Shown here piece by piece: positions 1 to 64,000 of a DNA stretch of 64,000 nucleotides. Location: positions 1-64,000 of the forward strand of contig NZ_LVJW01000003.1 in assembly GCF_001708965.1 (NCBI RefSeq), written 5' to 3'. The notes below the pieces were generated by a model. It did not search any database and had not been told where the DNA came from. It was given only the letters and a program-made list of their open reading frames with translations. A program made the position numbers and the translations under genes. The stretch is from Candidatus Thiodiazotropha endoloripes. Its GTDB lineage: Bacteria > Pseudomonadota > Gammaproteobacteria > Chromatiales > Chromatiaceae. Position 1 is the first letter of the stretch. Each line of letters starts with the position of its first letter.

Positions 1-15
1 GGATGGCGAGAGTGG

Positions 16-57
16 CTCCCCTCTCCCCTTGCGGGAGAGGGGTCGGGGGAGAGGGGC
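16..57. repeat. GC-rich inverted/direct repeat (REP-like)
   Basis: A perfect 10-bp inverted repeat (CCCCTCTCCC at 18-27, GGGAGAGGGG at 33-42) is followed by another copy of GGGAGAGGGG at 47-56 and then a T-rich end. Such CT/GA-rich intergenic repeats are common in gammaproteobacterial genomes. It could equally terminate a gene left of the window. No second copy was seen here. Confidence 0.5.
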
Positions 58-123
58 TTTTATGTATCTTCTTGGTTGATTTTGAGTTAAAGGGACAGCC
101 GTAAAATCTATTGAATGATATCT

Positions 124-372
124 CTATTTTTTTATAAGGCTGACAACAAACAACAGAATTGCAGCGCCCGCTACCGCCGTGATCAGTGAGCCGAGTAGGC
201 CGCTTGCTGAGATTCCCACAAGATTGAAAACAAAGCCGCCGATAAAGGCGCCAATCACACCGACAATGATGTTGCCCAGCAGGCCGAACCCGCCACCTTT
301 CATCAAGGTACCGGCCAGCCAGCCGGCAACTGCGCCAATGGCGAGGAAAATTAAAAGGGAGGTCAAATCCAT
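124..372 (-). CDS. GlsB/YeaQ/YmgE-family small membrane protein
   Basis: An 82-residue, very hydrophobic protein with three predicted membrane segments (about residues 5-22, 30-50 and 57-78) and glycine-rich helices of the type GWLAGTLMKGGGFGLLGNI. This matches the transglycosylase-associated/stress-response membrane family in length and pattern. The family sits in the inner membrane; its biochemical role is unclear and the 'transglycosylase-associated' name is historical. A purine-rich Shine-Dalgarno (AAGGAGAC on the minus strand) lies just upstream of the ATG. It is monocistronic and divergent from the lipoprotein gene at 754. Confidence 0.85.
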   Translation of the reverse strand: MDLTSLLIFLAIGAVAGWLAGTLMKGGGFGLLGNIIVGVIGAFIGGFVFNLVGISASGLLGSLITAVAGAAILLFVVSLIKK

Positions 373-753
373 GATGGTCTCCTTACATGATTACAGGAAA
401 TGAATCGGTCGTGAAATGGTTCACTGACTGACCTGTGTCAGCAGTTTACAAGTTTGTCCGCTGGGAAAAAGCACGACATTGATAACGATTGTGAACATTC
501 CCGTTAACTATTCGTTACACGCTGTTTATTTGCTTCGAAATGCTGATTCAGGCTTTCGCTCGGGAATCTGAATTCTAATTTCTCAACTCAATTCAGATTT
601 TGAGTTTGACGGTATCGATTTGCTGATCAGTGGTGCTTTCTGGGGATGCCATTTTGCCTCTCGCCACTTAATCTATAGAGAGATTGGGTGTTTGTTTAAG
701 GGGTTACGGATGTTGAAGTTGTTGGTGACTCAGGTCGTATCGGGAGCTACTCA
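373..753. other. Intergenic region with a 10-bp inverted repeat
   Basis: There is no coding sequence here. A 10-bp inverted repeat (AATCTGAATT at 565-574, AATTCAGATT at 590-599, 15-nt loop) has no T-run. It may be an operator or a weak structure upstream of the gene at 754. Promoters for both divergent genes must lie here, but no clear -35/-10 pair was identified. Confidence 0.4.
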
Positions 754-2673
754 ATGAGCCGGGCAAGGCAGATGATCATCATCTTGTTGTTCTCATTGAT
801 GTCGGCATGTGGCGGTGGTGGTGGAGAGAGTGACAGTGAGGCAGGTGGTGGAGATGGAACTGATGAACCCACGCCGGTGATCAATACACCACCTGAGGTT
901 GATGCAGGTTCAGATCAGACGGTTACTGCAGGTCAAAGTGTCACACTCGCCGGTAGCGGCAGCGATGGTGACGGCACAGTAATTGACTACCAGTGGACAC
1001 AACTCAGTGGATCGGCCATAGACCTGACCAATGCTGATCAGGTGGTGGCCAGCTTTACAGCCCCATCAGTATTGAGCTTTGAAAACCTGGAGTTCTCTCT
1101 AACGATTACCGACGATGCAGGGGAGATGGTGAGTGATCGCGTGACCATTACGGTCAATCCTCAGCAACTCGCAGCACTCCCGGATTACGGGCCGGACCTT
1201 GATCTCTGTCCAGCTACTCTCAGTGATAGGGGCGATAGGGTGATTCATCTCTGTGATTGCCAGAGTGGCGCTGTTACGGATTGCACGCCCGGAGATGATG
1301 CCAATCTCGGCAGTGCCTTATCACCCAAGCGTTCCATCATGGCAGCGATAGCCGCCTTCAATGCCGGGAGTGACCTGGCCTTCTGCCGTGGTGGCGTCTG
1401 GCATAGTGACACGGCTCTGCAGTTGAGTGCTTCAGGCTGCCGCAGTGGTACACCTTGCACGCTGCAGGACTATGGCGATTCGGTCCAGGCCAGACCGACG
1501 ATCAGGATTACTCAGGCGGGAAACGTCGATGGTATGGTTTTCGATCCGAGCGATGATCAGCTGAGTTGGCAAGGTATCCAGATCCATAACCTTCAATTAT
1601 CCAAACAGAGTCGGGATGGCGAGGGATTCGGACTGTTTCTGTTTCGTAATCTCAACCAGGTTGTGATGCAGTGTCTGGAAGTGGATGGCTTCGGCATTGG
1701 TGTCTATCTCAACAGCAACGACCTGGAGAGTGGCGATATCACTCTCAGTGACTCGCATATTCATGACAATGGGGTAATGGGCTGGTTGGGGGGTACCCAT
1801 CGAACCCGGCTGGAGCGCAACCGTTTTCACAACAATGGCTGGTTGAATGCCAGTGCACTGCAACACAACGTCTATCTCAGTCAGATGAAAAGCGATGGTG
1901 TCGTGCGGGGTAACTGGTTGAGTGATTCGGCACTGGATATGAATGATCACTGTGTCGGTACCAGTCTGGTGGCACACAATGACAACACGGTTGATCTGTT
2001 GATCGAAAACAATCTGATCGAGGAGCGTAATCCCTCGCCAGGGTGTTGGGGGTTGACGGTGGACGCAGCGGGATCAACCACGGAAGGCCATCAGAGGGCA
2101 GTCATCCGTGGCAATCTGGTGCGCAATGTGGGCAATCTCGCGATCGGTGTCGCCAGCTGTGTCGACTGCATCATCGAAAACAATATTGTGATTCAGACCC
2201 TGATTGGCGGTGCCACCGGTATTGCCTCACCCAACCGGTCGACTGCGGCGCCTGATCTGGATGTCAGCGGTACAGTGGTGCGTAACAACAGTGTCTACTT
2301 CGGCGGTGCAGCGAGTGGACGAGCCTACTATGTTGGTGAGCGGGGTGGGGATTATGTGGTGACCAACAACATCGGTTACTTCGCCAACCCACAATCAGGG
2401 GACAGCTGCTACGATTTCGATCTGAGTGCCGATGCCTATCAGCTGGTCAACAGCAATCTCTGTTACGGTGCAAGCTTCGACAGTGGAACCAGCGGTCTGG
2501 ATGGCATGGCTTCAAGTGCTGATCCCGGCTTTCTCGATGCGCCTGACGATCTGCGTCTCGAAAGCGACTCTGCGGCCAGGGACAGGGGTACGACCCTCTC
2601 TGTCCCCACGACAGACATGCTGGGTAATCCAAGGGATGCAACCCCCGACCTCGGCGCCTATGAGACGCCTTGA
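754..2673 (+). CDS. Lipoprotein with PKD-like domain and right-handed beta-helix
   Basis: The 639-residue protein starts with a short hydrophobic stretch ending in the lipobox LMSAC, so it is probably lipidated at Cys19, followed by a Gly-rich linker. A PKD/Ig-like domain follows at about residues 45-135 (PPEVDAGSDQTVTAG, then a YQWTQLSG strand). The rest resembles a parallel beta-helix with repeated N-rich turns (about 260-560) as in polysaccharide lyase-like or surface-adhesion proteins. The ATG is preceded by CGGGAG. It ends six bases before the convergent uvrA stop. Substrate and function are unknown: either carbohydrate binding/degradation or a structural surface role. No catalytic residues can be assigned. 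Confidence 0.75.
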   Translation: MSRARQMIIILLFSLMSACGGGGGESDSEAGGGDGTDEPTPVINTPPEVDAGSDQTVTAGQSVTLAGSGSDGDGTVIDYQWTQLSGSAIDLTNADQVVASFTAPSVLSFENLEFSLTITDDAGEMVSDRVTITVNPQQLAALPDYGPDLDLCPATLSDRGDRVIHLCDCQSGAVTDCTPGDDANLGSALSPKRSIMAAIAAFNAGSDLAFCRGGVWHSDTALQLSASGCRSGTPCTLQDYGDSVQARPTIRITQAGNVDGMVFDPSDDQLSWQGIQIHNLQLSKQSRDGEGFGLFLFRNLNQVVMQCLEVDGFGIGVYLNSNDLESGDITLSDSHIHDNGVMGWLGGTHRTRLERNRFHNNGWLNASALQHNVYLSQMKSDGVVRGNWLSDSALDMNDHCVGTSLVAHNDNTVDLLIENNLIEERNPSPGCWGLTVDAAGSTTEGHQRAVIRGNLVRNVGNLAIGVASCVDCIIENNIVIQTLIGGATGIASPNRSTAAPDLDVSGTVVRNNSVYFGGAASGRAYYVGERGGDYVVTNNIGYFANPQSGDSCYDFDLSADAYQLVNSNLCYGASFDSGTSGLDGMASSADPGFLDAPDDLRLESDSAARDRGTTLSVPTTDMLGNPRDATPDLGAYETP

Positions 2674-2678
2674 CCAGA

Positions 2679-5501
2679 CTACTTGGCCAGCAGCTTTTTG
2701 AGAAACTTTCCTGTGTGGGAGCCCCGTGTTTTGGCCAGCTGTTGAGGCGTGCCCTGGGCAACGATCTCACCGCCTTTGTCGCCTCCTTCGGGTCCCAGGT
2801 CAATGATCCAGTCCGCTGTCTTGATGACATCCAGGTTGTGTTCGATCACCACCACCGTATTGCCATGGTTGCGCAGGCGGTGCAGCACCTCAAGCAGGTG
2901 GTTGACGTCGTGGAAGTGCAGGCCGGTGGTCGGTTCGTCAAGGATATAGAGGGTGTTGCCGGTATCCCGCTTGGAGAGCTCCCGGGAGAGTTTCACCCGC
3001 TGGGCCTCACCGCCGGAGAGGGTGGTGGCGTTCTGTCCCAGGGAGATGTAGGAGAGTCCCACATCCATCAGGGTCTGCAGTTTGCGTTTGATCGCCGGCA
3101 CCGCATCGAAAAAGTCCAGCGCCTCTTCCACGGTCATGTTGAGCACTTCGTCGATCGTCTTGCCCTTGTAGTGGATCTCCAGGGTCTCCCGGTTATAGCG
3201 TTTGCCTTTACAGACATCGCACTGCACATAGATGTCGGGGAGAAAGTGCATCTCTACTTTAATCACCCCATCGCCGCTGCATGACTCGCAACGTCCACCC
3301 TTCACATTGAAACTGAATCGACCCGGGGTATAGCCACGGGAGCGGGCTTCCGGGGTGCCGGCAAACAGCTCCCGGATCGGTGTGAAGAGACCGGTATAGG
3401 TGGCTGGATTGGATCTGGGCGTGCGGCCGATCGGGCTCTGATCGATATCCACCACCTTGTCGTAGTGCTCCAGGCCGTTGATGGTTTTGTAGGGGGAGGG
3501 GCTGGTATTGGCTTTATTCAGGGCAGCGGCGGAGATCGGGTAGAGGGTGTCGTTGATCAGGGTCGATTTGCCGGAGCCGGATACTCCGGTGATGCAGCAG
3601 AAGCTGCCCACAGGAATCACCAGATCCACCGATTTGAGGTTGTTGCCGGTGGCGCCCAGGAGTTCCAGGGTGCGCAGCTCATCGATCTCAGTGGTGCGTT
3701 CCGGAATCTCGATGCAACGTTTGCCGCTCAGATATTCACCGGTGAGTGAACCCTTACTTTTTGCAATTTGATTGGCCGTACCCTGGGCGATGATCTTGCC
3801 ACCATGGACCCCGGCGCCGGGGCCGATATCCACCACATGATCCGCACTGCGGATCGCCTCCTCGTCATGCTCCACCACGATCACGGTGTTGCCCAGGTCC
3901 CTGAGATAGGTCAGGGTGTCGAGCAGGCGTTGGTTGTCCCGCTGGTGGAGGCCGATCGAGGGTTCATCCAGCACATACATGACCCCGACCAGTCCGGCGC
4001 CGATCTGGCTGGCCAGACGGATCCGCTGGGCCTCACCCCCGGAGAGGGTTTCGGCGCTGCGGTCCAGAGTCAGATAGTCCAGCCCCACATTGACCAGAAA
4101 GTGCAGACGTTGGTCGATCTCCTTGAGGATCTTGGCGGCGATCTTGCCCCGCTTGCCCGGCAGTTTGAGCGCAGAGAAGCTCTTTTTCACCTGGCCGATC
4201 GGCATCCGGGTGAGTTCGGGCAGGGTATGCGCCTTGATGAACACATGCCGTGCCGCCTGATTGAGCCGGGTACCCTCGCAATCGGGACAGGGCTGGCTTG
4301 AGATATAGCGGGTCAGTTCTTCGCGCACCGCATTCGATTCGGTCTCCCGGTAGCGGCGCTGCATGTTGGGTATGATGCCCTCAAAGGGGTGACGCTTCTT
4401 GACCGAGCGTCCCCGCTCATTGTGGTAGCTGAATTCGATCGCTTCGCTGCCGCTGCCGTGGAGGATGACTTTCTGAATCCGTTTGGGCAGCTTTTTCCAG
4501 GGGGTTTCCGGATCGAATTTCAGATGCCGACCCAGCGAGGAGATCATCTGGAAGTAGTAGGCGTTTCGTCTGTCCCAGCTGCGCACCGCGCCACCCGCCA
4601 GGGAGAGTTCCGGATGGGCGACCACCTTCTCCGGATCGAAGAACTGTTCGATGCCCAGACCGTCGCAGGTTGGACAGGCACCAACCGGATTGTTGAACGA
4701 GAACAATCTGGGTTCCAGTTCGGTCAGGCTGTAGCCGCAGTGGGGGCAGGCGAACCGCGAGGAGAACACCAGCTCCTGCTGGTTGCCGTTCATCCAGGCG
4801 ACCCGCACCAGACCGTCCGCCAGGTTGAGTGCGGTCTCAAAGGACTCGGCCAGACGGGTTTTCAGATCCGGCCGCACCTTGAAGCGATCCACCACTACCT
4901 CGATGGTGTGCTTTTTATGCAGCTCCAGGGTGGGAGCGTCATCGAGTTCGAACACCTCGCCATCGATACGGGCGCGAATGAATCCCTGGGCATGCAGCTC
5001 CTGCAGCAGCTTGTGGTGTTCACCCTTGCGTTCCTGGATCACCGGCGCCAGCAACATCAACCGTTCCCCCTCGGGCAGGGCTACCACCTGGTCGACCATC
5101 TGGCTGATGCTCTGGGCCTCCAGGGTGGTGTCGTGCTCGGGGCATCTGGGCGTGCCGACACGGGCGAACAGCAACCGCAGATAGTCGTAGATCTCGGTGA
5201 TCGTTCCCACCGTGGAGCGGGGGTTGTGTGAGGTGGTCTTCTGTTCGATGGAGATGGCCGGGGAGAGTCCCTCGATATGGTCCACATCCGGTTTCTCCAT
5301 CAATGAGAGAAACTGTCTGGCGTAGGCGGAGAGGGATTCCACATAGCGCCGTTGACCTTCGGCGTAGATGGTATCGAAGGCCAGCGAGGATTTTCCGGAA
5401 CCGGAGAGTCCGGTGAACACGATCAATTTGTCTCGTGGCAGATCCAGGTCGATATTTTGCAGGTTGTGGGTGCGGGCGCCGCGAATACTGATGGTGTCCA
5501 T
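2679..5501 (-). CDS. uvrA: Excinuclease ABC subunit A
   Basis: UvrA is the damage-recognition ATPase of nucleotide excision repair and acts with UvrB and UvrC. The 940-residue length is normal. Seen in the sequence: Walker [10 protein letters not shown] near residue 32 and GVSGSGKST near 640, two ABC signatures LSGGEAQR, zinc-finger cysteine pairs (CPHC/CPTC near 255-280 and CESC/CDVC near 740-765), and [11 protein letters not shown] and DEPTTGLHF Walker B/D-loop regions. It is divergent from an MFS gene and near ssb, a frequent gammaproteobacterial arrangement. No LexA box (CTGT-N8-ACAG) was found in the 105-bp upstream gap, so SOS control is not supported from sequence. Confidence 0.98.
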
Positions 5502-5530
5502 AATCTTGTCGTGGTAGTACTGCAGTGAAT

Positions 5531-5552
5531 TAGGGCCTGTTAACAGGCCCTA
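5531..5552. repeat. Copy 1 of GGGCCTGTTAAC dispersed repeat
   Basis: TAGGGCCTGTTAACAGGCCCTA is an exact 22-bp palindrome between uvrA and the MFS gene. Its arms match the ends of longer copies at 25297-25332 and 27215-27250. Those copies have an extra central ACTAATCCAA-type segment, so this looks like a short form of the same dispersed intergenic repeat. It also overlaps the shared promoter region. Confidence 0.6.
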
Positions 5553-5606
5553 AGCGAACCTGATACTATACGCCCTCTTTTTATTGACTGGCAAAGTGAC
5601 TTAGCG

Positions 5607-6995
5607 ATGAGTAACAAGCGGGGGAATGGCTCAGGCCTGAATGCAATTGAACGACGAGCCGCCTACTCCCTCTCCGGCCTCTTTTCCCTGCGAATGTTAG
5701 GGTTGTTTCTGATTCTGCCGGTCTTCTCCCTCTACGCGGAGGGGCTGCCGGATGTGACGCCTTTGCTGGTTGGTATCGCCATCGGTATCTACGGTCTTAC
5801 CCAGGCCCTGCTGCAGATCCCTTTCGGTATGCTGTCCGACCGGATCGGCCGTAAGCCAGTGCTGATCGGTGGTTTGCTGGTGTTTGCTTTCGGCAGCGTG
5901 GTTGCCGCCACTTCGGAAACCATCTACGGCATCATTCTTGGGCGCGCCCTGCAGGGCAGTGGTGCGATTGCGGCGGTGATCATGGCACTGGCGGCGGATC
6001 TCAGCCGCGAGCAGCGACGCTTGCGCATGATGGCGATCATCGGCATCAGTATCGGTTTCGCGTTCGCGGTTGCACTGATTCTTGGACCGATCCTCAACAG
6101 CTGGATCGGTGTGCCCGGTATATTCTGGCTCACCGCCGTTTTGGCCTTGTGCGGTGTTGCCATCGTACTTTTCGTGGTGCCGACGCCGAAGGAGAGTCAT
6201 TTCCATCGGGATGCGGAAGCGGTGCCGAGTCAGTTCGGCAAGGTGCTGGCCGATCCTGAGCTGTTGCGTCTCGATCTGGGCATACTGACCCTGCACATGA
6301 CCCTCACAGCGATGTTTCTGGCTTACCCGCTGTCACTACGAGACCTGGGGATGGCCAGTGAATCCCATTGGCAGATCTATCTGCCGGTGATGCTGCTGTC
6401 GATGGTCATGATGGTGCCCTTCGTGATCATTGCCGAAAGCCGCCGGCGTATGCGCCCGGTGTTTCTCGGTGGTATCGCCGCCCTGGGCCTGGCTGCGGCA
6501 CTACTCTACGGTTTCAGTCAGCAGTTGCTGGTGTTGGTTGTCGGTCTGTTCATCTTTTTCACTGCATTCAATCTGCTGGAAGCGACCCTGCCCTCGCTGA
6601 TTGCGAAATCAGCACCGGGCGAGCGCAAAGGCACCGCCATGGGGGTTTACTCCAGTTCCCAGTTCATCGGAGCTTTTCTTGGTGGCGCCCTGGGGGGCTG
6701 GATACATACCTACTTTGGTAATGAGGGGGTGTTTCTGTTGTGTGGTGTGATGGCGCTGGTCTGGCTGCTGATCGCCCGAGGTATGCCCGATCCGAGCTAC
6801 CTGAGCAACTATCTGTTACCGGTGGGCAAGCTGGATGAGTCGGAGGTTGCCCGGCTGGCAGCCAAATTGATGGCCATCGACGGGGTTGATGATGCGGTAA
6901 TCATCGCCGAGGACGAGGTCGCCTATCTCAAAGTCGATCTGCAGGTGGTCGACCAGCAGGTTCTGGATGACTATGCGGTGGGTGAGGTACACTAG
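5607..6995 (+). CDS. MFS transporter, YajR-like
   Basis: The 462-residue major facilitator has 12 predicted membrane segments, the motif A loop GMLSDRIGRKP after helix 2, and a charged cytoplasmic C-terminal extension (about residues 400-462) resembling the ferredoxin-like YAM domain of YajR (alternating strands such as DDAVIIAEDEVAYLKVDL). YajR-type proteins are proton-driven exporters with poorly defined substrates. The gene lies between uvrA and ssb, matching the common gammaproteobacterial order. The ATG at 5607 gives a charged N-terminus before helix 1. The substrate cannot be inferred. Confidence 0.85.
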   Translation: MSNKRGNGSGLNAIERRAAYSLSGLFSLRMLGLFLILPVFSLYAEGLPDVTPLLVGIAIGIYGLTQALLQIPFGMLSDRIGRKPVLIGGLLVFAFGSVVAATSETIYGIILGRALQGSGAIAAVIMALAADLSREQRRLRMMAIIGISIGFAFAVALILGPILNSWIGVPGIFWLTAVLALCGVAIVLFVVPTPKESHFHRDAEAVPSQFGKVLADPELLRLDLGILTLHMTLTAMFLAYPLSLRDLGMASESHWQIYLPVMLLSMVMMVPFVIIAESRRRMRPVFLGGIAALGLAAALLYGFSQQLLVLVVGLFIFFTAFNLLEATLPSLIAKSAPGERKGTAMGVYSSSQFIGAFLGGALGGWIHTYFGNEGVFLLCGVMALVWLLIARGMPDPSYLSNYLLPVGKLDESEVARLAAKLMAIDGVDDAVIIAEDEVAYLKVDLQVVDQQVLDDYAVGEVH

Positions 6996-7046
6996 CCGGA
7001 TTTGGCTCCAGTGGAAGGAGCTTTAACCTGCTGTGGAGATAATTAG

Positions 7047-7502
7047 ATGGCACGAGGAATCAACAAAGTAATACTCATCGGTAACCTGGGCAAGGATCCT
7101 GAGACCCGCTACATGCCGAGTGGTGGTGCGGTCACCAACGTCACCCTGGCCACCTCCGAGAGCTGGAAGGACAAGAACAGCGGCGAGCAGCAGGAGCGGA
7201 CCGAGTGGCACCGGGTGGTGTTTTTCAATCGTCTGGGTGAGATTGCCGGTGAGTATCTGAAGAAGGGTTCCAAGGTCTACGTGGAGGGAAGCCTGCGTAC
7301 CCGCAAGTGGCAGGGACAGGATGGCCAGGACCGCTACACCACGGAAATCGTCGCCAGCGAGATGCAGATGCTCGACAGTCGTGGCGGCAGCGCCTCCTTT
7401 GATGCACCCCAGTCCCAGGGGATGTCGCGGCCACAGTCGGCACCGGCGCCTGCTCCTAGTTCCATGCCTGACAACGATTTCGACGACGATATTCCATTCT
7501 GA
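7047..7502 (+). CDS. ssb: Single-stranded DNA-binding protein
   Basis: The 151-residue SSB has an N-terminal OB fold (about 1-110: [54 protein letters not shown]), a Gln/Pro/Ser-rich linker and the conserved acidic tail DFDDDIPF, which recruits repair and replication partners. It acts as a homotetramer at replication forks and in repair. GGAGA precedes the ATG. It is followed by a clear terminator at 7536. Confidence 0.98.
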
Positions 7503-7535
7503 AGAGCATCAAGGTTGAAACAGAAACTCGTCCTG

Positions 7536-7559
7536 AAAGCCCCATTCCTGGGGCTTTTT
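7536..7559 (+). terminator. Rho-independent terminator after ssb
   Basis: Stem AAAGCCCC (7536-7543), loop ATTCCT, stem GGGGCTTT (7550-7557), continuing into a run of five T. It lies 33 bp after the ssb stop and 15 bp before the convergent stop of the GGDEF-EAL gene, so it may serve both. Confidence 0.85.
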
Positions 7560-7574
7560 CAGTTTATACCTGGC

Positions 7575-10500
7575 TCAGGAATCTGCCTGAACCGAAGTCA
7601 TGTATCGGTCCAGATCCTCAGAATTCATCGGTTTGGCATAGAGAAATCCCTGCGCCAGGTAGCAACCTTCATGTTTCAGGAAGTCAGCCTGGGCCTCGGT
7701 CTCCACCCCTTCGGCGATCACCTGCATCTGCAGACTCTCACCCAGGGCGATGATGGCCCGGGTAATCGCCATGTCATCCGCATCGGAGGGAATATCCCGT
7801 ACAAAGGATTGGTCGATCTTCAGTTTGGAGATCGGCAGGGCTTTCAGGTAGGAGAGGGATGAGTAGCCGGTACCGAAGTCGTCAATCGCCAGTCTGATGC
7901 CGATATCCCGCAGACGGTTGAGAATTTCCGACATGTGCACGGGATCGTTCATGATGGTGGTTTCCGTAATCTCGAGTTCCAGCAGATCGGCGTTGATCCC
8001 GGCCTCTGCAAGAATAGTCTGAATACCGCTAATAAAGTTTTCACTGTTCAACTGACCCGCAGACAGATTGCAGTTGACTGAGATGCGCTCCGGGGTGAAA
8101 CCCTGATCGCGCCACTTGCTTGCCTGCTGACAGGCCTGGCGAAGAATCCATTCGCCAATGGGACGGATCAGCCCTGACTCCTCGGCGAGTGGAATGAACT
8201 TGGCGGGTGGCAGCAGACCCAGCTCCGGATGTTGCCAACGGACCAGGGCTTCGACACCGATTATTCGGCCACTGCGGATATCGATCTGCGGCTGGTAGTG
8301 GAGAACCAGCTCTTTCATGGTCAGGGCTTTACGCAGACTGTTCTCCATCATCAGTCTCTCAAATGCCAGTGAGGTCATCTCTGCGGTATAGAAACTGTAG
8401 GCGTTTCTACCCAGCTCCTTGGCCTTGTACATGGCGGAGTCCGCATTACGTATCAGGGTGTTCGGGTCGTCACTGTCCTCGGGGTAGATACTGATGCCGA
8501 TGCTGCTGGAGAGGAACAGCTCCTTATCCAGGATCTTGAAACCCTGGGTAAAAGCACCGAGCAGCTTCTCAGTAATCTTTACGATGTCCTGAGTCTGCTC
8601 GATCTGATCGAGGATAACGGTGAACTCATCACCACCGATTCGGGCGATGGTGTCGACTTCCCGGATCATCGCTTTGAGACGGATTGCCGCCTCTTTCAGG
8701 ATCAGATCCCCGGTCGGGTGGCCGAAGCTGTCATTGATCTGTTTGAAGCGATCCAGATCGATGAACAACAGGGCGACCCTGGTTTCATTGCGCTTGGCTT
8801 TAAAGATGGCCTGTTGCAGGCGATCCACAAACAGCAGCCGATTGGGCATGCCGGTCAACGGATCGTGATGGGCGATGTGGTCGAGACGGTGCTGATTTTT
8901 TCTGAGTTGATCAACGACGCTCAGGTAGTCGGTAATATCTCTACCCGATTCGATGATGCCGGTAACTTTGCCCTGCTTGTCAAACAGGGGGTTGGCCAGT
9001 AGTTCGAAGGTACGTGTCGTGCCATCCTGTACCGGGTGGTTGTGAACCACTTTAACGGTTTTTTCACTCTCTAGAACCTGTTCCAGCGGGCATGGGTGAT
9101 CTTCTCCCTGACAGGGGTGGTCGATGTGGTGTGAAATGGCATGGCATTTCGGCTGGGCAGACGCCAGTGCCTTGGCCGGGGCGGCTATCCGCGCGGCATG
9201 GTTCATCAGTTGTACCGTGTAGTCTGAGTCGATCATAAGGATAGGGTCACTGACCCCGTCGATGACCTGCTGCAACAGAGCGTGTTGGCGCTCGATCTCC
9301 TGCTGCGCCGATTTGATCTCACTGATGTTTCGGGCGATAGCAAAGGAGAGCTCTTCATCCTCGAACTTGATGTGGTTGGCTACAATCTCCACCGGAATCC
9401 TGTGGCCGTCGCGATGTTGGTGGGTGGTTTCGAAGCGTAGTGATCCGGCTTCTTCGAGTTTCCTGTCGACCTCCAGAAACCGCTCGATTGAGTGAGTGGG
9501 ATCGATATCCATCACCGATTTTTTCAATAGCTCCTCTTTTGTGTAACCCAACGTTTCACAAGCGGCAGTATTGACGTACCTGAAGTGGCCATCGGGCATG
9601 ATCAGATAGGCCGCTTCTGAGATATGGTCCAGAGCATGCTGGGTCAAGGCCAGCTGGCGCTCGGCCGCTTTGTGCTCCGTAATGTCCTGAACTGTGCCAC
9701 GGGAGATGATCGGTAGCCCATGACTGTCAAACTGGGTTTCACACTGCTCTTTCACCCATTTAATTCTGCCGTCGGCAAACAGCAGGCGGTGCTCTATCTC
9801 ATAATCTTGCTGCTCTTCCAATGAACTTAGGTAAGCGTTATTAACTTTTTCCCGGTCGTCAGGGTGAACGTTCTCAAGAAATTTTTCATAGGTGGCGGCA
9901 AAGCGCTCCGGGTCAATCTCGAAGATGCGGAAAGTCTCATCAGACCACTCCAGAGAGTCCAGCTGCAGGTTGAGGACCCAGCTGCCCATCTTGCTCATGC
10001 GTTGTGCCTCGGCCAGCCCCTCCGTCTGGCGGCGCACAGTCTCCTCGAGGTCGGCATTGAGCAGCTGCAGTTGGCTCTCAGCATCGCGACGCATCTCGGT
10101 TTCAACGGTCAGGCGCCGGTTGAGTTGTTGCAGACTGCGAAAGCGCCAGACCAACATGCCGGTAGCGACCAGCATCAACAGCAGCGACATTGCGAGCAGT
10201 GTTCTTTGGGTATTCCAGTATGGGGCGGGTGTGGCATACCAGCGGGAGTAGATATCCTTGAATCTATCACTCTGGATGAAAGTATCGACTGCTTGATTCA
10301 ACTGTTTCACAAGCTGAGGCTCACCTTTGCGTACAGCAATGGCGCGTTTGATCTCTATCAACGAAGGGCTGAGCTTGCGGATATGGTCATCCAGGCCAAG
10401 TTGCTGGGTATAGCGCCAGACAACCGGGTCCGGGTAGGCGAGGGCGTCGATCTGACCACTCAACAGCGCAAGCAGGGCTTCGGACAACCGATCAAAATGT

Positions 10501-11009
10501 TCGAGTCTCAGTGCTTTGTCGGCAAGCAGCTTGATGGCCGCATTACCTTTGATCACCCCGACATGGTGGCCGACCAGATCCTCTAACGAGCTAATCGTCT
10601 CAGTCTCTGCCCGCACGAACAGTGATACGGAGAAGGTCTCAACCGGTGCGGTGAAGTCCGCATAAGCCTGTCGATCAGCTGTTATCCCCATATTGGGGAT
10701 CAGTACAGCCTGCCCGGATTTTATGGCCTGATGGACACCCTGCCAGGTCTCATGGATCTGGTACTCCACGCTCAATCCCGCCTGTTCGGCCAATGCGTTC
10801 ATCACATCGATGGCAAATCCATAGGGTCTGCCCTGCGCATTGACAGCATACTGGGGGGGGAAGGCGCGGGGGACAGCCGCAATCAGATGGGATGGCTGCG
10901 ACTCCTGAAGCTGGTTTTCAGCTTGAAGAGTCCACCCTCTCTGGCCGGATGATATGGATAGAGCAAGAACAAATACAACTGCTATGAATGAAGGCTTTTT
11001 GTTGTTCAT
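7575..11009 (-). CDS. SBP_bac_3-PAS-GGDEF-EAL signalling protein
   Basis: A 1144-residue membrane sensor. In order: signal/anchor segment (about 8-25); periplasmic SBP_bac_3 solute-binding domain (about 40-265) of the amino-acid-binding type; membrane segment (about 272-290); coiled coil; several PAS/PAC domains (about 340-690); GGDEF domain with intact RIGGDEF motif; EAL domain with EALVRW and DDFGTGYSSLSYLK. Both catalytic signatures appear intact, so it may make and/or degrade cyclic di-GMP in response to a periplasmic ligand. The ligand is unknown. It is alone on its strand; the ATG at 11009 gives a positively charged signal start (MNNKK). Confidence 0.92.
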   Translation of the reverse strand: MNNKKPSFIAVVFVLALSISSGQRGWTLQAENQLQESQPSHLIAAVPRAFPPQYAVNAQGRPYGFAIDVMNALAEQAGLSVEYQIHETWQGVHQAIKSGQAVLIPNMGITADRQAYADFTAPVETFSVSLFVRAETETISSLEDLVGHHVGVIKGNAAIKLLADKALRLEHFDRLSEALLALLSGQIDALAYPDPVVWRYTQQLGLDDHIRKLSPSLIEIKRAIAVRKGEPQLVKQLNQAVDTFIQSDRFKDIYSRWYATPAPYWNTQRTLLAMSLLLMLVATGMLVWRFRSLQQLNRRLTVETEMRRDAESQLQLLNADLEETVRRQTEGLAEAQRMSKMGSWVLNLQLDSLEWSDETFRIFEIDPERFAATYEKFLENVHPDDREKVNNAYLSSLEEQQDYEIEHRLLFADGRIKWVKEQCETQFDSHGLPIISRGTVQDITEHKAAERQLALTQHALDHISEAAYLIMPDGHFRYVNTAACETLGYTKEELLKKSVMDIDPTHSIERFLEVDRKLEEAGSLRFETTHQHRDGHRIPVEIVANHIKFEDEELSFAIARNISEIKSAQQEIERQHALLQQVIDGVSDPILMIDSDYTVQLMNHAARIAAPAKALASAQPKCHAISHHIDHPCQGEDHPCPLEQVLESEKTVKVVHNHPVQDGTTRTFELLANPLFDKQGKVTGIIESGRDITDYLSVVDQLRKNQHRLDHIAHHDPLTGMPNRLLFVDRLQQAIFKAKRNETRVALLFIDLDRFKQINDSFGHPTGDLILKEAAIRLKAMIREVDTIARIGGDEFTVILDQIEQTQDIVKITEKLLGAFTQGFKILDKELFLSSSIGISIYPEDSDDPNTLIRNADSAMYKAKELGRNAYSFYTAEMTSLAFERLMMENSLRKALTMKELVLHYQPQIDIRSGRIIGVEALVRWQHPELGLLPPAKFIPLAEESGLIRPIGEWILRQACQQASKWRDQGFTPERISVNCNLSAGQLNSENFISGIQTILAEAGINADLLELEITETTIMNDPVHMSEILNRLRDIGIRLAIDDFGTGYSSLSYLKALPISKLKIDQSFVRDIPSDADDMAITRAIIALGESLQMQVIAEGVETEAQADFLKHEGCYLAQGFLYAKPMNSEDLDRYMTSVQADS

Positions 11010-11141
11010 TGACTCTGTTGGTTGCAGTCGGACAGTGACTTTCCGGATTACTGCAAAATTTAGGACGGAGGGATAAAGCCGATATTACCGGCTATTTAAT
11101 TATATGTCGGCAGTACAAACTCTTTTTTAACACTGTATACA

Positions 11142-11155
11142 CTGATCTGGATCAA
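11142..11155. promoter_or_regulatory. Near-consensus FNR/Crp-family box upstream of TauE-like gene
   Basis: CTGATCTGGATCAA matches the FNR/Dnr consensus TTGAT-N4-ATCAA at nine of ten conserved positions. It lies 50 bp upstream of the GTG of the permease at 11205, a position suited to activation. With one mismatch it is less certain than the boxes before nnrS and norC. Confidence 0.45.
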
Positions 11156-11204
11156 GTCTGTTAGTCTGATAGGCGGATCAAAAAAGATACGCAGGGGTGG
11201 TTTT

Positions 11205-11951
11205 GTGGAAATCTGGCAGATTCTGCTGCTTGCCATGGTTGGTGTTGCTGCCGGCTGGCTGAATGTGATGGCCGGAGGGGGATCGTTACTGACCATACCG
11301 GTGATGCTGTTCATGGGGATCTCGGGACCGGTGGCTAACGGCACCAATCGGATCGCCATACTGGCTCAGAATATCACCGCTGTGACCGCATTCAGGCGTC
11401 GTGGCTACTCCGATTTCAAGCTGGGTTTCAGTCTTGCGGCGATGGCTTCCCTGGGGGCGATTGGTGGCGCAATGGTTGGGGTGAAACTCGACGGAGTATG
11501 GTTCGACCGGGTTTTGGCGCTGGTGATGGTGGGCGTGATGATTTTGATGGCCACCGGTCACGATAAAATCAAACCGACAGGGGGCGATAGCAAGCCTAAG
11601 AATCTGTTTGCCGGGCATCTTTTGATGGTTGCTGCCGGGTTCTGGGGGGGCTTCATTCAGATAGGTGTCGGTTTCATCCTGATGCCGATACTGCACAAGG
11701 TGCTGGGACTCGATCTGGTTCGAGTGAATATGCACAAGGTCCTGATTGTGTTGGTCTATACCATTCTCGCCCTGGGCATTTTTGCTTCCAATCTTGAGCT
11801 TATGTGGTGGATTGGAATCAGCCTGGCCATCGGCAATTCAATTGGAGGCTGGTTGGGCGCTCATACCACCATCACTCATGGGGAGGCGTTGATTCGCCGG
11901 GTGCTCTACCTCGCGTTATCAGCTTTTATCATCAAGCTGCTGTTCTTCTGA
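11205..11951 (+). CDS. TauE/SafE-family sulfite/anion permease
   Basis: The 248-residue protein has about eight hydrophobic segments and the duplicated TauE/SafE pattern (N-terminal GVAAGWLNVMAGGGSLLTIPVM; second repeat GGFIQIGVGFILMPIL). Members export or import sulfur-containing anions or small organic acids such as sulfite, sulfoacetate or taurine-derived products. Placement next to a sulfur globule protein gene suggests sulfur-compound transport, but this is inference. GTG start with CAGGGG upstream. It is convergent with the sulfur globule gene; they share a strong bidirectional terminator. Confidence 0.85.
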   Translation: MEIWQILLLAMVGVAAGWLNVMAGGGSLLTIPVMLFMGISGPVANGTNRIAILAQNITAVTAFRRRGYSDFKLGFSLAAMASLGAIGGAMVGVKLDGVWFDRVLALVMVGVMILMATGHDKIKPTGGDSKPKNLFAGHLLMVAAGFWGGFIQIGVGFILMPILHKVLGLDLVRVNMHKVLIVLVYTILALGIFASNLELMWWIGISLAIGNSIGGWLGAHTTITHGEALIRRVLYLALSAFIIKLLFF

Positions 11952-11965
11952 TTTGTTTGAGGGAT

Positions 11966-11997
11966 AAAAAAAGGCGGGCCCAAGGCCCGCCTTTTTT
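11966..11997. terminator. Bidirectional terminator between tauE-like gene and sgp
   Basis: GGCGGGCC (11973-11980), loop CAA, GGCCCGCC (11984-11991), flanked by A7 on the left and T6 on the right. It can terminate transcripts from both convergent genes. Confidence 0.92.
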
Positions 11998-12043
11998 AGG
12001 CTGAAACTTGCCTGGGCAAGTTTCCAAGTGTCATCAAAGATGA

Positions 12044-12364
12044 TTACTTGGCAGCAGGAGCCTGAGCCTGAGGAGCAGCAGGAGCGCCGTAAGGAGCTAC
12101 AGGAGCGCCGTAAGGAGCACCATAAGGAGCGTAACCGTAGTAAGGACGGTTGTAGTAGTTGTTGTAACCACGACCATAACCGTTGCCGGCGCCACGAGCG
12201 TTACCACTCATGTTGAAAGAGAAGTCACCGTCGCCGAAGCCGTCGCCCATGAAGTCATTGCCGTTGCCCCAGCCGTTGTTCCAAGGGTTGCCCCACCATG
12301 CAGAAGCGGAAGCAGAAGCGGCGATCAGAGCAGCAGCGGCTGCGATTTTAACGATTTTGGACAT
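12044..12364 (-). CDS. Sulfur globule protein-like secreted protein
   Basis: The 106-residue protein has a typical signal peptide ([21 protein letters not shown], cut near residue 22). The mature part is very rich in Gly, Asn, Tyr and Pro, with [13 protein letters not shown] and repeated [15 protein letters not shown] segments. This matches the low-complexity sulfur globule proteins (CV1/CV2 type) that form the envelope of periplasmic sulfur deposits in purple sulfur bacteria and relatives. GAGGAAC precedes the ATG. Monocistronic, convergent with a TauE permease. Low complexity prevents assigning a subtype (SgpA, B or C). Confidence 0.82.
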
Positions 12365-12522
12365 GAGATGTTCCTCAAATTTTTAAGTGTTAGAAAATGT
12401 ACAAGTAAGTACTGCGTTACTCATGGAGCGAAAGAATATTAGTAATTACTAAAATAATCAAAGACTATTTATCTATCGGGTGTTTAAATTCTATAGTCAT
12501 GACCTATGGGTGGTGTCAGAAG

Positions 12523-13728
12523 CTATCCGGCTCGGCCGTCGATGCGGGGGCGGATCAGTATCGGTAGATAGATTATTGAGAACAGCAGATAGCAGATGGA
12601 CCAGGCAACTGCTGAGAGTGTTATACAGGTCGGATAGCTGAGCAGTTCGGTGACCGGTATGAAGACCCGTATAACTACGGCGATATTGATCAGTATGAAC
12701 GCCAGGACCATAACTCGATTGGCACCGATCTCCCGGCCGGTATGACCCAGAGCCACCCTGGCCATCATCCCCAGGGTGGTAACGCCGATGGCGCCGGCGG
12801 TGAGTGCATGGGTGGCCAGGTTATCCGCAAAGAGTCCGATCTGGGCCATGGCTTTCAGCAGAAAACCGACCACCAGCCAGACTAATCCTGCAAACAGCAC
12901 CCACAATATGGGCTTGTTCCAGATCTGGGGGTGGTGCCAGTCGTAGAGACGCCAGGCCTGAGTGATGGCGACGCCGAGAGCAAACAGCATGGGTGGCCAA
13001 CTGTTCGGCAGCAGCAGGTCGCTTAGCGCCCAGAGAAGAAACAAGGCGTAAACGGCCTGCTCCCGTTGCTTACTGAAACGGGGAGCGGCGTCTGTAACCG
13101 CCTTATCGGTGAAAAAGGGGAGTACCCGGCCGCTGACGAATATCAACAGCAGCAGGATTGAGTTGATCATCAGTGAGATACCGCTTCTGCTCGTCGCCAG
13201 GAGACCCACGGCTTCAAGGTGGTAGAGAAGATTGGCGACGGCCATCATGACCAGCAGGGGGAGAAAGAGTCGGTTGATTCGATTCTCCGCTTTCACCAGT
13301 GGTCGGCTAAGGGCCGTAATCAGTGCGGGCAGGAAAAGCAGATCGATCAGGACAAACAATCCGACAAGAGTCGTTGGCACGAATGGCAATAACCGGCCGG
13401 CAAACCAGAGACCGGCCAGCAGGGCCAGGGGGGTACCTGTCGGCGTATCGATACCAGTCCAGTTTCTTACAGCGGTGAGCAGGAACCCGGCAATGATCGC
13501 CAGGCTGAATCCAAACAGCATCTCATGGCTGTGCGAGCCGACCAGCGAGTAGTGGTTAAACCCTGTCGGGCTGAGCCAAAACCAGAGCCAGAGCAGCATC
13601 AGTGCCAGTCCGGAGATTGCTGCGAGCAGGAAAAACGGACGAAAACCTAGTGCAAAAAGGGCGTAACCCCTGGGTGGAGAGGCGGGCGATCCGGGGTCAC
13701 CCAAAGGAATCGTGCTCAAGGTTGTCAC
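12523..13728 (-). CDS. nnrS: NnrS family membrane protein
   Basis: The 401-residue protein has about 12 membrane helices and conserved NnrS features: the N-terminal ALFALGFRPFFLLAA, HSHEMLFGFSLAIIAGFLLTAVRNWTG, and HALTAGAIGVTTLGMMARVALGHTGR. NnrS proteins are haem- and copper-containing membrane proteins linked to NO resistance during denitrification. The start is a GTG with a weak ribosome site. A perfect FNR/Dnr palindrome lies 50 bp upstream (13778-13791), consistent with induction by NO or low oxygen, perhaps by the Dnr-type regulator at 37941. Confidence 0.95.
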   Translation of the reverse strand: MTTLSTIPLGDPGSPASPPRGYALFALGFRPFFLLAAISGLALMLLWLWFWLSPTGFNHYSLVGSHSHEMLFGFSLAIIAGFLLTAVRNWTGIDTPTGTPLALLAGLWFAGRLLPFVPTTLVGLFVLIDLLFLPALITALSRPLVKAENRINRLFLPLLVMMAVANLLYHLEAVGLLATSRSGISLMINSILLLLIFVSGRVLPFFTDKAVTDAAPRFSKQREQAVYALFLLWALSDLLLPNSWPPMLFALGVAITQAWRLYDWHHPQIWNKPILWVLFAGLVWLVVGFLLKAMAQIGLFADNLATHALTAGAIGVTTLGMMARVALGHTGREIGANRVMVLAFILINIAVVIRVFIPVTELLSYPTCITLSAVAWSICYLLFSIIYLPILIRPRIDGRAG

Positions 13729-13777
13729 CTAAAAGAGGGAAAGATGACAACCCTAGAACTGCTGTTATCGTCAGACC

Positions 13778-13791
13778 TTGATATACATCAA
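13778..13791. promoter_or_regulatory. Perfect FNR/Dnr box upstream of nnrS
   Basis: TTGATATACATCAA is an exact TTGAT-N4-ATCAA palindrome centred about 57 bp before the nnrS start codon. It also lies 370 bp left of the small gene at 14159, but the distance favours nnrS as the target. Confidence 0.85.
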
Positions 13792-14158
13792 AGCCGGACC
13801 GAGGTCGTTTCGTTGCAGTCCTGGTTCTGCCGGTCTGGATCATTAGCCCCCGAAGGGACCATCCGCCCGGTTGAGTGGATCCAACAATCAGTCAGGCGTG
13901 ACAGATTGTTTTGCATCAGCCGAGTGGGGGTTGCCCGGTAAAGCGGATAGAGAGGTTAAAGGTCCGTTCTGTTGTAAGGCGTCGTCTCAAATTTACAGCT
14001 GTTTGGGGTGCATTCAAGCGCGTTGGACAAACCGTTGAAGTGAATGAATTTTAAGAAATGATTGATTTCTGTGAACTTGTTGGTGGTAGGAGGATCAAAT
14101 TAATTGTATAAATAAGCAATTACTAATATACTTATATTAAATGAATAAGGAGCTAGTC

Positions 14159-14413
14159 ATGTTACCGATATTACTTGGATTGATTATCGCTATGCTGTTC
14201 GGACTGTTCTCGTTTATGGTCTATGGGCTCGAAGGCCTGGTTCACTATGCCTGGATCGATACCGTTTTCTGGTCTCTGATTGCAACCGGTGTGATGGTCA
14301 GTCTGGTCAATGAATTGGGTCACTGCATCGCCTGCCGGTTAAAGAATTGGGTCAAAATCCCCCGCATTGAGTCGTTTTGCATTGAAGCGGATTGCCGTAG
14401 CCTGCTGCCTTGA
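14159..14413 (+). CDS. Small two-helix membrane protein, unknown
   Basis: The start at 14159 is chosen because AAGGAG (14147-14152) sits six bases before it; a start at 14141 would place this site inside the gene. The 84-residue product has two membrane helices (about 2-24 and 36-56), then a Cys-containing tail (GHCIACRLKNW, then EADC). Family not recognised. The preceding 200 bp are AT-rich and may hold the promoter. It is convergent with lon. Confidence 0.6.
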   Translation: MLPILLGLIIAMLFGLFSFMVYGLEGLVHYAWIDTVFWSLIATGVMVSLVNELGHCIACRLKNWVKIPRIESFCIEADCRSLLP

Positions 14414-14456
14414 GTCTGGGCTGTTCGGTCAGCGGATCAACTTGTCGATATCGGCT

Positions 14457-16838
14457 TCAACGGAAAAGCAGCGGTACCACATCTTCATAGACTGAAGCGA
14501 AGTGGACCTTGAGACCTTTCTGGATGTGGTCCGGCACCTCTTCATAGTCACTGCGATTATCCTCCGGCAGGATCAGTTCCCTGATCCCGGCGCGCCTTGC
14601 GGCAATCACCTTTTCACGAATACCGCCGACTGGAAACACCTGTCCGGTGAGGGTCAGTTCACCGGTCATGGCAATGTTGCGCACCGGTTTGTTTCTCGCC
14701 AGTGATAGCAGTGCTGAAGCCATGGTGATGCCGGCAGAGGGGCCATCCTTTGGAGTGGCGCCGGCTGGCACATGAAGATGGATAAAGGCTTTTTGAAAGA
14801 AGCTTTGATCCACCTTGAATTCTTCTGCGTGGCTGACGATATAACCATAGGCGATCTCAGCCGATTCACGCATCACGTCACCCAGTTGTCCGGTGAGTTT
14901 GAAGCCCCGGTTGAACTCGTGTGTGGCGACCGCCTCGATGTTCAGCGTCGCACCGCCCATGGCGGTCCAGGCAAGCCCGGTCACAACTCCGGCGCCACTC
15001 AGGTTTCGCTCATCTTTGAACAGCGGTCCACCCAGATAGTCCTTGAGATTGTCGAGGGTTATGTCGATGGGTTTTTTCGCCCCCTCAAGAATTTTGACCA
15101 CCGCCTTGCGTACAATCTTGCCGATCTGTTTCTCCAGTCTGCGAACCCCTGCATCCCGTGCATAACCTTCAATGATCGCCCGCAGCACCGGACTGTTGAG
15201 TTTTATGTCCCGACGTTTCAGGCCGGCCCTGTCGAGTTGGCGCGGCACCAGATATTTACGGGCAATCTGTAACTTCTCGCTGGCGATATAGCCCGACAGG
15301 GAGATGGTCTCCATACGGTCGAGCAGCGGGCGTGGAATGGTATCGAGTTGATTGGCCGTACAGATGAACAGCACTTTCGACAGATCGAAGCGCAGGTCGA
15401 GATAGTGATCGAGAAAGTCACTGTTCTGTTCCGGATCAAGTACCTCGAGCAAGGCTGAGGCGGGATCGCCATGGTAGGATGCGCCGATCTTATCGATCTC
15501 ATCAAGCATGATCACCGGGTTTTCGGTACCGGCATCTTTCATCGCCTGGATGAATTTCCCGGGCATTGCGCCGATGTAGGTGCGTCGATGGCCCTTGATC
15601 TCGGCTTCATCTCGTATACCGCCAACTGAAAAGCGGTAGAATTTTCTGCCCAGGGCTTCGGCGATGGAGTGGCCAATGGAGGTTTTACCGACACCGGGAG
15701 GACCTACCAGCAGGATGATCGATCCGGCAATCTGGCCTTTCATGATACCAAGCGCGAGAAACTCCAGAATACGCTCTTTCACATCCTCAAGTCCGTAGTG
15801 GTCCTTATCCAGAGTTTTACGGGCAAACTGCAGGTCGAGTTTGTCTTCGGAATCGATACCCCAGGGGAGCAGAGTGATCCAATCCAGGTAGTTTCTGGTG
15901 ACGGAATATTCGGGTGAACCCGGTTCCAGCACAGCCAGCTTGCCCATCTCCTCATCGACCCTCGCCTGGGCCTGTTCGGAGAGTGTCAGTTTCTCCAGGC
16001 GCTCTTTGAACTTGTCCAGTTCCGCGGTTCGGTCATCCTTTTCAATTCCCAGCTCCTGCTGGATCGCCTTCAACTGCTCCCTCAACAGAAAATCACGCTG
16101 CTGTTTTTCCATCCGCTCTTCGACGGTCTTACGGATTGAGGCCTGGGCCTTGACCACCTCAAGTTCACGATGCAGCAGCTCGAGGACCTTCTCCATCCGT
16201 GGCAGCAGCTCGACGGTTTCCAACACCCCCTGCAGTTGAAATTTATCTGAGGTGGTCAGGCTGGCGGCGAAATCGGTCAGATGAGAAGGATCATCCGGGC
16301 CGAACCGGTCGAGGAACATGCGCAGCTCCTCGGCATAGAGAGGATTCAGCGGCAGCAGCTCCTTGATGGTGTTGATGATCGCCACCGCATAGGGTTTGAT
16401 CTCTTTGCTGTCACTGGCGGGTTCCGGAAGATACTCGACGCTGGCGGTGAAAGGTGCTTCCCCACGAATCACCTTTTTGATGCGAAACCGCTGCAGGCAC
16501 TCAACCAGAACCTGCAGTCTGCCTTCAGATCGCTGAATGCGATGAACCCGGCAGACGGTTCCGATCTGTTTGAAACTCTGCGGCGTGGCAGACTCAGCGC
16601 TTTCCGATGAAGAGAGGACAACACCAAGCAGCATGTGTGTGGAGTTGGCCACCTCCTCCATGGTTGCATCCCAATGCTCCTGTTCCATCAGCAGTGGCAC
16701 CGCCTGGCCGGGAAAGAAGGGGCGTGCGGAGACAGGCAGGAGATGGATCAGGCCCGGTAGCACCTCATTGGGGCGTGCCAGGGTATTGCCGCTGATGACT
16801 TCGACGTTTTCGTCTTGGGTATATTCTTCTTCTGACAT
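14457..16838 (-). CDS. lon: ATP-dependent Lon protease
   Basis: The 793-residue LonA protease: N-terminal substrate-binding LON domain (about 28-220), helical region, AAA+ module with Walker A GPPGVGKTS (near 375) and Walker B VIMLDEIDKIG, and a C-terminal S16 peptidase with the catalytic serine in PKDGPSAG and the lysine in the GIREKVIAARRAG region. It degrades misfolded and regulatory proteins in the cytoplasm. Length is normal. It stands alone, without the usual clpX neighbour, and could be a second Lon paralogue; the genome outside is not visible. Confidence 0.96.
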   Translation of the reverse strand: MSEEEYTQDENVEVISGNTLARPNEVLPGLIHLLPVSARPFFPGQAVPLLMEQEHWDATMEEVANSTHMLLGVVLSSSESAESATPQSFKQIGTVCRVHRIQRSEGRLQVLVECLQRFRIKKVIRGEAPFTASVEYLPEPASDSKEIKPYAVAIINTIKELLPLNPLYAEELRMFLDRFGPDDPSHLTDFAASLTTSDKFQLQGVLETVELLPRMEKVLELLHRELEVVKAQASIRKTVEERMEKQQRDFLLREQLKAIQQELGIEKDDRTAELDKFKERLEKLTLSEQAQARVDEEMGKLAVLEPGSPEYSVTRNYLDWITLLPWGIDSEDKLDLQFARKTLDKDHYGLEDVKERILEFLALGIMKGQIAGSIILLVGPPGVGKTSIGHSIAEALGRKFYRFSVGGIRDEAEIKGHRRTYIGAMPGKFIQAMKDAGTENPVIMLDEIDKIGASYHGDPASALLEVLDPEQNSDFLDHYLDLRFDLSKVLFICTANQLDTIPRPLLDRMETISLSGYIASEKLQIARKYLVPRQLDRAGLKRRDIKLNSPVLRAIIEGYARDAGVRRLEKQIGKIVRKAVVKILEGAKKPIDITLDNLKDYLGGPLFKDERNLSGAGVVTGLAWTAMGGATLNIEAVATHEFNRGFKLTGQLGDVMRESAEIAYGYIVSHAEEFKVDQSFFQKAFIHLHVPAGATPKDGPSAGITMASALLSLARNKPVRNIAMTGELTLTGQVFPVGGIREKVIAARRAGIRELILPEDNRSDYEEVPDHIQKGLKVHFASVYEDVVPLLFR

Positions 16839-17356
16839 CGTGCTACCTTCAGTTTGTAGTTGCTCTGAGTGATTGATCTGACCTGAAAAAATCGTAACAG
16901 AGACTTATTCGGTGCGGCTCTCGGTGGTTGTTTATGCTCAGTTTATCGGAACACTTTCCACCATTTTGCATTAACAATCGGACAATGTCTCAGCTGGCTG
17001 TTGATCACCACAGAGATTATCTTTCAGAGTCTGCCGGTGGTCAGTGAGATATGGGGACGGTTACCTCAGTTGCAAGTCCCTCGGGTCAGACTGGATAGAG
17101 ACAGTGGTTGACCTGGGGAGTCTGGAGCCGTTTACTGCCGGGAGTTGATCATTCAAGCGCCAGCTTACGAACCGCCGAGATCTCGGATGTTGGTTAAAGA
17201 CCGCTTCGCTTGCCGTGGATGGCAATACAGCGATAAGCCGGTTGCTGTTTTTTACTGAAGCGGTTTTTCTCTGCAAACGAAACCGATCATTTATAACTTA
17301 CCGTTTTTCTTGGTTTTTGTTTGGTTGGAACGGTTTATTCACCTGAAGGGAAGGTG

Positions 17357-17375
17357 ATTGAACGATTCGTTCAAT
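17357..17375. promoter_or_regulatory. 19-bp palindrome, putative enhancer (UAS), copy A
   Basis: ATTGAACGATTCGTTCAAT is a perfect palindrome around one central base. Its centre is about 188 bp upstream of the -24 GG of the sigma-54-like promoter at 17553. The identical sequence, read toward its own promoter, recurs at 27132-27150 with nearly the same spacing. This geometry fits a binding site for a sigma-54 enhancer-binding protein. A TetR-type operator is the main alternative. Confidence 0.7.
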
Positions 17376-17552
17376 AGGTTGCAACCACACTGTGCTCCGC
17401 ATCCCCCATTCCATTTGTGAGTAGCCCAAAATAGCTACAAATAGGTAGCCAGCTATAACCCTTTGAAAGCCCCGGTTTATCTGCCTGTCACTCGAAAATA
17501 ATCCACAGCTTGAGCGGGCTTTTATCTCACTTTGAATCATATCCGGCGGCCT

Positions 17553-17568
17553 TGGTATAGATCTTGCG
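17553..17568 (+). promoter_or_regulatory. Sigma-54-type -24/-12 promoter for the 12-haem operon
   Basis: TGGTATAGATCTTGCG fits TGGCACR-N4-TTGCW, with GG and GC separated by exactly 10 bases. It predicts a transcript start near 17580 and a leader of roughly 130 nt before the ATG at 17708. Confidence 0.7.
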
Positions 17569-17707
17569 ATTCTGTTGTGTGCGTTATGCGCATGTGCATT
17601 GCAGGGGAGAGCGATGCTGAGGAAGAAAAATTGATGGGGCAGATGCCCGTGTTCGTCGCTTCCGCTGGTCGGATGCAATTTTTAACCATTATATTGGGAG
17701 TCTGATA

Positions 17708-20059
17708 ATGAAACGCCTAGCACTACTTGCAGTAGTGGCGTTGGTTGCTTGGGGAAGCGGAGGCAATACGCTGATCCCTGTAGCTGAGGCCCAAGGCAAA
17801 GCCTGTTTGGCATGTCACGACGGCATAGAACGCTTTAGTGATGGTGTGATGCAGGAAGACATTGAAAAGATGGGTGCAGAATTGGGAGACCCGGCCGGCT
17901 GTGTGGTCTGTCATGGTGGTAACCCGAAAGAAGAAAAAGATAAAATGAAAGCCCATATGGGCTCCCCCGCCGGACTAGCAAAAAAGGGTGGACCTAAAAA
18001 CTTCCTGCCCGATCCTGGCGCCATGCCAGTTAACGACCAAGCCTGTGGCCAGTGCCACTCTGGATACTATGACCGTCTGAATAAATCCCTGATGAATACT
18101 GAGGCAGGTAAACTGCAGGGTAACATGTGGTCATGGGGTTACCAGAAAGACATGAAGGTTGTCTGGGGCAATTATGATGTGATGGATGACGATGGTCCTG
18201 TGCCTCTGGTTGGTACCAAGGCCTACAAGAAGTACATGAAGGACTTCGTCAAGAAGCATCCGGATCAGATGCCGAAGCGTCTGAAACAGCTGCCACAGGT
18301 TGATCTGGAGAAACTGACCGACAATCCCAACCATGCGGGTCTGACCTACTCCCGTCATGATTGTCAGCGTTGTCATGTTGGTGTGACCGGTCGGGATAAG
18401 CGTGGTGACTACCGTGGATCCGGCTGTTCCGCCTGTCACGTGCCTTACTCCAATGATGGCTACTATGAAGGTGGCGATCCAACCATCAAGAAGGACGAAG
18501 CGGGCCATATCCTGACTCACCGCATGCAGGGTACCCGTAAGACCAAAGTCAAGGTTGGTGAAGTTGAGTTCTCCGGTATTCCTGTTGAAACCTGTGTCTC
18601 CTGTCACAACCGCGGAAAGCGTGTTGGCGTGAGCTATCAGGGCATCATGGAAGCACCTTACGGTTCGCCCTTCAATGAAAAGGGTAAGAAGCAGCCTAAG
18701 ATGCACACCAAGCGTTACCTGTTCATCAAGGAAGACCTGCATCATGAGATGAACTCGATTGCCGGTAACCCGCAGGGTGGCATGCTCTGCCAGGACTGCC
18801 ATACCACCATCGATCTGCATGGTGATGGCAATATCCCGGGTACCACCCTGGCTCAGGTCGAGGTCGAGTGTGAAGACTGCCACGGCACCTTCAACAAACT
18901 GCCTTGGGATCTGCCGCTGGGTCGTGGCGAAGAGTTTGGTGAGATGAAAGACGGTCTGCCGACCGCCTACACCAAGCCTCGTGGACTTGGCACGAAGTGG
19001 CCTGAGTACATGAAAGACGCCACTCAGTATGAACCTCAGGATGGTTACCTGCTGACCGCGCGCGGCAATCCTCTGGGTAATGTGGTTAAGAAGGGTAAGG
19101 ACGTTATCGTTCACTCCGCCAACGGTCTGGACTTCAGAGTACCTCTGTTGAAACAGATCGGCGACGAAGGCACCTTCAAGTCGACTCTGGCGAAAGTATC
19201 CATGTTCCTGATCCCACAGCATCAGAACAACATGGAGTGCTACGCTTGTCATGCCGACTGGGTTCCACAGTGCTACGGTTGTCATGTCACAGTTGACTAC
19301 TCGAAAGGCAATGAGGGTACCGACTGGCTGGTCAACGCCAGTAATCGTGATCCCAAGACCGGTCTGACTCCGGATGCGCCTCCTGGCACCAACGGCATGA
19401 AGAGCCCTGGTAAAGTCATGGAGACCCGCTCCTATCTGCGTTGGGAGACTCCGGTACTCGGTATCAATGGTGAAGGTCGCGTCAGCCCGATGATGCCTGG
19501 TTGTCAGGTAACCACGACGGTTATCGACAAAGATGGTAAGACCCTGGTCAACAACAAGATCTGGGAAACACCTGAAGGTCCCGGTATCGATACCGCAGCT
19601 GTACAGCCTCACACCGCTGGCCGTAGTGCCCGTAGCTGTGAGTCCTGTCACGACAATCCAAAGGCATTGGGTTACGGTGTTGAAGGCGGTCGCTTCCTGT
19701 TGGGTGCTGACAAGGACTTCGTACTGGATCTGAAGGACTCTGCCACTGGTAAGATCATTCCTCAGAAGACCCAGGTTCAGATCCCCGGTATCCCCGGTCT
19801 GACCTATGACTGGTCTGCGATTGTTACTGAGGATGGCGAGCAGCTGAGTTCCGTAGGTTCTCACTGGCCGCTGACTGGTCCGTTGCCAGACGATAAGCGT
19901 GATGCCATCGAGAAGACCGGTGTCTGCCTCGGTTGTCACGAAGAGCGTTTCAATCCTGACTTCTGGCAGAAGGTATCCGAACCTGGCGTTATGGATAGCT
20001 TCGAGCACCAGCAGTTCATGAAGAAAGCGCTGAAAGCGATTGCTGCCCAGAAGAAGTAA
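17708..20059 (+). CDS. Periplasmic dodecahaem cytochrome c
   Basis: The 783-residue protein has a signal peptide (cut after AEA, about residue 28) and twelve CXXCH motifs at about 33, 65, 113, 219, 240, 296, 361, 388, 511, 522, 644 and 740. Spacing is irregular, unlike the regular decahaem MtrA repeat. Two motifs are nearly adjacent (ECYACHADWVPQCYGCH). A lone Cys near 599 is not in a haem motif. Likely a periplasmic multihaem oxidoreductase or electron conduit; the substrate is unknown. It is first in an operon with a NapC/TorC-type quinol oxidase, which suggests electron flow between the quinone pool and this protein. A sigma-54 promoter and palindromic UAS precede it. I cannot assign it to a characterised enzyme family. 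Confidence 0.9.
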   Translation: MKRLALLAVVALVAWGSGGNTLIPVAEAQGKACLACHDGIERFSDGVMQEDIEKMGAELGDPAGCVVCHGGNPKEEKDKMKAHMGSPAGLAKKGGPKNFLPDPGAMPVNDQACGQCHSGYYDRLNKSLMNTEAGKLQGNMWSWGYQKDMKVVWGNYDVMDDDGPVPLVGTKAYKKYMKDFVKKHPDQMPKRLKQLPQVDLEKLTDNPNHAGLTYSRHDCQRCHVGVTGRDKRGDYRGSGCSACHVPYSNDGYYEGGDPTIKKDEAGHILTHRMQGTRKTKVKVGEVEFSGIPVETCVSCHNRGKRVGVSYQGIMEAPYGSPFNEKGKKQPKMHTKRYLFIKEDLHHEMNSIAGNPQGGMLCQDCHTTIDLHGDGNIPGTTLAQVEVECEDCHGTFNKLPWDLPLGRGEEFGEMKDGLPTAYTKPRGLGTKWPEYMKDATQYEPQDGYLLTARGNPLGNVVKKGKDVIVHSANGLDFRVPLLKQIGDEGTFKSTLAKVSMFLIPQHQNNMECYACHADWVPQCYGCHVTVDYSKGNEGTDWLVNASNRDPKTGLTPDAPPGTNGMKSPGKVMETRSYLRWETPVLGINGEGRVSPMMPGCQVTTTVIDKDGKTLVNNKIWETPEGPGIDTAAVQPHTAGRSARSCESCHDNPKALGYGVEGGRFLLGADKDFVLDLKDSATGKIIPQKTQVQIPGIPGLTYDWSAIVTEDGEQLSSVGSHWPLTGPLPDDKRDAIEKTGVCLGCHEERFNPDFWQKVSEPGVMDSFEHQQFMKKALKAIAAQKK

Positions 20060-20097
20060 GGGCATGTAGTAAACAGGTGATTATCACCTGATTGGAT

Positions 20098-20122
20098 GGA
20101 GCCAGCCCTCTGGGCTGGCTCC
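20098..20122 (+). terminator. Strong hairpin between 12-haem and 5-haem genes
   Basis: Perfect 11-bp stem GGAGCCAGCCC / GGGCTGGCTCC with a TCT loop, 39 bp after the 12-haem stop. Only a weak T-rich tail (ACTATTTCC) follows, so it may be an attenuator or an mRNA 3'-end stabiliser that sets higher levels of the first gene rather than a full terminator. Confidence 0.6.
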
Positions 20123-20290
20123 ACTATTTCCTTCCCCCTCGATTTGAGCACTGTGATCATCATCTATGCCGATGTTGGTCAGAGAGGCTGCTTGCTTTAC
20201 AGCGCTCTGCCATTGCTCGACAAGAGGTCTTGATGACAAAGTGAATGACAATTCTCGGAATGAATGGCGGAACTAATTGGTAGGAATGTG

Positions 20291-21409
20291 ATGATGAAGA
20301 GAGCTTTCAGTTGGTTGACGCTGGGTGTCGGTATTATCGCCGGCATTATTCTTTGGGGTGGTTTCAACACCTTCATGGAATATACAAATAGTTATGAATT
20401 CTGTACTTCCTGCCACGAAATGAATGTAGTGCAGGGAGAGTATGAGCAGTCGGCTCATGCACATAATCCTTCCGGGGTTCCGGCAATCTGTTCAGACTGT
20501 CATGTGCCAAGACCCTGGGGTGCAAAACTGGTGCGCAAAATCCAGGCGACGAAAGAGCTCTACCATTGGGCTCTGGGTACCATCGATACGCCGGAGAAGT
20601 TTGAAGCCTACCGTCTGCAACTGGCGCAGAATGTCTGGTCGACCATGGAGCAGAGTGACTCCCGTGAGTGTCGCAACTGCCATACCAATGAAACCATGCT
20701 GACGGAAAAGCAGACTTCACTGGCGCAAAAGATGCACAAAAAGCTGTTGAGCGGTGAGCAGACCTGTATCAACTGTCATAAAGGCGTCGCCCACAAACTG
20801 CCGAACATGGAGAAGCTCTATCGTGAGATGGAAGCCGAATATCTGGCTGAGGCACAGAGTGCTCAATTGGGCGATCAAGCGGTGGTATTACCCCATGAAG
20901 TGGCAATGACAGCAACCCCAGGCGGCGACGATCCTCTGGCAACCCTGTATGGCGGTACGCCATTGGCGGTTGTCAAACAGGAGGGGGATTGGGTTCAGGT
21001 AGCAAGCGAAGGCTGGGACAGGGAAGAGGGTAGCCAGATCTTCATCGACTTCAATCGGGCTGTCACACTGGCGAAGATGAGTTTTGACGGCATGGACCGG
21101 ATAGAGAAGATCGAGAGCAAGCTGGAACCTGAATATGAGTTGACCTGGAACCGGATCAAACTCACCGGATGGGTGCCCCGCACGGCGATCGGACCCAGTG
21201 AGGAGCGCTACTGGGATTATGTGACCGATCTCTATGAGCTGGACTGTAACTTATGTCATAAAACCTACTCGCGGGATAAGTGGATCATGTTTGATTGGCG
21301 CAATAACCTGAAGGAGATGCGCCGTTACACCAAGTTGAGCCAGGAGCAGTTACAATTGGTGAGTAACTGGGTGCTGCGTGGTGCACGTAACGATTCGGAG
21401 GCGGATTGA
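20291..21409 (+). CDS. NapC/TorC-type pentahaem cytochrome c
   Basis: The start at 20291 follows TAGGAA and gives the typical NapC N-terminus (MMKRAFSW then a membrane anchor); an upstream in-frame ATG at 20264 lacks a ribosome site. Five CXXCH motifs: four in the NapC/NirT part (CTSCH, CSDCH, CRNCH, CINCH) and one distal (CNLCH near the C-terminus), the TorC arrangement. An SH3-like stretch (LATLYGGTPLAVVKQEGDWVQV) lies between. Such proteins oxidise quinol at the inner membrane and pass electrons to periplasmic reductases. The likely partner is the 12-haem protein. The stop overlaps the next ATG. Confidence 0.9.
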   Translation: MMKRAFSWLTLGVGIIAGIILWGGFNTFMEYTNSYEFCTSCHEMNVVQGEYEQSAHAHNPSGVPAICSDCHVPRPWGAKLVRKIQATKELYHWALGTIDTPEKFEAYRLQLAQNVWSTMEQSDSRECRNCHTNETMLTEKQTSLAQKMHKKLLSGEQTCINCHKGVAHKLPNMEKLYREMEAEYLAEAQSAQLGDQAVVLPHEVAMTATPGGDDPLATLYGGTPLAVVKQEGDWVQVASEGWDREEGSQIFIDFNRAVTLAKMSFDGMDRIEKIESKLEPEYELTWNRIKLTGWVPRTAIGPSEERYWDYVTDLYELDCNLCHKTYSRDKWIMFDWRNNLKEMRRYTKLSQEQLQLVSNWVLRGARNDSEAD

Positions 21410-21990
21410 TGAACAAGCCTGTCGTAACGGCTCTGTTACTCTCGATGATTGGACTCGGTGTCGGACCGGCGTTGGCAAAAGCGGCTGATGAGAACGGCAT
21501 GCAGGCGCAACAGATGCCGATGCCGATGAAACGGAATCACCTGTTTGAAGAGCGGGCGGGAACCTGGAAGGCGACTTGCGATGAGATGGAGCAGAGCAAG
21601 GTCTACTGCCGTATGTTCCATATCGAACAGTTCGGTGAGTGGCAAGCGAAGAATTTTATTCAGGTGGGACCGGCCTGGACGCCCGATTCGGTTGGATTTG
21701 TGGTTGCCACCTATCAGGGTTTCAAAGCCGGAACAACGGTTACCATCGGTATCGATAAACAGAGCCGTCATAAGATCACCGCACCAAAAGGCAACAATCT
21801 GATGATCTCCCCGGATATCACCGCGAAAATCCTCGATGAGATGGAGAAGGGTCATAAGATCGTAGTGACGTTCAATTCTCACAGTGGGGTGCGCCATCTC
21901 ACCCTGGCTGAGTTGGGACCCTATCAAGCGCTGCTGAGCAAAGTAAAAGATCAATTGGCTGGAAACAGTAAGCCAGTGAGTTCTGAATAG
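21409..21990 (+). CDS. IalB-like periplasmic protein
   Basis: The ATG at 21409 shares its A with the preceding stop (translational coupling). The 193-residue product has a signal peptide (cut near ALAKA, about residue 24) and a domain resembling invasion-associated locus B proteins: W-x-A-T-C then YCRMFH, which are the two family cysteines, followed by alternating strands (FVVATYQGFKAGTTVTIGID). IalB-type proteins are periplasmic and their molecular role is uncertain. In this operon it is probably an accessory or assembly factor for the multihaem complex; that is inference from position only. Confidence 0.65.
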   Translation: MNKPVVTALLLSMIGLGVGPALAKAADENGMQAQQMPMPMKRNHLFEERAGTWKATCDEMEQSKVYCRMFHIEQFGEWQAKNFIQVGPAWTPDSVGFVVATYQGFKAGTTVTIGIDKQSRHKITAPKGNNLMISPDITAKILDEMEKGHKIVVTFNSHSGVRHLTLAELGPYQALLSKVKDQLAGNSKPVSSE

Positions 21991-22013
21991 GCATGGATCG
22001 GAGAGGAGGCGTT

Positions 22014-22943
22014 ATGGCTAAATTTATGGCGACAGTCATTGCACTCTGCTTGGGTATGATGACACCGCTGATTGCTGGCGAAATGGATAGCGAACAGACA
22101 TCGCAAAAGAGTTTTCGCGTGGGGGTTACCCAACCGCCCATGTTCACACTGGCATCTGCCCTGGCCTGGGGCAGTCCGGTGGAGGTTGTGTTGGTGGAGC
22201 GGGACCAGAGTGGGGATTGGGATATCCCCACCGGTCTTACCGTACTCTTCTGGAGTGGCGCGACACTGGAGCCTGTGCTTGCCAAGCAGCTGAAAGCGTC
22301 CGATCAGGCCGCTGTTTCACTGATCGATGCGGCTGGTGTACATCAGCTGGCCAAGCGGACTCCGGCAGACTGGAAAGGTCCGAATGAGGATGAAGATCCG
22401 CACATGGAGTCATTGGGTAAAGGGTATGGCATGGTGCAGACGATTCGGCCGGAAGGCATGATCGATACCATGTATTGGCTCGATCCACTGAACGCAATGG
22501 CCGCGCTGGAAGCGATCACCATGGTTTATCAGGGATTGGACCAACGTAACCACTGGGCTTATCAAGGTAACTCGGATCAGATTATTCAGGCCCTGTGGGA
22601 GTTGGATATCCGGGTTAACAAGCTTCTGCATGAAGCCAGCAGTCAGCCGTTTGTGGTCCTGCAGGATGAGTTTCAATACCTTGAACAGCGCTATAAGCTG
22701 CATACGGTCCCTGCCGGTGGAACGGCCCAGGATATCGTCGAGAAAGCCAAGGCCAGAGGGGCTAAGTGTGTGGTGGCGGCAGAACCTTTTGATCAGCATC
22801 TTATGTCGGTGCTGGATCAGGCCGGATTGAACCGGGTGGTTTTGGATCCCGCCGGTCAACAGATGCCGAAAACCACGGGTGGTTATTTTCAGTGGTTTGG
22901 CAATCTGGCCTCCAAACTGAATGATTGTGTGATCCGCTCCTGA
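22014..22943 (+). CDS. ZnuA-like periplasmic binding protein lacking usual metal ligands
   Basis: Start chosen at ATG 22014 after GGAGAGGAGG; an upstream in-frame ATG at 21993 lacks it. About 309 residues with a signal peptide (cut near LIAG). The fold resembles cluster A-I (ZnuA/TroA) solute-binding proteins: FWSGATLEPVL, YWLDPLNAMAALEAI, VVLQDEFQYLEQRYKL, GTAQDIVEKAKARGAKCVVAAEPF. The histidines that normally bind zinc in H-x-WLDP and FHDxxxYF are Met/Tyr (TMYWLDP) and Gln (LQDEFQY). No ABC permease or ATPase is adjacent. It may have been repurposed as a complex subunit or bind something other than zinc. Confidence 0.7.
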   Translation: MAKFMATVIALCLGMMTPLIAGEMDSEQTSQKSFRVGVTQPPMFTLASALAWGSPVEVVLVERDQSGDWDIPTGLTVLFWSGATLEPVLAKQLKASDQAAVSLIDAAGVHQLAKRTPADWKGPNEDEDPHMESLGKGYGMVQTIRPEGMIDTMYWLDPLNAMAALEAITMVYQGLDQRNHWAYQGNSDQIIQALWELDIRVNKLLHEASSQPFVVLQDEFQYLEQRYKLHTVPAGGTAQDIVEKAKARGAKCVVAAEPFDQHLMSVLDQAGLNRVVLDPAGQQMPKTTGGYFQWFGNLASKLNDCVIRS

Positions 22944-23851
22944 TGGATTCGCTGTTACGCATCCTGGCGCTGCTGGGATGTCTCGGGCCACTGGATCTTT
23001 TCTCTGCCTCGTTACCGGTACTGGTGAATGGAGCCTGGCTCTCCGAGAACCGACATGAGGTTGTTGTGCTTGATGTCAGATCCCGTGCCGAATTCATGGC
23101 AGGTCATTGGCCGCAATCCCGCTGGGCCGGTTTCAATGAGCTCGATTGGCAGGTTGAGCGTTACGGACTGCCCGGGTACCTGCCCGGTGAGAATGGACTG
23201 GCAGCTCTATTGGGCAGTCTCGGATTGGCGGGGCAGGAGTCTGTGATTGTCGTCGGATCCGCCAGAGGTCCCAGGCAGATTGCAGAGGCATCGCGTGTTG
23301 TCTGGAGCCTGATGATGGCTGGTTTTCAGCAGGTGGCGCTGTTGGATGGAGGTATTGAGTCTCTCTCCAGTGATGATCTGCAACAGGGTATCTCATCCAT
23401 TGAGGCGAAGCGGTGCACCATCAATTGGCAGCCTGATCTTTTGGCCGACAGCAATCGGGTGGAGGATCTGCTGGACAACAACAGACCGGTAATTGATTTC
23501 CGTCCAAGCCTCTATTTTGATGGCTACAAGCGTAATCCGCAGGTAGCTGAAGGGGGCACGATTTACGATGGTGTGGGGATACCGCCTGTGCGTCTGCTGG
23601 ATAAGAATACCGGGCGGTTCCTGCCAGTGGAGAGACTGCAGCAGGAGTTTCAGCGTTATGACATCCAGACAACAGGGTCACTTGCCGCATTCAGCGATAC
23701 CGGTGTCTGGGCCGCATTGGGTTGGTTTGTGCTGCACCAGATTCTGCAAAACCCGAATGCCCGGCTCTATGATGGCTCCCTGGTGGAGTGGATAGACTGG
23801 GGTGGCGAGATGCATGACAGTACCGATGATATGGGTGGCCCAATCGGTTAA
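22943..23851 (+). CDS. Rhodanese-like two-domain protein without catalytic cysteine
   Basis: The ATG at 22943 overlaps the previous stop by one base. The 302-residue product has a signal-like N-terminus and two rhodanese domains: VVLDVRSRAEFMAGHWPQSRWAGFNELDW (first) and PVIDFRPSLYFDGYKRNP (second). The second active-site loop reads FSDTGVWAA where active enzymes have CxxG; the first loop (VVGSARGPRQIAEASRV) also lacks Cys. It therefore cannot act as a classical sulfurtransferase and may bind a ligand or partner. Fifth gene of the multihaem operon, probably periplasmic. Confidence 0.75.
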   Translation: MDSLLRILALLGCLGPLDLFSASLPVLVNGAWLSENRHEVVVLDVRSRAEFMAGHWPQSRWAGFNELDWQVERYGLPGYLPGENGLAALLGSLGLAGQESVIVVGSARGPRQIAEASRVVWSLMMAGFQQVALLDGGIESLSSDDLQQGISSIEAKRCTINWQPDLLADSNRVEDLLDNNRPVIDFRPSLYFDGYKRNPQVAEGGTIYDGVGIPPVRLLDKNTGRFLPVERLQQEFQRYDIQTTGSLAAFSDTGVWAALGWFVLHQILQNPNARLYDGSLVEWIDWGGEMHDSTDDMGGPIG

Positions 23852-23887
23852 GTTTTTTAACTCAATTCAGATCTGTAGGTAATCAAA

Positions 23888-24676
23888 ATGCGACAGGATT
23901 ACAGCTTGAATGGAAAAAACATCAAACAAATGATTCTCCCACTCATGGGCCTGCTTGTTCTGCCTCTCCTGGCAATGGCGGAAGGGACGCCCTTCGGTTG
24001 GCAGAGAGAGGTCACTGCGCTTGTTTCTCAGCTGCAGTACAAAGAGGCAGGAGAGAAGTTAAAAAGCTACTGTGTGGATGAGAAAAGTGGTGAGCTTTGC
24101 CTGGTTCTGGCCTCTGCCTATTTTGAAGGTGAGATCAAGTTCGGTATTGAAACAAAAGATATCGTTGAAGCCTACAAATATACCAAGCTTGCCTGTGACT
24201 ATGGTTCCGAGTCCGGATGTGAGGCCTATAAAGGGGCTGTTGAGAAGGGGGAGCTGCTTCAATTGGTGCTGTATGAACCTGGCATTGTGGATCGGGGTGC
24301 ACAACTGAAAAAGGCGATCCAACAGGGATTGGATCTGAATGTGACAACCATGTTCAGCAGGACGCTTCTGCAAGAGGCTGTCAGTGAGGAGAAGGGGGAA
24401 GCGGTCAAGTTATTGCTGGAGAATGGAGTGGACGTCAACTATCGGGTCAGTGAAGAGGATCTGACACCGCTCATGTATGCCATCAATACAGGCAATCAGG
24501 AGTTGGTCAAGCAGCTGCTCGAGTATGGTGCTGATGTGAAACAGACGATGATCGCGCCAGACTATCTGAAAATGGAGAAGGACGTTGTGGATGCCTGTGA
24601 TTTTGCCAACAAACTGGAAAAGCGCGAAATGTCAGTGTTGTTGAAGTGTGGCGATAGAACCGTAGCCCAGGAGTAG
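23888..24676 (+). CDS. Secreted ankyrin-repeat protein
   Basis: The 262-residue protein has an N-terminal hydrophobic signal (QMILPLMGLLVLPLLAMAEG, cut near residue 31), a Sel1-like helical part (about 45-115: SGELCLVLASAYFEGE, YTKLACDYGSESGCEAYKGA) and two to three ankyrin repeats (about 150-230: TLLQEAVSEEKGEAVKLLLENGVDVN, TPLMYAINTGNQELVKQLLEYGADVK). It lies 36 bp after the rhodanese-like gene and is probably the last gene of the operon. Ankyrin proteins mediate protein contacts; here it may scaffold a periplasmic complex. It converges on the cytochrome c' gene. Confidence 0.78.
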   Translation: MRQDYSLNGKNIKQMILPLMGLLVLPLLAMAEGTPFGWQREVTALVSQLQYKEAGEKLKSYCVDEKSGELCLVLASAYFEGEIKFGIETKDIVEAYKYTKLACDYGSESGCEAYKGAVEKGELLQLVLYEPGIVDRGAQLKKAIQQGLDLNVTTMFSRTLLQEAVSEEKGEAVKLLLENGVDVNYRVSEEDLTPLMYAINTGNQELVKQLLEYGADVKQTMIAPDYLKMEKDVVDACDFANKLEKREMSVLLKCGDRTVAQE

Positions 24677-24815
24677 GCGAAAATTTCTTCATAAAAATAG
24701 TGAAGGATTACTCACTCATCAGGTAGTCAATCATTACGTTTCATATATTCAGGTATGACAGGGATTGGAATCATCTGTCCAATTGTTGATTGTTGTCTAT
24801 TGGCGCCATCAGTGT

Positions 24816-25253
24816 TCATCGCTCTCTGAAATAGTAGTGACAGTCACCACAACTCATGCGCACATCGTTGACAGCTCGTTTCATTGTTTTCATATCACTT
24901 GGGTCGACCGCTTTAAGCGCCATGATCTTACGGCGATTGTGCTGTATGGCGCTTTGAAACCCTCGTGGATCGCTCCAGATCAGGGCCAGTGCCTCTGACT
25001 CCGGGTGTTGATCCCCGACCGGGAATAGATCCTGATAGATATCATTGAGGTTCAACAATGCATCCACATGGGTTGGGATGTGGTTTTCGATCGACAGTTC
25101 ACCTTTTACATAACCTTGCAGAGCTTTCAGATGATTGGAGGCATTTTCCATGATTCTTGAGCGATAGTGATAGATCTCCTCCACACTGTCATCCGTGGTG
25201 GCAGTGGATGGCAGCAGCATTAAAATCAAACTGAGACGGGCAAGAAGTTTCAT
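24816..25253 (-). CDS. Cytochrome c'-like (class II) cytochrome
   Basis: The 145-residue protein has a signal peptide (cut near residue 20). The body is mainly helical, and the single haem motif is at the extreme C-terminus (SCGDCHYYFRER), the class II cytochrome c' arrangement. These four-helix-bundle proteins bind NO or carry electrons in the periplasm. Last gene of the leftward operon starting at 26837; a dispersed repeat separates it from the TlpA gene, so it may also have its own transcript. NO binding is possible given the denitrification genes nearby, but unproven. Confidence 0.8.
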   Translation of the reverse strand: MKLLARLSLILMLLPSTATTDDSVEEIYHYRSRIMENASNHLKALQGYVKGELSIENHIPTHVDALLNLNDIYQDLFPVGDQHPESEALALIWSDPRGFQSAIQHNRRKIMALKAVDPSDMKTMKRAVNDVRMSCGDCHYYFRER

Positions 25254-25296
25254 GTTTCCTCTTACTGGTTAATTGCAGTAATCAATTGGATTAGTA

Positions 25297-25332
25297 CTAG
25301 GGGCTGTTGGATTAGGGTTAACAGGCCCTAAC
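25297..25332. repeat. Copy 2 of GGGCCTGTTAAC dispersed repeat
   Basis: On the minus strand this reads TTAGGGCCTGTTAACCCTAATCCAA followed by CAGCCCCTAG, nearly identical to the copy at 27215-27250 and sharing its arms with the palindrome at 5531. It sits between the TlpA and cytochrome c' genes. Confidence 0.7.
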
Positions 25333-25337
25333 TGGCA

Positions 25338-25934
25338 CTAACGCAATGTAGCTTCGTTCAAACTCACATCGAGGCAGTTGCTCAGCAACTTCAGGACTGG
25401 CTTGCTTTCCCAATCCACCGCACCGATCAGCATCCCTTTTACCATACCCTGCTGATCGACAAACAGTGTCTGGGGCAGAGCGCCAATCCTGTGGTCGTAG
25501 GAGATTTTACCAAACCGGTCAGCTGCAACCGGCAGATTGGTAATTTCATGGGTTCGATAGAATCGGTTCGCTTGCGAGACACCCTTACCGTCCCGGACCA
25601 GAGGGAGGATCATCAATTTGTCCTGTGAGATGCGAGCCTGAAGCCGATCCATGGATGGCATCTCCTCCCTGCAAGGGGTACACCAGGTAGTCCAGAAATT
25701 GATCAGTAACGCACGTGGGCCGGGGAGCGTATCAAGAGGAACCTTTTGCCCTTCGCTGTTATAAAACGCGTTTCTGGAAACCGGTTTAGGATCGGCATAA
25801 GCACGGAAATGACCGCTTCCGAATGCCTGGCTTTGGCATCCTTGCGGAGCCTGCGGCTCTGCCACCACAGGCCCCGAGATAAGGATAAGTCCAAGCAGGA
25901 GCAGCTGAGTGCTGCGAGGTTTGAAATAAGTCAC
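25338..25934 (-). CDS. TlpA-like periplasmic thiol-disulfide protein
   Basis: The 198-residue protein has a signal peptide (about 1-25) and a thioredoxin fold with the redox motif WCTPC in NFWTTWCTPCREEMPSMDRL, plus the cis-Pro region NLPVAADRFGKISYDHRIGALPQTLFVD. TlpA/ResA/CcmG-type proteins reduce disulfides in the periplasm, for example apocytochrome CXXCH pairs. In a cytochrome operon a role in haem attachment, or in redox of a partner's cysteines, is plausible. Its ATG overlaps the stop of the DUF302 gene by four bases. Confidence 0.88.
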   Translation of the reverse strand: MTYFKPRSTQLLLLGLILISGPVVAEPQAPQGCQSQAFGSGHFRAYADPKPVSRNAFYNSEGQKVPLDTLPGPRALLINFWTTWCTPCREEMPSMDRLQARISQDKLMILPLVRDGKGVSQANRFYRTHEITNLPVAADRFGKISYDHRIGALPQTLFVDQQGMVKGMLIGAVDWESKPVLKLLSNCLDVSLNEATLR

Positions 25935-26368
25935 TGGACGGCTTGCTGTGCCAGCTGCGCGAATATCTGGTCCAGGTCATCCAGCAGGCGGCAATCCTCC
26001 AGGCTGTAGGTGCTGCGCAGAGAGCTGGGTTTGCGGTAGATCACCCGGGTGCCCACATCATCCTGGAATACCGCAATTTTAAGCGGTAACTCCAATCCGG
26101 CGGCGGGGTCGTGCCACATGATGCGCGCATTCTGGTTTGATTTGCCGAATGAGATCACCTTTTTCACAGAGTTTGCATCACCGTGGTCGTAGACAGAAAA
26201 GACTTTGAAACGCTGTTCTGCGAGCTGCTTTTTCAAGCTTTCCACAATCTCGTTGGCAGAGGCCTTGGCTTCGATTTTTACCAGATCACCATCGGCTGCC
26301 AGTAGTGGGGTAATCATTAACAGGGTTAACAATGGGAGTAGGGTAATACCCCTTAGTAAACGGCTCAT
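25931..26368 (-). CDS. DUF302 domain periplasmic protein
   Basis: The 145-residue protein has a signal peptide (LLPLLTLLMITPLLAADG) and a DUF302 domain (about 45-125: SANEIVESLKKQLAEQRFKVFSVYDHG; PLKIAVFQDDVGTRVIYRKPSSL). DUF302 proteins are widespread in sulfur oxidisers, often beside redox and Dsr/rhodanese-type genes, and their function is unknown. Here it lies between a cytochrome c and a TlpA thioredoxin and is translationally coupled to the latter. Confidence 0.85.
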   Translation of the reverse strand: MSRLLRGITLLPLLTLLMITPLLAADGDLVKIEAKASANEIVESLKKQLAEQRFKVFSVYDHGDANSVKKVISFGKSNQNARIMWHDPAAGLELPLKIAVFQDDVGTRVIYRKPSSLRSTYSLEDCRLLDDLDQIFAQLAQQAVQ

Positions 26369-26411
26369 GATTAATGATCTCCTGACTGCTGGATCTTAAA
26401 AATACGGACGA

Positions 26412-26837
26412 TTACTTTAACGACTTCAAGAACTCGATTACGTTCCTGCGTTGCTTATCCGACATCGGTTTCACGCCGACAACAGGAAACGCCATTTTAT
26501 TGTCCGGGATGAGCGCTTTGGGATCCTGCAGATAGGCGTCGAGCGTGGCTTCATCCCAGACGATGGAGTCTGCTTTGCTGAGATGGGCGGCAGAGTATTC
26601 ATAGCCTTCCACTGAACCGGCAGGTTTTCCATACACCCCCCAGAGTGGTGGGCCAACCCTGTTTTGTTTTTCTGCCGTGATATCATGGCAGGCAAAGCAC
26701 TGCTTAATGGCGACTTTTTTCCCCTTTTTCACCATCTTTTTAATCATTTTGGCATCATCCATCGCCATTACTTCAACACTGGCCACCGGTAGGGCAATGA
26801 CAATAGCCAGGGCAATCAGAGCAAACTTCTTCATCAA
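26412..26837 (-). CDS. Class I cytochrome c
   Basis: The 141-residue protein has a signal peptide (cut near VMAMD, about residue 25), one haem motif CFACH (near 47), the RVGPPLWGVYGKPAG loop and a Met axial ligand in NKMAFPVVGV, followed by the C-terminal helix RRNVIEFLKSLK. This is a cytochrome c2/c550-type soluble periplasmic electron carrier. First gene of the leftward operon; a sigma-54-like promoter (26944-26959) and the 19-bp palindrome (27132-27150) lie upstream, mirroring the 12-haem operon. Confidence 0.93.
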   Translation of the reverse strand: MMKKFALIALAIVIALPVASVEVMAMDDAKMIKKMVKKGKKVAIKQCFACHDITAEKQNRVGPPLWGVYGKPAGSVEGYEYSAAHLSKADSIVWDEATLDAYLQDPKALIPDNKMAFPVVGVKPMSDKQRRNVIEFLKSLK

Positions 26838-26865
26838 AAAACTCCTAAAACTGGAAACCTGCTGA

Positions 26866-26887
26866 AGTAGAAACAGAAGTTTCTACT
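26866..26887 (-). promoter_or_regulatory. Hairpin in the leader of the cytochrome c operon
   Basis: AGTAGAAAC (26866-26874), loop AGAA, GTTTCTACT (26879-26887): a perfect 9-bp stem. It lies between the predicted transcript start (about 26934) and the ATG at 26837, so it would be in the mRNA leader. Without a T-run it is not a terminator; it may stabilise the mRNA or bind a regulator. Confidence 0.45.
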
Positions 26888-26943
26888 GAGAAAGTTCCGC
26901 GTATGTGTTTAATACAGTATGGGTTTTGCTAACCTGAGTATGC

Positions 26944-26959
26944 CGCAATATCCATGCCA
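26944..26959 (-). promoter_or_regulatory. Sigma-54-type -24/-12 promoter for the cytochrome c operon
   Basis: On the minus strand, TGGCATGGATATTGCG matches TGGCACR-N4-TTGCW closely, with the required 10-base GG-to-GC spacing. It resembles the promoter at 17553 (shared TGG..AT.GAT.TTGCG). It predicts a leader of about 97 nt before the ATG at 26837. Confidence 0.78.
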
Positions 26960-27131
26960 GCTGAAGTGGATTTTGTCGGTTTCCCGTTGCTGGAATTGGC
27001 TGCTAACGGTAAGGGGCCGATATATGTTTGATAGTTGGGGAATCATCGCCCTAAGTCGTCTCCAGTCTGAATCCTTTCCAGAACGTTTACAGCTGATCGT
27101 TGGCTTGTTGATTGCTTGATAAGGATGTGAA

Positions 27132-27150
27132 ATTGAACGAATCGTTCAAT
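27132..27150. promoter_or_regulatory. 19-bp palindrome, putative enhancer (UAS), copy B
   Basis: ATTGAACGAATCGTTCAAT; its reverse complement is identical to copy A at 17357-17375. Its centre lies about 183 bp upstream (minus strand) of the -24 GG at 26958, compared with 188 bp for copy A. It is also 209 bp before the rightward gene at 27359, which it could influence as well. Confidence 0.7.
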
Positions 27151-27214
27151 CGAAAAGCATGGATATGAACAGACCGTTCCAGAGATTCCGAAGTCAGCAG
27201 TTAAAGAGAGAGTT

Positions 27215-27250
27215 CCTAGAGCCTGTTAACACTAATCCAATAGGCCCTAG
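27215..27250. repeat. Copy 3 of GGGCCTGTTAAC dispersed repeat
   Basis: CTAGAGCCTGTTAACACTAA followed by TCCAATAGGCCCTAG, with imperfectly inverted ends. It nearly matches the reverse strand of 25297-25332. It lies intergenic between copy B of the palindrome and the gene at 27359. Confidence 0.7.
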
Positions 27251-27358
27251 TGGATCGCTGGGTTTACCCTTCGGAACAGACATCGTATTATCCCAGCAGC
27301 TTGAGGAAGTACCGGTAACGGGGTTCCGGGCTGCTGATTATTCATCGGGAGGCAAGGC

Positions 27359-27778
27359 GTGAAGCTGTTTCATCGAACACGATTTCAGAGACGCTGGCTG
27401 GCGGCGTTACTGACACTTTTTGCACTCCTCTCGGGTAAGGATTTGCTGGCGGAAGCTGCTCAGACTGAAGCGACCCAGCAGCCTGTCGGTCTGATCGGGG
27501 ACTGGTGTCGGGAGAAGAAGCGCATGATCACCCACTATGCGGTCAAGCAGGGAAGTCTGTTTATCCGTGGCGGTCGAAGCGGACGGACCCACAGGGCCGA
27601 TCTCAACTGCAATCACGACTATACCGAGTGCGAGGCCCAGACTATTCGTGGTTGGGGGACACCGGTGACTGAAATTCTGCGCCTGGAAGGTGAGGAGATG
27701 CATCTTACCCGGATCTGGGGTGGGGCCTGGAAAGATAAAACCTATCAATTCATCTTTACCCGTTGCCCCAAGTGGTGA
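27359..27778 (+). CDS. Small secreted protein, unknown
   Basis: GTG start with GGGAGG eight bases upstream. The 139-residue product has a charged N-terminus and a signal peptide (about 1-32) and a predicted beta-rich mature domain with four cysteines (GDWCREKKRM, LNCNHDYTECEA, FTRCPKW), likely two disulfides. Family not recognised; the WC..C..C..C pattern suggests a small periplasmic binding or inhibitor-like fold. It follows the palindrome and repeat copy and converges on the cytochrome b fusion gene. Confidence 0.6.
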   Translation: MKLFHRTRFQRRWLAALLTLFALLSGKDLLAEAAQTEATQQPVGLIGDWCREKKRMITHYAVKQGSLFIRGGRSGRTHRADLNCNHDYTECEAQTIRGWGTPVTEILRLEGEEMHLTRIWGGAWKDKTYQFIFTRCPKW

Positions 27779-27803
27779 GTGCCTGGTTTAGGCAGGCACT
27801 GCC

Positions 27804-29318
27804 TTAGAAACTCAATTCCACTGCAAACAGCAGCATGCCCAGTAGCAGCAGCAGACCCAGGGCAACCATACTCAAACCAAATCCAAAGAAGGCGATCTGT
27901 ACCGCGCGGGGTGGCTGGGTAATGACGCGTTGTTGTAGATTGCCTTCGTTCTGCATGCGTTCGATCCAGGCGGGATGCTCCTGCTCCAATGCTTGAAGTT
28001 CGGCTGCGCCATGGAAAATATGTGCATTCAATGGGAAGGCGCTGGGGCGATAACTCTCGATAAAAAAGTGCACCACAAAAATGTGAGCCATCGCCAAGAT
28101 GGCCTCCACCTTGTGGATCCAGCGGGCTACATTCATCATCCATCCAGGCAATACAGATGTGGTGAGCACTGAATCAAACATCACCAGGCCGGTTGTGCCA
28201 ACGATCACCAGTCCCCACCAAACCGCCCAGTAGTCGAATTTCTGCCACCAGGACCAACGGTCGAATACCGGATGCTCTCTTCGACCAAACAGCCAGGCCA
28301 TATGCTGATGAATCGCCTTGAAATCATTCCAGCTCCAGACCAGGCTGTCCGGCCCTCTGAGAAAGCCCGGTTTGCCGATAACGGCTGAGCGAATCAGGTA
28401 GATGATATGTGCACTGAATATCCCCAGCAGCAGCAGCCCGAACAGTCGGTGAATCCATACCGTACCTTCGGCACCGGCGAACGGGAGTGCCAGCAACTTG
28501 CCGAATTCGGTTTCGATGGTCATCCATGCCACACCGGTCAGAGAGAGCAGCATGAAACAGACGATAAGGGTTGTGTGCAGCCAACGTTCACCCGGGGAAA
28601 ATCGTTCTATCAGAAGAGTCTGGCCATCGGCTTGAGTGGTTTTCCCCCGCTGCTTCCAGTGTTGTCTGATTTCACGCCAGGCCCAGACTGAGGTGTAGGG
28701 CATGAAGAACAGAAACACCCCAAACGCCAAAGCGAGAATGGCCATGGTTGACCAATAGAGGGCGGGGAATCCTTCCCGGGTCTGACTCGACCAGGGGGGC
28801 TTCTCATGGATTAGATAGCTGCCCATGCCGGGGCCGGCGTTTTCGTGACATTTGGCGCAGACCTTCTCGTAACGGTGTTCCGCATAGGCCGCTGCGTTTG
28901 GGTTGTTTATGCCGGCCACAGGTTTCGAGATGTGGCAGTCCCGACAGACCAGTTCGGTACGGGCATAGTGCAGATTTTTCTGCTGCCCTTCGTGGCAGCT
29001 GAGACAGTAGCGGGCGTGGTAAAAGGATTTTACATTTTCATGAGCATCCGCCTTGACGGAGTTGCGTCTTACCGGCCCCTGTCCTGGGCCGATGGACTCC
29101 AGCCAGCTGCTGTGCTGTTTGTCCGCTGGCACGAACAGACTTGGATCGTTGGGGTCTTCAAAACCGCTGTTTGCCGAGGCGGTGTGGCTGAACAGAGCCA
29201 TCAGGCAGACTATGCAGCCGGCAATGCTGAATAAGCGAATCAGGTGGTAACGACAGGTTAAGGGGTATTGAGCCATCTTTAACTTGGATTCAGCCAACCT
29301 CTGGGGATTTTCAGTCAC
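27804..29318 (-). CDS. Tri-haem cytochrome c / cytochrome b561-type membrane fusion
   Basis: The 504-residue protein has a signal/anchor segment (about 28-48), a periplasmic segment with three CXXCH motifs (CLSCH near 105, CRDCH near 125, CAKCH near 154), then about five to six membrane helices with paired histidines typical of di-haem cytochrome b (RWLHTTLIVCFMLLSLTGV, HRLFGLLLLGIFSAHIIYL, HKVEAILAMAHIFVVHFF). It resembles formate dehydrogenase gamma/b561-type quinone-reactive subunits fused to a c-type domain, so it can link the quinone pool to periplasmic carriers. An internal start at 29276 is possible. It probably serves the adjoining cytochrome systems. Confidence 0.85.
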   Translation of the reverse strand: MTENPQRLAESKLKMAQYPLTCRYHLIRLFSIAGCIVCLMALFSHTASANSGFEDPNDPSLFVPADKQHSSWLESIGPGQGPVRRNSVKADAHENVKSFYHARYCLSCHEGQQKNLHYARTELVCRDCHISKPVAGINNPNAAAYAEHRYEKVCAKCHENAGPGMGSYLIHEKPPWSSQTREGFPALYWSTMAILALAFGVFLFFMPYTSVWAWREIRQHWKQRGKTTQADGQTLLIERFSPGERWLHTTLIVCFMLLSLTGVAWMTIETEFGKLLALPFAGAEGTVWIHRLFGLLLLGIFSAHIIYLIRSAVIGKPGFLRGPDSLVWSWNDFKAIHQHMAWLFGRREHPVFDRWSWWQKFDYWAVWWGLVIVGTTGLVMFDSVLTTSVLPGWMMNVARWIHKVEAILAMAHIFVVHFFIESYRPSAFPLNAHIFHGAAELQALEQEHPAWIERMQNEGNLQQRVITQPPRAVQIAFFGFGLSMVALGLLLLLGMLLFAVELSF

Positions 29319-29756
29319 ACTCAGCAGATCAATAGAGTTCGTGGATTACTGCCTTCCAGTTGACTGATCTGGGTCGTTTTACCGGATAGCCTTCGAAAAC
29401 CGGATATTCGATATGAATCTGAGTGTGGTGTTTCAGTTTGTTTGTGCCGATCTAGTATCCCTGGCCTGTAAACAACAATATATATGGCTTGTGCTGATCT
29501 TTCATGCTTTGTAAGCTGCATGAGAGATTATTTATACCCAGTGATATTGGGGTTTCCCCGGTGGCGCCGTGTAGTTGGTAAATGATGTGGTGTTCTGGTG
29601 GAGTCTGGCTGGTTCTGTTCAGATTCATGCCGTTGTCTGTTAACGGGTCCAACATTGTGACACGACATTGCCTTACTTGACGCAGTTATCTGGTAAGGTG
29701 GTCAGATACGATTCTCAGAGATTGTTTCGACGGTAGACAGATTAGAGAAAACTATT
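29319..29756. other. Intergenic region between divergent genes
   Basis: No coding sequence is supported. Promoters for the leftward cytochrome b fusion and the rightward NrfJ-like gene must lie here. A TGACACGACATTGC stretch near 29660 resembles a sigma-54 promoter but its spacing is one base short. No copy of the 19-bp palindrome is present. Confidence 0.4.
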
Positions 29757-30491
29757 ATGAATAGAACGAGAGTGATTTCCTGGATTGCATCGATGCTGCT
29801 TCTGTTTGGCAGTGGACAAGTCTACGCTTACGGTAAAACCGGAGCGGCTCCGAATCGTGATGCAATTCCCCATACGGGCAGTGTGTTGGAGGCAATTTCC
29901 ACGGCCGGTTACACCTATATCCGGGTGGAGGAGTCAAGCAGCGTTTACTGGATTGCCGTGCCGGAGACTCAGGTTGAGGTTGGTGAAAAGATCAGCTTTT
30001 ACGAACAGATGCTGATGGAGAATTTTACCAGTAAGACGTTGAACAGAACCTTTGACAGAATCCTCTTTGTCGAGGCCATCAGCAAAGGTGAAGCTCTTCC
30101 GACCAAAGCCCATGCTCAGCCGTCAAAAAACAAACAGCCACCGAAACCGATCGCGGCACCACAGCCACCCGTCGAGCTGGGTGACCCGGTAGGGCGCTAT
30201 ACGGTAGAGCAGGTCTTTGAGAAAAAGCAGGAGCTGAGTGGCCGGGTGATAGAAGTGAAAGGCAAAGTATCAAAAGTTTCCAGCCAGATCATGGGCCGGG
30301 ATTGGGTGCATCTGGAAGATGGAACCGGTAGCAAACAGGCGAAGAATCACAAGATCATTCTGCGAACGACTCAAGCCGGGGTCGGTGTCGGTGATGAGGT
30401 AGTTGCCAAGGGTATGCTGTTTACCAATAAGGACTTTGGGTATGGGTATTTCTATCCGGTTATTCTGGAAGATGTTGTATTCAACAAATAG
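29757..30491 (+). CDS. NrfJ-like two-OB-fold periplasmic protein
   Basis: The 244-residue protein has a signal peptide (cut after VYAYG, about residue 24) and two related modules joined by a Pro/Lys linker (about 120-140). The first (GSVLEAISTAGYTYIRVEE, YWIAVPETQVEVGEKISF, NFTSKTLNRTFDRILFV) and second (VIEVKGKVSKVSSQIMGRDWVHLEDGTG, VGDEVVAKGML) match the NrfJ-like/OB-fold family found beside multihaem nitrite reductases and other cytochromes. Role uncertain. Divergent from the tri-haem/cytochrome b fusion, supporting a shared redox function. Confidence 0.8.
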   Translation: MNRTRVISWIASMLLLFGSGQVYAYGKTGAAPNRDAIPHTGSVLEAISTAGYTYIRVEESSSVYWIAVPETQVEVGEKISFYEQMLMENFTSKTLNRTFDRILFVEAISKGEALPTKAHAQPSKNKQPPKPIAAPQPPVELGDPVGRYTVEQVFEKKQELSGRVIEVKGKVSKVSSQIMGRDWVHLEDGTGSKQAKNHKIILRTTQAGVGVGDEVVAKGMLFTNKDFGYGYFYPVILEDVVFNK

Positions 30492-30672
30492 TATTGATTA
30501 GTGTTGGAATTATCACGGTTCTATTTATTGGCCAATATTTGCGGTACTTGTCGTCCATCCGCGATCAGGTTTTTACTACTGTAAAATACTAAACCCGGCA
30601 TGATCACAAAGTCAGACTGTTCATAGGTTTATTCAGTCTCTGTGGAAATGAACATCTACCCGATAAAGCGGG

Positions 30673-31467
30673 TCATGGATTGCTTAACAGGCTTGCCAAC
30701 TTGGCAAACTCTTCAATGGCGAGTGATTCGGCACGGATGCCTGGATCGATTCCGACAGACTCGATCGCTTCTGCGGTGAGTGTCTTCTTCAGGCAGTTAC
30801 GCAGCGTTTTTCGACGTTGTGAAAAGGCATCGGCAACCACCTGGCTGAAGTTATCCCAATTGTCGATCCGATATGGCAGGCTCTCATGGGGTATTAACCG
30901 GACGAAGGCTGAGTCGACTTTCGGGGGGGGATTGAACGCCCCGGGACCAATAGTAAACAGGGGGGTCACTTCCGCTCTGGCCTGCAGCATTACCGAGAGA
31001 CGGCCGTAGCTCTTTGATCCTGGATCGGCACCCATCCGCTCCACCACCTCCTTTTGCAACATAAAATGCATATCTTTGATGTTGGCTGATTGATCCAGCA
31101 GGTGAAACAGCAGCGGTGTGGAGATGTTGTAAGGCAGGTTGCCAACTACCCGCAGGGGTCTCTCCGGCTCAGCCAGCCTGGAGAAGTCGAATTTAAGTGC
31201 ATCGATGTTATGGATTTGCAGTTTGCCGAGCGTCGCACAGCGGTGCGCCAGTGGCTCGATCAGATCCCGGTCGAGTTCAATGGCGTGCATCTGGATGACC
31301 AGAGGCAGGAGTTCTGTTGTGATTGCCCCCTGTCCAGGACCGATTTCCGCCAGATTGTCATCGGGTTGCGGGGCAATGGCCTGGACGATACGCTGGATGA
31401 TGCCCGGATCATGCAGAAAATTCTGACCAAACCTCTTTCTGGCTCTGTGTGGTGTAGGGTTGCCCAT
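30673..31467 (-). CDS. rsmA: 16S rRNA adenine dimethyltransferase
   Basis: RsmA (KsgA) dimethylates two adjacent adenines of the 3' terminal helix of 16S rRNA during small-subunit maturation. The 264-residue protein shows KRFGQNFLHD, the SAM site EIGPGQGAITTELL, and the catalytic motif NLPYNIST. Length is normal. ATG start. The usual pdxA or apaGH neighbours are absent in this window. Confidence 0.97.
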   Translation of the reverse strand: MGNPTPHRARKRFGQNFLHDPGIIQRIVQAIAPQPDDNLAEIGPGQGAITTELLPLVIQMHAIELDRDLIEPLAHRCATLGKLQIHNIDALKFDFSRLAEPERPLRVVGNLPYNISTPLLFHLLDQSANIKDMHFMLQKEVVERMGADPGSKSYGRLSVMLQARAEVTPLFTIGPGAFNPPPKVDSAFVRLIPHESLPYRIDNWDNFSQVVADAFSQRRKTLRNCLKKTLTAEAIESVGIDPGIRAESLAIEEFAKLASLLSNP

Positions 31468-31711
31468 GCTGAAATTAGTATTAACAATATGTTAGGAATC
31501 AATGGATTGAGATTATCCACAAAGACCAGGCGTTTATGATATCAGTCGTGAGATGTTGAGTCGTATCGAAAACCACGACAGTGGTTTGAGTCAAGCTTCA
31601 CACTTGCACACAATAAAACAATGAAATCTCCAGGTATGGAGATGCGGGATGCCACAGGCAGCCATCAATAAAAGTGTGCTGCACCCACCCCCACCACACT
31701 AACGACACCGG

Positions 31712-31860
31712 TTGGAGAGATCCCTCCTTTACCAGATTGTCGATCGGTATGGCCCGGAATTCAGGAATCTGATGGTAGCACAGGGTAAGCCTTTACCTGT
31801 ACATGTTCAGCAAGAATTTTCGAAGTATCTCAAATGCAGCTGCCTGGGTTATGGGCACCT
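31712..31860 (+). pseudogene. IS91-family transposase N-terminal remnant
   Basis: About 45 codons (SLLYQIVDRYGPEF, GKPLPVHVQQEFSKYLKC) match the conserved start of IS91-type transposases, where YLKCGRLEHGFLRVRC and zinc-binding cysteines normally follow. Here the similarity stops at YLKC and the frame continues into unrelated sequence. A possible upstream piece is out of frame. It is a truncated, decayed copy. Confidence 0.6.
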
Positions 31861-31990
31861 GGCGGGTGTAATGCATAAGCTGCCATCAAGAACACTTGGT
31901 CGCCGGGTTAGTAACAGCAATTGCCGTATCGACTTGACGCCTGCCAAGTGTGGCAAAGGTCGCCGCAGAATCTTAGGGCTTGTTTATTGA

Positions 31991-32354
31991 GAGCAACGGG
32001 CCGAATTGGCATCACCTGTGAAAATAATCGTAACTTATTATAACCGATTGTAATCAAAAGCTTTTCTAAAGTCGATAATTCGTTTCAGCGCTTTTTTAAT
32101 AACTTTTTTACCATTTCCAAATCAACACTTGTCGCAAAGAGATATTTGCTTTCCTACCACTTGGTGAGACGCTGTTTTGAAAAGAGTTTCTCTTTGTAAA
32201 TCAATGGGGCGAGATCTACGTGAAAAGCCGGATTGGCTGATTTTCACTGTTATACTAAACCTTTTCCTACAGCAGTCGCTAAAGTACCAAGAACAAATAA
32301 GAGTAAAGGAGTAACACCCTATCCGTAACCCTAGTTAATCACGGAGAATCAGCG
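31991..32354. other. Gene-free region before the GGDEF-EAL gene
   Basis: An AT-rich stretch with no coding potential seen. The end holds ACGGAG eight bases before the GTG of the next gene. A plausible promoter lies near 32250 (TTTTCACTGTTATACTAAAC) but was not verified. Confidence 0.3.
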
Positions 32355-34889
32355 GTGAACCCGACCACATCCGAAGTCAGCAACGATCTCCAAATCGGTT
32401 TCACTTCAGCGCTTGGGTCTTTGCGAAAGTATACCCTGGTTGCCGTATTAACATGGACATTGCTGATCACAGGTGTTTTTGCCTGGACAGTACACGATCA
32501 GGGTAACCGTGAGTTCGCCACCGCACTCAGCGTGGCTCGCGCCTACTACGAGAAAGATCAGGCAGTACGCCAGTGGATTGCGGCTCAGGGCGGTGTCTAT
32601 GTGAAGATCACAGAACAGACACAGCCTAATCCCCACCTGGTGGACCTGCCACATCGGGATGTCACCACCGATGCGGAGCAACAGCTCACCCTGATGAATC
32701 CGGCCTATATGATTCGCAAGATCAACGAGCGTTTCAGCCGGATGCATAATGATTATATCCACATCACCAGCCTGGAACCGCTGCACGAGGAGAATGAGCC
32801 GGACGAGTGGGAGCGGGGGGTGCTCGAGAACCTTGAAGGGGAGTCGGACGAGGTAGCAAAAATTGTAGATTTTCGCGGCCAACCCACGCTGCGGATGATG
32901 CGCCCGATGGTCACAAAACGACGCTGCCTGAAGTGCCATGAACGGCACGGCTATAAAGTCGGTGACATCCGCGGTGGAGTCTCCATCGCCATTCCCATGG
33001 CGCCCTATCGGAAAGACAGCAGTGAACATTTGCTGCTGATCGGCACAACCCATGGGGGAATCTGGCTCTGTGGATTGTTGGGTATCGGCTTTTATACACA
33101 GCGGGCTCGCCGTCATCTTGAAGATCGCCAGAACGCCATACACTCACTGGCCCAGGCGAGTAACTACAACCGGTCGGTCATCGGCGCACTGGGAGAAGGG
33201 TTGCTCGGATTCGACGACAAGGGACGCTTGACCTTCCTTAATCCAGCGGCGGAACAACTGTTGGGTTGGAAAGAAAACGAACTTCTTGGCAAATCGATTC
33301 ACGGTTTCATCCACTATCTGAAAACGGACGGTTCTACCTGCAGTGAGGATGAGTGTCCCATGTTGGGAGTGCTGCAGAGTGGTGAATCACACTCCAGTCG
33401 AGATGACCAGTTCATGAGTCGGGAGCGCAAGGCCATACCCATCTCCTACATCACCACACCCCTCTTCGAACAAAATAGTATCGTAGGTGGCGTGGTGGCC
33501 TTTCAGGACATCACCGAGCAAAAACACAATTTGCAGCGTATCGAATACCTGGCCCATCACGACAGCCTTACAGGTCTTCCCAATCGGGCCGCATTTCTGG
33601 AGGCTGTGGATAATGCACTGGCCCATGCCCATCGTTACGACCACGGCCTTGCCCTGCTGTTTTTGGACCTGGACAACTTCGGCGTGATCAATGACAGCGC
33701 CGGGCATACAACCGGCGACGAACTGTTGAGCGAGGTAGCGAAACGTTTACGACCTGAGATTCGCCAGCCTGACTTTGTAGCCCGTCAGGGTGGTGACGAG
33801 TTCCTCATTCTAATGATGCCGGATGGAAAAGAAGAGCAGATGGAGGATGCTGCTGGGTATCTGGCTTTAAAAGCTACAACCCTTGCCCAACGTATACTGG
33901 ATACCATGCGCGAACCTTTCCTGTTGGACGGTAAAAGCTACTATGTCAAAGCCAGTGTCGGCATCAGTCTCTATCCGGAGGACGCCAAGGATAGAGTTGA
34001 GTTATTGAAGAACGCCGATGCCGCCATGTACACCGCTAAAGGCGAGGGACGCGACACCTATGCGCTTTACGCTGGCGATCTGGCCCAGCGGATCCAACAC
34101 CGCCATATGTTGGAGACGGGGCTCAACCAGGCAATGATAAAAGAGGAGTTTCACCTGGCGTACCAACCCATCGTGGACCTGAATGACGGCAGAATATTGG
34201 CCGTGGAAGCCCTTCTGCGTCTGGACTCGGCCACACTTGGTAAAGTCTCGCCCGTAGAGTTCATCCCGGTGGCGGAGGAGTGCGGTCTGATTCTACCTAT
34301 CGGCCGTTGGGTGCTGCAGACTGCCTGCCGGCAGATGGCAGAATGGTATGGCTCGGGCTTGGATCTGAAAGTGGCCGTTAATCTGTCGACGCTTCAGCTT
34401 CAACGAGAAGATTTGGAAGCAATTGTACTCCAGGCCTTGGAGGATGCACAGATTCCTGCTTCGAAACTGATTCTGGAGATCACGGAAGGTGCCACACTGC
34501 ATGCCTCCCCCATCGTCATCGAGCGGCTGGAACGGCTGCATGAACTGGGCATCGGTCTGAGTCTTGATGATTTCGGTACCGGCTACTCCTCTCTCAGTCG
34601 CCTTAAGAATCTACCGGTTGATACATTGAAGATCGATAAATCATTCGTAAACGGTGTAGTGACAGACCGGGATGATGAACAGATTGTACTTACCACCATT
34701 GAGTTGGCCAAGAATCTCAATAAACGGGCTTTGGCTGAGGGTATTGAGAGCCGAGAGCAATGGCAATGTCTTGTACGAAACGGGTGTCAGCGGGGGCAGG
34801 GGTTCTTTTTCAGTCGTCCGGTCGATGCTGCCGCCATAGAAAAGCTGATACGCGAGGATGGACACTGGAATCGCAATTTGACCAACTGA
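32355..34889 (+). CDS. c-haem-motif sensor with PAS, GGDEF and EAL domains
   Basis: GTG start after ACGGAG. The 844-residue protein has a membrane helix (26-46), a periplasmic Tll0287-like domain (about 50-215) containing one CXXCH (RRCLKCHERHGYKVGDIRGG at 189-208), a second membrane helix (about 225-245), a PAS domain (about 270-390), then GGDEF (VARQGGDEFLIL) and EAL (AVEALLRLD, DDFGTGYSSLSRLK), both with intact motifs. The haem motif suggests sensing of redox state or a gas such as NO, with output through cyclic di-GMP turnover. Monocistronic. Confidence 0.9.
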   Translation: MNPTTSEVSNDLQIGFTSALGSLRKYTLVAVLTWTLLITGVFAWTVHDQGNREFATALSVARAYYEKDQAVRQWIAAQGGVYVKITEQTQPNPHLVDLPHRDVTTDAEQQLTLMNPAYMIRKINERFSRMHNDYIHITSLEPLHEENEPDEWERGVLENLEGESDEVAKIVDFRGQPTLRMMRPMVTKRRCLKCHERHGYKVGDIRGGVSIAIPMAPYRKDSSEHLLLIGTTHGGIWLCGLLGIGFYTQRARRHLEDRQNAIHSLAQASNYNRSVIGALGEGLLGFDDKGRLTFLNPAAEQLLGWKENELLGKSIHGFIHYLKTDGSTCSEDECPMLGVLQSGESHSSRDDQFMSRERKAIPISYITTPLFEQNSIVGGVVAFQDITEQKHNLQRIEYLAHHDSLTGLPNRAAFLEAVDNALAHAHRYDHGLALLFLDLDNFGVINDSAGHTTGDELLSEVAKRLRPEIRQPDFVARQGGDEFLILMMPDGKEEQMEDAAGYLALKATTLAQRILDTMREPFLLDGKSYYVKASVGISLYPEDAKDRVELLKNADAAMYTAKGEGRDTYALYAGDLAQRIQHRHMLETGLNQAMIKEEFHLAYQPIVDLNDGRILAVEALLRLDSATLGKVSPVEFIPVAEECGLILPIGRWVLQTACRQMAEWYGSGLDLKVAVNLSTLQLQREDLEAIVLQALEDAQIPASKLILEITEGATLHASPIVIERLERLHELGIGLSLDDFGTGYSSLSRLKNLPVDTLKIDKSFVNGVVTDRDDEQIVLTTIELAKNLNKRALAEGIESREQWQCLVRNGCQRGQGFFFSRPVDAAAIEKLIREDGHWNRNLTN

Positions 34890-35091
34890 GTCTTTTCGAG
34901 AATGATGAATTTTTTCATTCCGTAATTACCTTGCTCTTGAATAGAGGGTCACTTGAGGACAATCGTTACCAATCGACCGTCGCAATAAACAGGCAACCGG
35001 TAAATGGCTTGCCCGATGGATTCATGACGCTTTTTTTTCTTCCCTAATATACAGGCCGTGGCGTTTTTTGTACTTACTGACTGTATGCGTA

Positions 35092-35364
35092 ATGAGTCAT
35101 CACAAGGGGCTTAAAGCATTAAACTGTCTGTTACCTGAAATGGAACTTAGTGATTGCATGGAATCCTTTAACGAACTAGATAAGCAAGATGCCGACCTTG
35201 CGAAACTGAAAGCTCTTCTTCAGATCGTCTCTATCCGAACACATTGTGTCTCGATCAATAGTGTTCTTATCGATAATAAAGATTCCGGTGAGATCTACTG
35301 CCTATGGGGACAGTTCAGCGTTTCACGGGAAGAGATTCGCTGCGGTGAAAGTTGGTACAAGTGA
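35092..35364 (+). CDS. Possible small protein, unknown
   Basis: An open frame of about 90 codons from ATG 35092 (an internal ATG at 35140 is also possible) with no clear ribosome site. The C-terminal part (DADLAKLKALLQIVSIRTHCVSINSVLIDNKDSGEIYCLWGQFSV, shown in part) has balanced, protein-like composition with a predicted helix then strands. No family recognised. It may be real or a chance ORF. Confidence 0.35.
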   Translation: MSHHKGLKALNCLLPEMELSDCMESFNELDKQDADLAKLKALLQIVSIRTHCVSINSVLIDNKDSGEIYCLWGQFSVSREEIRCGESWYK

Positions 35365-35598
35365 ATGACCTGTGTCTCTATCGGTTAGGAATGTCCATCC
35401 AGGCTTTGTTGCTCAAATGGCTCATTGTCTGTGAATACAATCATAATGGCATTGATCCAAAGCAAATTGAGTATCTATTAATCCGACAACTAAGTATCTT
35501 GTGATCAGCGAGTTTGTAAGGCTTATCTGATATCAATACAGTTATCATGCTTGTGTATTCATTAAGAAGTGATGATTTTCTCAATCCTTCAATAAAAA

Positions 35599-35617
35599 AG
35601 CCGGGCATCGCCCGGCT
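35599..35617 (-). terminator. Rho-independent terminator of nhaD
   Basis: Stem AGCCGGGC / GCCCGGCT with a short loop. Read on the minus strand, a run of six T follows. It lies about 20 bp after the nhaD stop. Confidence 0.88.
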
Positions 35618-35637
35618 GGTGCTGAAATATAAGGTTC

Positions 35638-37170
35638 TTAATGGGCGCCAACAGCTTTTGCAGCCGCTCCGGCAGGTACACTGAATGCGGAAGCGTTGAC
35701 CAGGAAGTGTACCCAGATGCTGGCCCCGTAGCCGAGCGCAATTGCCCAGCTCCATTTCAAGTGGGCCATGAAGGTATAAACGCCACGGGCGGTTCCCATG
35801 ACTGCCACGCCTGCGGCTGAACCAATCGCAAGCATTGAGCCGCCAACACCGGCCGTCAAAGTAACCAACAACCACTGGCCATGAGACATATCAGGCATCA
35901 TGGCAAGTACCGCAAACATAACCGGAATGTTATCAATGATCGCAGAGAGAAAACCAACCAGGATGTTGGCATTGGTTGTGCCCAGGTCGACATACATCAT
36001 TTGAGATACCAGCGAGAGGTAACCGAGCGTTCCCAGGCCGCCAACACAGAGGATGATGCCGTAGAAGAACATTAACGTATCCCACTCGGCGCGCTCCAAC
36101 GATTTGAAGATATTGTAATGGTTACTGCCATGGCCATGATCATCCTGAGCGCCGCGCTGTTGTGTCGCATTATCCTCCAATGCCATATGGTGTTCACCAA
36201 GATTGAGGTTGTCATCGGCAACCGCTTCACTCTTTTCTGCGGTCTTAATGGCATCCCGGCGCTTCAAATAGTATCCGTAGAACTTGAGCAATCCCAAGCC
36301 TGTCATCATGCCGACTACTGGAGGAAGGTGTAAAAAGTTGTGCGCTGAAACGGCCATGACGATTGTCAGGATAAACAGACCGACAACGAACCATGCGCCA
36401 TGTCGTAATCTGAATTCACCGGACTCAATCGGTTCCGGTTTTTCATTGGATACCGCCATTGACATGATGGCTGCCGGTATCAGCCAGTTGACCAGTGAAG
36501 GGAGAAACAGAACAAAGAACTCCTGAAACTGAACAATACCTTTTTGCCAGACCATCAGTGTGGTGATGTCACCGAATGGAGAGAAAGCTCCTCCGGCATT
36601 CGCTGCAACCACAATATTAATACAGGCAATGGCAACAAAGGTTGTATTGGTTCCGCCTACGGCCATTGCCACAGTTGCCATCAGCAGGGCGGTAGTTAAG
36701 TTGTCGGCAATTGGCGATATGACAAAGGCCAGAACACCGGTTAGCCAGTAGATTGTTTTTAATGAAAACCCACGCGAAACGAGCCAAATACGCAACAGAT
36801 CGAATACCCCCCGTTCTTCCATGGTGTTGATATAGGTCATGGCTGCCAACAGGAAGAGGAAGAGTTCGGCAAATTCCAGCAGGTTATGCCGAACAGCCGC
36901 TTCTGCCGTGTGGGTGTCCCCGGAATTGGCATAGACAATCGCCACAATCATCCAGATGATGCCGGCAGCTACCATCACAGGCTTGGACTTACGCAGATGC
37001 AGAGCTTCTTCAGCAATGACAAGTGAATAAGCCATAACGAAAATTATGACACAGACTATGCCTGCCCAATGAGTCGTGAAGTCCTGAAGCTGGATGCCGT
37101 CACCACCTGCCATTACCAGTCCTGGCAGGGCAAAGAGCAAAAGTGCGATCAAACACTTTGAAATGTTCAT
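35638..37170 (-). CDS. nhaD: NhaD-type sodium/proton antiporter
   Basis: The start at 37170 is set by AGGGAGA a few bases upstream; an in-frame start ten codons earlier lacks such a site. The 510-residue protein has a signal-like first segment (MNISKCLIALLLFALPGLVMAG) and about 12 membrane helices, with the NhaD/ArsB-type hallmarks SPIADNLTTALLMATVAMAV and FLSAIIDNIPVMFAVL, plus a hydrophilic loop rich in His/Asp (about 330-365). It exchanges Na+ or Li+ for protons, important for pH and salt homeostasis in marine or alkaline settings. Monocistronic with its own terminator. Confidence 0.93.
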   Translation of the reverse strand: MNISKCLIALLLFALPGLVMAGGDGIQLQDFTTHWAGIVCVIIFVMAYSLVIAEEALHLRKSKPVMVAAGIIWMIVAIVYANSGDTHTAEAAVRHNLLEFAELFLFLLAAMTYINTMEERGVFDLLRIWLVSRGFSLKTIYWLTGVLAFVISPIADNLTTALLMATVAMAVGGTNTTFVAIACINIVVAANAGGAFSPFGDITTLMVWQKGIVQFQEFFVLFLPSLVNWLIPAAIMSMAVSNEKPEPIESGEFRLRHGAWFVVGLFILTIVMAVSAHNFLHLPPVVGMMTGLGLLKFYGYYLKRRDAIKTAEKSEAVADDNLNLGEHHMALEDNATQQRGAQDDHGHGSNHYNIFKSLERAEWDTLMFFYGIILCVGGLGTLGYLSLVSQMMYVDLGTTNANILVGFLSAIIDNIPVMFAVLAMMPDMSHGQWLLVTLTAGVGGSMLAIGSAAGVAVMGTARGVYTFMAHLKWSWAIALGYGASIWVHFLVNASAFSVPAGAAAKAVGAH

Positions 37171-37940
37171 TGGTATCTCCCTTTTCGATTCTGATCTCAT
37201 TTTTTTTATACTGCTTTATTCAGGTAGCGGCAGAAAACTACGGTAATTTATTATTTTTTCACTAAATATAGTGGATTCGGGCTCAACATGGATTGGAATG
37301 AGTCTGACTTCCGCAATTACCACAATGGCAATTGCTGACTATCGATCCGATCAGATCTTGTTGAAGGTTGGATCTGGGGGGAACTGTGGAAAAATCATTT
37401 GATGAGAATGATATCTCTAATTTCGAGTTTTGACTTATGTTGACATATGGCTTCAATTATGGCGGTATTTTTAAATATTTAACTTCATAACATGCTGAAT
37501 AATTAGGAAAAAAGATTGAAGAAGGTGCCGGATTCGTCCTTTCTCCCGTTTATGAGTCGCCTGGTTAAGTCCAAAACCACTCCTCTTTGTTATCCCTACT
37601 GATCTGTATTCCGAATGGTGACACTAGGCCGATTTCAAATCTGCGATGCATTCCGGTCATAGCCTCATGCTGGTCACGATTGAATACTCAGTACGGCTGC
37701 TTTTTTTCTACCCGGTTATCAGGTAGCCTGCCTGCGGCCGTCGGATTTATCTCTCTTGCCCCTATCAAGATCTTTCTTTTCGCCTGGTATAGACAGACTA
37801 TTTCAGTTGGCACTAGACTGCTGTAAAGGGTCAATGATCTACCGTGGCGTCTCAGTCCGGTATCGTTCAGAACTGAAAAAGCAATTTGTTATTACCATGT
37901 TTCACCGCAAACCAAACCAATCCAATCGTGATTTTAAAAA
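37171..37940. other. Intergenic region, no gene supported
   Basis: About 770 bp between divergent nhaD and the Dnr-type gene. Two short frames (37587-37826 and 37756-37944) lack ribosome sites and show cysteine/aromatic-rich random-like composition. No perfect FNR box was found before the regulator gene. Confidence 0.4.
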
Positions 37941-38681
37941 ATGACTGCCAATATACGATTAGCCAATCTCTTCTCAGCCCTCAATGATGAGCAGGTCAAA
38001 CAGATACTGGAGAACAGCAATACACTGAAACTGCAGGATGGCGAATCCCTGTTTGAGAGTGGTGACAAAGCCGAACGGTTCTATCTCGTGATTGGTGGCC
38101 AGATCAAGCTGTTTCGGGGTTCACCCAGTGGCGATGAGAAGATTATCGACATCGTTCAACCCGGCAATACTTTTGCCGAAGCAGTCATGTTCATGAACAA
38201 TCCGGTCTATCCGGTCAGTGCTCAGGCTTTGGGGCCAGCCCGGGTGATGTCTTTCGACAACAAGCGCTTTCTGGATATTCTGAGTCATTCCAATGAGACC
38301 AGCTTCAGGATCATGGGGACCATGAGTCAACGGTTGCGTGGCCTGATCCGGCAGATCGATGAGTTGACTCTGCAGAGTGCCACCACCCGGCTCTGTGCCA
38401 CCCTATTGCGTTATATGGAGGAGGCCGGGAGTGAGGTTTTCAAACTGCCGGCGGCCAAGGGTGTGCTGGCGGCGCGTCTCTCTATGAAGCCTGAAACCTT
38501 TTCCAGAATTTTACATAACCTGAGCAGTAAACAGATTATCAAGGTGACCAGTAATGAGGTCTCGGTATTGGATGTTGAACAGCTCAAACAGCTGGCCCAT
38601 ACCGAGGCTGTTGTCGGACTTGAGCCCGATGGTTCCGCGGTCGCGCACCATCCCTGTGTTTCACACAAGGATCTTGAGTGA
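37941..38681 (+). CDS. dnr: Crp/Fnr-family regulator, Dnr-like
   Basis: The 246-residue protein has an N-terminal cyclic-nucleotide-binding-like domain (about 10-125: LKLQDGESLFESGDKAERFYLVIGGQIKLFRG), a dimerisation helix (about 130-155) and a C-terminal winged helix (LAARLSMKPETFSRILHNLSSKQII, with the recognition-helix E..SR). It lacks the N-terminal cysteine cluster of true Fnr, fitting Dnr/NnrR-type NO-responsive regulators. Directly upstream of the nor genes, it is a good candidate for binding the boxes at 38908 and 13778. Its stop overlaps the GTG of the zinc ribbon gene. The symbol is by similarity of type and context. Confidence 0.85.
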   Translation: MTANIRLANLFSALNDEQVKQILENSNTLKLQDGESLFESGDKAERFYLVIGGQIKLFRGSPSGDEKIIDIVQPGNTFAEAVMFMNNPVYPVSAQALGPARVMSFDNKRFLDILSHSNETSFRIMGTMSQRLRGLIRQIDELTLQSATTRLCATLLRYMEEAGSEVFKLPAAKGVLAARLSMKPETFSRILHNLSSKQIIKVTSNEVSVLDVEQLKQLAHTEAVVGLEPDGSAVAHHPCVSHKDLE

Positions 38682-38881
38682 GTGATCGACAGATGGCCGA
38701 GGTGAACTGTCTCTATTGCGGTAAAAAGATCGCCGATGATCAAGCCGAATGTCCCCACTGCGGCGCCGTATCACACTTCCAGAAACGCGGTTTCCGTTCT
38801 GGGGCAAGAAAGAAATTCATTATATTTTTCATTGGCTTGGTTGTCTTCTGCGGTTTCTTTATTTTCTGGTTGCCCCGTTAA
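38678..38881 (+). CDS. Small zinc-ribbon membrane protein
   Basis: The 67-residue product starts at GTG 38678, overlapping the regulator's stop, or at ATG 38693. A zinc ribbon with two Cys pairs (CLYCGKK and CPHCGA) is followed by a basic stretch and one membrane helix (about 45-64) ending WLPR. Proteins of this type are tail-anchored and of unknown function. Translational coupling to the regulator suggests a role tied to denitrification control. Confidence 0.72.
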   Translation: MSDRQMAEVNCLYCGKKIADDQAECPHCGAVSHFQKRGFRSGARKKFIIFFIGLVVFCGFFIFWLPR

Positions 38882-38907
38882 CCCGACACCCGGCGGGGAA
38901 ACGCAAT

Positions 38908-38921
38908 TTGACGAAGGTCAA
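38908..38921. promoter_or_regulatory. FNR/Dnr-type box upstream of norC
   Basis: TTGACGAAGGTCAA is a perfect TTGAC-N4-GTCAA palindrome, a known variant of the Crp/Fnr-family operator. It is centred about 67 bp before the norC ATG at 38982, within the gap after the regulator/zinc ribbon pair. Confidence 0.78.
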
Positions 38922-38981
38922 AGCCACAGTCTTCTCCTGTGATATCAATCTACCTCACGATAGGATTCAGGAGACATTCCG

Positions 38982-40831
<1,850 letters not shown>

Positions 40832-40867
40832 GAATACCCTCTGAAGGATTAATTCCTTCATTCCTGT

Positions 40868-40896
40868 GGCCGGCACTGAAGTGCCGGCCTTTTTTT
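40868..40896 (+). terminator. Terminator between norCB and norE
   Basis: Perfect 9-bp stem GGCCGGCAC / GTGCCGGCC, loop TGAA, followed by seven T. It separates the structural genes from the accessory genes and probably lowers downstream expression. Confidence 0.92.
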
Positions 40897-40915
40897 AACA
40901 GGTCTTTGAGTGGCC

Positions 40916-41497
40916 ATGACGGCAGATAGATCAGTTTTACAGAGTAACTACCCGCCGGGTGATCTGGCGATATGGATCTTCATCCTGGCGGAACTGGCCG
41001 TGTTTGCAATCTTCTTTGCCGCCTATGCGTTTACCCGTCTGCAGCATGTGGAGCTGTTCAATGAGTACCAGCTGACACTGGACGGGGAGGCGGCATTGAT
41101 CAATACCCTGGCGTTGATCACCAGCTCCTATTTTGTGGTTCGTGCAGTGAGTGCCATTAAGCAGGACGATCGCAGGCGCTGTGTCCACTGGCTGCTGGCA
41201 GCACTCTCCATGGGACTGCTGTTTCTGATTGTCAAAAGTATCGAATATATCCACCATTACAGTGAGGGGATCAATCTCAGCAGTAATACTTTTTATATGT
41301 TTTATCTCTCCCTGACTTTTTTCCATTTCATGCATGTCATCATGGGGATGGTCATTCTTGCGGCAATCGCAGTGATGGCAGCCAGGGGTAAATACAGTCG
41401 CCAGGAGCATACCGGAATCGAGAGCGGTGCCTCATACTGGCACATGGTCGATTTGGTCTGGTTGATTCTGTTTCCTCTCGTCTATTTGATGCGGTAA
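40916..41497 (+). CDS. norE: NorE-like cytochrome c oxidase subunit III family protein
   Basis: About 193 residues with five membrane helices and subunit III motifs (PPGDLAIWIFILAELAVFAIFFAAY; FHFMHVIMGMVIL; SYWHMVDLVWLILFPLVYLMR). NorE homologues are needed for full cNor activity in several denitrifiers. Start at ATG 40916, or GTG 40910 six bases earlier; neither has a strong ribosome site. It is followed seven bases later by norF. Confidence 0.9.
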   Translation: MTADRSVLQSNYPPGDLAIWIFILAELAVFAIFFAAYAFTRLQHVELFNEYQLTLDGEAALINTLALITSSYFVVRAVSAIKQDDRRRCVHWLLAALSMGLLFLIVKSIEYIHHYSEGINLSSNTFYMFYLSLTFFHFMHVIMGMVILAAIAVMAARGKYSRQEHTGIESGASYWHMVDLVWLILFPLVYLMR

Positions 41498-41504
41498 TCG
41501 GACC

Positions 41505-41786
41505 ATGAAGCAGCTAAGCGGTTATCTTGGTATTCGTCCCTGTACCCTGACTTATCTGTTGTTGATCGCCATCAGTCTGACCACCTTTCTGATTGGTAAA
41601 CTGGGATTCAGCGGTCTTGGGATGTCTCTGTTGGTGTTGTTTCTGGCGTTGATCAAAGGACAGTTGGTGGGAAGCTATTTTATGGGGCTCGGCAGTGTCC
41701 GCGGTATATGGCGCTGGCCGGTTTTTATCTGGTTGTTCATTCCGGGTATCCTGATCGGAATGGCCTTCTATCTATCCTATCAGTGA
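41505..41786 (+). CDS. norF: NorF-like cytochrome oxidase subunit IV family protein
   Basis: The 93-residue protein has three membrane helices (about 15-30, 36-57 and 68-88) and the GQLVGSYFMGLGSVRGIWRWPVFIWLFIP stretch of the NorF/prokaryotic subunit IV family. It is an accessory to nitric oxide reductase. Adjacent to norE and only one base before the GTG start of norQ. Confidence 0.85.
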   Translation: MKQLSGYLGIRPCTLTYLLLIAISLTTFLIGKLGFSGLGMSLLVLFLALIKGQLVGSYFMGLGSVRGIWRWPVFIWLFIPGILIGMAFYLSYQ

Positions 41787-41787
41787 G

Positions 41788-42579
41788 GTGTCCGGTTTGA
41801 ACGAGTTACCCTTCTACAAACCCCAGGGGAATGAGATCGAGCTGTTTGAGCACGCCTATCGTCATCAACTTCCCCTGTTGATCAAGGGGCCTACCGGGTG
41901 CGGCAAGACCCGCTTTGTAAACCACATGGCAGCCCGTCTGGGGCGACCCGTATACACCGTGTCATGCCACGATGACCTTACCGCGGCCGACCTGGTGGGG
42001 CGTCATCTGATCGGTGAAGGGGAGACCTTCTGGAGTGATGGTCCATTGACCCGGGCGGTGAGGGAGGGGGCGATCTGCTATCTGGACGAAGTGGTGGAGG
42101 CGCGCAAGGATACCACGGTCGTGCTTCACCCGCTGACCGACGATCGGCGTATTCTGCCGATCGAGCGTACCGGTGAGATCCTGCATGCGCCGCCGGAGTT
42201 CATGCTCATCGTCTCATACAATCCCGGCTATCAGAATCTACTCAAAGGCTTGAAGCCGAGTACCCGTCAGCGCTTTCTGGCAACCCGTTTCGATTTTCCG
42301 GAAAGCGAACTGGAACAGCAGGTGCTGATCAGCGAAACAGGAATTGAGGCGTCCCTTGCCAAGCGCCTGGTAACCCTGGCCAATGCCCTGCGTGCGCTCA
42401 AGGATCATGATCTGGAAGAGGCGGCATCAACCCGCCTGCTGGTCTATACCGCTACCTTGATTGAGGGTGGATACGCACCGTTGGAGGCGTGTCGCGCCGC
42501 CCTGGTTGAGCCTCTGAGTGACGATCAAGAGACCGTTGCTGCGCTGATGGATGTGGTCGAGGTTACCTTCGGTGGTTGA
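41788..42579 (+). CDS. norQ: NorQ/CbbQ-family MoxR AAA+ ATPase
   Basis: GTG start at 41788. The 263-residue AAA+ protein has Walker A GPTGCGKTR (near 36), Walker B ICYLDEVVEA and a sensor region LMLIVSYNPGYQ. NorQ works with NorD to insert non-haem iron into NorB. Its C-terminal end overlaps the start of the next small membrane gene. Confidence 0.95.
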   Translation: MSGLNELPFYKPQGNEIELFEHAYRHQLPLLIKGPTGCGKTRFVNHMAARLGRPVYTVSCHDDLTAADLVGRHLIGEGETFWSDGPLTRAVREGAICYLDEVVEARKDTTVVLHPLTDDRRILPIERTGEILHAPPEFMLIVSYNPGYQNLLKGLKPSTRQRFLATRFDFPESELEQQVLISETGIEASLAKRLVTLANALRALKDHDLEEAASTRLLVYTATLIEGGYAPLEACRAALVEPLSDDQETVAALMDVVEVTFGG

Positions 42580-42970
42580 GCCGGATCGGCAGATTGAGAA
42601 TCTCAGCGAGGATAAGACGCTGGCTGTGATCAGTGAAGGTCTCTATCTGTTGAATCTGTTGTTTCCCCTGTTGCCGCTGTTAGCGCTGGCCTGGCTTTGG
42701 CAGCGCCATCGGGGTAGCGCTACGGGTTTGCTTGCCAATCATCTGCATCAGGCATTCATTGGTGCCGTTATCGCAACCCTGCTCTTCACCGCGGCAAATC
42801 TGTTGATCATTGTTCTGGGAGGTTATCGTTCGCTGCATGCTTTGATCATCTTTGAGCTCTACTACATCATCTGTGTGCCCCTGTTACTGATTCCGGGTCT
42901 GCTTGGCCTTATCAAAGCCATGGCGGGGCAGACCTATCGTTTTCCCTTGATCGGCCGGGTTGATGTTTAG
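42572..42970 (+). CDS. Small membrane protein in nor cluster
   Basis: The GTG at 42572 (alternatively ATG 42551) overlaps the norQ stop. About 132 residues with three predicted membrane helices (about 23-44, 60-85, 93-120). It resembles small DUF4870-like membrane proteins (helical, polar loops). Not a standard nor gene; the overlap with norQ and the following 4Fe-4S gene suggests cotranscription and a role in cNor assembly or electron supply. Confidence 0.7.
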   Translation: MVEPDRQIENLSEDKTLAVISEGLYLLNLLFPLLPLLALAWLWQRHRGSATGLLANHLHQAFIGAVIATLLFTAANLLIIVLGGYRSLHALIIFELYYIICVPLLLIPGLLGLIKAMAGQTYRFPLIGRVDV

Positions 42971-43946
42971 GCGCAGCTCAATCCTGCAACGTCGACGCGC
43001 TCTGTTTCAGGCGGCTTTCTTTTGTCTGTTTATCCTGGCGCCGCCCCTCGATCTGTTTCGTTTCGACCTGAACCTCAATCACTTTATTCTGTTTGGCAAC
43101 CACTGGACGCTTGGCCTGGATGCTCTGATCGAGGGAGACATCAGCTCTCTGCAGGGCAGTTTCAATATCATCTTGCGTGGTTTTCTGCCCCTGCTGTTGG
43201 TTATCGGCGGGTTGATCTGGGTCGCCTGGCGATTCGGACGATTCTATTGCGGTTGGCTCTGTCCCCACTTCTCGGTGGTGGAGATGATCAATCGACTGAT
43301 GTTTCATGCCAGTGGCAGGCAGAGCCTGTGGGAGCGTCAACCGCTGCCACGGCGCCAGGCGGATGGGACGATGGTGAAGTTCGACTGGCGCTACTGGCCG
43401 CTTACCCTGTTGTCCGCCGCCTTTTTTGCCCTGCTCTGGGCGGTGGTACTGCTCACCTATCTGTTGCCTCCGGAGGAGATCTACCACAACCTGCTGCATG
43501 CATCGTTAACCCCTAACCAGGCCCGTTTCATTGGTGTTGGCACACTGCTGCTGTTTATTGAATTCACTTTCGCCCGGCATCTCTTCTGCCGTTTTGGCTG
43601 TGCAGTGGGTCTGTTTCAAAGCCTCGCCTGGATGGCTAATGATCGGGGTCTGGTCGTTGGCTTCGATCGAGACCGGGCAAGGCATTGTTCAAGCTGCAAC
43701 AGTGCTTGTGACAATATCTGTCCAATGCGCCTGAAGCCACGCTCGATCAAGCGTCGCATGTTTACCTGTACCGAGTGTGCTCAATGCATTACTGCTTGTG
43801 AGCAGGTGCAGGGATCACTCGAACAGAGATCTCTCCTCAAATGGGTCAGTGATGCGGAGGCCGTTGCCGTGGCAACCGGCCGGCCTACAGCAGAGGAGGG
43901 CGGTAAGCCTGCAGATAGAACGATACCGTTCAATGGTGGCCACTGA
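42963..43946 (+). CDS. CcoG/NapH-like 4Fe-4S membrane protein
   Basis: Start at ATG 42963, overlapping the previous gene by eight bases. The 327-residue protein has three to four membrane helices, CGWLCPHF and CRFGCAVG loop motifs, and a cytoplasmic ferredoxin domain with CSSCNSACDNICPM and CTECAQCITACEQ. It resembles CcoG/RdxA, NapH and NosR-type polyferredoxins, which move electrons across the membrane or handle copper. Its stop overlaps the norD ATG by one base, so it belongs to the nor operon. Confidence 0.85.
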   Translation: MFRRSSILQRRRALFQAAFFCLFILAPPLDLFRFDLNLNHFILFGNHWTLGLDALIEGDISSLQGSFNIILRGFLPLLLVIGGLIWVAWRFGRFYCGWLCPHFSVVEMINRLMFHASGRQSLWERQPLPRRQADGTMVKFDWRYWPLTLLSAAFFALLWAVVLLTYLLPPEEIYHNLLHASLTPNQARFIGVGTLLLFIEFTFARHLFCRFGCAVGLFQSLAWMANDRGLVVGFDRDRARHCSSCNSACDNICPMRLKPRSIKRRMFTCTECAQCITACEQVQGSLEQRSLLKWVSDAEAVAVATGRPTAEEGGKPADRTIPFNGGH

Positions 43947-45778
43947 TGGAAGAGCGGGTTGGTGAACTCTGGCATCGACTGATCACACGTGCAGCGCAGA
44001 GCCGTTACCCGGAAGCGGCCGTCACGCTGCAGCAGGTTAATACCCGTGTCAGTATTTTGTTTCGAGCGTTGGGGGGTGATGGTGGTTTACAGGTTGAAGC
44101 CGCCCATGCAACGGAACACGCCGCACGACGCAGTTTATTGCATCGCATTGCCGGGGATAATAAGAAGGCCGAACTGGCCTGGCGTGATGAGCAGTATCTT
44201 CGGCTGCCCGCAGTGATCGACTGTTTTTCTACCACGCAACTGAATCGGGATCTCTACCGCTGGCTGGTGGTTCTTGCCGTGGGTAAACAGCTGGAGGATG
44301 AACCCTGGTTCAGTCGGAATCAGCGTCTGACCTGTGAGGTGCTGGAACACTACCCCAGCATCCGGCCGCTCTATCAGCGGCTGGTGTCGGCTCACCTGGC
44401 ACAGCGTCTGCAGCCCCCATCCCATCAGCCATTGGAATTGGCTCAGGAGTCCGCTATACGCCAGGCACTGCTTGAACCCGGCAGCATTGAACATCTGCCT
44501 CAGGCACACCGGCCACCGCATCCCGTGCCACTCTGGCTTCATCCCTGCCCACCCGTCAGCATGAGTCGCCAGCAAAACCGGGATTACCGTGAGAGCAGCA
44601 GCGGCGGCGGTAGTAAAGCACTGGAATCTGAGACTAAGCGACTGGCCGAGGAGAGTGATAAGAAAGAGACCAAGGGACGGGGCTTGGTCACCATTCGCAT
44701 GGAGAATATCTTTACCTGGGGCGGCTTTCTCAAACTGGATCGGGATGCGGAAGAGAATGAGGATTTGGAGAGCGCCGCCGATGCCGCTCAGGATATGGAT
44801 CTTATCACTATCAGTCGTGACGCAAGAGGCGCCGCTGGAAAGTTGCGTTTTGATCTCGATCTGCCGGCCGCAGCGGAGGACGATCTGGTACTGCATGAGG
44901 GTTTCCTGCTGCCGGAATGGGACTTCAAAAAGCGCCAGCTGATTCCCGACCTGTGTCGAGTGGTGCCGATGCTGGCGGCTGACGCCGGTAGTAGTACGCT
45001 GCCGTCTCATCTCTACCGGACAGCAAAAAAGCTGCGGGCTCAATTCCAGTATTTGGCGCCTTCACGGAAGTGGTACAAGGGCCAACAGGATGGCAGTGAG
45101 ATCGATCTGGACGCCTACTTGCGTTTTGCCACCGATCGTATCGCCGGTCACGCTTCCACCGATAACGGTCTCTATCGCCTGTTGAAAGCGGGATCCCGGG
45201 ATCTGGCCTGCCTGCTGCTGGCGGACCTCTCACTCTCCACAGATACCTGGGTGGACAACCATGCCCGGGTGATCGATGTGATCCGTGACAGCCTGTTCCT
45301 GTTTTCCGAAAGTCTATCCGCAACCGGAGATGCCTTTGCCATCTATGGCTTCTCTTCCCGTAAACGGGATCCTGTCCGTTTTCATCAGATCAAGCGGTTT
45401 GATGAGCATTACAACGGCGCTATACGTGGACGCATTCAGGCCATTAAACCCGGTTACTACACCCGTATGGGGGCGGCAATCCGTCACAGTACCTCGATTC
45501 TCAAAGAGCATCAGTCGGAGCGTCGCCTGTTGATGATACTCAGTGATGGTAAGCCGAATGATCTGGATAAGTACGAGGGTCGATACGGTATCGAGGATAC
45601 CCGTGAGGCTGTTCGTGAGGCTCGTGCGGAGGGTCTGGAGCCGTTCTGCGTCACCATCGACAGCAAGGCTAATGACTATCTGCCTCATCTGTTCGGTTCA
45701 ACCGGGTATGTGGTCATCCGCAAGCCGTCAGAGCTGCCTCGTGAACTGCCGCGACTCTATGCCAAACTGACAAGTTGA
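43946..45778 (+). CDS. norD: NorD, VWA-domain nitric oxide reductase activation protein
   Basis: The 610-residue cytoplasmic protein has a helical N-terminal half, an acidic central segment (about 230-290, ESSSGGGSKALESETKRLAEES) and a C-terminal von Willebrand A domain with the MIDAS motif (LLADLSLSTDTW near 420). It pairs with the AAA+ protein NorQ to activate NorCB by metal insertion. The ATG overlaps the end of the 4Fe-4S gene. Last gene of the cluster. Confidence 0.94.
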   Translation: MEERVGELWHRLITRAAQSRYPEAAVTLQQVNTRVSILFRALGGDGGLQVEAAHATEHAARRSLLHRIAGDNKKAELAWRDEQYLRLPAVIDCFSTTQLNRDLYRWLVVLAVGKQLEDEPWFSRNQRLTCEVLEHYPSIRPLYQRLVSAHLAQRLQPPSHQPLELAQESAIRQALLEPGSIEHLPQAHRPPHPVPLWLHPCPPVSMSRQQNRDYRESSSGGGSKALESETKRLAEESDKKETKGRGLVTIRMENIFTWGGFLKLDRDAEENEDLESAADAAQDMDLITISRDARGAAGKLRFDLDLPAAAEDDLVLHEGFLLPEWDFKKRQLIPDLCRVVPMLAADAGSSTLPSHLYRTAKKLRAQFQYLAPSRKWYKGQQDGSEIDLDAYLRFATDRIAGHASTDNGLYRLLKAGSRDLACLLLADLSLSTDTWVDNHARVIDVIRDSLFLFSESLSATGDAFAIYGFSSRKRDPVRFHQIKRFDEHYNGAIRGRIQAIKPGYYTRMGAAIRHSTSILKEHQSERRLLMILSDGKPNDLDKYEGRYGIEDTREAVREARAEGLEPFCVTIDSKANDYLPHLFGSTGYVVIRKPSELPRELPRLYAKLTS

Positions 45779-46178
45779 ATCATTCGGGAGAAGATGATCG
45801 ATCATGAAGCCGATGAACCCTGGCTTGACTGTGGCTGAATAAGGTCTACTGGTTGGTTTTAATGCGCTTAACAGACTTTTTCAGAGACTGTTTCTAGACC
45901 GGTCAAGTGTTTCGCCAAGGCTTGCGACTGATTGCCGCAAGTCCAATCTGTTTTGATATTCCACCTTATGTCGTTTGATGCGGGAAATAGTTGATTGAAT
46001 GATTGCGCACCGGTGTGGTGCATTATGCGCAAGTCTTTGAATCTCTCTGTCACAAATGTGTTGAATTTCAGGTGATCGGGGGGCTGTCTTGCGGTGTCTC
46101 GATTCAAAGAAATATTCATAAACCAGACCAGGAACAGTGCTACACTTGATTGACACAGAGAATATGAAGTGACTCATT
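45779..46178. other. Intergenic region after norD
   Basis: No coding sequence supported and no T-rich hairpin recognised. The promoter for the kinase gene must lie near the right end; TTGATTGACACAGAGAATAT (46146-46165) could contain a -10 region. Confidence 0.3.
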
Positions 46179-47135
46179 ATGCTCAAGTTTCAGGAGCCAC
46201 CAAAAGAATACAACGATGTCTTCCTGGAAGACACTGACAAACCGCTGCCCAAGGTTCTCAATCAAAACACCCGTTACATGTTTCTGAGCACCATCGCCAA
46301 GGGTGGCAAATCCTTGATCAAGACCTGCAAGGATATGCATCTGAACCGGGTGGTTGCGTATAAAACCCTCCGCTCCGAATTTGTCGATGATGAGATAGAG
46401 AATATCCGTCTGCTCCGCGAAGCACGGGTCTCCGCCATGCTTCAACACCCAAATACAGTGCCTATCTATGAGATCGGACGAGACAATCGGGGGCACTACT
46501 ATTTCACCATGAAGCTGGTGCATGGCTATACGCTGCGGGAAATCCTGAATTATCGTGAGCGTTATGATCTGACTCAGCTGGTCGAGGTTGTTGTGCGGAT
46601 TGCACATGCCTTGGGTTACGCCCATGTGCATGGGGTCGCTCATCGTGACATCAAACCCGAGAACATACTGGTCGGTCCATACAATGAAGTGCTGTTGATG
46701 GATTGGGGGCTGGCCAAGGTCTGGAGAAAGGATGGCACTACTCTGGAAGAGCCAGGGGAAAGCAAAACTGTGGCTGATGGCGATAAATCGATAACCGGCT
46801 ATGGCAAGTTGCAAGGTACCCTCTGTTATATGTCACCGGAGCAGATTCGGCGTGATCCGGATATCAGCTTCAGTACGGATATCTACAGTCTGGGATCAGT
46901 CCTCTATGAACTGTTGACAGGGCAGACCCCATTTGACAGTGACAAGACCTATGAGATCCTTGAAATGGTGGAAAACCGCCAACCGGAGAGACCTTCTGAA
47001 GTGAGTAAATATGCGCTACCGAAAGTTCTCGAAGATCTCTGTATGAGATGCCTGGCCAAGGATCCCGCTTCAAGACCGGAGTCCATGACAGAGGTGATAC
47101 GCACTCTGGAACATGAGTGGGCAAGTGTGAAGTGA
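46179..47135 (+). CDS. Serine/threonine protein kinase
   Basis: The 318-residue soluble Hanks-type kinase: catalytic Lys in VVAYKTLRSEF, HRDIKPENILV catalytic loop, DWGLAKV in place of DFG (common in bacterial kinases), and the YMSPEQIRRDPDISFSTDIYSLGSVLYELLTG activation and substrate region. It has no membrane or sensory domain, unlike many PknB-type enzymes. The N-terminus (about 1-40) is variable. Substrates are unknown; no cognate phosphatase is adjacent. Confidence 0.92.
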   Translation: MLKFQEPPKEYNDVFLEDTDKPLPKVLNQNTRYMFLSTIAKGGKSLIKTCKDMHLNRVVAYKTLRSEFVDDEIENIRLLREARVSAMLQHPNTVPIYEIGRDNRGHYYFTMKLVHGYTLREILNYRERYDLTQLVEVVVRIAHALGYAHVHGVAHRDIKPENILVGPYNEVLLMDWGLAKVWRKDGTTLEEPGESKTVADGDKSITGYGKLQGTLCYMSPEQIRRDPDISFSTDIYSLGSVLYELLTGQTPFDSDKTYEILEMVENRQPERPSEVSKYALPKVLEDLCMRCLAKDPASRPESMTEVIRTLEHEWASVK

Positions 47136-47182
47136 GGTGTCGGGAGCTTCTGTTACCCGGTCACTGAAGCACTAATAAAAAA

Positions 47183-47207
47183 ACCGGAGCGGCATAGCCG
47201 CTCCGGT
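47183..47207. terminator. Bidirectional terminator between kinase and glnA
   Basis: Perfect 11-bp stem ACCGGAGCGGC / GCCGCTCCGGT with loop ATA. An A-run on the left gives a T-run on the minus strand for glnA; the right side is less T-rich, so it mainly terminates glnA. Confidence 0.88.
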
Positions 47208-47234
47208 TGTTGATCGCACTCAACCAGAGTCGGA

Positions 47235-48245
47235 TCAGCCAAGAGCCTCTTTGGTGATCTTGACGATGATTGCGGCAACCTTATAGGGATCCGCATTGGA
47301 TGCCGGACGACGATCTTCCAGACGACCTTTCCAGCCATCCTCGACCGTACCAACCGGGATACGAATCGACGCACCACGGTCGGAAACACCGTAGCTGAAC
47401 TGGTCGATGGACTGGGTCTCATGCTGACCTGTCAGGCGCTGTTCATTGTGCGCGCCGTAGACCGCGATACAGGGGCCGACATTCTTGCCGAACTCATCAC
47501 AGATCTTGGTAAAGATCTCTTCATTACCGGCTTCTCGCATCGGGCCATTCGAGAAGTTGGCGTGCATGCCGGAACCATTCCAGTCAGTTTCGCCAAGTGG
47601 TTTGGGGTGCCAGTCGACTGCCAGGTCATATTTCTCGGCAGTGCGCTCCAGCATATAACGAGCCAGCCAGATTTCATCACCGGCGGTTTTCGCGCTCTTG
47701 GCAAAGATCTGGAATTCCCACTGGCCTGCAGCCACTTCAGCGTTGATACCCTCAACGTTCAGGCCGGCTTCCAGACACAGATCCAGATGCTCTTCGATCA
47801 GGTCGCGGTTATAGGCGTTGCGTGCACCGACCGAGCAGTAGTAAGGGCCCTGAGGAGGTGGGTAACCGCCAGCCGGGAAGCCTGGTGGGAGATTGGTAAC
47901 AGGATCCCAGAGGAAATACTCCTGTTCGAAACCGAACCAGAAATCTTCATCGTCATCTTCAATGGTGGCCCGACCATTGGAGGGGTGCGGTGTGCCATCG
48001 GCGTTGAGGACTTCGGTCATCACCAGGTAAGAATTTTTACGCGCCGGATCAGGAATTACCGCGACTGGCTTCAGCAGGCAGTCAGATGCGCTACCCTCAG
48101 CCTGTTCGGTCGAGCTACCGTCAAACGACCACATCGGGCAGTCTTCGAGTTTACCGCTGAAATCGGAGCGGACCATGGTTTTACTTCGCAGGCTCTGGGT
48201 CGGCTTGTAGCCGTCGAGCCAAATATATTCCAGCTTACTTTTCAT
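47235..48245 (-). CDS. glnII: Type II glutamine synthetase
   Basis: The 336-residue enzyme makes glutamine from glutamate, ammonia and ATP. Its length and motifs (WSFDGSSTEQA near the N-terminus, EVAAGQWEFQIFAKSAKTAGDEIW, NGSGMHANFSNGPMREAG, IRIPVGT) mark the GSII (eukaryotic-type) family rather than the 470-residue GSI enzyme. GSII is known in rhizobia, actinobacteria and some proteobacteria. No adenylylation site is visible. A sigma-54-like promoter and NtrC-like sites lie upstream, indicating nitrogen control. Preceded by a leader of about 200 nt. Confidence 0.93.
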   Translation of the reverse strand: MKSKLEYIWLDGYKPTQSLRSKTMVRSDFSGKLEDCPMWSFDGSSTEQAEGSASDCLLKPVAVIPDPARKNSYLVMTEVLNADGTPHPSNGRATIEDDDEDFWFGFEQEYFLWDPVTNLPPGFPAGGYPPPQGPYYCSVGARNAYNRDLIEEHLDLCLEAGLNVEGINAEVAAGQWEFQIFAKSAKTAGDEIWLARYMLERTAEKYDLAVDWHPKPLGETDWNGSGMHANFSNGPMREAGNEEIFTKICDEFGKNVGPCIAVYGAHNEQRLTGQHETQSIDQFSYGVSDRGASIRIPVGTVEDGWKGRLEDRRPASNADPYKVAAIIVKITKEALG

Positions 48246-48461
48246 ACTTTATATATCTCCAAACGAAAGATCAGAATTACGTTTTGGCGTAATGCGATAG
48301 AAATCAATGACGGTAAGTCGTGCAAGATTCCCGGCGGACAACATGGTCATGATCAGGCCTCTCTGAATGCACCAATCGGATTAAGCGTGGAGTGCAGCTT
48401 GTTCCAAAAAGAGCAATGTGCCTGAATATGCCGTCGATCACAGCTAGCGCGATCTCTGAGC

Positions 48462-48477
48462 AGCATCATCCATGCCA
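48462..48477 (-). promoter_or_regulatory. Sigma-54-type promoter of glnII
   Basis: On the minus strand, TGGCATGGATGATGCT fits TGGCACR-N4-TTGCW with 10-base GG-GC spacing and one -12 mismatch (ATGC). It predicts a start near 48450, about 205 nt before the ATG. Confidence 0.65.
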
Positions 48478-48541
48478 CTTTCTGTTTTCATTTTATAAAC
48501 AGCTAGTTAGCAATATTTTGGTGTACCAAATAATTTGGGTG

Positions 48542-48590
48542 TGCACCATAATGAGGCGCATGCGCTTTTTACATGCACTATATTGGTGCG
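48542..48590. promoter_or_regulatory. NtrC-like enhancer sites upstream of glnII
   Basis: TGCACTATATTGGTGCG (48574-48590) closely matches the NtrC dyad TGCAC-N7-GTGCA. A second, imperfect dyad TGCACCATAATGAGGCGCA lies at 48542-48560. They centre about 100 and 130 bp upstream of the predicted start, 31 bp apart, much like the enteric glnA enhancer. Confidence 0.65.
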
Positions 48591-48600
48591 CTGGTGTGTG

Positions 48601-49545
48601 TCACGAGATTTTATTGAGCAAAAGCTTGGGAAGGGACAAAAAGCGGGAAATCAGATAGAAGTAACAGTAGGGGGTATTGTGCAGAATGATACCGAGACTG
48701 CTGTTGCGGAAGATTTTTCTCGATACTGCAAAGCTGATCAACAGCAGTAAGAGGCCAAAGAAGAGGGCTGTCAGATAGGCTTTGCTCAGCAGGGCGCCGA
48801 TAAAAAACAGATGGATCAGTACGAAGACGACAGCGGCGATGGCGACTTTCGACTCCAGAAATCGATGCAAGCCCTGAAAATCACCAATACCATGCCATAT
48901 CTCCCGTTTACAGAATTGCAGCAGGGTTTTTGGGAAGCCATCGTGTATGGATTGCAGCTCCCTGTCTATGTTGATTTGAGCGCCTCGGTTGCGTCCTCTG
49001 ACGCAAAACTCAAAGTCTTCACCGGTACTCAACGCTTCATCGAATCCACCGATCTTGTCGAAGCTTGTCTTGCTTAAAATCAGGTTGCCGCCATTGATGT
49101 AGGTCACCTCTTTCTCCGAAAGTGGCTCGAACCAATATTTATCCAGATTGCTTGGGTTTTCCGGGATCATGTAACGTGATCCTGTGATCATGTAGTGGTC
49201 GCGGATCTCCGGATAACGTTGCTTCATTGTTACTGCCCAGCTCCGGGTCAGACGAACATCCGCATCGATGAATGCGATTACATCGGCGGCAGCAGTAGCA
49301 GCGCCAATGTTTCGTGCCTTGGAGATGGAGTCTTTAGGAATTTTGACCAGGTGTGTGCCTGCTTGTTGTGCCAGCTCTGCTGTGTCATCGGTTGAACCGT
49401 TATCCACCACAATAATCTCGAGATCCAGGTCATACAGATTATGACGAATGGATTCGATCAGGTTGCCGAGATGCGCCGTTTCATTGTACGCAGGGATCAC
49501 GACGGAAAGATCTGGTTGCCTCCTGGGCGCGTTGTCACTTGGCAT
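48601..49545 (-). CDS. Family 2 glycosyltransferase, membrane-anchored
   Basis: The 314-residue GT-A fold enzyme: LSVVIPAYNETAHLGNLIESI start, VVDNGSTDDTAELA nucleotide-sugar loop, and the metal-binding DADV in IAFIDADVRLTRSW, then GGFDEALSTGEDFEFCVRG. Two C-terminal hydrophobic segments (about 235-285) anchor it in the membrane. It transfers a sugar to a lipid or polysaccharide acceptor; donor and acceptor unknown. No polysaccharide cluster surrounds it in this window. Confidence 0.88.
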   Translation of the reverse strand: MPSDNAPRRQPDLSVVIPAYNETAHLGNLIESIRHNLYDLDLEIIVVDNGSTDDTAELAQQAGTHLVKIPKDSISKARNIGAATAAADVIAFIDADVRLTRSWAVTMKQRYPEIRDHYMITGSRYMIPENPSNLDKYWFEPLSEKEVTYINGGNLILSKTSFDKIGGFDEALSTGEDFEFCVRGRNRGAQINIDRELQSIHDGFPKTLLQFCKREIWHGIGDFQGLHRFLESKVAIAAVVFVLIHLFFIGALLSKAYLTALFFGLLLLLISFAVSRKIFRNSSLGIILHNTPYCYFYLISRFLSLPKLLLNKIS

Positions 49546-50867
49546 ATCGATAGGCTGTCAGTGAATAGTGCACTGGGTACAGTGTTGAGATGAGCGCTAG
49601 TTTAACGTAATTACCGAATCTAATCATCTTTATGGAAAGGCTTATAAATAGTTGGTTTACACATGAAATATCGTACTCAAGTGGGATGAATTGGCTGTTT
49701 TATTAGCGACCGGAATATGAAGCTTAAAGATGAAACGGAGTTAAGTTCTGAGGCCAGTGACAGTGTCTCTTCAGGTGACTGTGTGGCCTTATATTTACCA
49801 AATAGTTATAGCATTGGAGAGAGTATCAGGATCCCGGCTTAATGTATTTATAGTGTATGGCTGTTATGAAATCTAGTGGAGGGATTTATTCATCCAGTCC
49901 TGGAATCTGCAGCGTCATTGCGCTTTGTTTTGCTTTGTTTTGGTAGGGTAATCAAGCTTACTTATGATTTTCACAGAAGTGGTGTAGTAGGCCTTGGTCG
50001 GAGTCATTGGGTCATTGAGAATGGTTGTTACAGTATTTAAACGGTGTTGCCAGTCATGCTGTGGTCGTTACAGGTCGAAATTTTTGTTTGCCTGGATCCA
50101 TCCTCGTCTATCAGATAGTCCTATCTGAATCTCCTTTGCGAGTGGTCAAGGAGAGGTTTGCCTGAGCGGTTTGCAATTGAATTGACGCTATCTTTTGCTG
50201 CAGATTGTTACCCTGAAGATCAGCTCTTATGATTTGTTAATTTTCGTTAATTGTTACAGCCTGAAGTGGTGGATTTGTCTTGAACTGTCGACTGGCACTC
50301 ATCTGCGGAGAATTAATAATAGTCTGTTCTTACATTGGTTTGTTTGTGGAATGATTGTCAGGATAGGAATTTAAATACTAAAAGATGATTGAATCTCCTC
50401 AACTACTGACACTTTTATTGAGGTTGTTTTACAACAGAAACTAGAATGAGAGAGGTTAAAAATCATACGGGTAAAGGTGCTGGCGACCGTTTTGTCTTCC
50501 GCGAAAGTCACTGACTGATGTGGATCGACTACTAAAAAAACCTAAACCACAGTGCTGACACCATCTGGTTAAGTTTGATTCTTTTAATCAGAAATCGCCA
50601 ACTGAACAGGCGGTCATTTGTTATATATGGTCTTTGCTACACGTAAGATAGGTCGATCGCAGGATCTGCATAGAGTGATGCGTGTGATGAGCTGTTGGGT
50701 GGGGCAGTGTTTCTGGAATTGTGTCGCAATTTGCGTGATCTGGTTAGATTGGGTTATAGCGTGCTAACCGATTCATAGAGCCCTGCAGCAAGAATCAATT
50801 ACTGATAGACAATCAGATTTGCAGCATAAATAATGGCAGAAACAGTAGAGTTGGTATTGGGGTGGTA
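49546..50867. other. 1.3-kb gene-free, AT-richer region
   Basis: No ORF with coding character on either strand. Visible items are a short TTTGTTTTGC direct repeat near 49925-49942 and an 8-bp inverted repeat TCAGATAG / CTATCTGA at 50111-50128. It may hold decayed genes or an unrecognised ncRNA. No tRNA cloverleaf, CRISPR or IS ends were recognised. Confidence 0.4.
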
Positions 50868-51902
50868 ATGGGCTCTCGCGTCAAGCATGTAGACATAGCG
50901 AAAGGGGTATCAATTGCCTTGGTAGCGATGTTTCATACCAAGCTGAGGATATTTGTTCCCGATATTGTGGATCCCCTCTCTCTTTTCAGGTTGCCCCTGT
51001 TTTTCTTTTTGTCGGGTATCTTCTTTTCATGGGCAGCAGCCCCTGGAGCGTTTATAAGCCACAAATTTGAGGCGCTTTTAAAGCCTTATCTGGTCGTTCT
51101 GCTGTCCCTGTTTCTGCTGAGTTTTTTATCTGGCGAGGAAGGGTTGGCAGAGCGGCTTGTGGGGATTTTTTATGGGGTTGGTGACACGATCGAATGGATA
51201 CCGATGTGGTTTCTGCCTCACCTCTTTGCGGTATTCCTGTTTGCCTATGGGTTATTCCGTTGGTTTAAGTTCTCGGATTGGTCGATTGGTACGAAAGTAC
51301 TCTTTTTGTTACTTCTGTTAGGCGTTGGTTCGGAGTTTATCGGTACCTTTTGGTACAGAGAGGTCAGTTTTCTAGGTAATGGGTACCAGTTACCAGGCCT
51401 TCCTTTCTCAATTGATATTTTGTTGATCACATCAGTCTTCTTTCTGTTCGGTTATATGATGAGAGATCAAGTGGTTAACTTTAAGCCGAATATCTGGTTA
51501 TTTCTGCTTGCTGTTGTTGTATTTCTCATTATCGAGACGCTTACGGATGCCCGGATTACGCTTAATAAAAGACAGTATGATTTTTCTCTGTACGCTACCA
51601 TCGGGGCGATCTGCGGTGGCTATGTTGTTATTACCTTTTCCTGGTTGATTTCGAAGAGTGAGTGGCTCAGTATCATTCCCCTGAGGTTGGGTGAGGCGAG
51701 CCTTTTTATTCTTATTTTCCACAACATCATCAATACACTTTTCTATACCTATTTTTCCGAAGGTATCAGTGATGTTCAGATATTGACTGCGATTGCGTTT
51801 CTCTGTTTTGGCTTAAGCATTTCAATTCCATTGCTTATCAGATGGTTTGTAGTGAAAAGTGATCTTTTGGCGCTTCTGTTTCTGCCTGCAAAAGTCAGAT
51901 AA
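50868..51902 (+). CDS. Acyltransferase 3 family membrane protein
   Basis: ATG 50868 is preceded by a GGGGTGG ribosome-like site; a GTG two codons earlier is possible. About 344 residues with ten membrane helices and the family start VKHVDIAKGVSIALVAMFHTKL (catalytic-type His in helix 1 region) and RLPLFFFLSGIFFSW. Such enzymes O-acetylate or acylate cell-surface polysaccharides or export short-chain acyl groups. Codon use is AT-richer than neighbours (F, L and I-rich), and it follows a long gene-free stretch, so acquisition is possible. Target unknown. Confidence 0.85.
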   Translation: MGSRVKHVDIAKGVSIALVAMFHTKLRIFVPDIVDPLSLFRLPLFFFLSGIFFSWAAAPGAFISHKFEALLKPYLVVLLSLFLLSFLSGEEGLAERLVGIFYGVGDTIEWIPMWFLPHLFAVFLFAYGLFRWFKFSDWSIGTKVLFLLLLLGVGSEFIGTFWYREVSFLGNGYQLPGLPFSIDILLITSVFFLFGYMMRDQVVNFKPNIWLFLLAVVVFLIIETLTDARITLNKRQYDFSLYATIGAICGGYVVITFSWLISKSEWLSIIPLRLGEASLFILIFHNIINTLFYTYFSEGISDVQILTAIAFLCFGLSISIPLLIRWFVVKSDLLALLFLPAKVR

Positions 51903-51935
51903 AGAGGTGCTCTTTTTTCAAACGTGCCAGGCAGG

Positions 51936-54900
51936 TTATCTGTTTTTCAATTGTGCACTGGTCTGGTTTGTTGTGCCGTCCCTCAAGTATTCTATTTGAA
52001 TCGTCTGACCTTGTTTCAGGGATTTTAGTGTTATTGAAAGATCCCGCAGGCCCTTGATGGGTGTTTGGTCAATGCCGACAATGATATCCATTTTTTTAAG
52101 TCCCGCGTTGTGCGCAGGAGAGTTGGGTACCACGCCACCCAGACGGTAACCATTGCCTTGATATGTGAAGTCGGGGATTGTGCCGAGAGAGACTTTGCGT
52201 TGTTTGGGTGGCTTATGGGAATGCTGGATGCCTGACAGCTGAATTGTCATTGGCTCTTCACGTGCCGCTAAATACTCCACAATCTGTTTACTGACCTCGG
52301 CTACCTTGATCATGCCTTCGAGATCAATCTTGTCAGCAGTATCCCCGGGTCTGTGATAGTCCGTATGGGCACCGGAGAAGAGTTGTACCGCCGGGATTCC
52401 GGCATCATGGAAGCTGATCTGGTCACTGGCGTCGAGTGGTTCATTGACCATCGCCGACTCTATGCCGGTAACAAAACCTATGCCTCTGAAGATGTGGGGC
52501 CACTCTGAAGCGCTCTCTGCGCCGAGCACAATCAGTTTGTTGTCAAACAGACGACCGACAGAATCGAGATTGAGCATTCCAATCGTCTCGGAGACAGGAT
52601 ACCTTTGTTGATGCTTTACATAGTGTTTTGAACCCAGGCGACCTGCCTCTTCACCACTGAAAGCAACAAAAACAATATTACGATCGGGTTTATGATTTTT
52701 TGCCAGTATTCGTGCCAATTCAAGCATGACAGCAATGCCACTGGCATTGTCATCAGCACCAAAATGGATCTTGCCCCGGTTGTTTTCACGAACATCGGGC
52801 CAGCCAAGCCCCAAGTGATCATAGTGAGCGCCGATCACGAGGTTTTGTTGTGAGAGTTGTGGGTGTCTGCCTGGAATAATGCCGATGATGTTTTTCAAGC
52901 GATGTGACTTCCCCTGGTCGTCATTCGCATGGAAGTATTGAAAGTACTCCTGTTGCTCACCGCCGGGTTTCAATCCCGCTTTTTTGAAAGCTGCAGCGAT
53001 ATAGTCTGCTGCCAGATCCAGACCTTTAGAGCCCAGTCCTCGCCCCTGCAGCTGCTGATCGCTGAGATAGCGTACGGTTTGCATCATTTTTTCAGGATTG
53101 TATTCAAGTACCGGTTCGATCAATGGTGAGGAAGACTCTAATTTCGCTCTTGCTGCACCCGGTGTGAAGAGTCTGGTCAATGGTGAATTTGCAACCGGCC
53201 AGCGTCCCTTCAGGCTGTTTTTTGGTTCCGTACCGCTGAAGGCCAGGTAGCTGTATTTATGGTAGTGGGGTATTTTTCGCCCCAGTCCTGGCAGTGCGTC
53301 GGGCAGGTCCGCAGTGATCAGTGCCAATGGATGGGGTTGACTGGTCTGGTTTCTGATTCTTGTTACCCATGCAAAGGCACTGTTTTGTCGGCTGATCTGT
53401 TCTGCGTCCACCCGGACATAATCGGCAGTAAAGGCCAATGGATGCTGTTTCAGCATTTCTTGAACATGTTTTGTAAAACGGTTGTTCCAGCCGAGTACTA
53501 CTGCTGCACTGTTTTCAGGCAGTCTCTCGATCTTATCATCTGCAATTATGGTGACTTGTTCCGGTCCCATGTGGGAGATGTCATCGGCAAAGTCTTGCCA
53601 GGCTTTTTTCATCTCGCGGGTTGTATTGCTGGGATAGATTACCAGCAATTTGGTCGAGCCGAAGATTTGTGTGAAAGCCGGAGGAGTCTCTTCCAGTGCC
53701 AGTTTTCTGAATAGATCGAATTGTGGATCAATCTCGAGTCGGGTCGGAGTCGAAGGCAGATTTATTTCAAAAGTCTGCTTTCGATTCGTCATGGTGACGA
53801 CCGACTGTTGTGCTTCGGTTTGATTGGTCAGTGAAACTGCGACTGGGATATTCAAAGCATATACATGGTCAGGCTGAAGCTGTTGCAGAGTAAACTGTAA
53901 ACGAACTTTGTCCGCTTGCCTGTCGATTCTGCTCGATTTGAGTCGAAGTTCAGGCGCGCCTGTGTATTCGACCCATTGAGTAAAGAAGCTTGCTAATGAT
54001 TCTCCACTGATGGCTTCAAATGTTCGTTGAAGGTCTGCAAATGAGGCAATTTTAAACTCGTATTGCTGGTAGAACTGCCGAAGCCCCTTGGTAAAAAGTT
54101 GATCTCCAAGTTGCTTGCGCAGCATATGAAACATCATCAGGGTTTTGCCATAACCTACCGCCTCAGTAGCTGAGCTGTGTCTGCTTTTGAATGCTGAGAG
54201 GGGAAAGTCTCTCTGCTTGGCTGCATAGTCCCGATACTTTTGCAGGCTCTGCTGACGATAGCTGACACCCTGGTTCTGCTGTTCCTTGATCAGGTGGTCT
54301 GCCAGATAGGCGGTTAATCCCTCACTCCAGTTACCGCTGTCAAAATCCACATAGACGCCGTTGCCCCACCAGTTGTGCAGGATCTCATGGGGATAGGATG
54401 TGTTGAGTATAAAGGGAAGACGAATCACTCTGGAACCAAGCAGCGTGAATGAAGGCATACCGAATCCGGTTTCCCAGAAGTTTTCAACCAATGCGAATTT
54501 GCTGTAGGGATAGGCTCCGATCAACTGTTCGTACATCTTCAGATATTTGACTGTTGCCTGAAGATATCGGTCTGCCAGTTTCTGATCTGCCATACGAAGA
54601 AATACCTGAGCCGATACCGGTTTCCCCTGCAGTTTTGCAATCTTCTGATACTCGGTGAACTCTGCTGCAATCAGATAGATCTCATCCTGTGGCTTGTCGA
54701 TATGCCAATGATCTATGTTCTGTTCACTGCTGTTTTGAGAGTTCTGCCGATGACCCTGAGTGACCGAGGACCAGCCGGTTGGCAGGGTAACCTTCATGTT
54801 GAAAGTCAGATAGGGGTGTGCTTCGATTTGTGGATACCACAAGCTGCCTGCGGCAAGAAAAATTCCCTTTTTATCGATTAGCCCTGCACTGTTTCTAAAT

Positions 54901-55262
54901 CCCCTTGACTGTTCCTTGCGGCTGGAAGTCAATTTATGATGAATGCGGCCTGTGTATTCCACAGTTAAATGGTTTACTCCTTTGGGCAGGCTGATCTCAT
55001 AACGCTCGGCAAAACCATCCCGATGGTCAAGTCTGACCTGAAGCTCGCCTTGGTCTGTCGAAAAGCGTGGTTTCAGGCCGGCGTGCAGGATCAGCTTGAG
55101 ATCAGACAGGGGTTGTGTGAATGAGATACGATCAATAACGCTAAGCGTCTGCCGTTGCGGTACCAGCTTGACATCAAGTTGATGGTGGATGGGAGGATGA
55201 TTCTCGAGCGCCAGAAGTGGAGTGCAAATCAACCAGAGTAGAAACAGAAGGCCTCTATTCAT
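51936..55262 (-). CDS. M1-like aminopeptidase / M28 peptidase / PDZ fusion
   Basis: The 1108-residue exported protein has a signal peptide (LLFLLWLICTPLLALE). Its N-terminal half is an M1-type metallopeptidase with the zinc motif HEILHNWWGN and the third ligand Glu in NWSEGLTAYLADHL. The second half is an M28 peptidase (GAHYDHLGLG, FGADDNASGIAV, FSGEEAGRLGSKHY, LNLDSVGR, HTDYHRPGDTADKI). It ends in a PDZ domain (GGVVPNSPAHNAGLKKMDIIVGID). All zinc ligands look intact in both peptidases. Likely a periplasmic peptide-degrading enzyme. Its ATG directly abuts the stop of the TolB-like gene, forming an operon. Confidence 0.88.
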   Translation of the reverse strand: MNRGLLFLLWLICTPLLALENHPPIHHQLDVKLVPQRQTLSVIDRISFTQPLSDLKLILHAGLKPRFSTDQGELQVRLDHRDGFAERYEISLPKGVNHLTVEYTGRIHHKLTSSRKEQSRGFRNSAGLIDKKGIFLAAGSLWYPQIEAHPYLTFNMKVTLPTGWSSVTQGHRQNSQNSSEQNIDHWHIDKPQDEIYLIAAEFTEYQKIAKLQGKPVSAQVFLRMADQKLADRYLQATVKYLKMYEQLIGAYPYSKFALVENFWETGFGMPSFTLLGSRVIRLPFILNTSYPHEILHNWWGNGVYVDFDSGNWSEGLTAYLADHLIKEQQNQGVSYRQQSLQKYRDYAAKQRDFPLSAFKSRHSSATEAVGYGKTLMMFHMLRKQLGDQLFTKGLRQFYQQYEFKIASFADLQRTFEAISGESLASFFTQWVEYTGAPELRLKSSRIDRQADKVRLQFTLQQLQPDHVYALNIPVAVSLTNQTEAQQSVVTMTNRKQTFEINLPSTPTRLEIDPQFDLFRKLALEETPPAFTQIFGSTKLLVIYPSNTTREMKKAWQDFADDISHMGPEQVTIIADDKIERLPENSAAVVLGWNNRFTKHVQEMLKQHPLAFTADYVRVDAEQISRQNSAFAWVTRIRNQTSQPHPLALITADLPDALPGLGRKIPHYHKYSYLAFSGTEPKNSLKGRWPVANSPLTRLFTPGAARAKLESSSPLIEPVLEYNPEKMMQTVRYLSDQQLQGRGLGSKGLDLAADYIAAAFKKAGLKPGGEQQEYFQYFHANDDQGKSHRLKNIIGIIPGRHPQLSQQNLVIGAHYDHLGLGWPDVRENNRGKIHFGADDNASGIAVMLELARILAKNHKPDRNIVFVAFSGEEAGRLGSKHYVKHQQRYPVSETIGMLNLDSVGRLFDNKLIVLGAESASEWPHIFRGIGFVTGIESAMVNEPLDASDQISFHDAGIPAVQLFSGAHTDYHRPGDTADKIDLEGMIKVAEVSKQIVEYLAAREEPMTIQLSGIQHSHKPPKQRKVSLGTIPDFTYQGNGYRLGGVVPNSPAHNAGLKKMDIIVGIDQTPIKGLRDLSITLKSLKQGQTIQIEYLRDGTTNQTSAQLKNR

Positions 55263-56324
55263 CTATTCAATCCAGTCAGCAATGAAAATATCCGTTGCGC
55301 GAGGTTTGTTCGGGTTGCGGTTGGAGCCAAACACAATCTTTTTGCCGTCGGGTGAGAACATGGGGAAACTGTCGAATACCTGGTTGTAGGTGATCCTCTC
55401 AAGCCCCGATCCATCTCTGTTAATCAGATAGAGTTCGAAGTTGTGACCAAATGTTTTGTAATCATCCCGCCAGTCATCCATGTTGCTTGAAAAGACGATT
55501 CGTTTACCGTCAGGATGCCAGGAGGGTGCCCAGTTGGTGGCGCCATTGTCCGTGAGACGTATTTTGTTATTGCCATCTGCATCCATTACCCAGATATCCA
55601 GTGGTGTGGATTGAATGTAATCCTGATTCATGTTTTCCTGCCACTGGGATTTTTCAGCGGCGGTGGTGGGATGCCAGGCACGCCAGACAATCTTTGTGCT
55701 GTCTGGAGAAAACCATGGCCCACCATCATAGCCTTCTGTATCAGTCAGACGTTGAAGATTGCCACCATTCACATCCATCCGGTAGATATCGAAATCCCCC
55801 TCGCGCTGTGAACCGAAAACGATCGACTTCCCATCTGCGGAGACAATCGGTTCAGCGTCATATTTGGGGTTATCGGTTAGTGGTGTCAGGTCAGAACCGT
55901 CGACATTGGCCCGGTAGATATTGTAAGGGTGCAGGGGCCAGGCATATCGTATATGCGGGGGCCATTCGGGTTTGCTTGGGCAGCTTCCCTCAAGGTGGCT
56001 GGTGGAAGCAAAAACGATCTGTTTTTCCCCGGGTTGGAAGAATGCGCAGGTGTGTGCACCATGATTCGGGCTTACCATGGTTTTGTTGGATCCGTCGATG
56101 TTCATGGTCCAGATCTTGTCACACTCAAAACCACCCCGGTTCGACTGATAGATCAACTGCTGCCCGTCAAAACTGAAATAGGCCTCACCATTGTCCCCCT
56201 TGAAGGTCAGCTGAGTCAGGTCTGACATATGACGATCATCCGATTGTTTCAAGACTGGCGCCTGTTCTGCGTAAACTGGAAGGGTAAAAGTCAAGCTAAA
56301 CAATAGGGCTATTCTGTAGTACAT
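55263..56324 (-). CDS. TolB-like beta-propeller (PD40) periplasmic protein
   Basis: The 353-residue protein has a signal peptide (cut near VYAEQ, about residue 19) and five to six WD40-like/PD40 blades with the FSPDGKKIVFGSNR-type repeat, e.g. VSADGKSIVFGSQREGDFDIY, FSPDSTKIVWRA, WHPDGKRIVFSSN. It resembles TolB C-terminal domains and dipeptidyl-peptidase propellers but has no peptidase of its own. Its stop abuts the start of the M1-M28-PDZ gene, so it may be a substrate-binding partner of that peptidase. Confidence 0.85.
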   Translation of the reverse strand: MYYRIALLFSLTFTLPVYAEQAPVLKQSDDRHMSDLTQLTFKGDNGEAYFSFDGQQLIYQSNRGGFECDKIWTMNIDGSNKTMVSPNHGAHTCAFFQPGEKQIVFASTSHLEGSCPSKPEWPPHIRYAWPLHPYNIYRANVDGSDLTPLTDNPKYDAEPIVSADGKSIVFGSQREGDFDIYRMDVNGGNLQRLTDTEGYDGGPWFSPDSTKIVWRAWHPTTAAEKSQWQENMNQDYIQSTPLDIWVMDADGNNKIRLTDNGATNWAPSWHPDGKRIVFSSNMDDWRDDYKTFGHNFELYLINRDGSGLERITYNQVFDSFPMFSPDGKKIVFGSNRNPNKPRATDIFIADWIE

Positions 56325-56383
56325 TGGATCTCGTCTTCGGATTTTTAGTGGTGTGTGAACTACTCAGATTGATAACCTACAAG

Positions 56384-56550
56384 TTAAGGAACCTCTGAAC
56401 AAGTCATGAACCGGCATCTTGTCGCCAAAATGCACCGCTTCTGCGTTGCAGATCTTCACAATCGCTGGTTATTACGTGCGATCTGCGCCTTGAATCGGCA
56501 CATTTTGATCGACAATCTGTTCAGCTCAGACTTATTCAGAGGTTCCTTAA
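56384..56550. mobile_element. MITE-like element with 20-bp terminal inverted repeats
   Basis: Left end TTAAGGAACCTCTGAACAAG (56384-56403) and the reverse complement of the right end (56531-56550) agree at 19 of 20 bases. The 167-bp element has no credible gene (the 70-codon frame inside is spurious). A degraded right end recurs at 58601-58617. Such nonautonomous elements require a transposase elsewhere in the genome. Confidence 0.78.
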
Positions 56551-56725
56551 CACAAGCCATTGCCTCCGAACAGTCGGAAAGTTCGATAATATGTAGGCCA
56601 GTGAAAATTCCAGGTTAATATTATTGAATTTTATCCACTCGATATGGCTAAGATGATCGTCCTGGTTAGGGCTCAATGAAGCCGTTCGGATAGACCATTA
56701 GTATTTAACTGAGAGCTGATTGATT

Positions 56726-57541
56726 ATGGAATTGGACCTGGATGGTGGCCGCTTGATTCTGTTTTTGGGTGGATTGAGTCTTTTTATCCTCCTTGAAACC
56801 ATCTTTCCTGTCCGTGTCTGGCAGGGGAAACGAATCAACCGCTTCATGTTTCATGCCGCTGTAGCGGCGCTGAACACCGTGATTGTCAGGGTATTGATCT
56901 ATGTGCCCTTTCTGCTGTGGATCGTCTATGTCGAGCAACAGGGCTGGGGTATATCCCGCTGGCTGGGTCTGAATGGCTGGTTGGAGATTGTGATATCACT
57001 GATTATGCTCGATCTGTTTGATTATTTCTGGCACAGAGCGAATCACCGTTTTCCTCTGCTGTGGCGTTTTCATAAAGCCCACCATGCGGATACCGAGATG
57101 GATGTGACCACTGCACTGCGTTTCCATCCGGGTGAACTTTTTCTTTCATCCTTCGCCAAAGCACTATGGATACTGATCTGGGGGCCCACCGCAATTGCCT
57201 GGTTTGTATTTGAAGGATTGATCAGTCTGTGTGCCCAGTTTCACCACAGCAATATTGATCTGCCTGAGCCAATTGAGCGGGTTTTGTGCCGAGTCATTGT
57301 GACTCCCAGGTTTCACACCTCCCATCATCGGGTTGAACGGACCTATGGTGATGCAAATTTCTCCACCATATTCAGTTTCTGGGATCCTCTGTTCGGCAGC
57401 TATAATCAGATGCCCAGAGAGGAAAAAGGTGCGGATCATGGAGACCTGATCGGCTTACCTCAGGCCCGGGAGACGGCGTTCTCCTTCAAGGCCTGGTTGA
57501 TTGAGCCATTCAGTCGGAGAAATATGGGGTTGGCTGACTGA
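56726..57541 (+). CDS. Fatty acid hydroxylase / sterol desaturase family
   Basis: Start at ATG 56726. About 271 residues with three to four membrane helices and the three histidine boxes of the di-iron family: HRANHR, HKAHHAD and HTSHHRVE. It uses O2 to hydroxylate lipids such as fatty acids, sphinganine or carotenoids; the substrate is unknown. C-terminal WDPLFGSYNQMPREE is family-typical. It follows the MITE-like element. Confidence 0.9.
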   Translation: MELDLDGGRLILFLGGLSLFILLETIFPVRVWQGKRINRFMFHAAVAALNTVIVRVLIYVPFLLWIVYVEQQGWGISRWLGLNGWLEIVISLIMLDLFDYFWHRANHRFPLLWRFHKAHHADTEMDVTTALRFHPGELFLSSFAKALWILIWGPTAIAWFVFEGLISLCAQFHHSNIDLPEPIERVLCRVIVTPRFHTSHHRVERTYGDANFSTIFSFWDPLFGSYNQMPREEKGADHGDLIGLPQARETAFSFKAWLIEPFSRRNMGLAD

Positions 57542-57668
57542 GGTACGGCGATCATATATATACCAAGCGATTTGTTGAACCAGTCTGGATGGTGTGTCCA
57601 ATTAAGAGTGCTCAGACCGGATTCATGCAGAGATTCTATAACCTAAAAAAATTGTGAGGAGAGATGTT

Positions 57669-57941
57669 GTGAAAAAGATACTTGGCCTAGTGTTACTGTT
57701 TCCGTTGGCGGTATTTTCAGCGGAACACGCAGGCAAGGCTGCTGAACATGGCGGCAAGGCAATGAAGGCAAAGCAGCAGGCATCAGAACATGCCGGCAAG
57801 GCTGCAGAGCATGGTGGAAAGGCAATGGAAGCGATGGAGGATGAGGCGAAAAAAGTCAGTGAACATGGCGGTAAAGCGATGAAGAAGATGGAGCATGGCG
57901 GTAAACCTGCAGAACATGCAGGTAAACCGGTAGCCAAATAG
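57669..57941 (+). CDS. Secreted His/Gly/Lys repeat protein (EHGGKAM repeats)
   Basis: GTG 57669 follows GAGGAGA (57656-57662), which excludes the earlier in-frame GTG at 57654. The 90-residue product has a signal peptide (KKILGLVLLFPLAVFSAE) and a mature part of imperfect 7-residue repeats EHAGKAA / EHGGKAM / EHGGKPA, interrupted by two Lys/Glu-rich helical linkers. Repeated His and Lys could bind metal, haem or anions. Family not recognised. The next gene starts 10 bp on. Confidence 0.75.
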   Translation: MKKILGLVLLFPLAVFSAEHAGKAAEHGGKAMKAKQQASEHAGKAAEHGGKAMEAMEDEAKKVSEHGGKAMKKMEHGGKPAEHAGKPVAK

Positions 57942-57951
57942 GATTCAAGAG

Positions 57952-58407
57952 ATGGTCAGATATCTGCTGCTGATTGGTTTGGCGGGATTGGCGACAAGTC
58001 TATGTATGGCTGATGAGTCAGACCACACACCCACCGACAGTCGCAAGTATTATGTTGAAGACATCAAGTCAACCATGATGCAGCACATCGAGGATGTGGT
58101 GGATGAGCATGGTGTTTTTCGTCTGCGTGACGATAAAACCGGAGAAGTGCTGACACTGAAGTTTGTGCGTATCCATGACCCGGTCAGACAGATCGGCAGT
58201 GATATCTACTTTGCCTGTACGGATTTTCATGTGGTGGGTGAGCCGGATAAGCTCTATGACCTCGACTTCTGGATGAATGACAAAACCGGTCAGTTAAAGA
58301 TCTATCAGTCGAAGGTGCATAAAGAGCCCCGTTGGTCTTTTTTGTATGGCTGGTATAAACAGCCCCGCTATACCTTCGTGAATGACGAGATTGAGTATCT
58401 TTATTAA
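57952..58407 (+). CDS. Small secreted protein, unknown
   Basis: The 151-residue protein has a signal peptide (VRYLLLIGLAGLATSLCMADES) and a compact domain with predicted strands (GVFRLRDDKTGEVLTLKFVRIHDPV, DIYFACTDFHVVGEPDKLYDLDFWM, KIYQSKVHKEPRW). One Cys lies in the mature part. It lies 10 bp after the EHGGKAM-repeat gene and is probably cotranscribed with it. Family not recognised; it resembles small periplasmic proteins linked to lipoprotein or metal handling only in general shape. Confidence 0.7.
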   Translation: MVRYLLLIGLAGLATSLCMADESDHTPTDSRKYYVEDIKSTMMQHIEDVVDEHGVFRLRDDKTGEVLTLKFVRIHDPVRQIGSDIYFACTDFHVVGEPDKLYDLDFWMNDKTGQLKIYQSKVHKEPRWSFLYGWYKQPRYTFVNDEIEYLY

Positions 58408-58600
58408 CTCCTGAGATTCATTCAAGACCAAGGGGATTGGCAAAGATGGCTGATCGGCTTGCCTGTTCAAGCCTGAAGCGGGATTGGTACTGTTTGTCTT
58501 TCAGAAACTGCTTCATGTAGGTCGCTATGGTCTACAGGTAGTCATCAGCAACCTCTTCAGCCTGTTGATCCAGACCACCCGGCAGTCCGGGCAATGAACT

Positions 58601-58617
58601 GTTCAGAGATGCCTTAA
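58601..58617. repeat. Decayed MITE right-end copy
   Basis: GTTCAGAGATGCCTTAA matches the right terminal repeat of the MITE at 56531-56550 (TTCAGAGGTTCCTTAA) at 14 of 16 bases. It overlaps the stop codon of the leftward MFS gene. No matching left end was found nearby. Confidence 0.45.
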
Positions 58618-59810
58618 TTCCCGCCGGCGCTGGAATAGGCCAGACGGCTGACCCTGCCGGGTGTGGGGGTTTCAGGCACCAGCAGCGAAAGCATCAAGGA
58701 GATGGCGGCCATCGCGGCGCCGGCATAGAACACCAGTGCGGGTGAACTCATCCAGATGATCCCGAACACAGCGGGAATCGCCACCGCTGCTATATGGTTG
58801 ATGGAGAAGCTGACCCCGGCGGTGGAGGCGATATCCTCTTGATCGGCAATTTTCTGAAAATAGGTTTTGAGAGCAATTGCCAGGGCGAAAAAGAGGTGGT
58901 CGATGATATAGAGTCCGGCGGCTATGGTGGCGTTTTCCACCAGGGCATAGCCGACGAATACCAGAATCAGTCCGCTGTATTCGATCAGCAGGGCTCGACG
59001 CTCCCCGATCTGGCCGATCAGGCGGCCGATGCGTGGGGCAAGAAAGACATTGATGGTCGCATTGATCAAAAACAGCATGGCAATCTGTGAAACGCTGTAA
59101 CCAAACTTCTCCACCATCAGAAAGCCGGCGAACACCACGAAGATCTGACGGCGCGCGCCGGACATGAATGTCAGCAGATAGAAGAGCCAGTATCGCTTAC
59201 GCAGCACCATGTGTTTGTGCTGTTCAGTCTTCTGTGGAAAGAGGGGAAAGCTCAACCAGGAGATCAGGGCGATCATCAGGGTGAGTCCTCCCATCACCAG
59301 GTAGATCCACTGGTAGTCGAGTTGCAGCAGGTTATCCCCAAGCCAGATCAGACCAAAGGTCAGGATCGAGGCAAATGAGCCGGCTGCGATCAGTTTGCCG
59401 AGCACTTCGGCGGAGTTGGATGTGTCGGTCCACTGCAGTGCCAGGGAGGTCTGCAGGGTTTCGTAGTAGTGAAATCCAACCGACATGATGACTGTGGTGA
59501 TGTAGAGGCCGATTACAGAGGGAAAGAAACCGGTCAGTGCGGTACCCAGTCCGAGCAGAGCCAGCGAGATGTAGGCGAGCTTCTGCTCCCTCACCAGCAG
59601 CAGCAGAAAAACCACGCCGAAGGCAAGAAATCCGGGGATCTCTCTCAGGCTCTGCAGAATGCCCATCTCCTGGCCGGTAAAGGCTACTCTTTCGATGGCA
59701 AAGTTGTTCAACAGAGTCTGCCAAGCGGCAAAACTGAGCGGTACGGCAATTGCCATCAACATCAGCAGAACTTCAGGTCGCTCTCTGATCTGTGTCGGAA
59801 TCTTCATCAT
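58614..59810 (-). CDS. MFS transporter divergent from AraC regulator
   Basis: About 399 residues from the ATG at 59810 (59807 also possible); a further 45 codons upstream are open but lack coding character and overlap the AraC side. Twelve predicted membrane helices with charged inter-helix loops (QSLREIPGF, PRIGRLIGQIGERRALLIEY). Substrate unknown. Its divergence from an AraC gene only 50 bp away suggests regulation by that protein, as in NimR/NimT-type pairs. The stop overlaps a decayed MITE end. Confidence 0.85.
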   Translation of the reverse strand: MMKIPTQIRERPEVLLMLMAIAVPLSFAAWQTLLNNFAIERVAFTGQEMGILQSLREIPGFLAFGVVFLLLLVREQKLAYISLALLGLGTALTGFFPSVIGLYITTVIMSVGFHYYETLQTSLALQWTDTSNSAEVLGKLIAAGSFASILTFGLIWLGDNLLQLDYQWIYLVMGGLTLMIALISWLSFPLFPQKTEQHKHMVLRKRYWLFYLLTFMSGARRQIFVVFAGFLMVEKFGYSVSQIAMLFLINATINVFLAPRIGRLIGQIGERRALLIEYSGLILVFVGYALVENATIAAGLYIIDHLFFALAIALKTYFQKIADQEDIASTAGVSFSINHIAAVAIPAVFGIIWMSSPALVFYAGAAMAAISLMLSLLVPETPTPGRVSRLAYSSAGGN

Positions 59811-59860
59811 GTGACTATTATGATGGGGATTTGGTTTGTCGTAATAGCTATAATCTGACA

Positions 59861-60658
59861 ATGAATATTGAAAACCGGACAATAGACCCCCAGGTTCACG
59901 TGGGATATGTGGTGGACGCGGATCGGCCTGTTTTGACTCTGACAAGTGAGCGGAAGGCCTCGGAACTGGTCTCGAAACACTCTCACTTGAGAGGGCAGCT
60001 GCTGTTTGCCATCCGTGGCGCCATGAAGGCGACCACCGATGATGGAGCCTGGTTGGTTCCCCCCTCTCAGGCGCTGTGGATACCCCCTGGGGTGATGCAT
60101 GAGGTGGAGATGGCCGAGGCTGTCTCCTTGAGATCGGTCTATATCGATCCGAGTTATGTCGAGGCGTTGCCTGACGAGTGTTGTGTGGTAAGGGTGTCGG
60201 CGCTACTTAAGGCGCTGATTCTGGAGGCGGCAGCGATTGGTAATGACTATCAGCCTGAGACGGCCGAGGCACGATTGATGCTGGTGATCCTGGATCAATT
60301 GAAAAAAATCGAGCGCTTTCCCCTCTATCTGCCTTTTTCCTCTGAACCGAGGATCCGCCGGGTTACCGATAGCATGATCGCCAATCCTGCGGACAACCGC
60401 GCACTGGCCGGGTGGGCTGTAGAGATCGGTGCCAGTGAACGGACCTTGGGTAGACTCTTTATTCGTCATCTCGGGATGAGTTTTGGTGCCTGGCGTCGTC
60501 GCTTGAGGTTGCTGGAGTCGATCGACCGGTTAGGTAATGGTGCCTCCGTGACGGAGGTCGCCTATGAGCTGGGGTATGGCAGCCCCAGCGCATTCATTGC
60601 GATGTTTCGTGAAAACCTGGGGGTGCCCCCGGCACGGTTTTTTTCAGATCAGCGATGA
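59861..60658 (+). CDS. AraC-family regulator with cupin domain
   Basis: Start at ATG 59861 (MNIENRT), excluding an upstream extension into the divergent promoter. The 265-residue protein has an N-terminal cupin-type ligand domain (about 30-110: SHLRGQLLFAIRGAMKATTDDGAWLVPPSQALWIPPGVMHE) and C-terminal AraC double helix-turn-helix (about 175-262: ASERTLGRLFIRHLGMSFGAWRRRLRLL, VTEVAYELGYGSPSAFIAMFREN). NimR-like architecture. It probably controls the divergent MFS gene. Confidence 0.92.
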   Translation: MNIENRTIDPQVHVGYVVDADRPVLTLTSERKASELVSKHSHLRGQLLFAIRGAMKATTDDGAWLVPPSQALWIPPGVMHEVEMAEAVSLRSVYIDPSYVEALPDECCVVRVSALLKALILEAAAIGNDYQPETAEARLMLVILDQLKKIERFPLYLPFSSEPRIRRVTDSMIANPADNRALAGWAVEIGASERTLGRLFIRHLGMSFGAWRRRLRLLESIDRLGNGASVTEVAYELGYGSPSAFIAMFRENLGVPPARFFSDQR

Positions 60659-60774
60659 GGGGTTTTTCCGCTTATTTTGACTGGGAAATTGGCTTTGGCG
60701 GTAACTTGGTTTATGATTCCTCTCTTTTTTGTGGCCCTGAGGCCCTTTGAAATTCATTCCGGTGGGGAAAAACG

Positions 60775-61047
60775 ATGGCACGTGTGACAGTTGAAGATTG
60801 CATGGAATTTGTGGATAACCGTTTTGATCTGGTCTTGCTTGCCACCAAACGGGCCCGTCAACTGGTCAATGGCGTCGAGCCTCTGCTGCCCTGGGAAAAC
60901 GACAAGCCCACCGTTATGGCGCTGCGTGAGATCGCTGAGGGCCTGATCTCCCATAAGCAACTGGATGCACAGCTCGCTGAGGAAGAGGCCGTGCTCGATG
61001 AGGCGATCATGGATGTCGATATCACGCCGATGGAACCAAACCAATAA
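60775..61047 (+). CDS. rpoZ: RNA polymerase omega subunit
   Basis: The 90-residue omega subunit, with N-terminal [30 protein letters not shown] and [17 protein letters not shown]. It stabilises the beta' subunit and helps ppGpp binding. Sits directly before spoT, as in many gammaproteobacteria. A likely terminator at 61061 follows. Confidence 0.98.
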
Positions 61048-61060
61048 GATTTTCCCCCGC

Positions 61061-61093
61061 GTGCGGCATTTATCGCCGCACCAGCCATTTTTT
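61061..61093 (+). terminator. Probable terminator between rpoZ and spoT
   Basis: Stem GTGCGGC (61061-61067) / GCCGCAC (61075-61081), 7-nt loop; a run of six T begins seven bases later. The distance to the T-run weakens the call. Confidence 0.55.
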
Positions 61094-61167
61094 CCTGTCT
61101 ATTGACTTGCAACTCAGGGTTGAATCGGCACAGAATTCTCCATTAGTTGTGTTTTTGGAGTGCCCGA

Positions 61168-63339
61168 ATGAGCAACCCTTTAGGCATCATAGAGAAAGAT
61201 CAGGATACACCCCGTTTTCTGATCAGTGATCTGTGTGCCTATCTGGAGGAGTATCTCTCCCCGGATCATATCCGCGAAGTCTATCGTGCCTATCTGTTTG
61301 GTGCCGAGGCTCATGTCGGCCAACATCGAAAAACCGGTGAACCCTATATCTATCATCCGGTTGCTGTGGCACGCATCCTCGCCACCATGCGTATGGATTA
61401 CAAATGTCTGATGGCTGCGATTCTGCATGATGTGATTGAGGATACTCCCACCGCCAAAGAGCAGCTGGCCGATACCTTCGATGCGGAGATCGCCGAATTG
61501 GTGGATGGGGTCAGTAAACTCTCCAAGATCGATTTCAACTCCCAGGCGGAGGCCCAGGCTGCGAGTCTGCGCAAGATGCTGCTGGCGATGACCAAGGATA
61601 TCCGGGTCATTCTCATCAAGCTGGCAGACCGCTTACATAACATGCGAACCCTTGGGGTGATGCGACCGGACAAATCGCGCCGGATCGCCAAGGAGACTCT
61701 GGATATCTTCGCTCCCATCGCCAACCGGCTGGGCATCAACAGCATGCGGCTCGAACTGGAAGAGTTGGGCTTTGCCGCCTATTGGCCGATGCGCTACCGG
61801 GCGCTTAAGGGAGCGGTTGCGGATGCCCGTGGCCACCATCGGGAGCTGATTGAAAATGTCGAGAAGGCGCTCAGTACCCGTCTTCAACAGGAGGACTTTC
61901 AGGGTGAAGTCAACGGCCGACAAAAGCATCTCTACAGCATCTACAAAAAGATGGTGGAGAAGAAACTCAGCTTCTCCGAGGTGGTCGATGTCTTTGCCTT
62001 CCGCATCGTCGTCGATCGGGTGGATACCTGCTATCGGGTACTTGGGGTGGTGCACAATCTCTATAAACCGATGCCCGGCCGATTCAAGGACTATATTGCA
62101 ATACCAAAGGCGAATGGCTATCAGTCTCTGCATACGGTGCTGTTTGGTCCCCAGGGTATTCCGATCGAGATCCAGATCCGCACCGAAGAGATGGATAAGC
62201 TGGCGGAATCGGGCATTGCGGCTCACTGGATGTACAAGACAGGGGAAGCCAGTGGTCAGTGGGTAAAATCCCGTGCTTCCGACTGGCTGCAAAACCTGTT
62301 GGAGATGCAGCAGGGTGTTGGCGATTCGATGGAGTTTCTCGAACATGTGAAGGTGGACCTGTTTCCCGATGAGGTCTATGTCTTCACGCCAAGGGGACGC
62401 ATCATGGTGTTACCCAAGGGGGCCACGGTGGTCGATTTTGCCTACAGCGTGCATACCGATGTGGGAAATACCTGTGTGGCGGCTCGGGTCGATCGCCGGC
62501 TTGTACCGTTGCGCACCAGGCTGCATAACGGTCAGACGGTGGAGATCATCAACTCGGAGACTGCAGGGCCTAGTCCCGCCTGGCTCAATTTCGTGGTCAC
62601 CGGTAAGGCGAGGGCCAACATCAGATCCTATCTGAAGAATCTTCAGGACCAGGAGGCGGTCAACCTGGGACGGCGCCTGCTGGAGCGGGAATTGAATCTG
62701 CTGACACTCAAACTGGAGGAGATCGATAAGTCGCAGATCGATCAGGTACTGGAAGAGTTCCGCCTGGAAAATCTGGACTCCCTGCTGGCGGGTATCGCCC
62801 TGGGCAATCATATGCCGCTGTTGGTTGCCCGTCGCCTGGCTGGCGAGGAGATGGTGCCGGCTGGTAGCGAGACTGGCGCTCAGGAGGCTGAGCCTTCCGG
62901 GGTACTGGCGATTCGCGGTACCGAAGGGATGGTGGTCAATTTTGCCAAGTGTTGCTGGCCGATACCCGATGACGCCATTGTCGGTGTCTTCAATCCGGGC
63001 AAGGGGATCGTCATTCATCGTCAGGGCTGTCCCAATCTTGGGGATTACAAGAAGCACGGACACAAATGGATCGAGGCCGAATGGGAGCCCGATGTACAGG
63101 GCGAATTCGCAACCAAGATCAAGGTCGAGTCAGGGAATCAACGAGGGGTTCTCGCCTCCGTGGCCTCAGTGATTTCACAGCAGGAGTCCAATATCGAACA
63201 TGTGGGATCGGAGGAACGGGATGGGCTTTCATCTACGCTGGTGTTTGTCATTACCGTAAAGAATCGTCTGCACCTGGCGAGAATCATGCGCCAGGTCCGT
63301 TCACTTCCCTCTGTGATGCGCATCAGTCGTCTCAAATAG
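61168..63339 (+). CDS. spoT: Bifunctional (p)ppGpp hydrolase/synthetase
   Basis: Start at ATG 61168 after GGAG; an earlier alternative start at 61147 lacks a site. The 723-residue protein has an HD hydrolase domain (HDVIEDTPT near 80-90; KLADRLHNMRTL), a RelA/SpoT synthetase domain (RFKDYIAIPKANGYQSLHT), a TGS domain (about 390-450: VYVFTPRGRIMVLPKGATVVDFAYSVHTDVG) and a C-terminal ACT domain. The intact HD motif supports hydrolase activity. It controls the stringent response in the cytoplasm. Follows rpoZ in the conserved order. Confidence 0.97.
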   Translation: MSNPLGIIEKDQDTPRFLISDLCAYLEEYLSPDHIREVYRAYLFGAEAHVGQHRKTGEPYIYHPVAVARILATMRMDYKCLMAAILHDVIEDTPTAKEQLADTFDAEIAELVDGVSKLSKIDFNSQAEAQAASLRKMLLAMTKDIRVILIKLADRLHNMRTLGVMRPDKSRRIAKETLDIFAPIANRLGINSMRLELEELGFAAYWPMRYRALKGAVADARGHHRELIENVEKALSTRLQQEDFQGEVNGRQKHLYSIYKKMVEKKLSFSEVVDVFAFRIVVDRVDTCYRVLGVVHNLYKPMPGRFKDYIAIPKANGYQSLHTVLFGPQGIPIEIQIRTEEMDKLAESGIAAHWMYKTGEASGQWVKSRASDWLQNLLEMQQGVGDSMEFLEHVKVDLFPDEVYVFTPRGRIMVLPKGATVVDFAYSVHTDVGNTCVAARVDRRLVPLRTRLHNGQTVEIINSETAGPSPAWLNFVVTGKARANIRSYLKNLQDQEAVNLGRRLLERELNLLTLKLEEIDKSQIDQVLEEFRLENLDSLLAGIALGNHMPLLVARRLAGEEMVPAGSETGAQEAEPSGVLAIRGTEGMVVNFAKCCWPIPDDAIVGVFNPGKGIVIHRQGCPNLGDYKKHGHKWIEAEWEPDVQGEFATKIKVESGNQRGVLASVASVISQQESNIEHVGSEERDGLSSTLVFVITVKNRLHLARIMRQVRSLPSVMRISRLK

Positions 63340-63461
63340 CATCAGCAGCAACGATCGATAGGATTTGTTCGAACGCTGCAGATGCTGCAGCATAAAATAG
63401 ACAAGCTATTCATCATCAAAGTGGCCCGGACAGGCCCGATAACACCCAGAGGAGTTACAAC

Positions 63462-63848
63462 ATGAGTCGTGAAATTATCCGCACTGACCAGGCACCACAG
63501 GCAATAGGTACCTATTCCCAGGCGGTGAAGGTGGGGCAGACTGTCTATCTATCGGGACAGATCCCACTGGTTCCGGAGACCATGGAGATGGTTGAAGGTG
63601 ATATCGAACAACAGATAAGACGCGTGTTCGATAACTTGCAGGCGGTGGCAAGAGCGGCCGGCGGAAGCCTCGCCGATGTGGTCAAGCTGAATGTGTTTCT
63701 CACCGATCTGGTTCACTTTCCTGTGGTCAATCAGGTGATGGCCGACTACTTTGCTGAACCCTATCCAGCAAGAGCGGCAATCGGGGTGGCGGCTCTGCCG
63801 AAAGATGCAGGGGTGGAAATGGATGCTATTATGGAGATTGACTCATAG
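63462..63848 (+). CDS. ridA: RidA family enamine/imine deaminase
   Basis: The 128-residue protein shows RidA motifs: [23 protein letters not shown] and [23 protein letters not shown], including the conserved Arg that binds carboxylates. It hydrolyses reactive 2-aminoacrylate-type intermediates. GAGGAG precedes the ATG. Adjacent to spoT, a frequent arrangement. Confidence 0.97.
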
Positions 63849-63906
63849 CGGATAAGCAGTAGACGCTCGTGTTATCAGGCCCTTATAACTGGTTTTTATT
63901 TTTGAT

Positions 63907-64000
63907 ATGAGCGACCAACTCAAGCAGATGATGCAGGTGAATATCAAAGGACGTGCCTTTGTCATCTGCCAATCCCACGGTATCACCGACCCCAGCATCA
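63907..64000 (+). CDS. Possible partial gene running off the window
   Basis: An open frame from ATG 63907 to the window end (31 codons, MSDQLKQMMQVNIKGRAFVI...). No Shine-Dalgarno is obvious. The visible part does not match RecG, the frequent neighbour, and no family could be assigned from so few residues. Confidence 0.3.
   Translation, partial: MSDQLKQMMQVNIKGRAFVICQSHGITDPSI

What the first reader, a model, noticed from the sequence alone, without database searches (positions are those of the whole stretch)
17357..27150. Two convergent cytochrome operons share a 19-bp palindrome and sigma-54 promoters at matched spacing
ATTGAACGATTCGTTCAAT occurs at 17357-17375 and, identically on the opposite strand, at 27132-27150. 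Each copy lies upstream of a -24/-12-type promoter with exact GG-N10-GC spacing (17553-17568 and 26944-26959). Centre-to-GG distances are about 188 and 183 bp. Two copies with matching orientation, promoter type and distance are unlikely by chance and imply one enhancer-binding protein co-inducing both operons. No such regulator is in the window.
Basis: partly seen in the sequence, partly recalled or inferred. Interest (0 to 1): 0.88.

Follow-up and report, generated by a model that had tools for sequence, protein, structure and literature searches.

The report
Two-component sigma-54 regulon of cytochromes
Two neighbouring sets of electron-carrier genes in a bacterium close to the clam symbiont Thiodiazotropha carry the same control signal, and the switch protein that most likely reads it can be named from the genomes of its relatives; this is a new example of a familiar kind of gene control.

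Summary
The 19-bp dyad occurs exactly twice in the genome at up to 2 mismatches. Each copy lies 183-188 bp upstream of a GG-N10-GC sigma-54-type promoter of two convergent cytochrome operons. The inference of one shared enhancer-binding protein is well supported, and I can name the candidate: an NtrC-type response regulator ("RR") with a partner histidine kinase on another contig (G000:C6:418066-419439). Among 28 testable family genomes with the dodecahaem cytochrome gene, 12 of 13 with RR have dyad plus promoter upstream of it, against 0 of 15 without RR. In five relatives RR and the cytochrome gene share one locus; in three the dyad lies directly between them. Of seven RR-bearing genomes of other families, five carry dyad plus promoter near RR (11 hits; 0-1 for shuffled palindromes). 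A weaker second dyad sits 32 bp upstream of each window copy; other promoter sets prefer 41 bp. RR also appears to control an unrelated haem-protein cluster. No binding or transcription was measured. The kind is known; my searches showed no description of this regulator, site or regulon.

The parts
17357..17375 (+). primary dyad (upstream activating site) of the multihaem-cytochrome operon, 9+1+9 bp
   Evidence: conserved at the same operon in G063, G150, G163 (1 mismatch), G188 and G037 (1 mismatch)
17325..17343 (+). weaker second dyad TTGGAACGGTTTATTCACC, 32 bp upstream, 11 of 18 positions
   Evidence: offset -31/-32 is the best offset in the six-promoter set, 3.0 and 2.9 sd over background
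17553..17568 (+). sigma-54-type -24/-12 promoter TGGTATAGATCTTGCG
   Evidence: a GG-N10-GC site 187-196 bp from the dyad centre in 6 of 6 promoters of the set (own genome, four of the genus, G037)
17708..20059 (+). 783-aa cytochrome with 12 CXXCH motifs, distant relative of ExtM
20264..21409 (+). NapC/NirT-TorC-like membrane cytochrome, 381 aa
   Evidence: PF03264 E 1.3e-67; TorC models below cut-off
21406..21990 (+). 194-aa protein without a family match
21993..22943 (+). ZnuA-like periplasmic metal-binding protein, 316 aa
   Evidence: PF01297 E 3e-23
22925..23851 (+). rhodanese-like protein, 308 aa
   Evidence: PF00581 E 4.4e-10
23888..24676 (+). ankyrin-repeat protein, 262 aa, last gene of the + operon
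   Evidence: PF12796; operon membership inferred from order and spacing
27132..27150 (-). primary dyad of the cytochrome c550 operon
   Evidence: conserved in G063, G150, G163, G188
27164..27182 (-). weaker second dyad, 32 bp upstream in the sense of the operon, 11 of 18 positions
   Evidence: offset -32 is the best offset in the six-promoter set, 4.0 sd over background
26944..26959 (-). sigma-54-type -24/-12 promoter TGGCATGGATATTGCG
   Evidence: a site 182-186 bp from the dyad centre in 5 of 6 promoters of the set, none in G037
26412..26837 (-). cytochrome c550-like protein, 141 aa
   Evidence: PF00034
25931..26368 (-). DUF302 protein, 145 aa
   Evidence: PF03625
25338..25934 (-). TlpA/ResA-like thioredoxin, 198 aa
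   Evidence: PF00578
24816..25253 (-). cytochrome c-prime, 145 aa
   Evidence: PF01322

Best explanation
The dyads are upstream activating sites of one NtrC-type two-component system encoded elsewhere in the genome: the RR at G000:C6:418066-419439 (-), with a PAS-containing histidine kinase gene just upstream of it. Inferred mechanism: the kinase senses an unknown, probably redox or respiratory, signal and phosphorylates RR. RR oligomerises over the tandem dyads at 17325-17375 and 27132-27182. It contacts sigma-54 RNA polymerase at the -24/-12 sites about 185 bp downstream by looping, and ATP hydrolysis by its GAFTGA-bearing AAA+ domain opens both promoters. The dodecahaem-cytochrome operon and the c550/DUF302/TlpA/c-prime operon are thereby induced together. 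Shown: the sites, their conservation, the presence and domain make-up of RR, kinase and RpoN, and the co-occurrence and linkage of RR with the dyad. Inferred: binding, phosphorylation, activation and the signal.
For: Only two copies in the genome. Of the 19 near-matches of the looser core motif in the genome, only these two score above 14 of 18 and face a GG-N10-GC site from an intergenic place. Both sites are conserved with promoter and spacing in the genus. Of 16 family genomes with a match at up to 2 mismatches, 13 have it upstream of RR-type targets, and all 13 have RR. Cytochrome promoters with at least 400 nt upstream: RR+ 12 of 13, RR- 0 of 15, Fisher p 4e-7 without correction for kinship. 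The RR label needs 5 changes on the cytochrome tree, 4 forced by supported branches, so this is not one inherited event. Within genus g42, G110, G145 and G187 have RR and dyad while G042 has neither. Same-locus linkage of RR and cytochrome gene in G145, G097, G009, G024 and G110. RR has REC, Sigma54_activat and Fis-type HTH domains; its recognition-helix motif SRPRLRR is in 39 of 39 RRs read and in none of the 15 other strong activators of the genome. Seven RR genomes of other families: 11 dyad-plus-promoter hits against 0-1 for 12 shuffled palindromes. rpoN present.
Against: No binding or expression data. RR is unlinked to both operons in the window's own genome. Cytochrome homologues are common without RR and without the dyad, so RR is not needed for the operon in general. 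G030 has RR but only a 13 of 18 dyad. G037's second operon has a 15 of 18 dyad but no promoter match of 8 of 11 or better. G420 has a 17 of 18 dyad and G245 a 15 of 18 dyad, both without a promoter match of 9 of 11 within 40-260 bp. The genome has 16 strong sigma-54 activators and I did not profile the other 15 against the dyad. The thresholds were set after a first look at the same promoters.
Confidence: 0.86

Rival explanations
1. The dyad is the operator of a different regulator, for example a TetR-type repressor or another of the 15 sigma-54 activators, and RR merely travels with it.
For: TTGAACG-N3-CGTTCAA resembles short TetR-family operators (recalled, no call). The genome has 15 other strong sigma-54 activators.
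Against: Cytochrome promoters carry the dyad with RR and lack it without RR, and an unrelated HEAT/bd-like cluster that contains RR also carries it (HEAT clusters without RR were not tested). RR lies directly beside dyad and target in G145, G097 and G009. The distance to -24/-12 sites and the tandem 32/41-bp phasing fit an enhancer better than an operator over the promoter.
Confidence: 0.1
2. RR binds the dyads but also acts through overlapping sigma-70 promoters, or as a repressor, so that sigma-54 activation is not the whole story.
For: TGGYAYNNNNNYTGC by itself is only about 3.7 times over expectation in the window. Some dyads (G420, G245, G037 second operon) lack a good sigma-54 match nearby.
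Against: A GG-N10-GC site of at least 8 of 11 at 116-243 bp from the dyad centre is present in 13 of 13 RR+ cytochrome promoters read, the G030 dyad being only 13 of 18. RR carries GAFTGA.
Confidence: 0.08
3. The two copies are chance or a small mobile or structural repeat without a regulatory role.
For: A short identical inverted pair flanking 9.8 kb could be a repeat.
Against: Expected 0.02 in the window at up to 3 mismatches. Only two copies genome-wide. Conserved at homologous promoters between species.
Confidence: 0.01

Closest known systems
NtrC and its tandem glnA enhancer (sites about 32 bp apart; recalled, no call)
   Same: Response regulator with REC, AAA+ (GAFTGA) and Fis-type HTH; tandem dyads upstream of a -24/-12 promoter
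   Different: RR scores 403.3 against the 558.6 cut-off of the NtrC model TIGR01818; its dyad TTGAACGAwTCGTTCAA differs (NtrC's own site recalled); targets are cytochromes
AtoC and ZraR response regulators
   Same: Same architecture; next-best NCBIfam models
   Different: 400.4 against cut-off 714 and 388.6 against 760
ExtM, 12-haem cytochrome of the Geobacter ext selenite/tellurite cluster (PMC5877670, passages read)
   Same: 12 haem motifs, profile similarity E 1.2e-66, a rhodanese-like gene in the cluster
   Different: 225 bits against cut-off 800; ExtN and ExtO models match only inside the cytochrome itself, below cut-off, and no other operon protein matches a porin or Rieske model
Desulfovibrio vulgaris sigma-54 regulome reconstructed by comparative genomics (PMC4641369, passages read)
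   Same: Same logic: activator gene linked to operon, conserved palindromic site, sigma-54 promoter
   Different: Other organism; TTGAACG and CGTTCAA have 0 occurrences in its text

Membership tests
sigma-54-dependent promoter | GG-N10-GC -24/-12 elements | tested here: met
sigma-54-dependent promoter | element conserved at homologous operons | tested here: met
   6 of 6 cytochrome promoters and 5 of 6 c550 promoters of the genus-type set
sigma-54-dependent promoter | RpoN encoded in the genome | tested here: met
   one PF04552 match, E 3e-70
sigma-54-dependent promoter | transcript starts there and depends on rpoN | not testable with these tools
   needs 5'-end mapping and a mutant
NtrC-type enhancer-binding response regulator | receiver domain, sigma-54 interaction AAA+ domain with GAFTGA, Fis-type HTH | tested here: met
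   PF00072, PF00158, PF02954; GAFTGA in the own translation and exactly in 34 of 39 RRs read
NtrC-type enhancer-binding response regulator | partner histidine kinase gene adjacent | tested here: met
   HisKA, HATPase_c, two PAS and PF21623 sensor domain
NtrC-type enhancer-binding response regulator | binds the upstream dyad | tested here: inconclusive
   co-occurrence and linkage only
NtrC (nitrogen regulator NR-I) proper | curated cut-off of TIGR01818 | tested here: not met
   403.3 against 558.6 bits
ExtM equivalog | curated cut-off of NF040943 | tested here: not met
   225.3 against 800 bits

The most novel reading that the evidence does not exclude
A previously undescribed two-component system, present in at least eight gammaproteobacterial families, keeps one DNA code (TTGAACGAwTCGTTCAA, recognition-helix motif SRPRLRR in 39 of 39 read). 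It has been plugged into unrelated haem-protein respiratory modules: a dodecahaem cytochrome operon, a c550/DUF302/TlpA/c-prime operon, and a bd-like/ethylbenzene-dehydrogenase-haem/MauG and HEAT/PCP_red cluster. This implies one common respiratory signal, with tandem sites held at three (32 bp) or four (41 bp) helical turns.
Probability: 0.6. Interest if true: 0.58.

Novelty: new member of a known kind. Interest (0 to 1): 0.46.

Why it matters
It turns a two-copy palindrome into a named regulator, partner kinase, binding code and regulon that can be tested directly. It links an uncharacterised, very conserved dodecahaem cytochrome of a lucinid-clam symbiont genus to a sensory input. The same regulator apparently drives a second, unrelated haem-protein cluster in other lineages, which offers a handle on what both modules respire or detoxify. 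The signal and the substrate remain unknown.

Tried and rejected
Mobile or common repeat: rejected, two copies only. More members of the regulon in the own genome: the core motif TTGAAYRNNNYRTTCAA with up to 1 mismatch has 19 places against 4 for the backwards control. Besides the two window sites, three of the other 17 have a weak GG-N10-GC match (8 of 11) nearby, all three inside open frames of 575-767 aa, so none was accepted. One search had checked four of these places (L281-L284) at a wrong position; one search corrects this. IHF sites in the loop region: 1-mismatch hits in both own promoters, shared only with G063 at the cytochrome promoter; inconclusive. PDB relatives of the cytochrome by sequence: none at E up to 0.01. 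AlphaFold model of the cytochrome: mean pLDDT 30, not used, and no fold search made. A first look at the recognition helix used a filter that was circular for some rows; one search repeats it by BLAST hit alone. Literature: no paper with both 'Thiodiazotropha' and 'multiheme cytochrome'. Searches showed no described regulon of this kind in their listings, which are capped; only passages of PMC6712303, PMC5877670 and PMC4641369 were read. Promoter intervals of the HEAT set were chosen by me, so primary dyads there are selected; the -41 tandem offset was not selected for. Of 28 RR+ genomes without the cytochrome gene, 21 had a HEAT promoter scored. Not scored: G005, G025, G060, G190, G192 (short contigs or stretch not held), G152 (HEAT gene not found in the fetched stretch) and G173 (contig ends near its 15 of 18 dyad).
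Full report
What is there. The 19-mer ATTGAACGATTCGTTCAAT is a perfect 9+1+9 dyad at 17357-17375 (+) and 27132-27150 (-), and there is no other copy at up to 2 mismatches in the 4.46-Mb genome. Both copies face a GG-N10-GC site (TGGTATAGATCTTGCG at 17553-17568; TGGCATGGATATTGCG at 26944-26959) at 188 and 183 bp from centre to GG. The promoter pattern alone is weak evidence, 5 hits against 1.35 expected in the window. A weaker dyad lies 32 bp further upstream of each copy, at 17325-17343 and 27164-27182.

The operons. The + operon encodes a 783-aa cytochrome with 12 CXXCH motifs, a NapC/TorC-like cytochrome, a protein without family, a ZnuA-like binding protein, a rhodanese-like protein and an ankyrin protein. 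The - operon encodes a c550-like cytochrome, DUF302, a TlpA-like thioredoxin and cytochrome c-prime. The nearest named relative of the large cytochrome is ExtM, well below its cut-off (225 against 800 bits). PMC5877670 (passages read) describes ExtM as a 12-haem protein of the Geobacter ext cluster. A close relative of the window is Candidatus Thiodiazotropha endoloripes: G063's contig length of 1221007 equals that of LVKA01000008.1, and its operon genes are 90-99% identical.

Conservation. Among 194 genomes of the GTDB family (drawn from a larger group), 16 have the 19-mer at up to 2 mismatches; the backwards control has none in the listed rows. In three of these (G091, G126, G192) the match lies inside a long open frame; I treat these as chance. 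In the genus, G063, G150, G163 and G188 keep dyad plus promoter at both operons. In a separate collection, 80 cytochrome loci from named records include three further Thiodiazotropha-like assemblies (L181, L182, L186); all three carry the exact dyad, and two of the three also a promoter match of 9 of 11 or better.

The regulator. In G150, G163 and G188 a third exact copy lies just downstream of a gene for an NtrC-type response regulator. Its orthologue in the window's genome is G000:C6:418066-419439, 79% identical, with receiver, sigma-54 interaction and Fis-type HTH domains. A histidine kinase gene with PF21623 sensor domain, two PAS, HisKA and HATPase domains lies just upstream; the next gene looks like ptsP (named from recall). 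RR is one of 16 strong PF00158 proteins. RpoN is encoded once. RR is present in 42 of 194 family genomes. The 13 genomes whose dyad lies upstream of RR-type targets all have it. The recognition-helix motif SRPRLRR is in 39 of 39 RRs read and in none of the other 15 strong activators of the genome.

Co-occurrence test. The dodecahaem cytochrome gene is in 31 of 194 family genomes: 14 with RR, 17 without. Thirty of these loci were read and 28 had at least 400 nt upstream: G181 and G155 are cut by contig ends, and G083, a fragment, got no locus. With the rule dyad of at least 14 of 18 and a promoter-like site of at least 8 of 11 within 60-260 bp, RR+ gives 12 of 13 and RR- 0 of 15 (Fisher p 4e-7, kinship not corrected). 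The thresholds were set after a first look at these promoters. The exception, G030, has a 13 of 18 dyad; at a threshold of 13 the counts are 13 of 13 and 1 of 15. One RR- genome, G111, is only 62% complete. Three hundred shuffled palindromes reach 14 of 18 in a mean of 0.16 of the 13 RR+ promoters; the largest value, 12, is a shuffle that reproduced the real motif, and the next (8, 7, 5) share 14 of its 18 letters. On the cytochrome tree (29 family rows and 4 others) the RR label needs 5 changes, at least 4 forced by supported branches; the tree program warned of long branches between the two cytochrome types.

Linkage. Kinase, RR, dyad, promoter and cytochrome lie in a row in G097 and G145; in G009 RR, dyad and cytochrome lie on one short contig. 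In G024 and G110 RR is within about 3 kb of the cytochrome gene. In G181 two dyads 40 bp apart follow RR at a contig end, while the cytochrome gene begins at another contig's end, which fits the same order but does not prove it.

Second target. In most RR+ genomes without the cytochrome whose neighbourhood was read, kinase and RR are the last genes of a cluster: HEAT-repeat protein, a 247-aa protein, Usp/PCP_red, radical SAM/PCP_red, FAD oxidoreductase, kinase, RR. A bd-like subunit, an ethylbenzene-dehydrogenase-like haem protein with cytochrome c domains and MauG-like proteins are encoded divergently. Their shared intergenic regions carry dyads and sigma-54-type sites, often in both directions. 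Of 21 HEAT promoters scored, 19 have a promoter match within 20-260 bp of the best dyad. HEAT clusters without RR were not tested.

Tandem sites. Scanning the score of a second dyad at every offset gave best offsets of -31/-32 (cytochrome promoters, 6, 3.0 and 2.9 sd), -32 (c550 promoters, 6, 4.0 sd), +41 (other cytochrome promoters, 7, 4.7 sd) and -41 (HEAT promoters, 21, 6.7 sd). These are about three and four helical turns, as expected for side-by-side dimers of an enhancer-binding protein. Related promoters are not independent, so the sd values are descriptive. The pooled 40 primary dyads give consensus ATTGAACGA-N-TCGTTCAAT with half-site TTGAA nearly invariant.

Independent test. A class-level draw of 274 genomes gave RR in 8: the own one and seven genomes of seven other families. 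In the 14 stretches around these seven RRs, 11 dyads of at least 14 of 18 have a promoter match of at least 9 of 11 within 40-260 bp, against 0-1 for 12 shuffled palindromes. Some of the 11 overlap or are tandem. They fall in 5 of 7 genomes. G420 has a 17 of 18 dyad next to its kinase gene and G245 a 15 of 18 dyad at L292:11241, both without such a promoter. Conversely, in 9 genomes with the cytochrome from other groups (Shimia, Roseibium, Tropicimonas, Photobacterium and others) RR was not found at E up to 1e-100 (the same regulator family was found by this kind of search), and their 500 bp upstream of the cytochrome score at most 12 of 18.

Verdict. What is new is the named regulator, its binding code and a wider regulon. 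The kind, a two-component sigma-54 activator with tandem upstream sites, is textbook. No binding, transcript or mutant evidence exists here.

Noticed in passing
L048:8968-9397, L049:930-1362, L053:9200-9518 (G188, G163, G150): Third regulon site downstream of RR: tandem dyads 34 bp apart, a CGGCAC-type sigma-54 site, then about 200 partly conserved bases with a conserved micro-ORF of about 30-42 aa (core RMKTSAGRFLKRWLAEQRRSTKAEE in G188; a 9-nt gap in G150 keeps the frame) and a terminator-like hairpin. No dyad of 14 of 18 or better is near RR in the window's genome. Possibly a sigma-54-dependent small protein, or a relic of an RR-dyad-cytochrome order.
   Followed up: partly
L060, L062, L127-L143, L161-L177: Conserved cluster of bd-like subunit, ethylbenzene-dehydrogenase-like haem/cytochrome c protein, MauG-like proteins, HEAT protein, Usp-PCP_red, radical SAM-PCP_red (heme-b-synthase-like) and protoporphyrinogen-oxidase-like protein ending in this kinase and RR; function unknown.
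   Followed up: partly
window 17708-20059: The dodecahaem cytochrome is far more conserved within the genus than its operon partners (95-96% against about 75-84% in G150, G163, G188) and is 91% identical in another genus (G037) but only about 57-61% in the other family genomes that have it, which suggests strong constraint or transfer.
   Followed up: no
window 48001-52000: GC content drops to 0.445, the lowest of the sixteen 4-kb steps (others 0.487-0.581).
   Followed up: no
L144:7278-11157 (G007): Genes that look by their first residues like a NiFe hydrogenase small and large subunit and its cytochrome b follow RR directly; named from recall.
   Followed up: no
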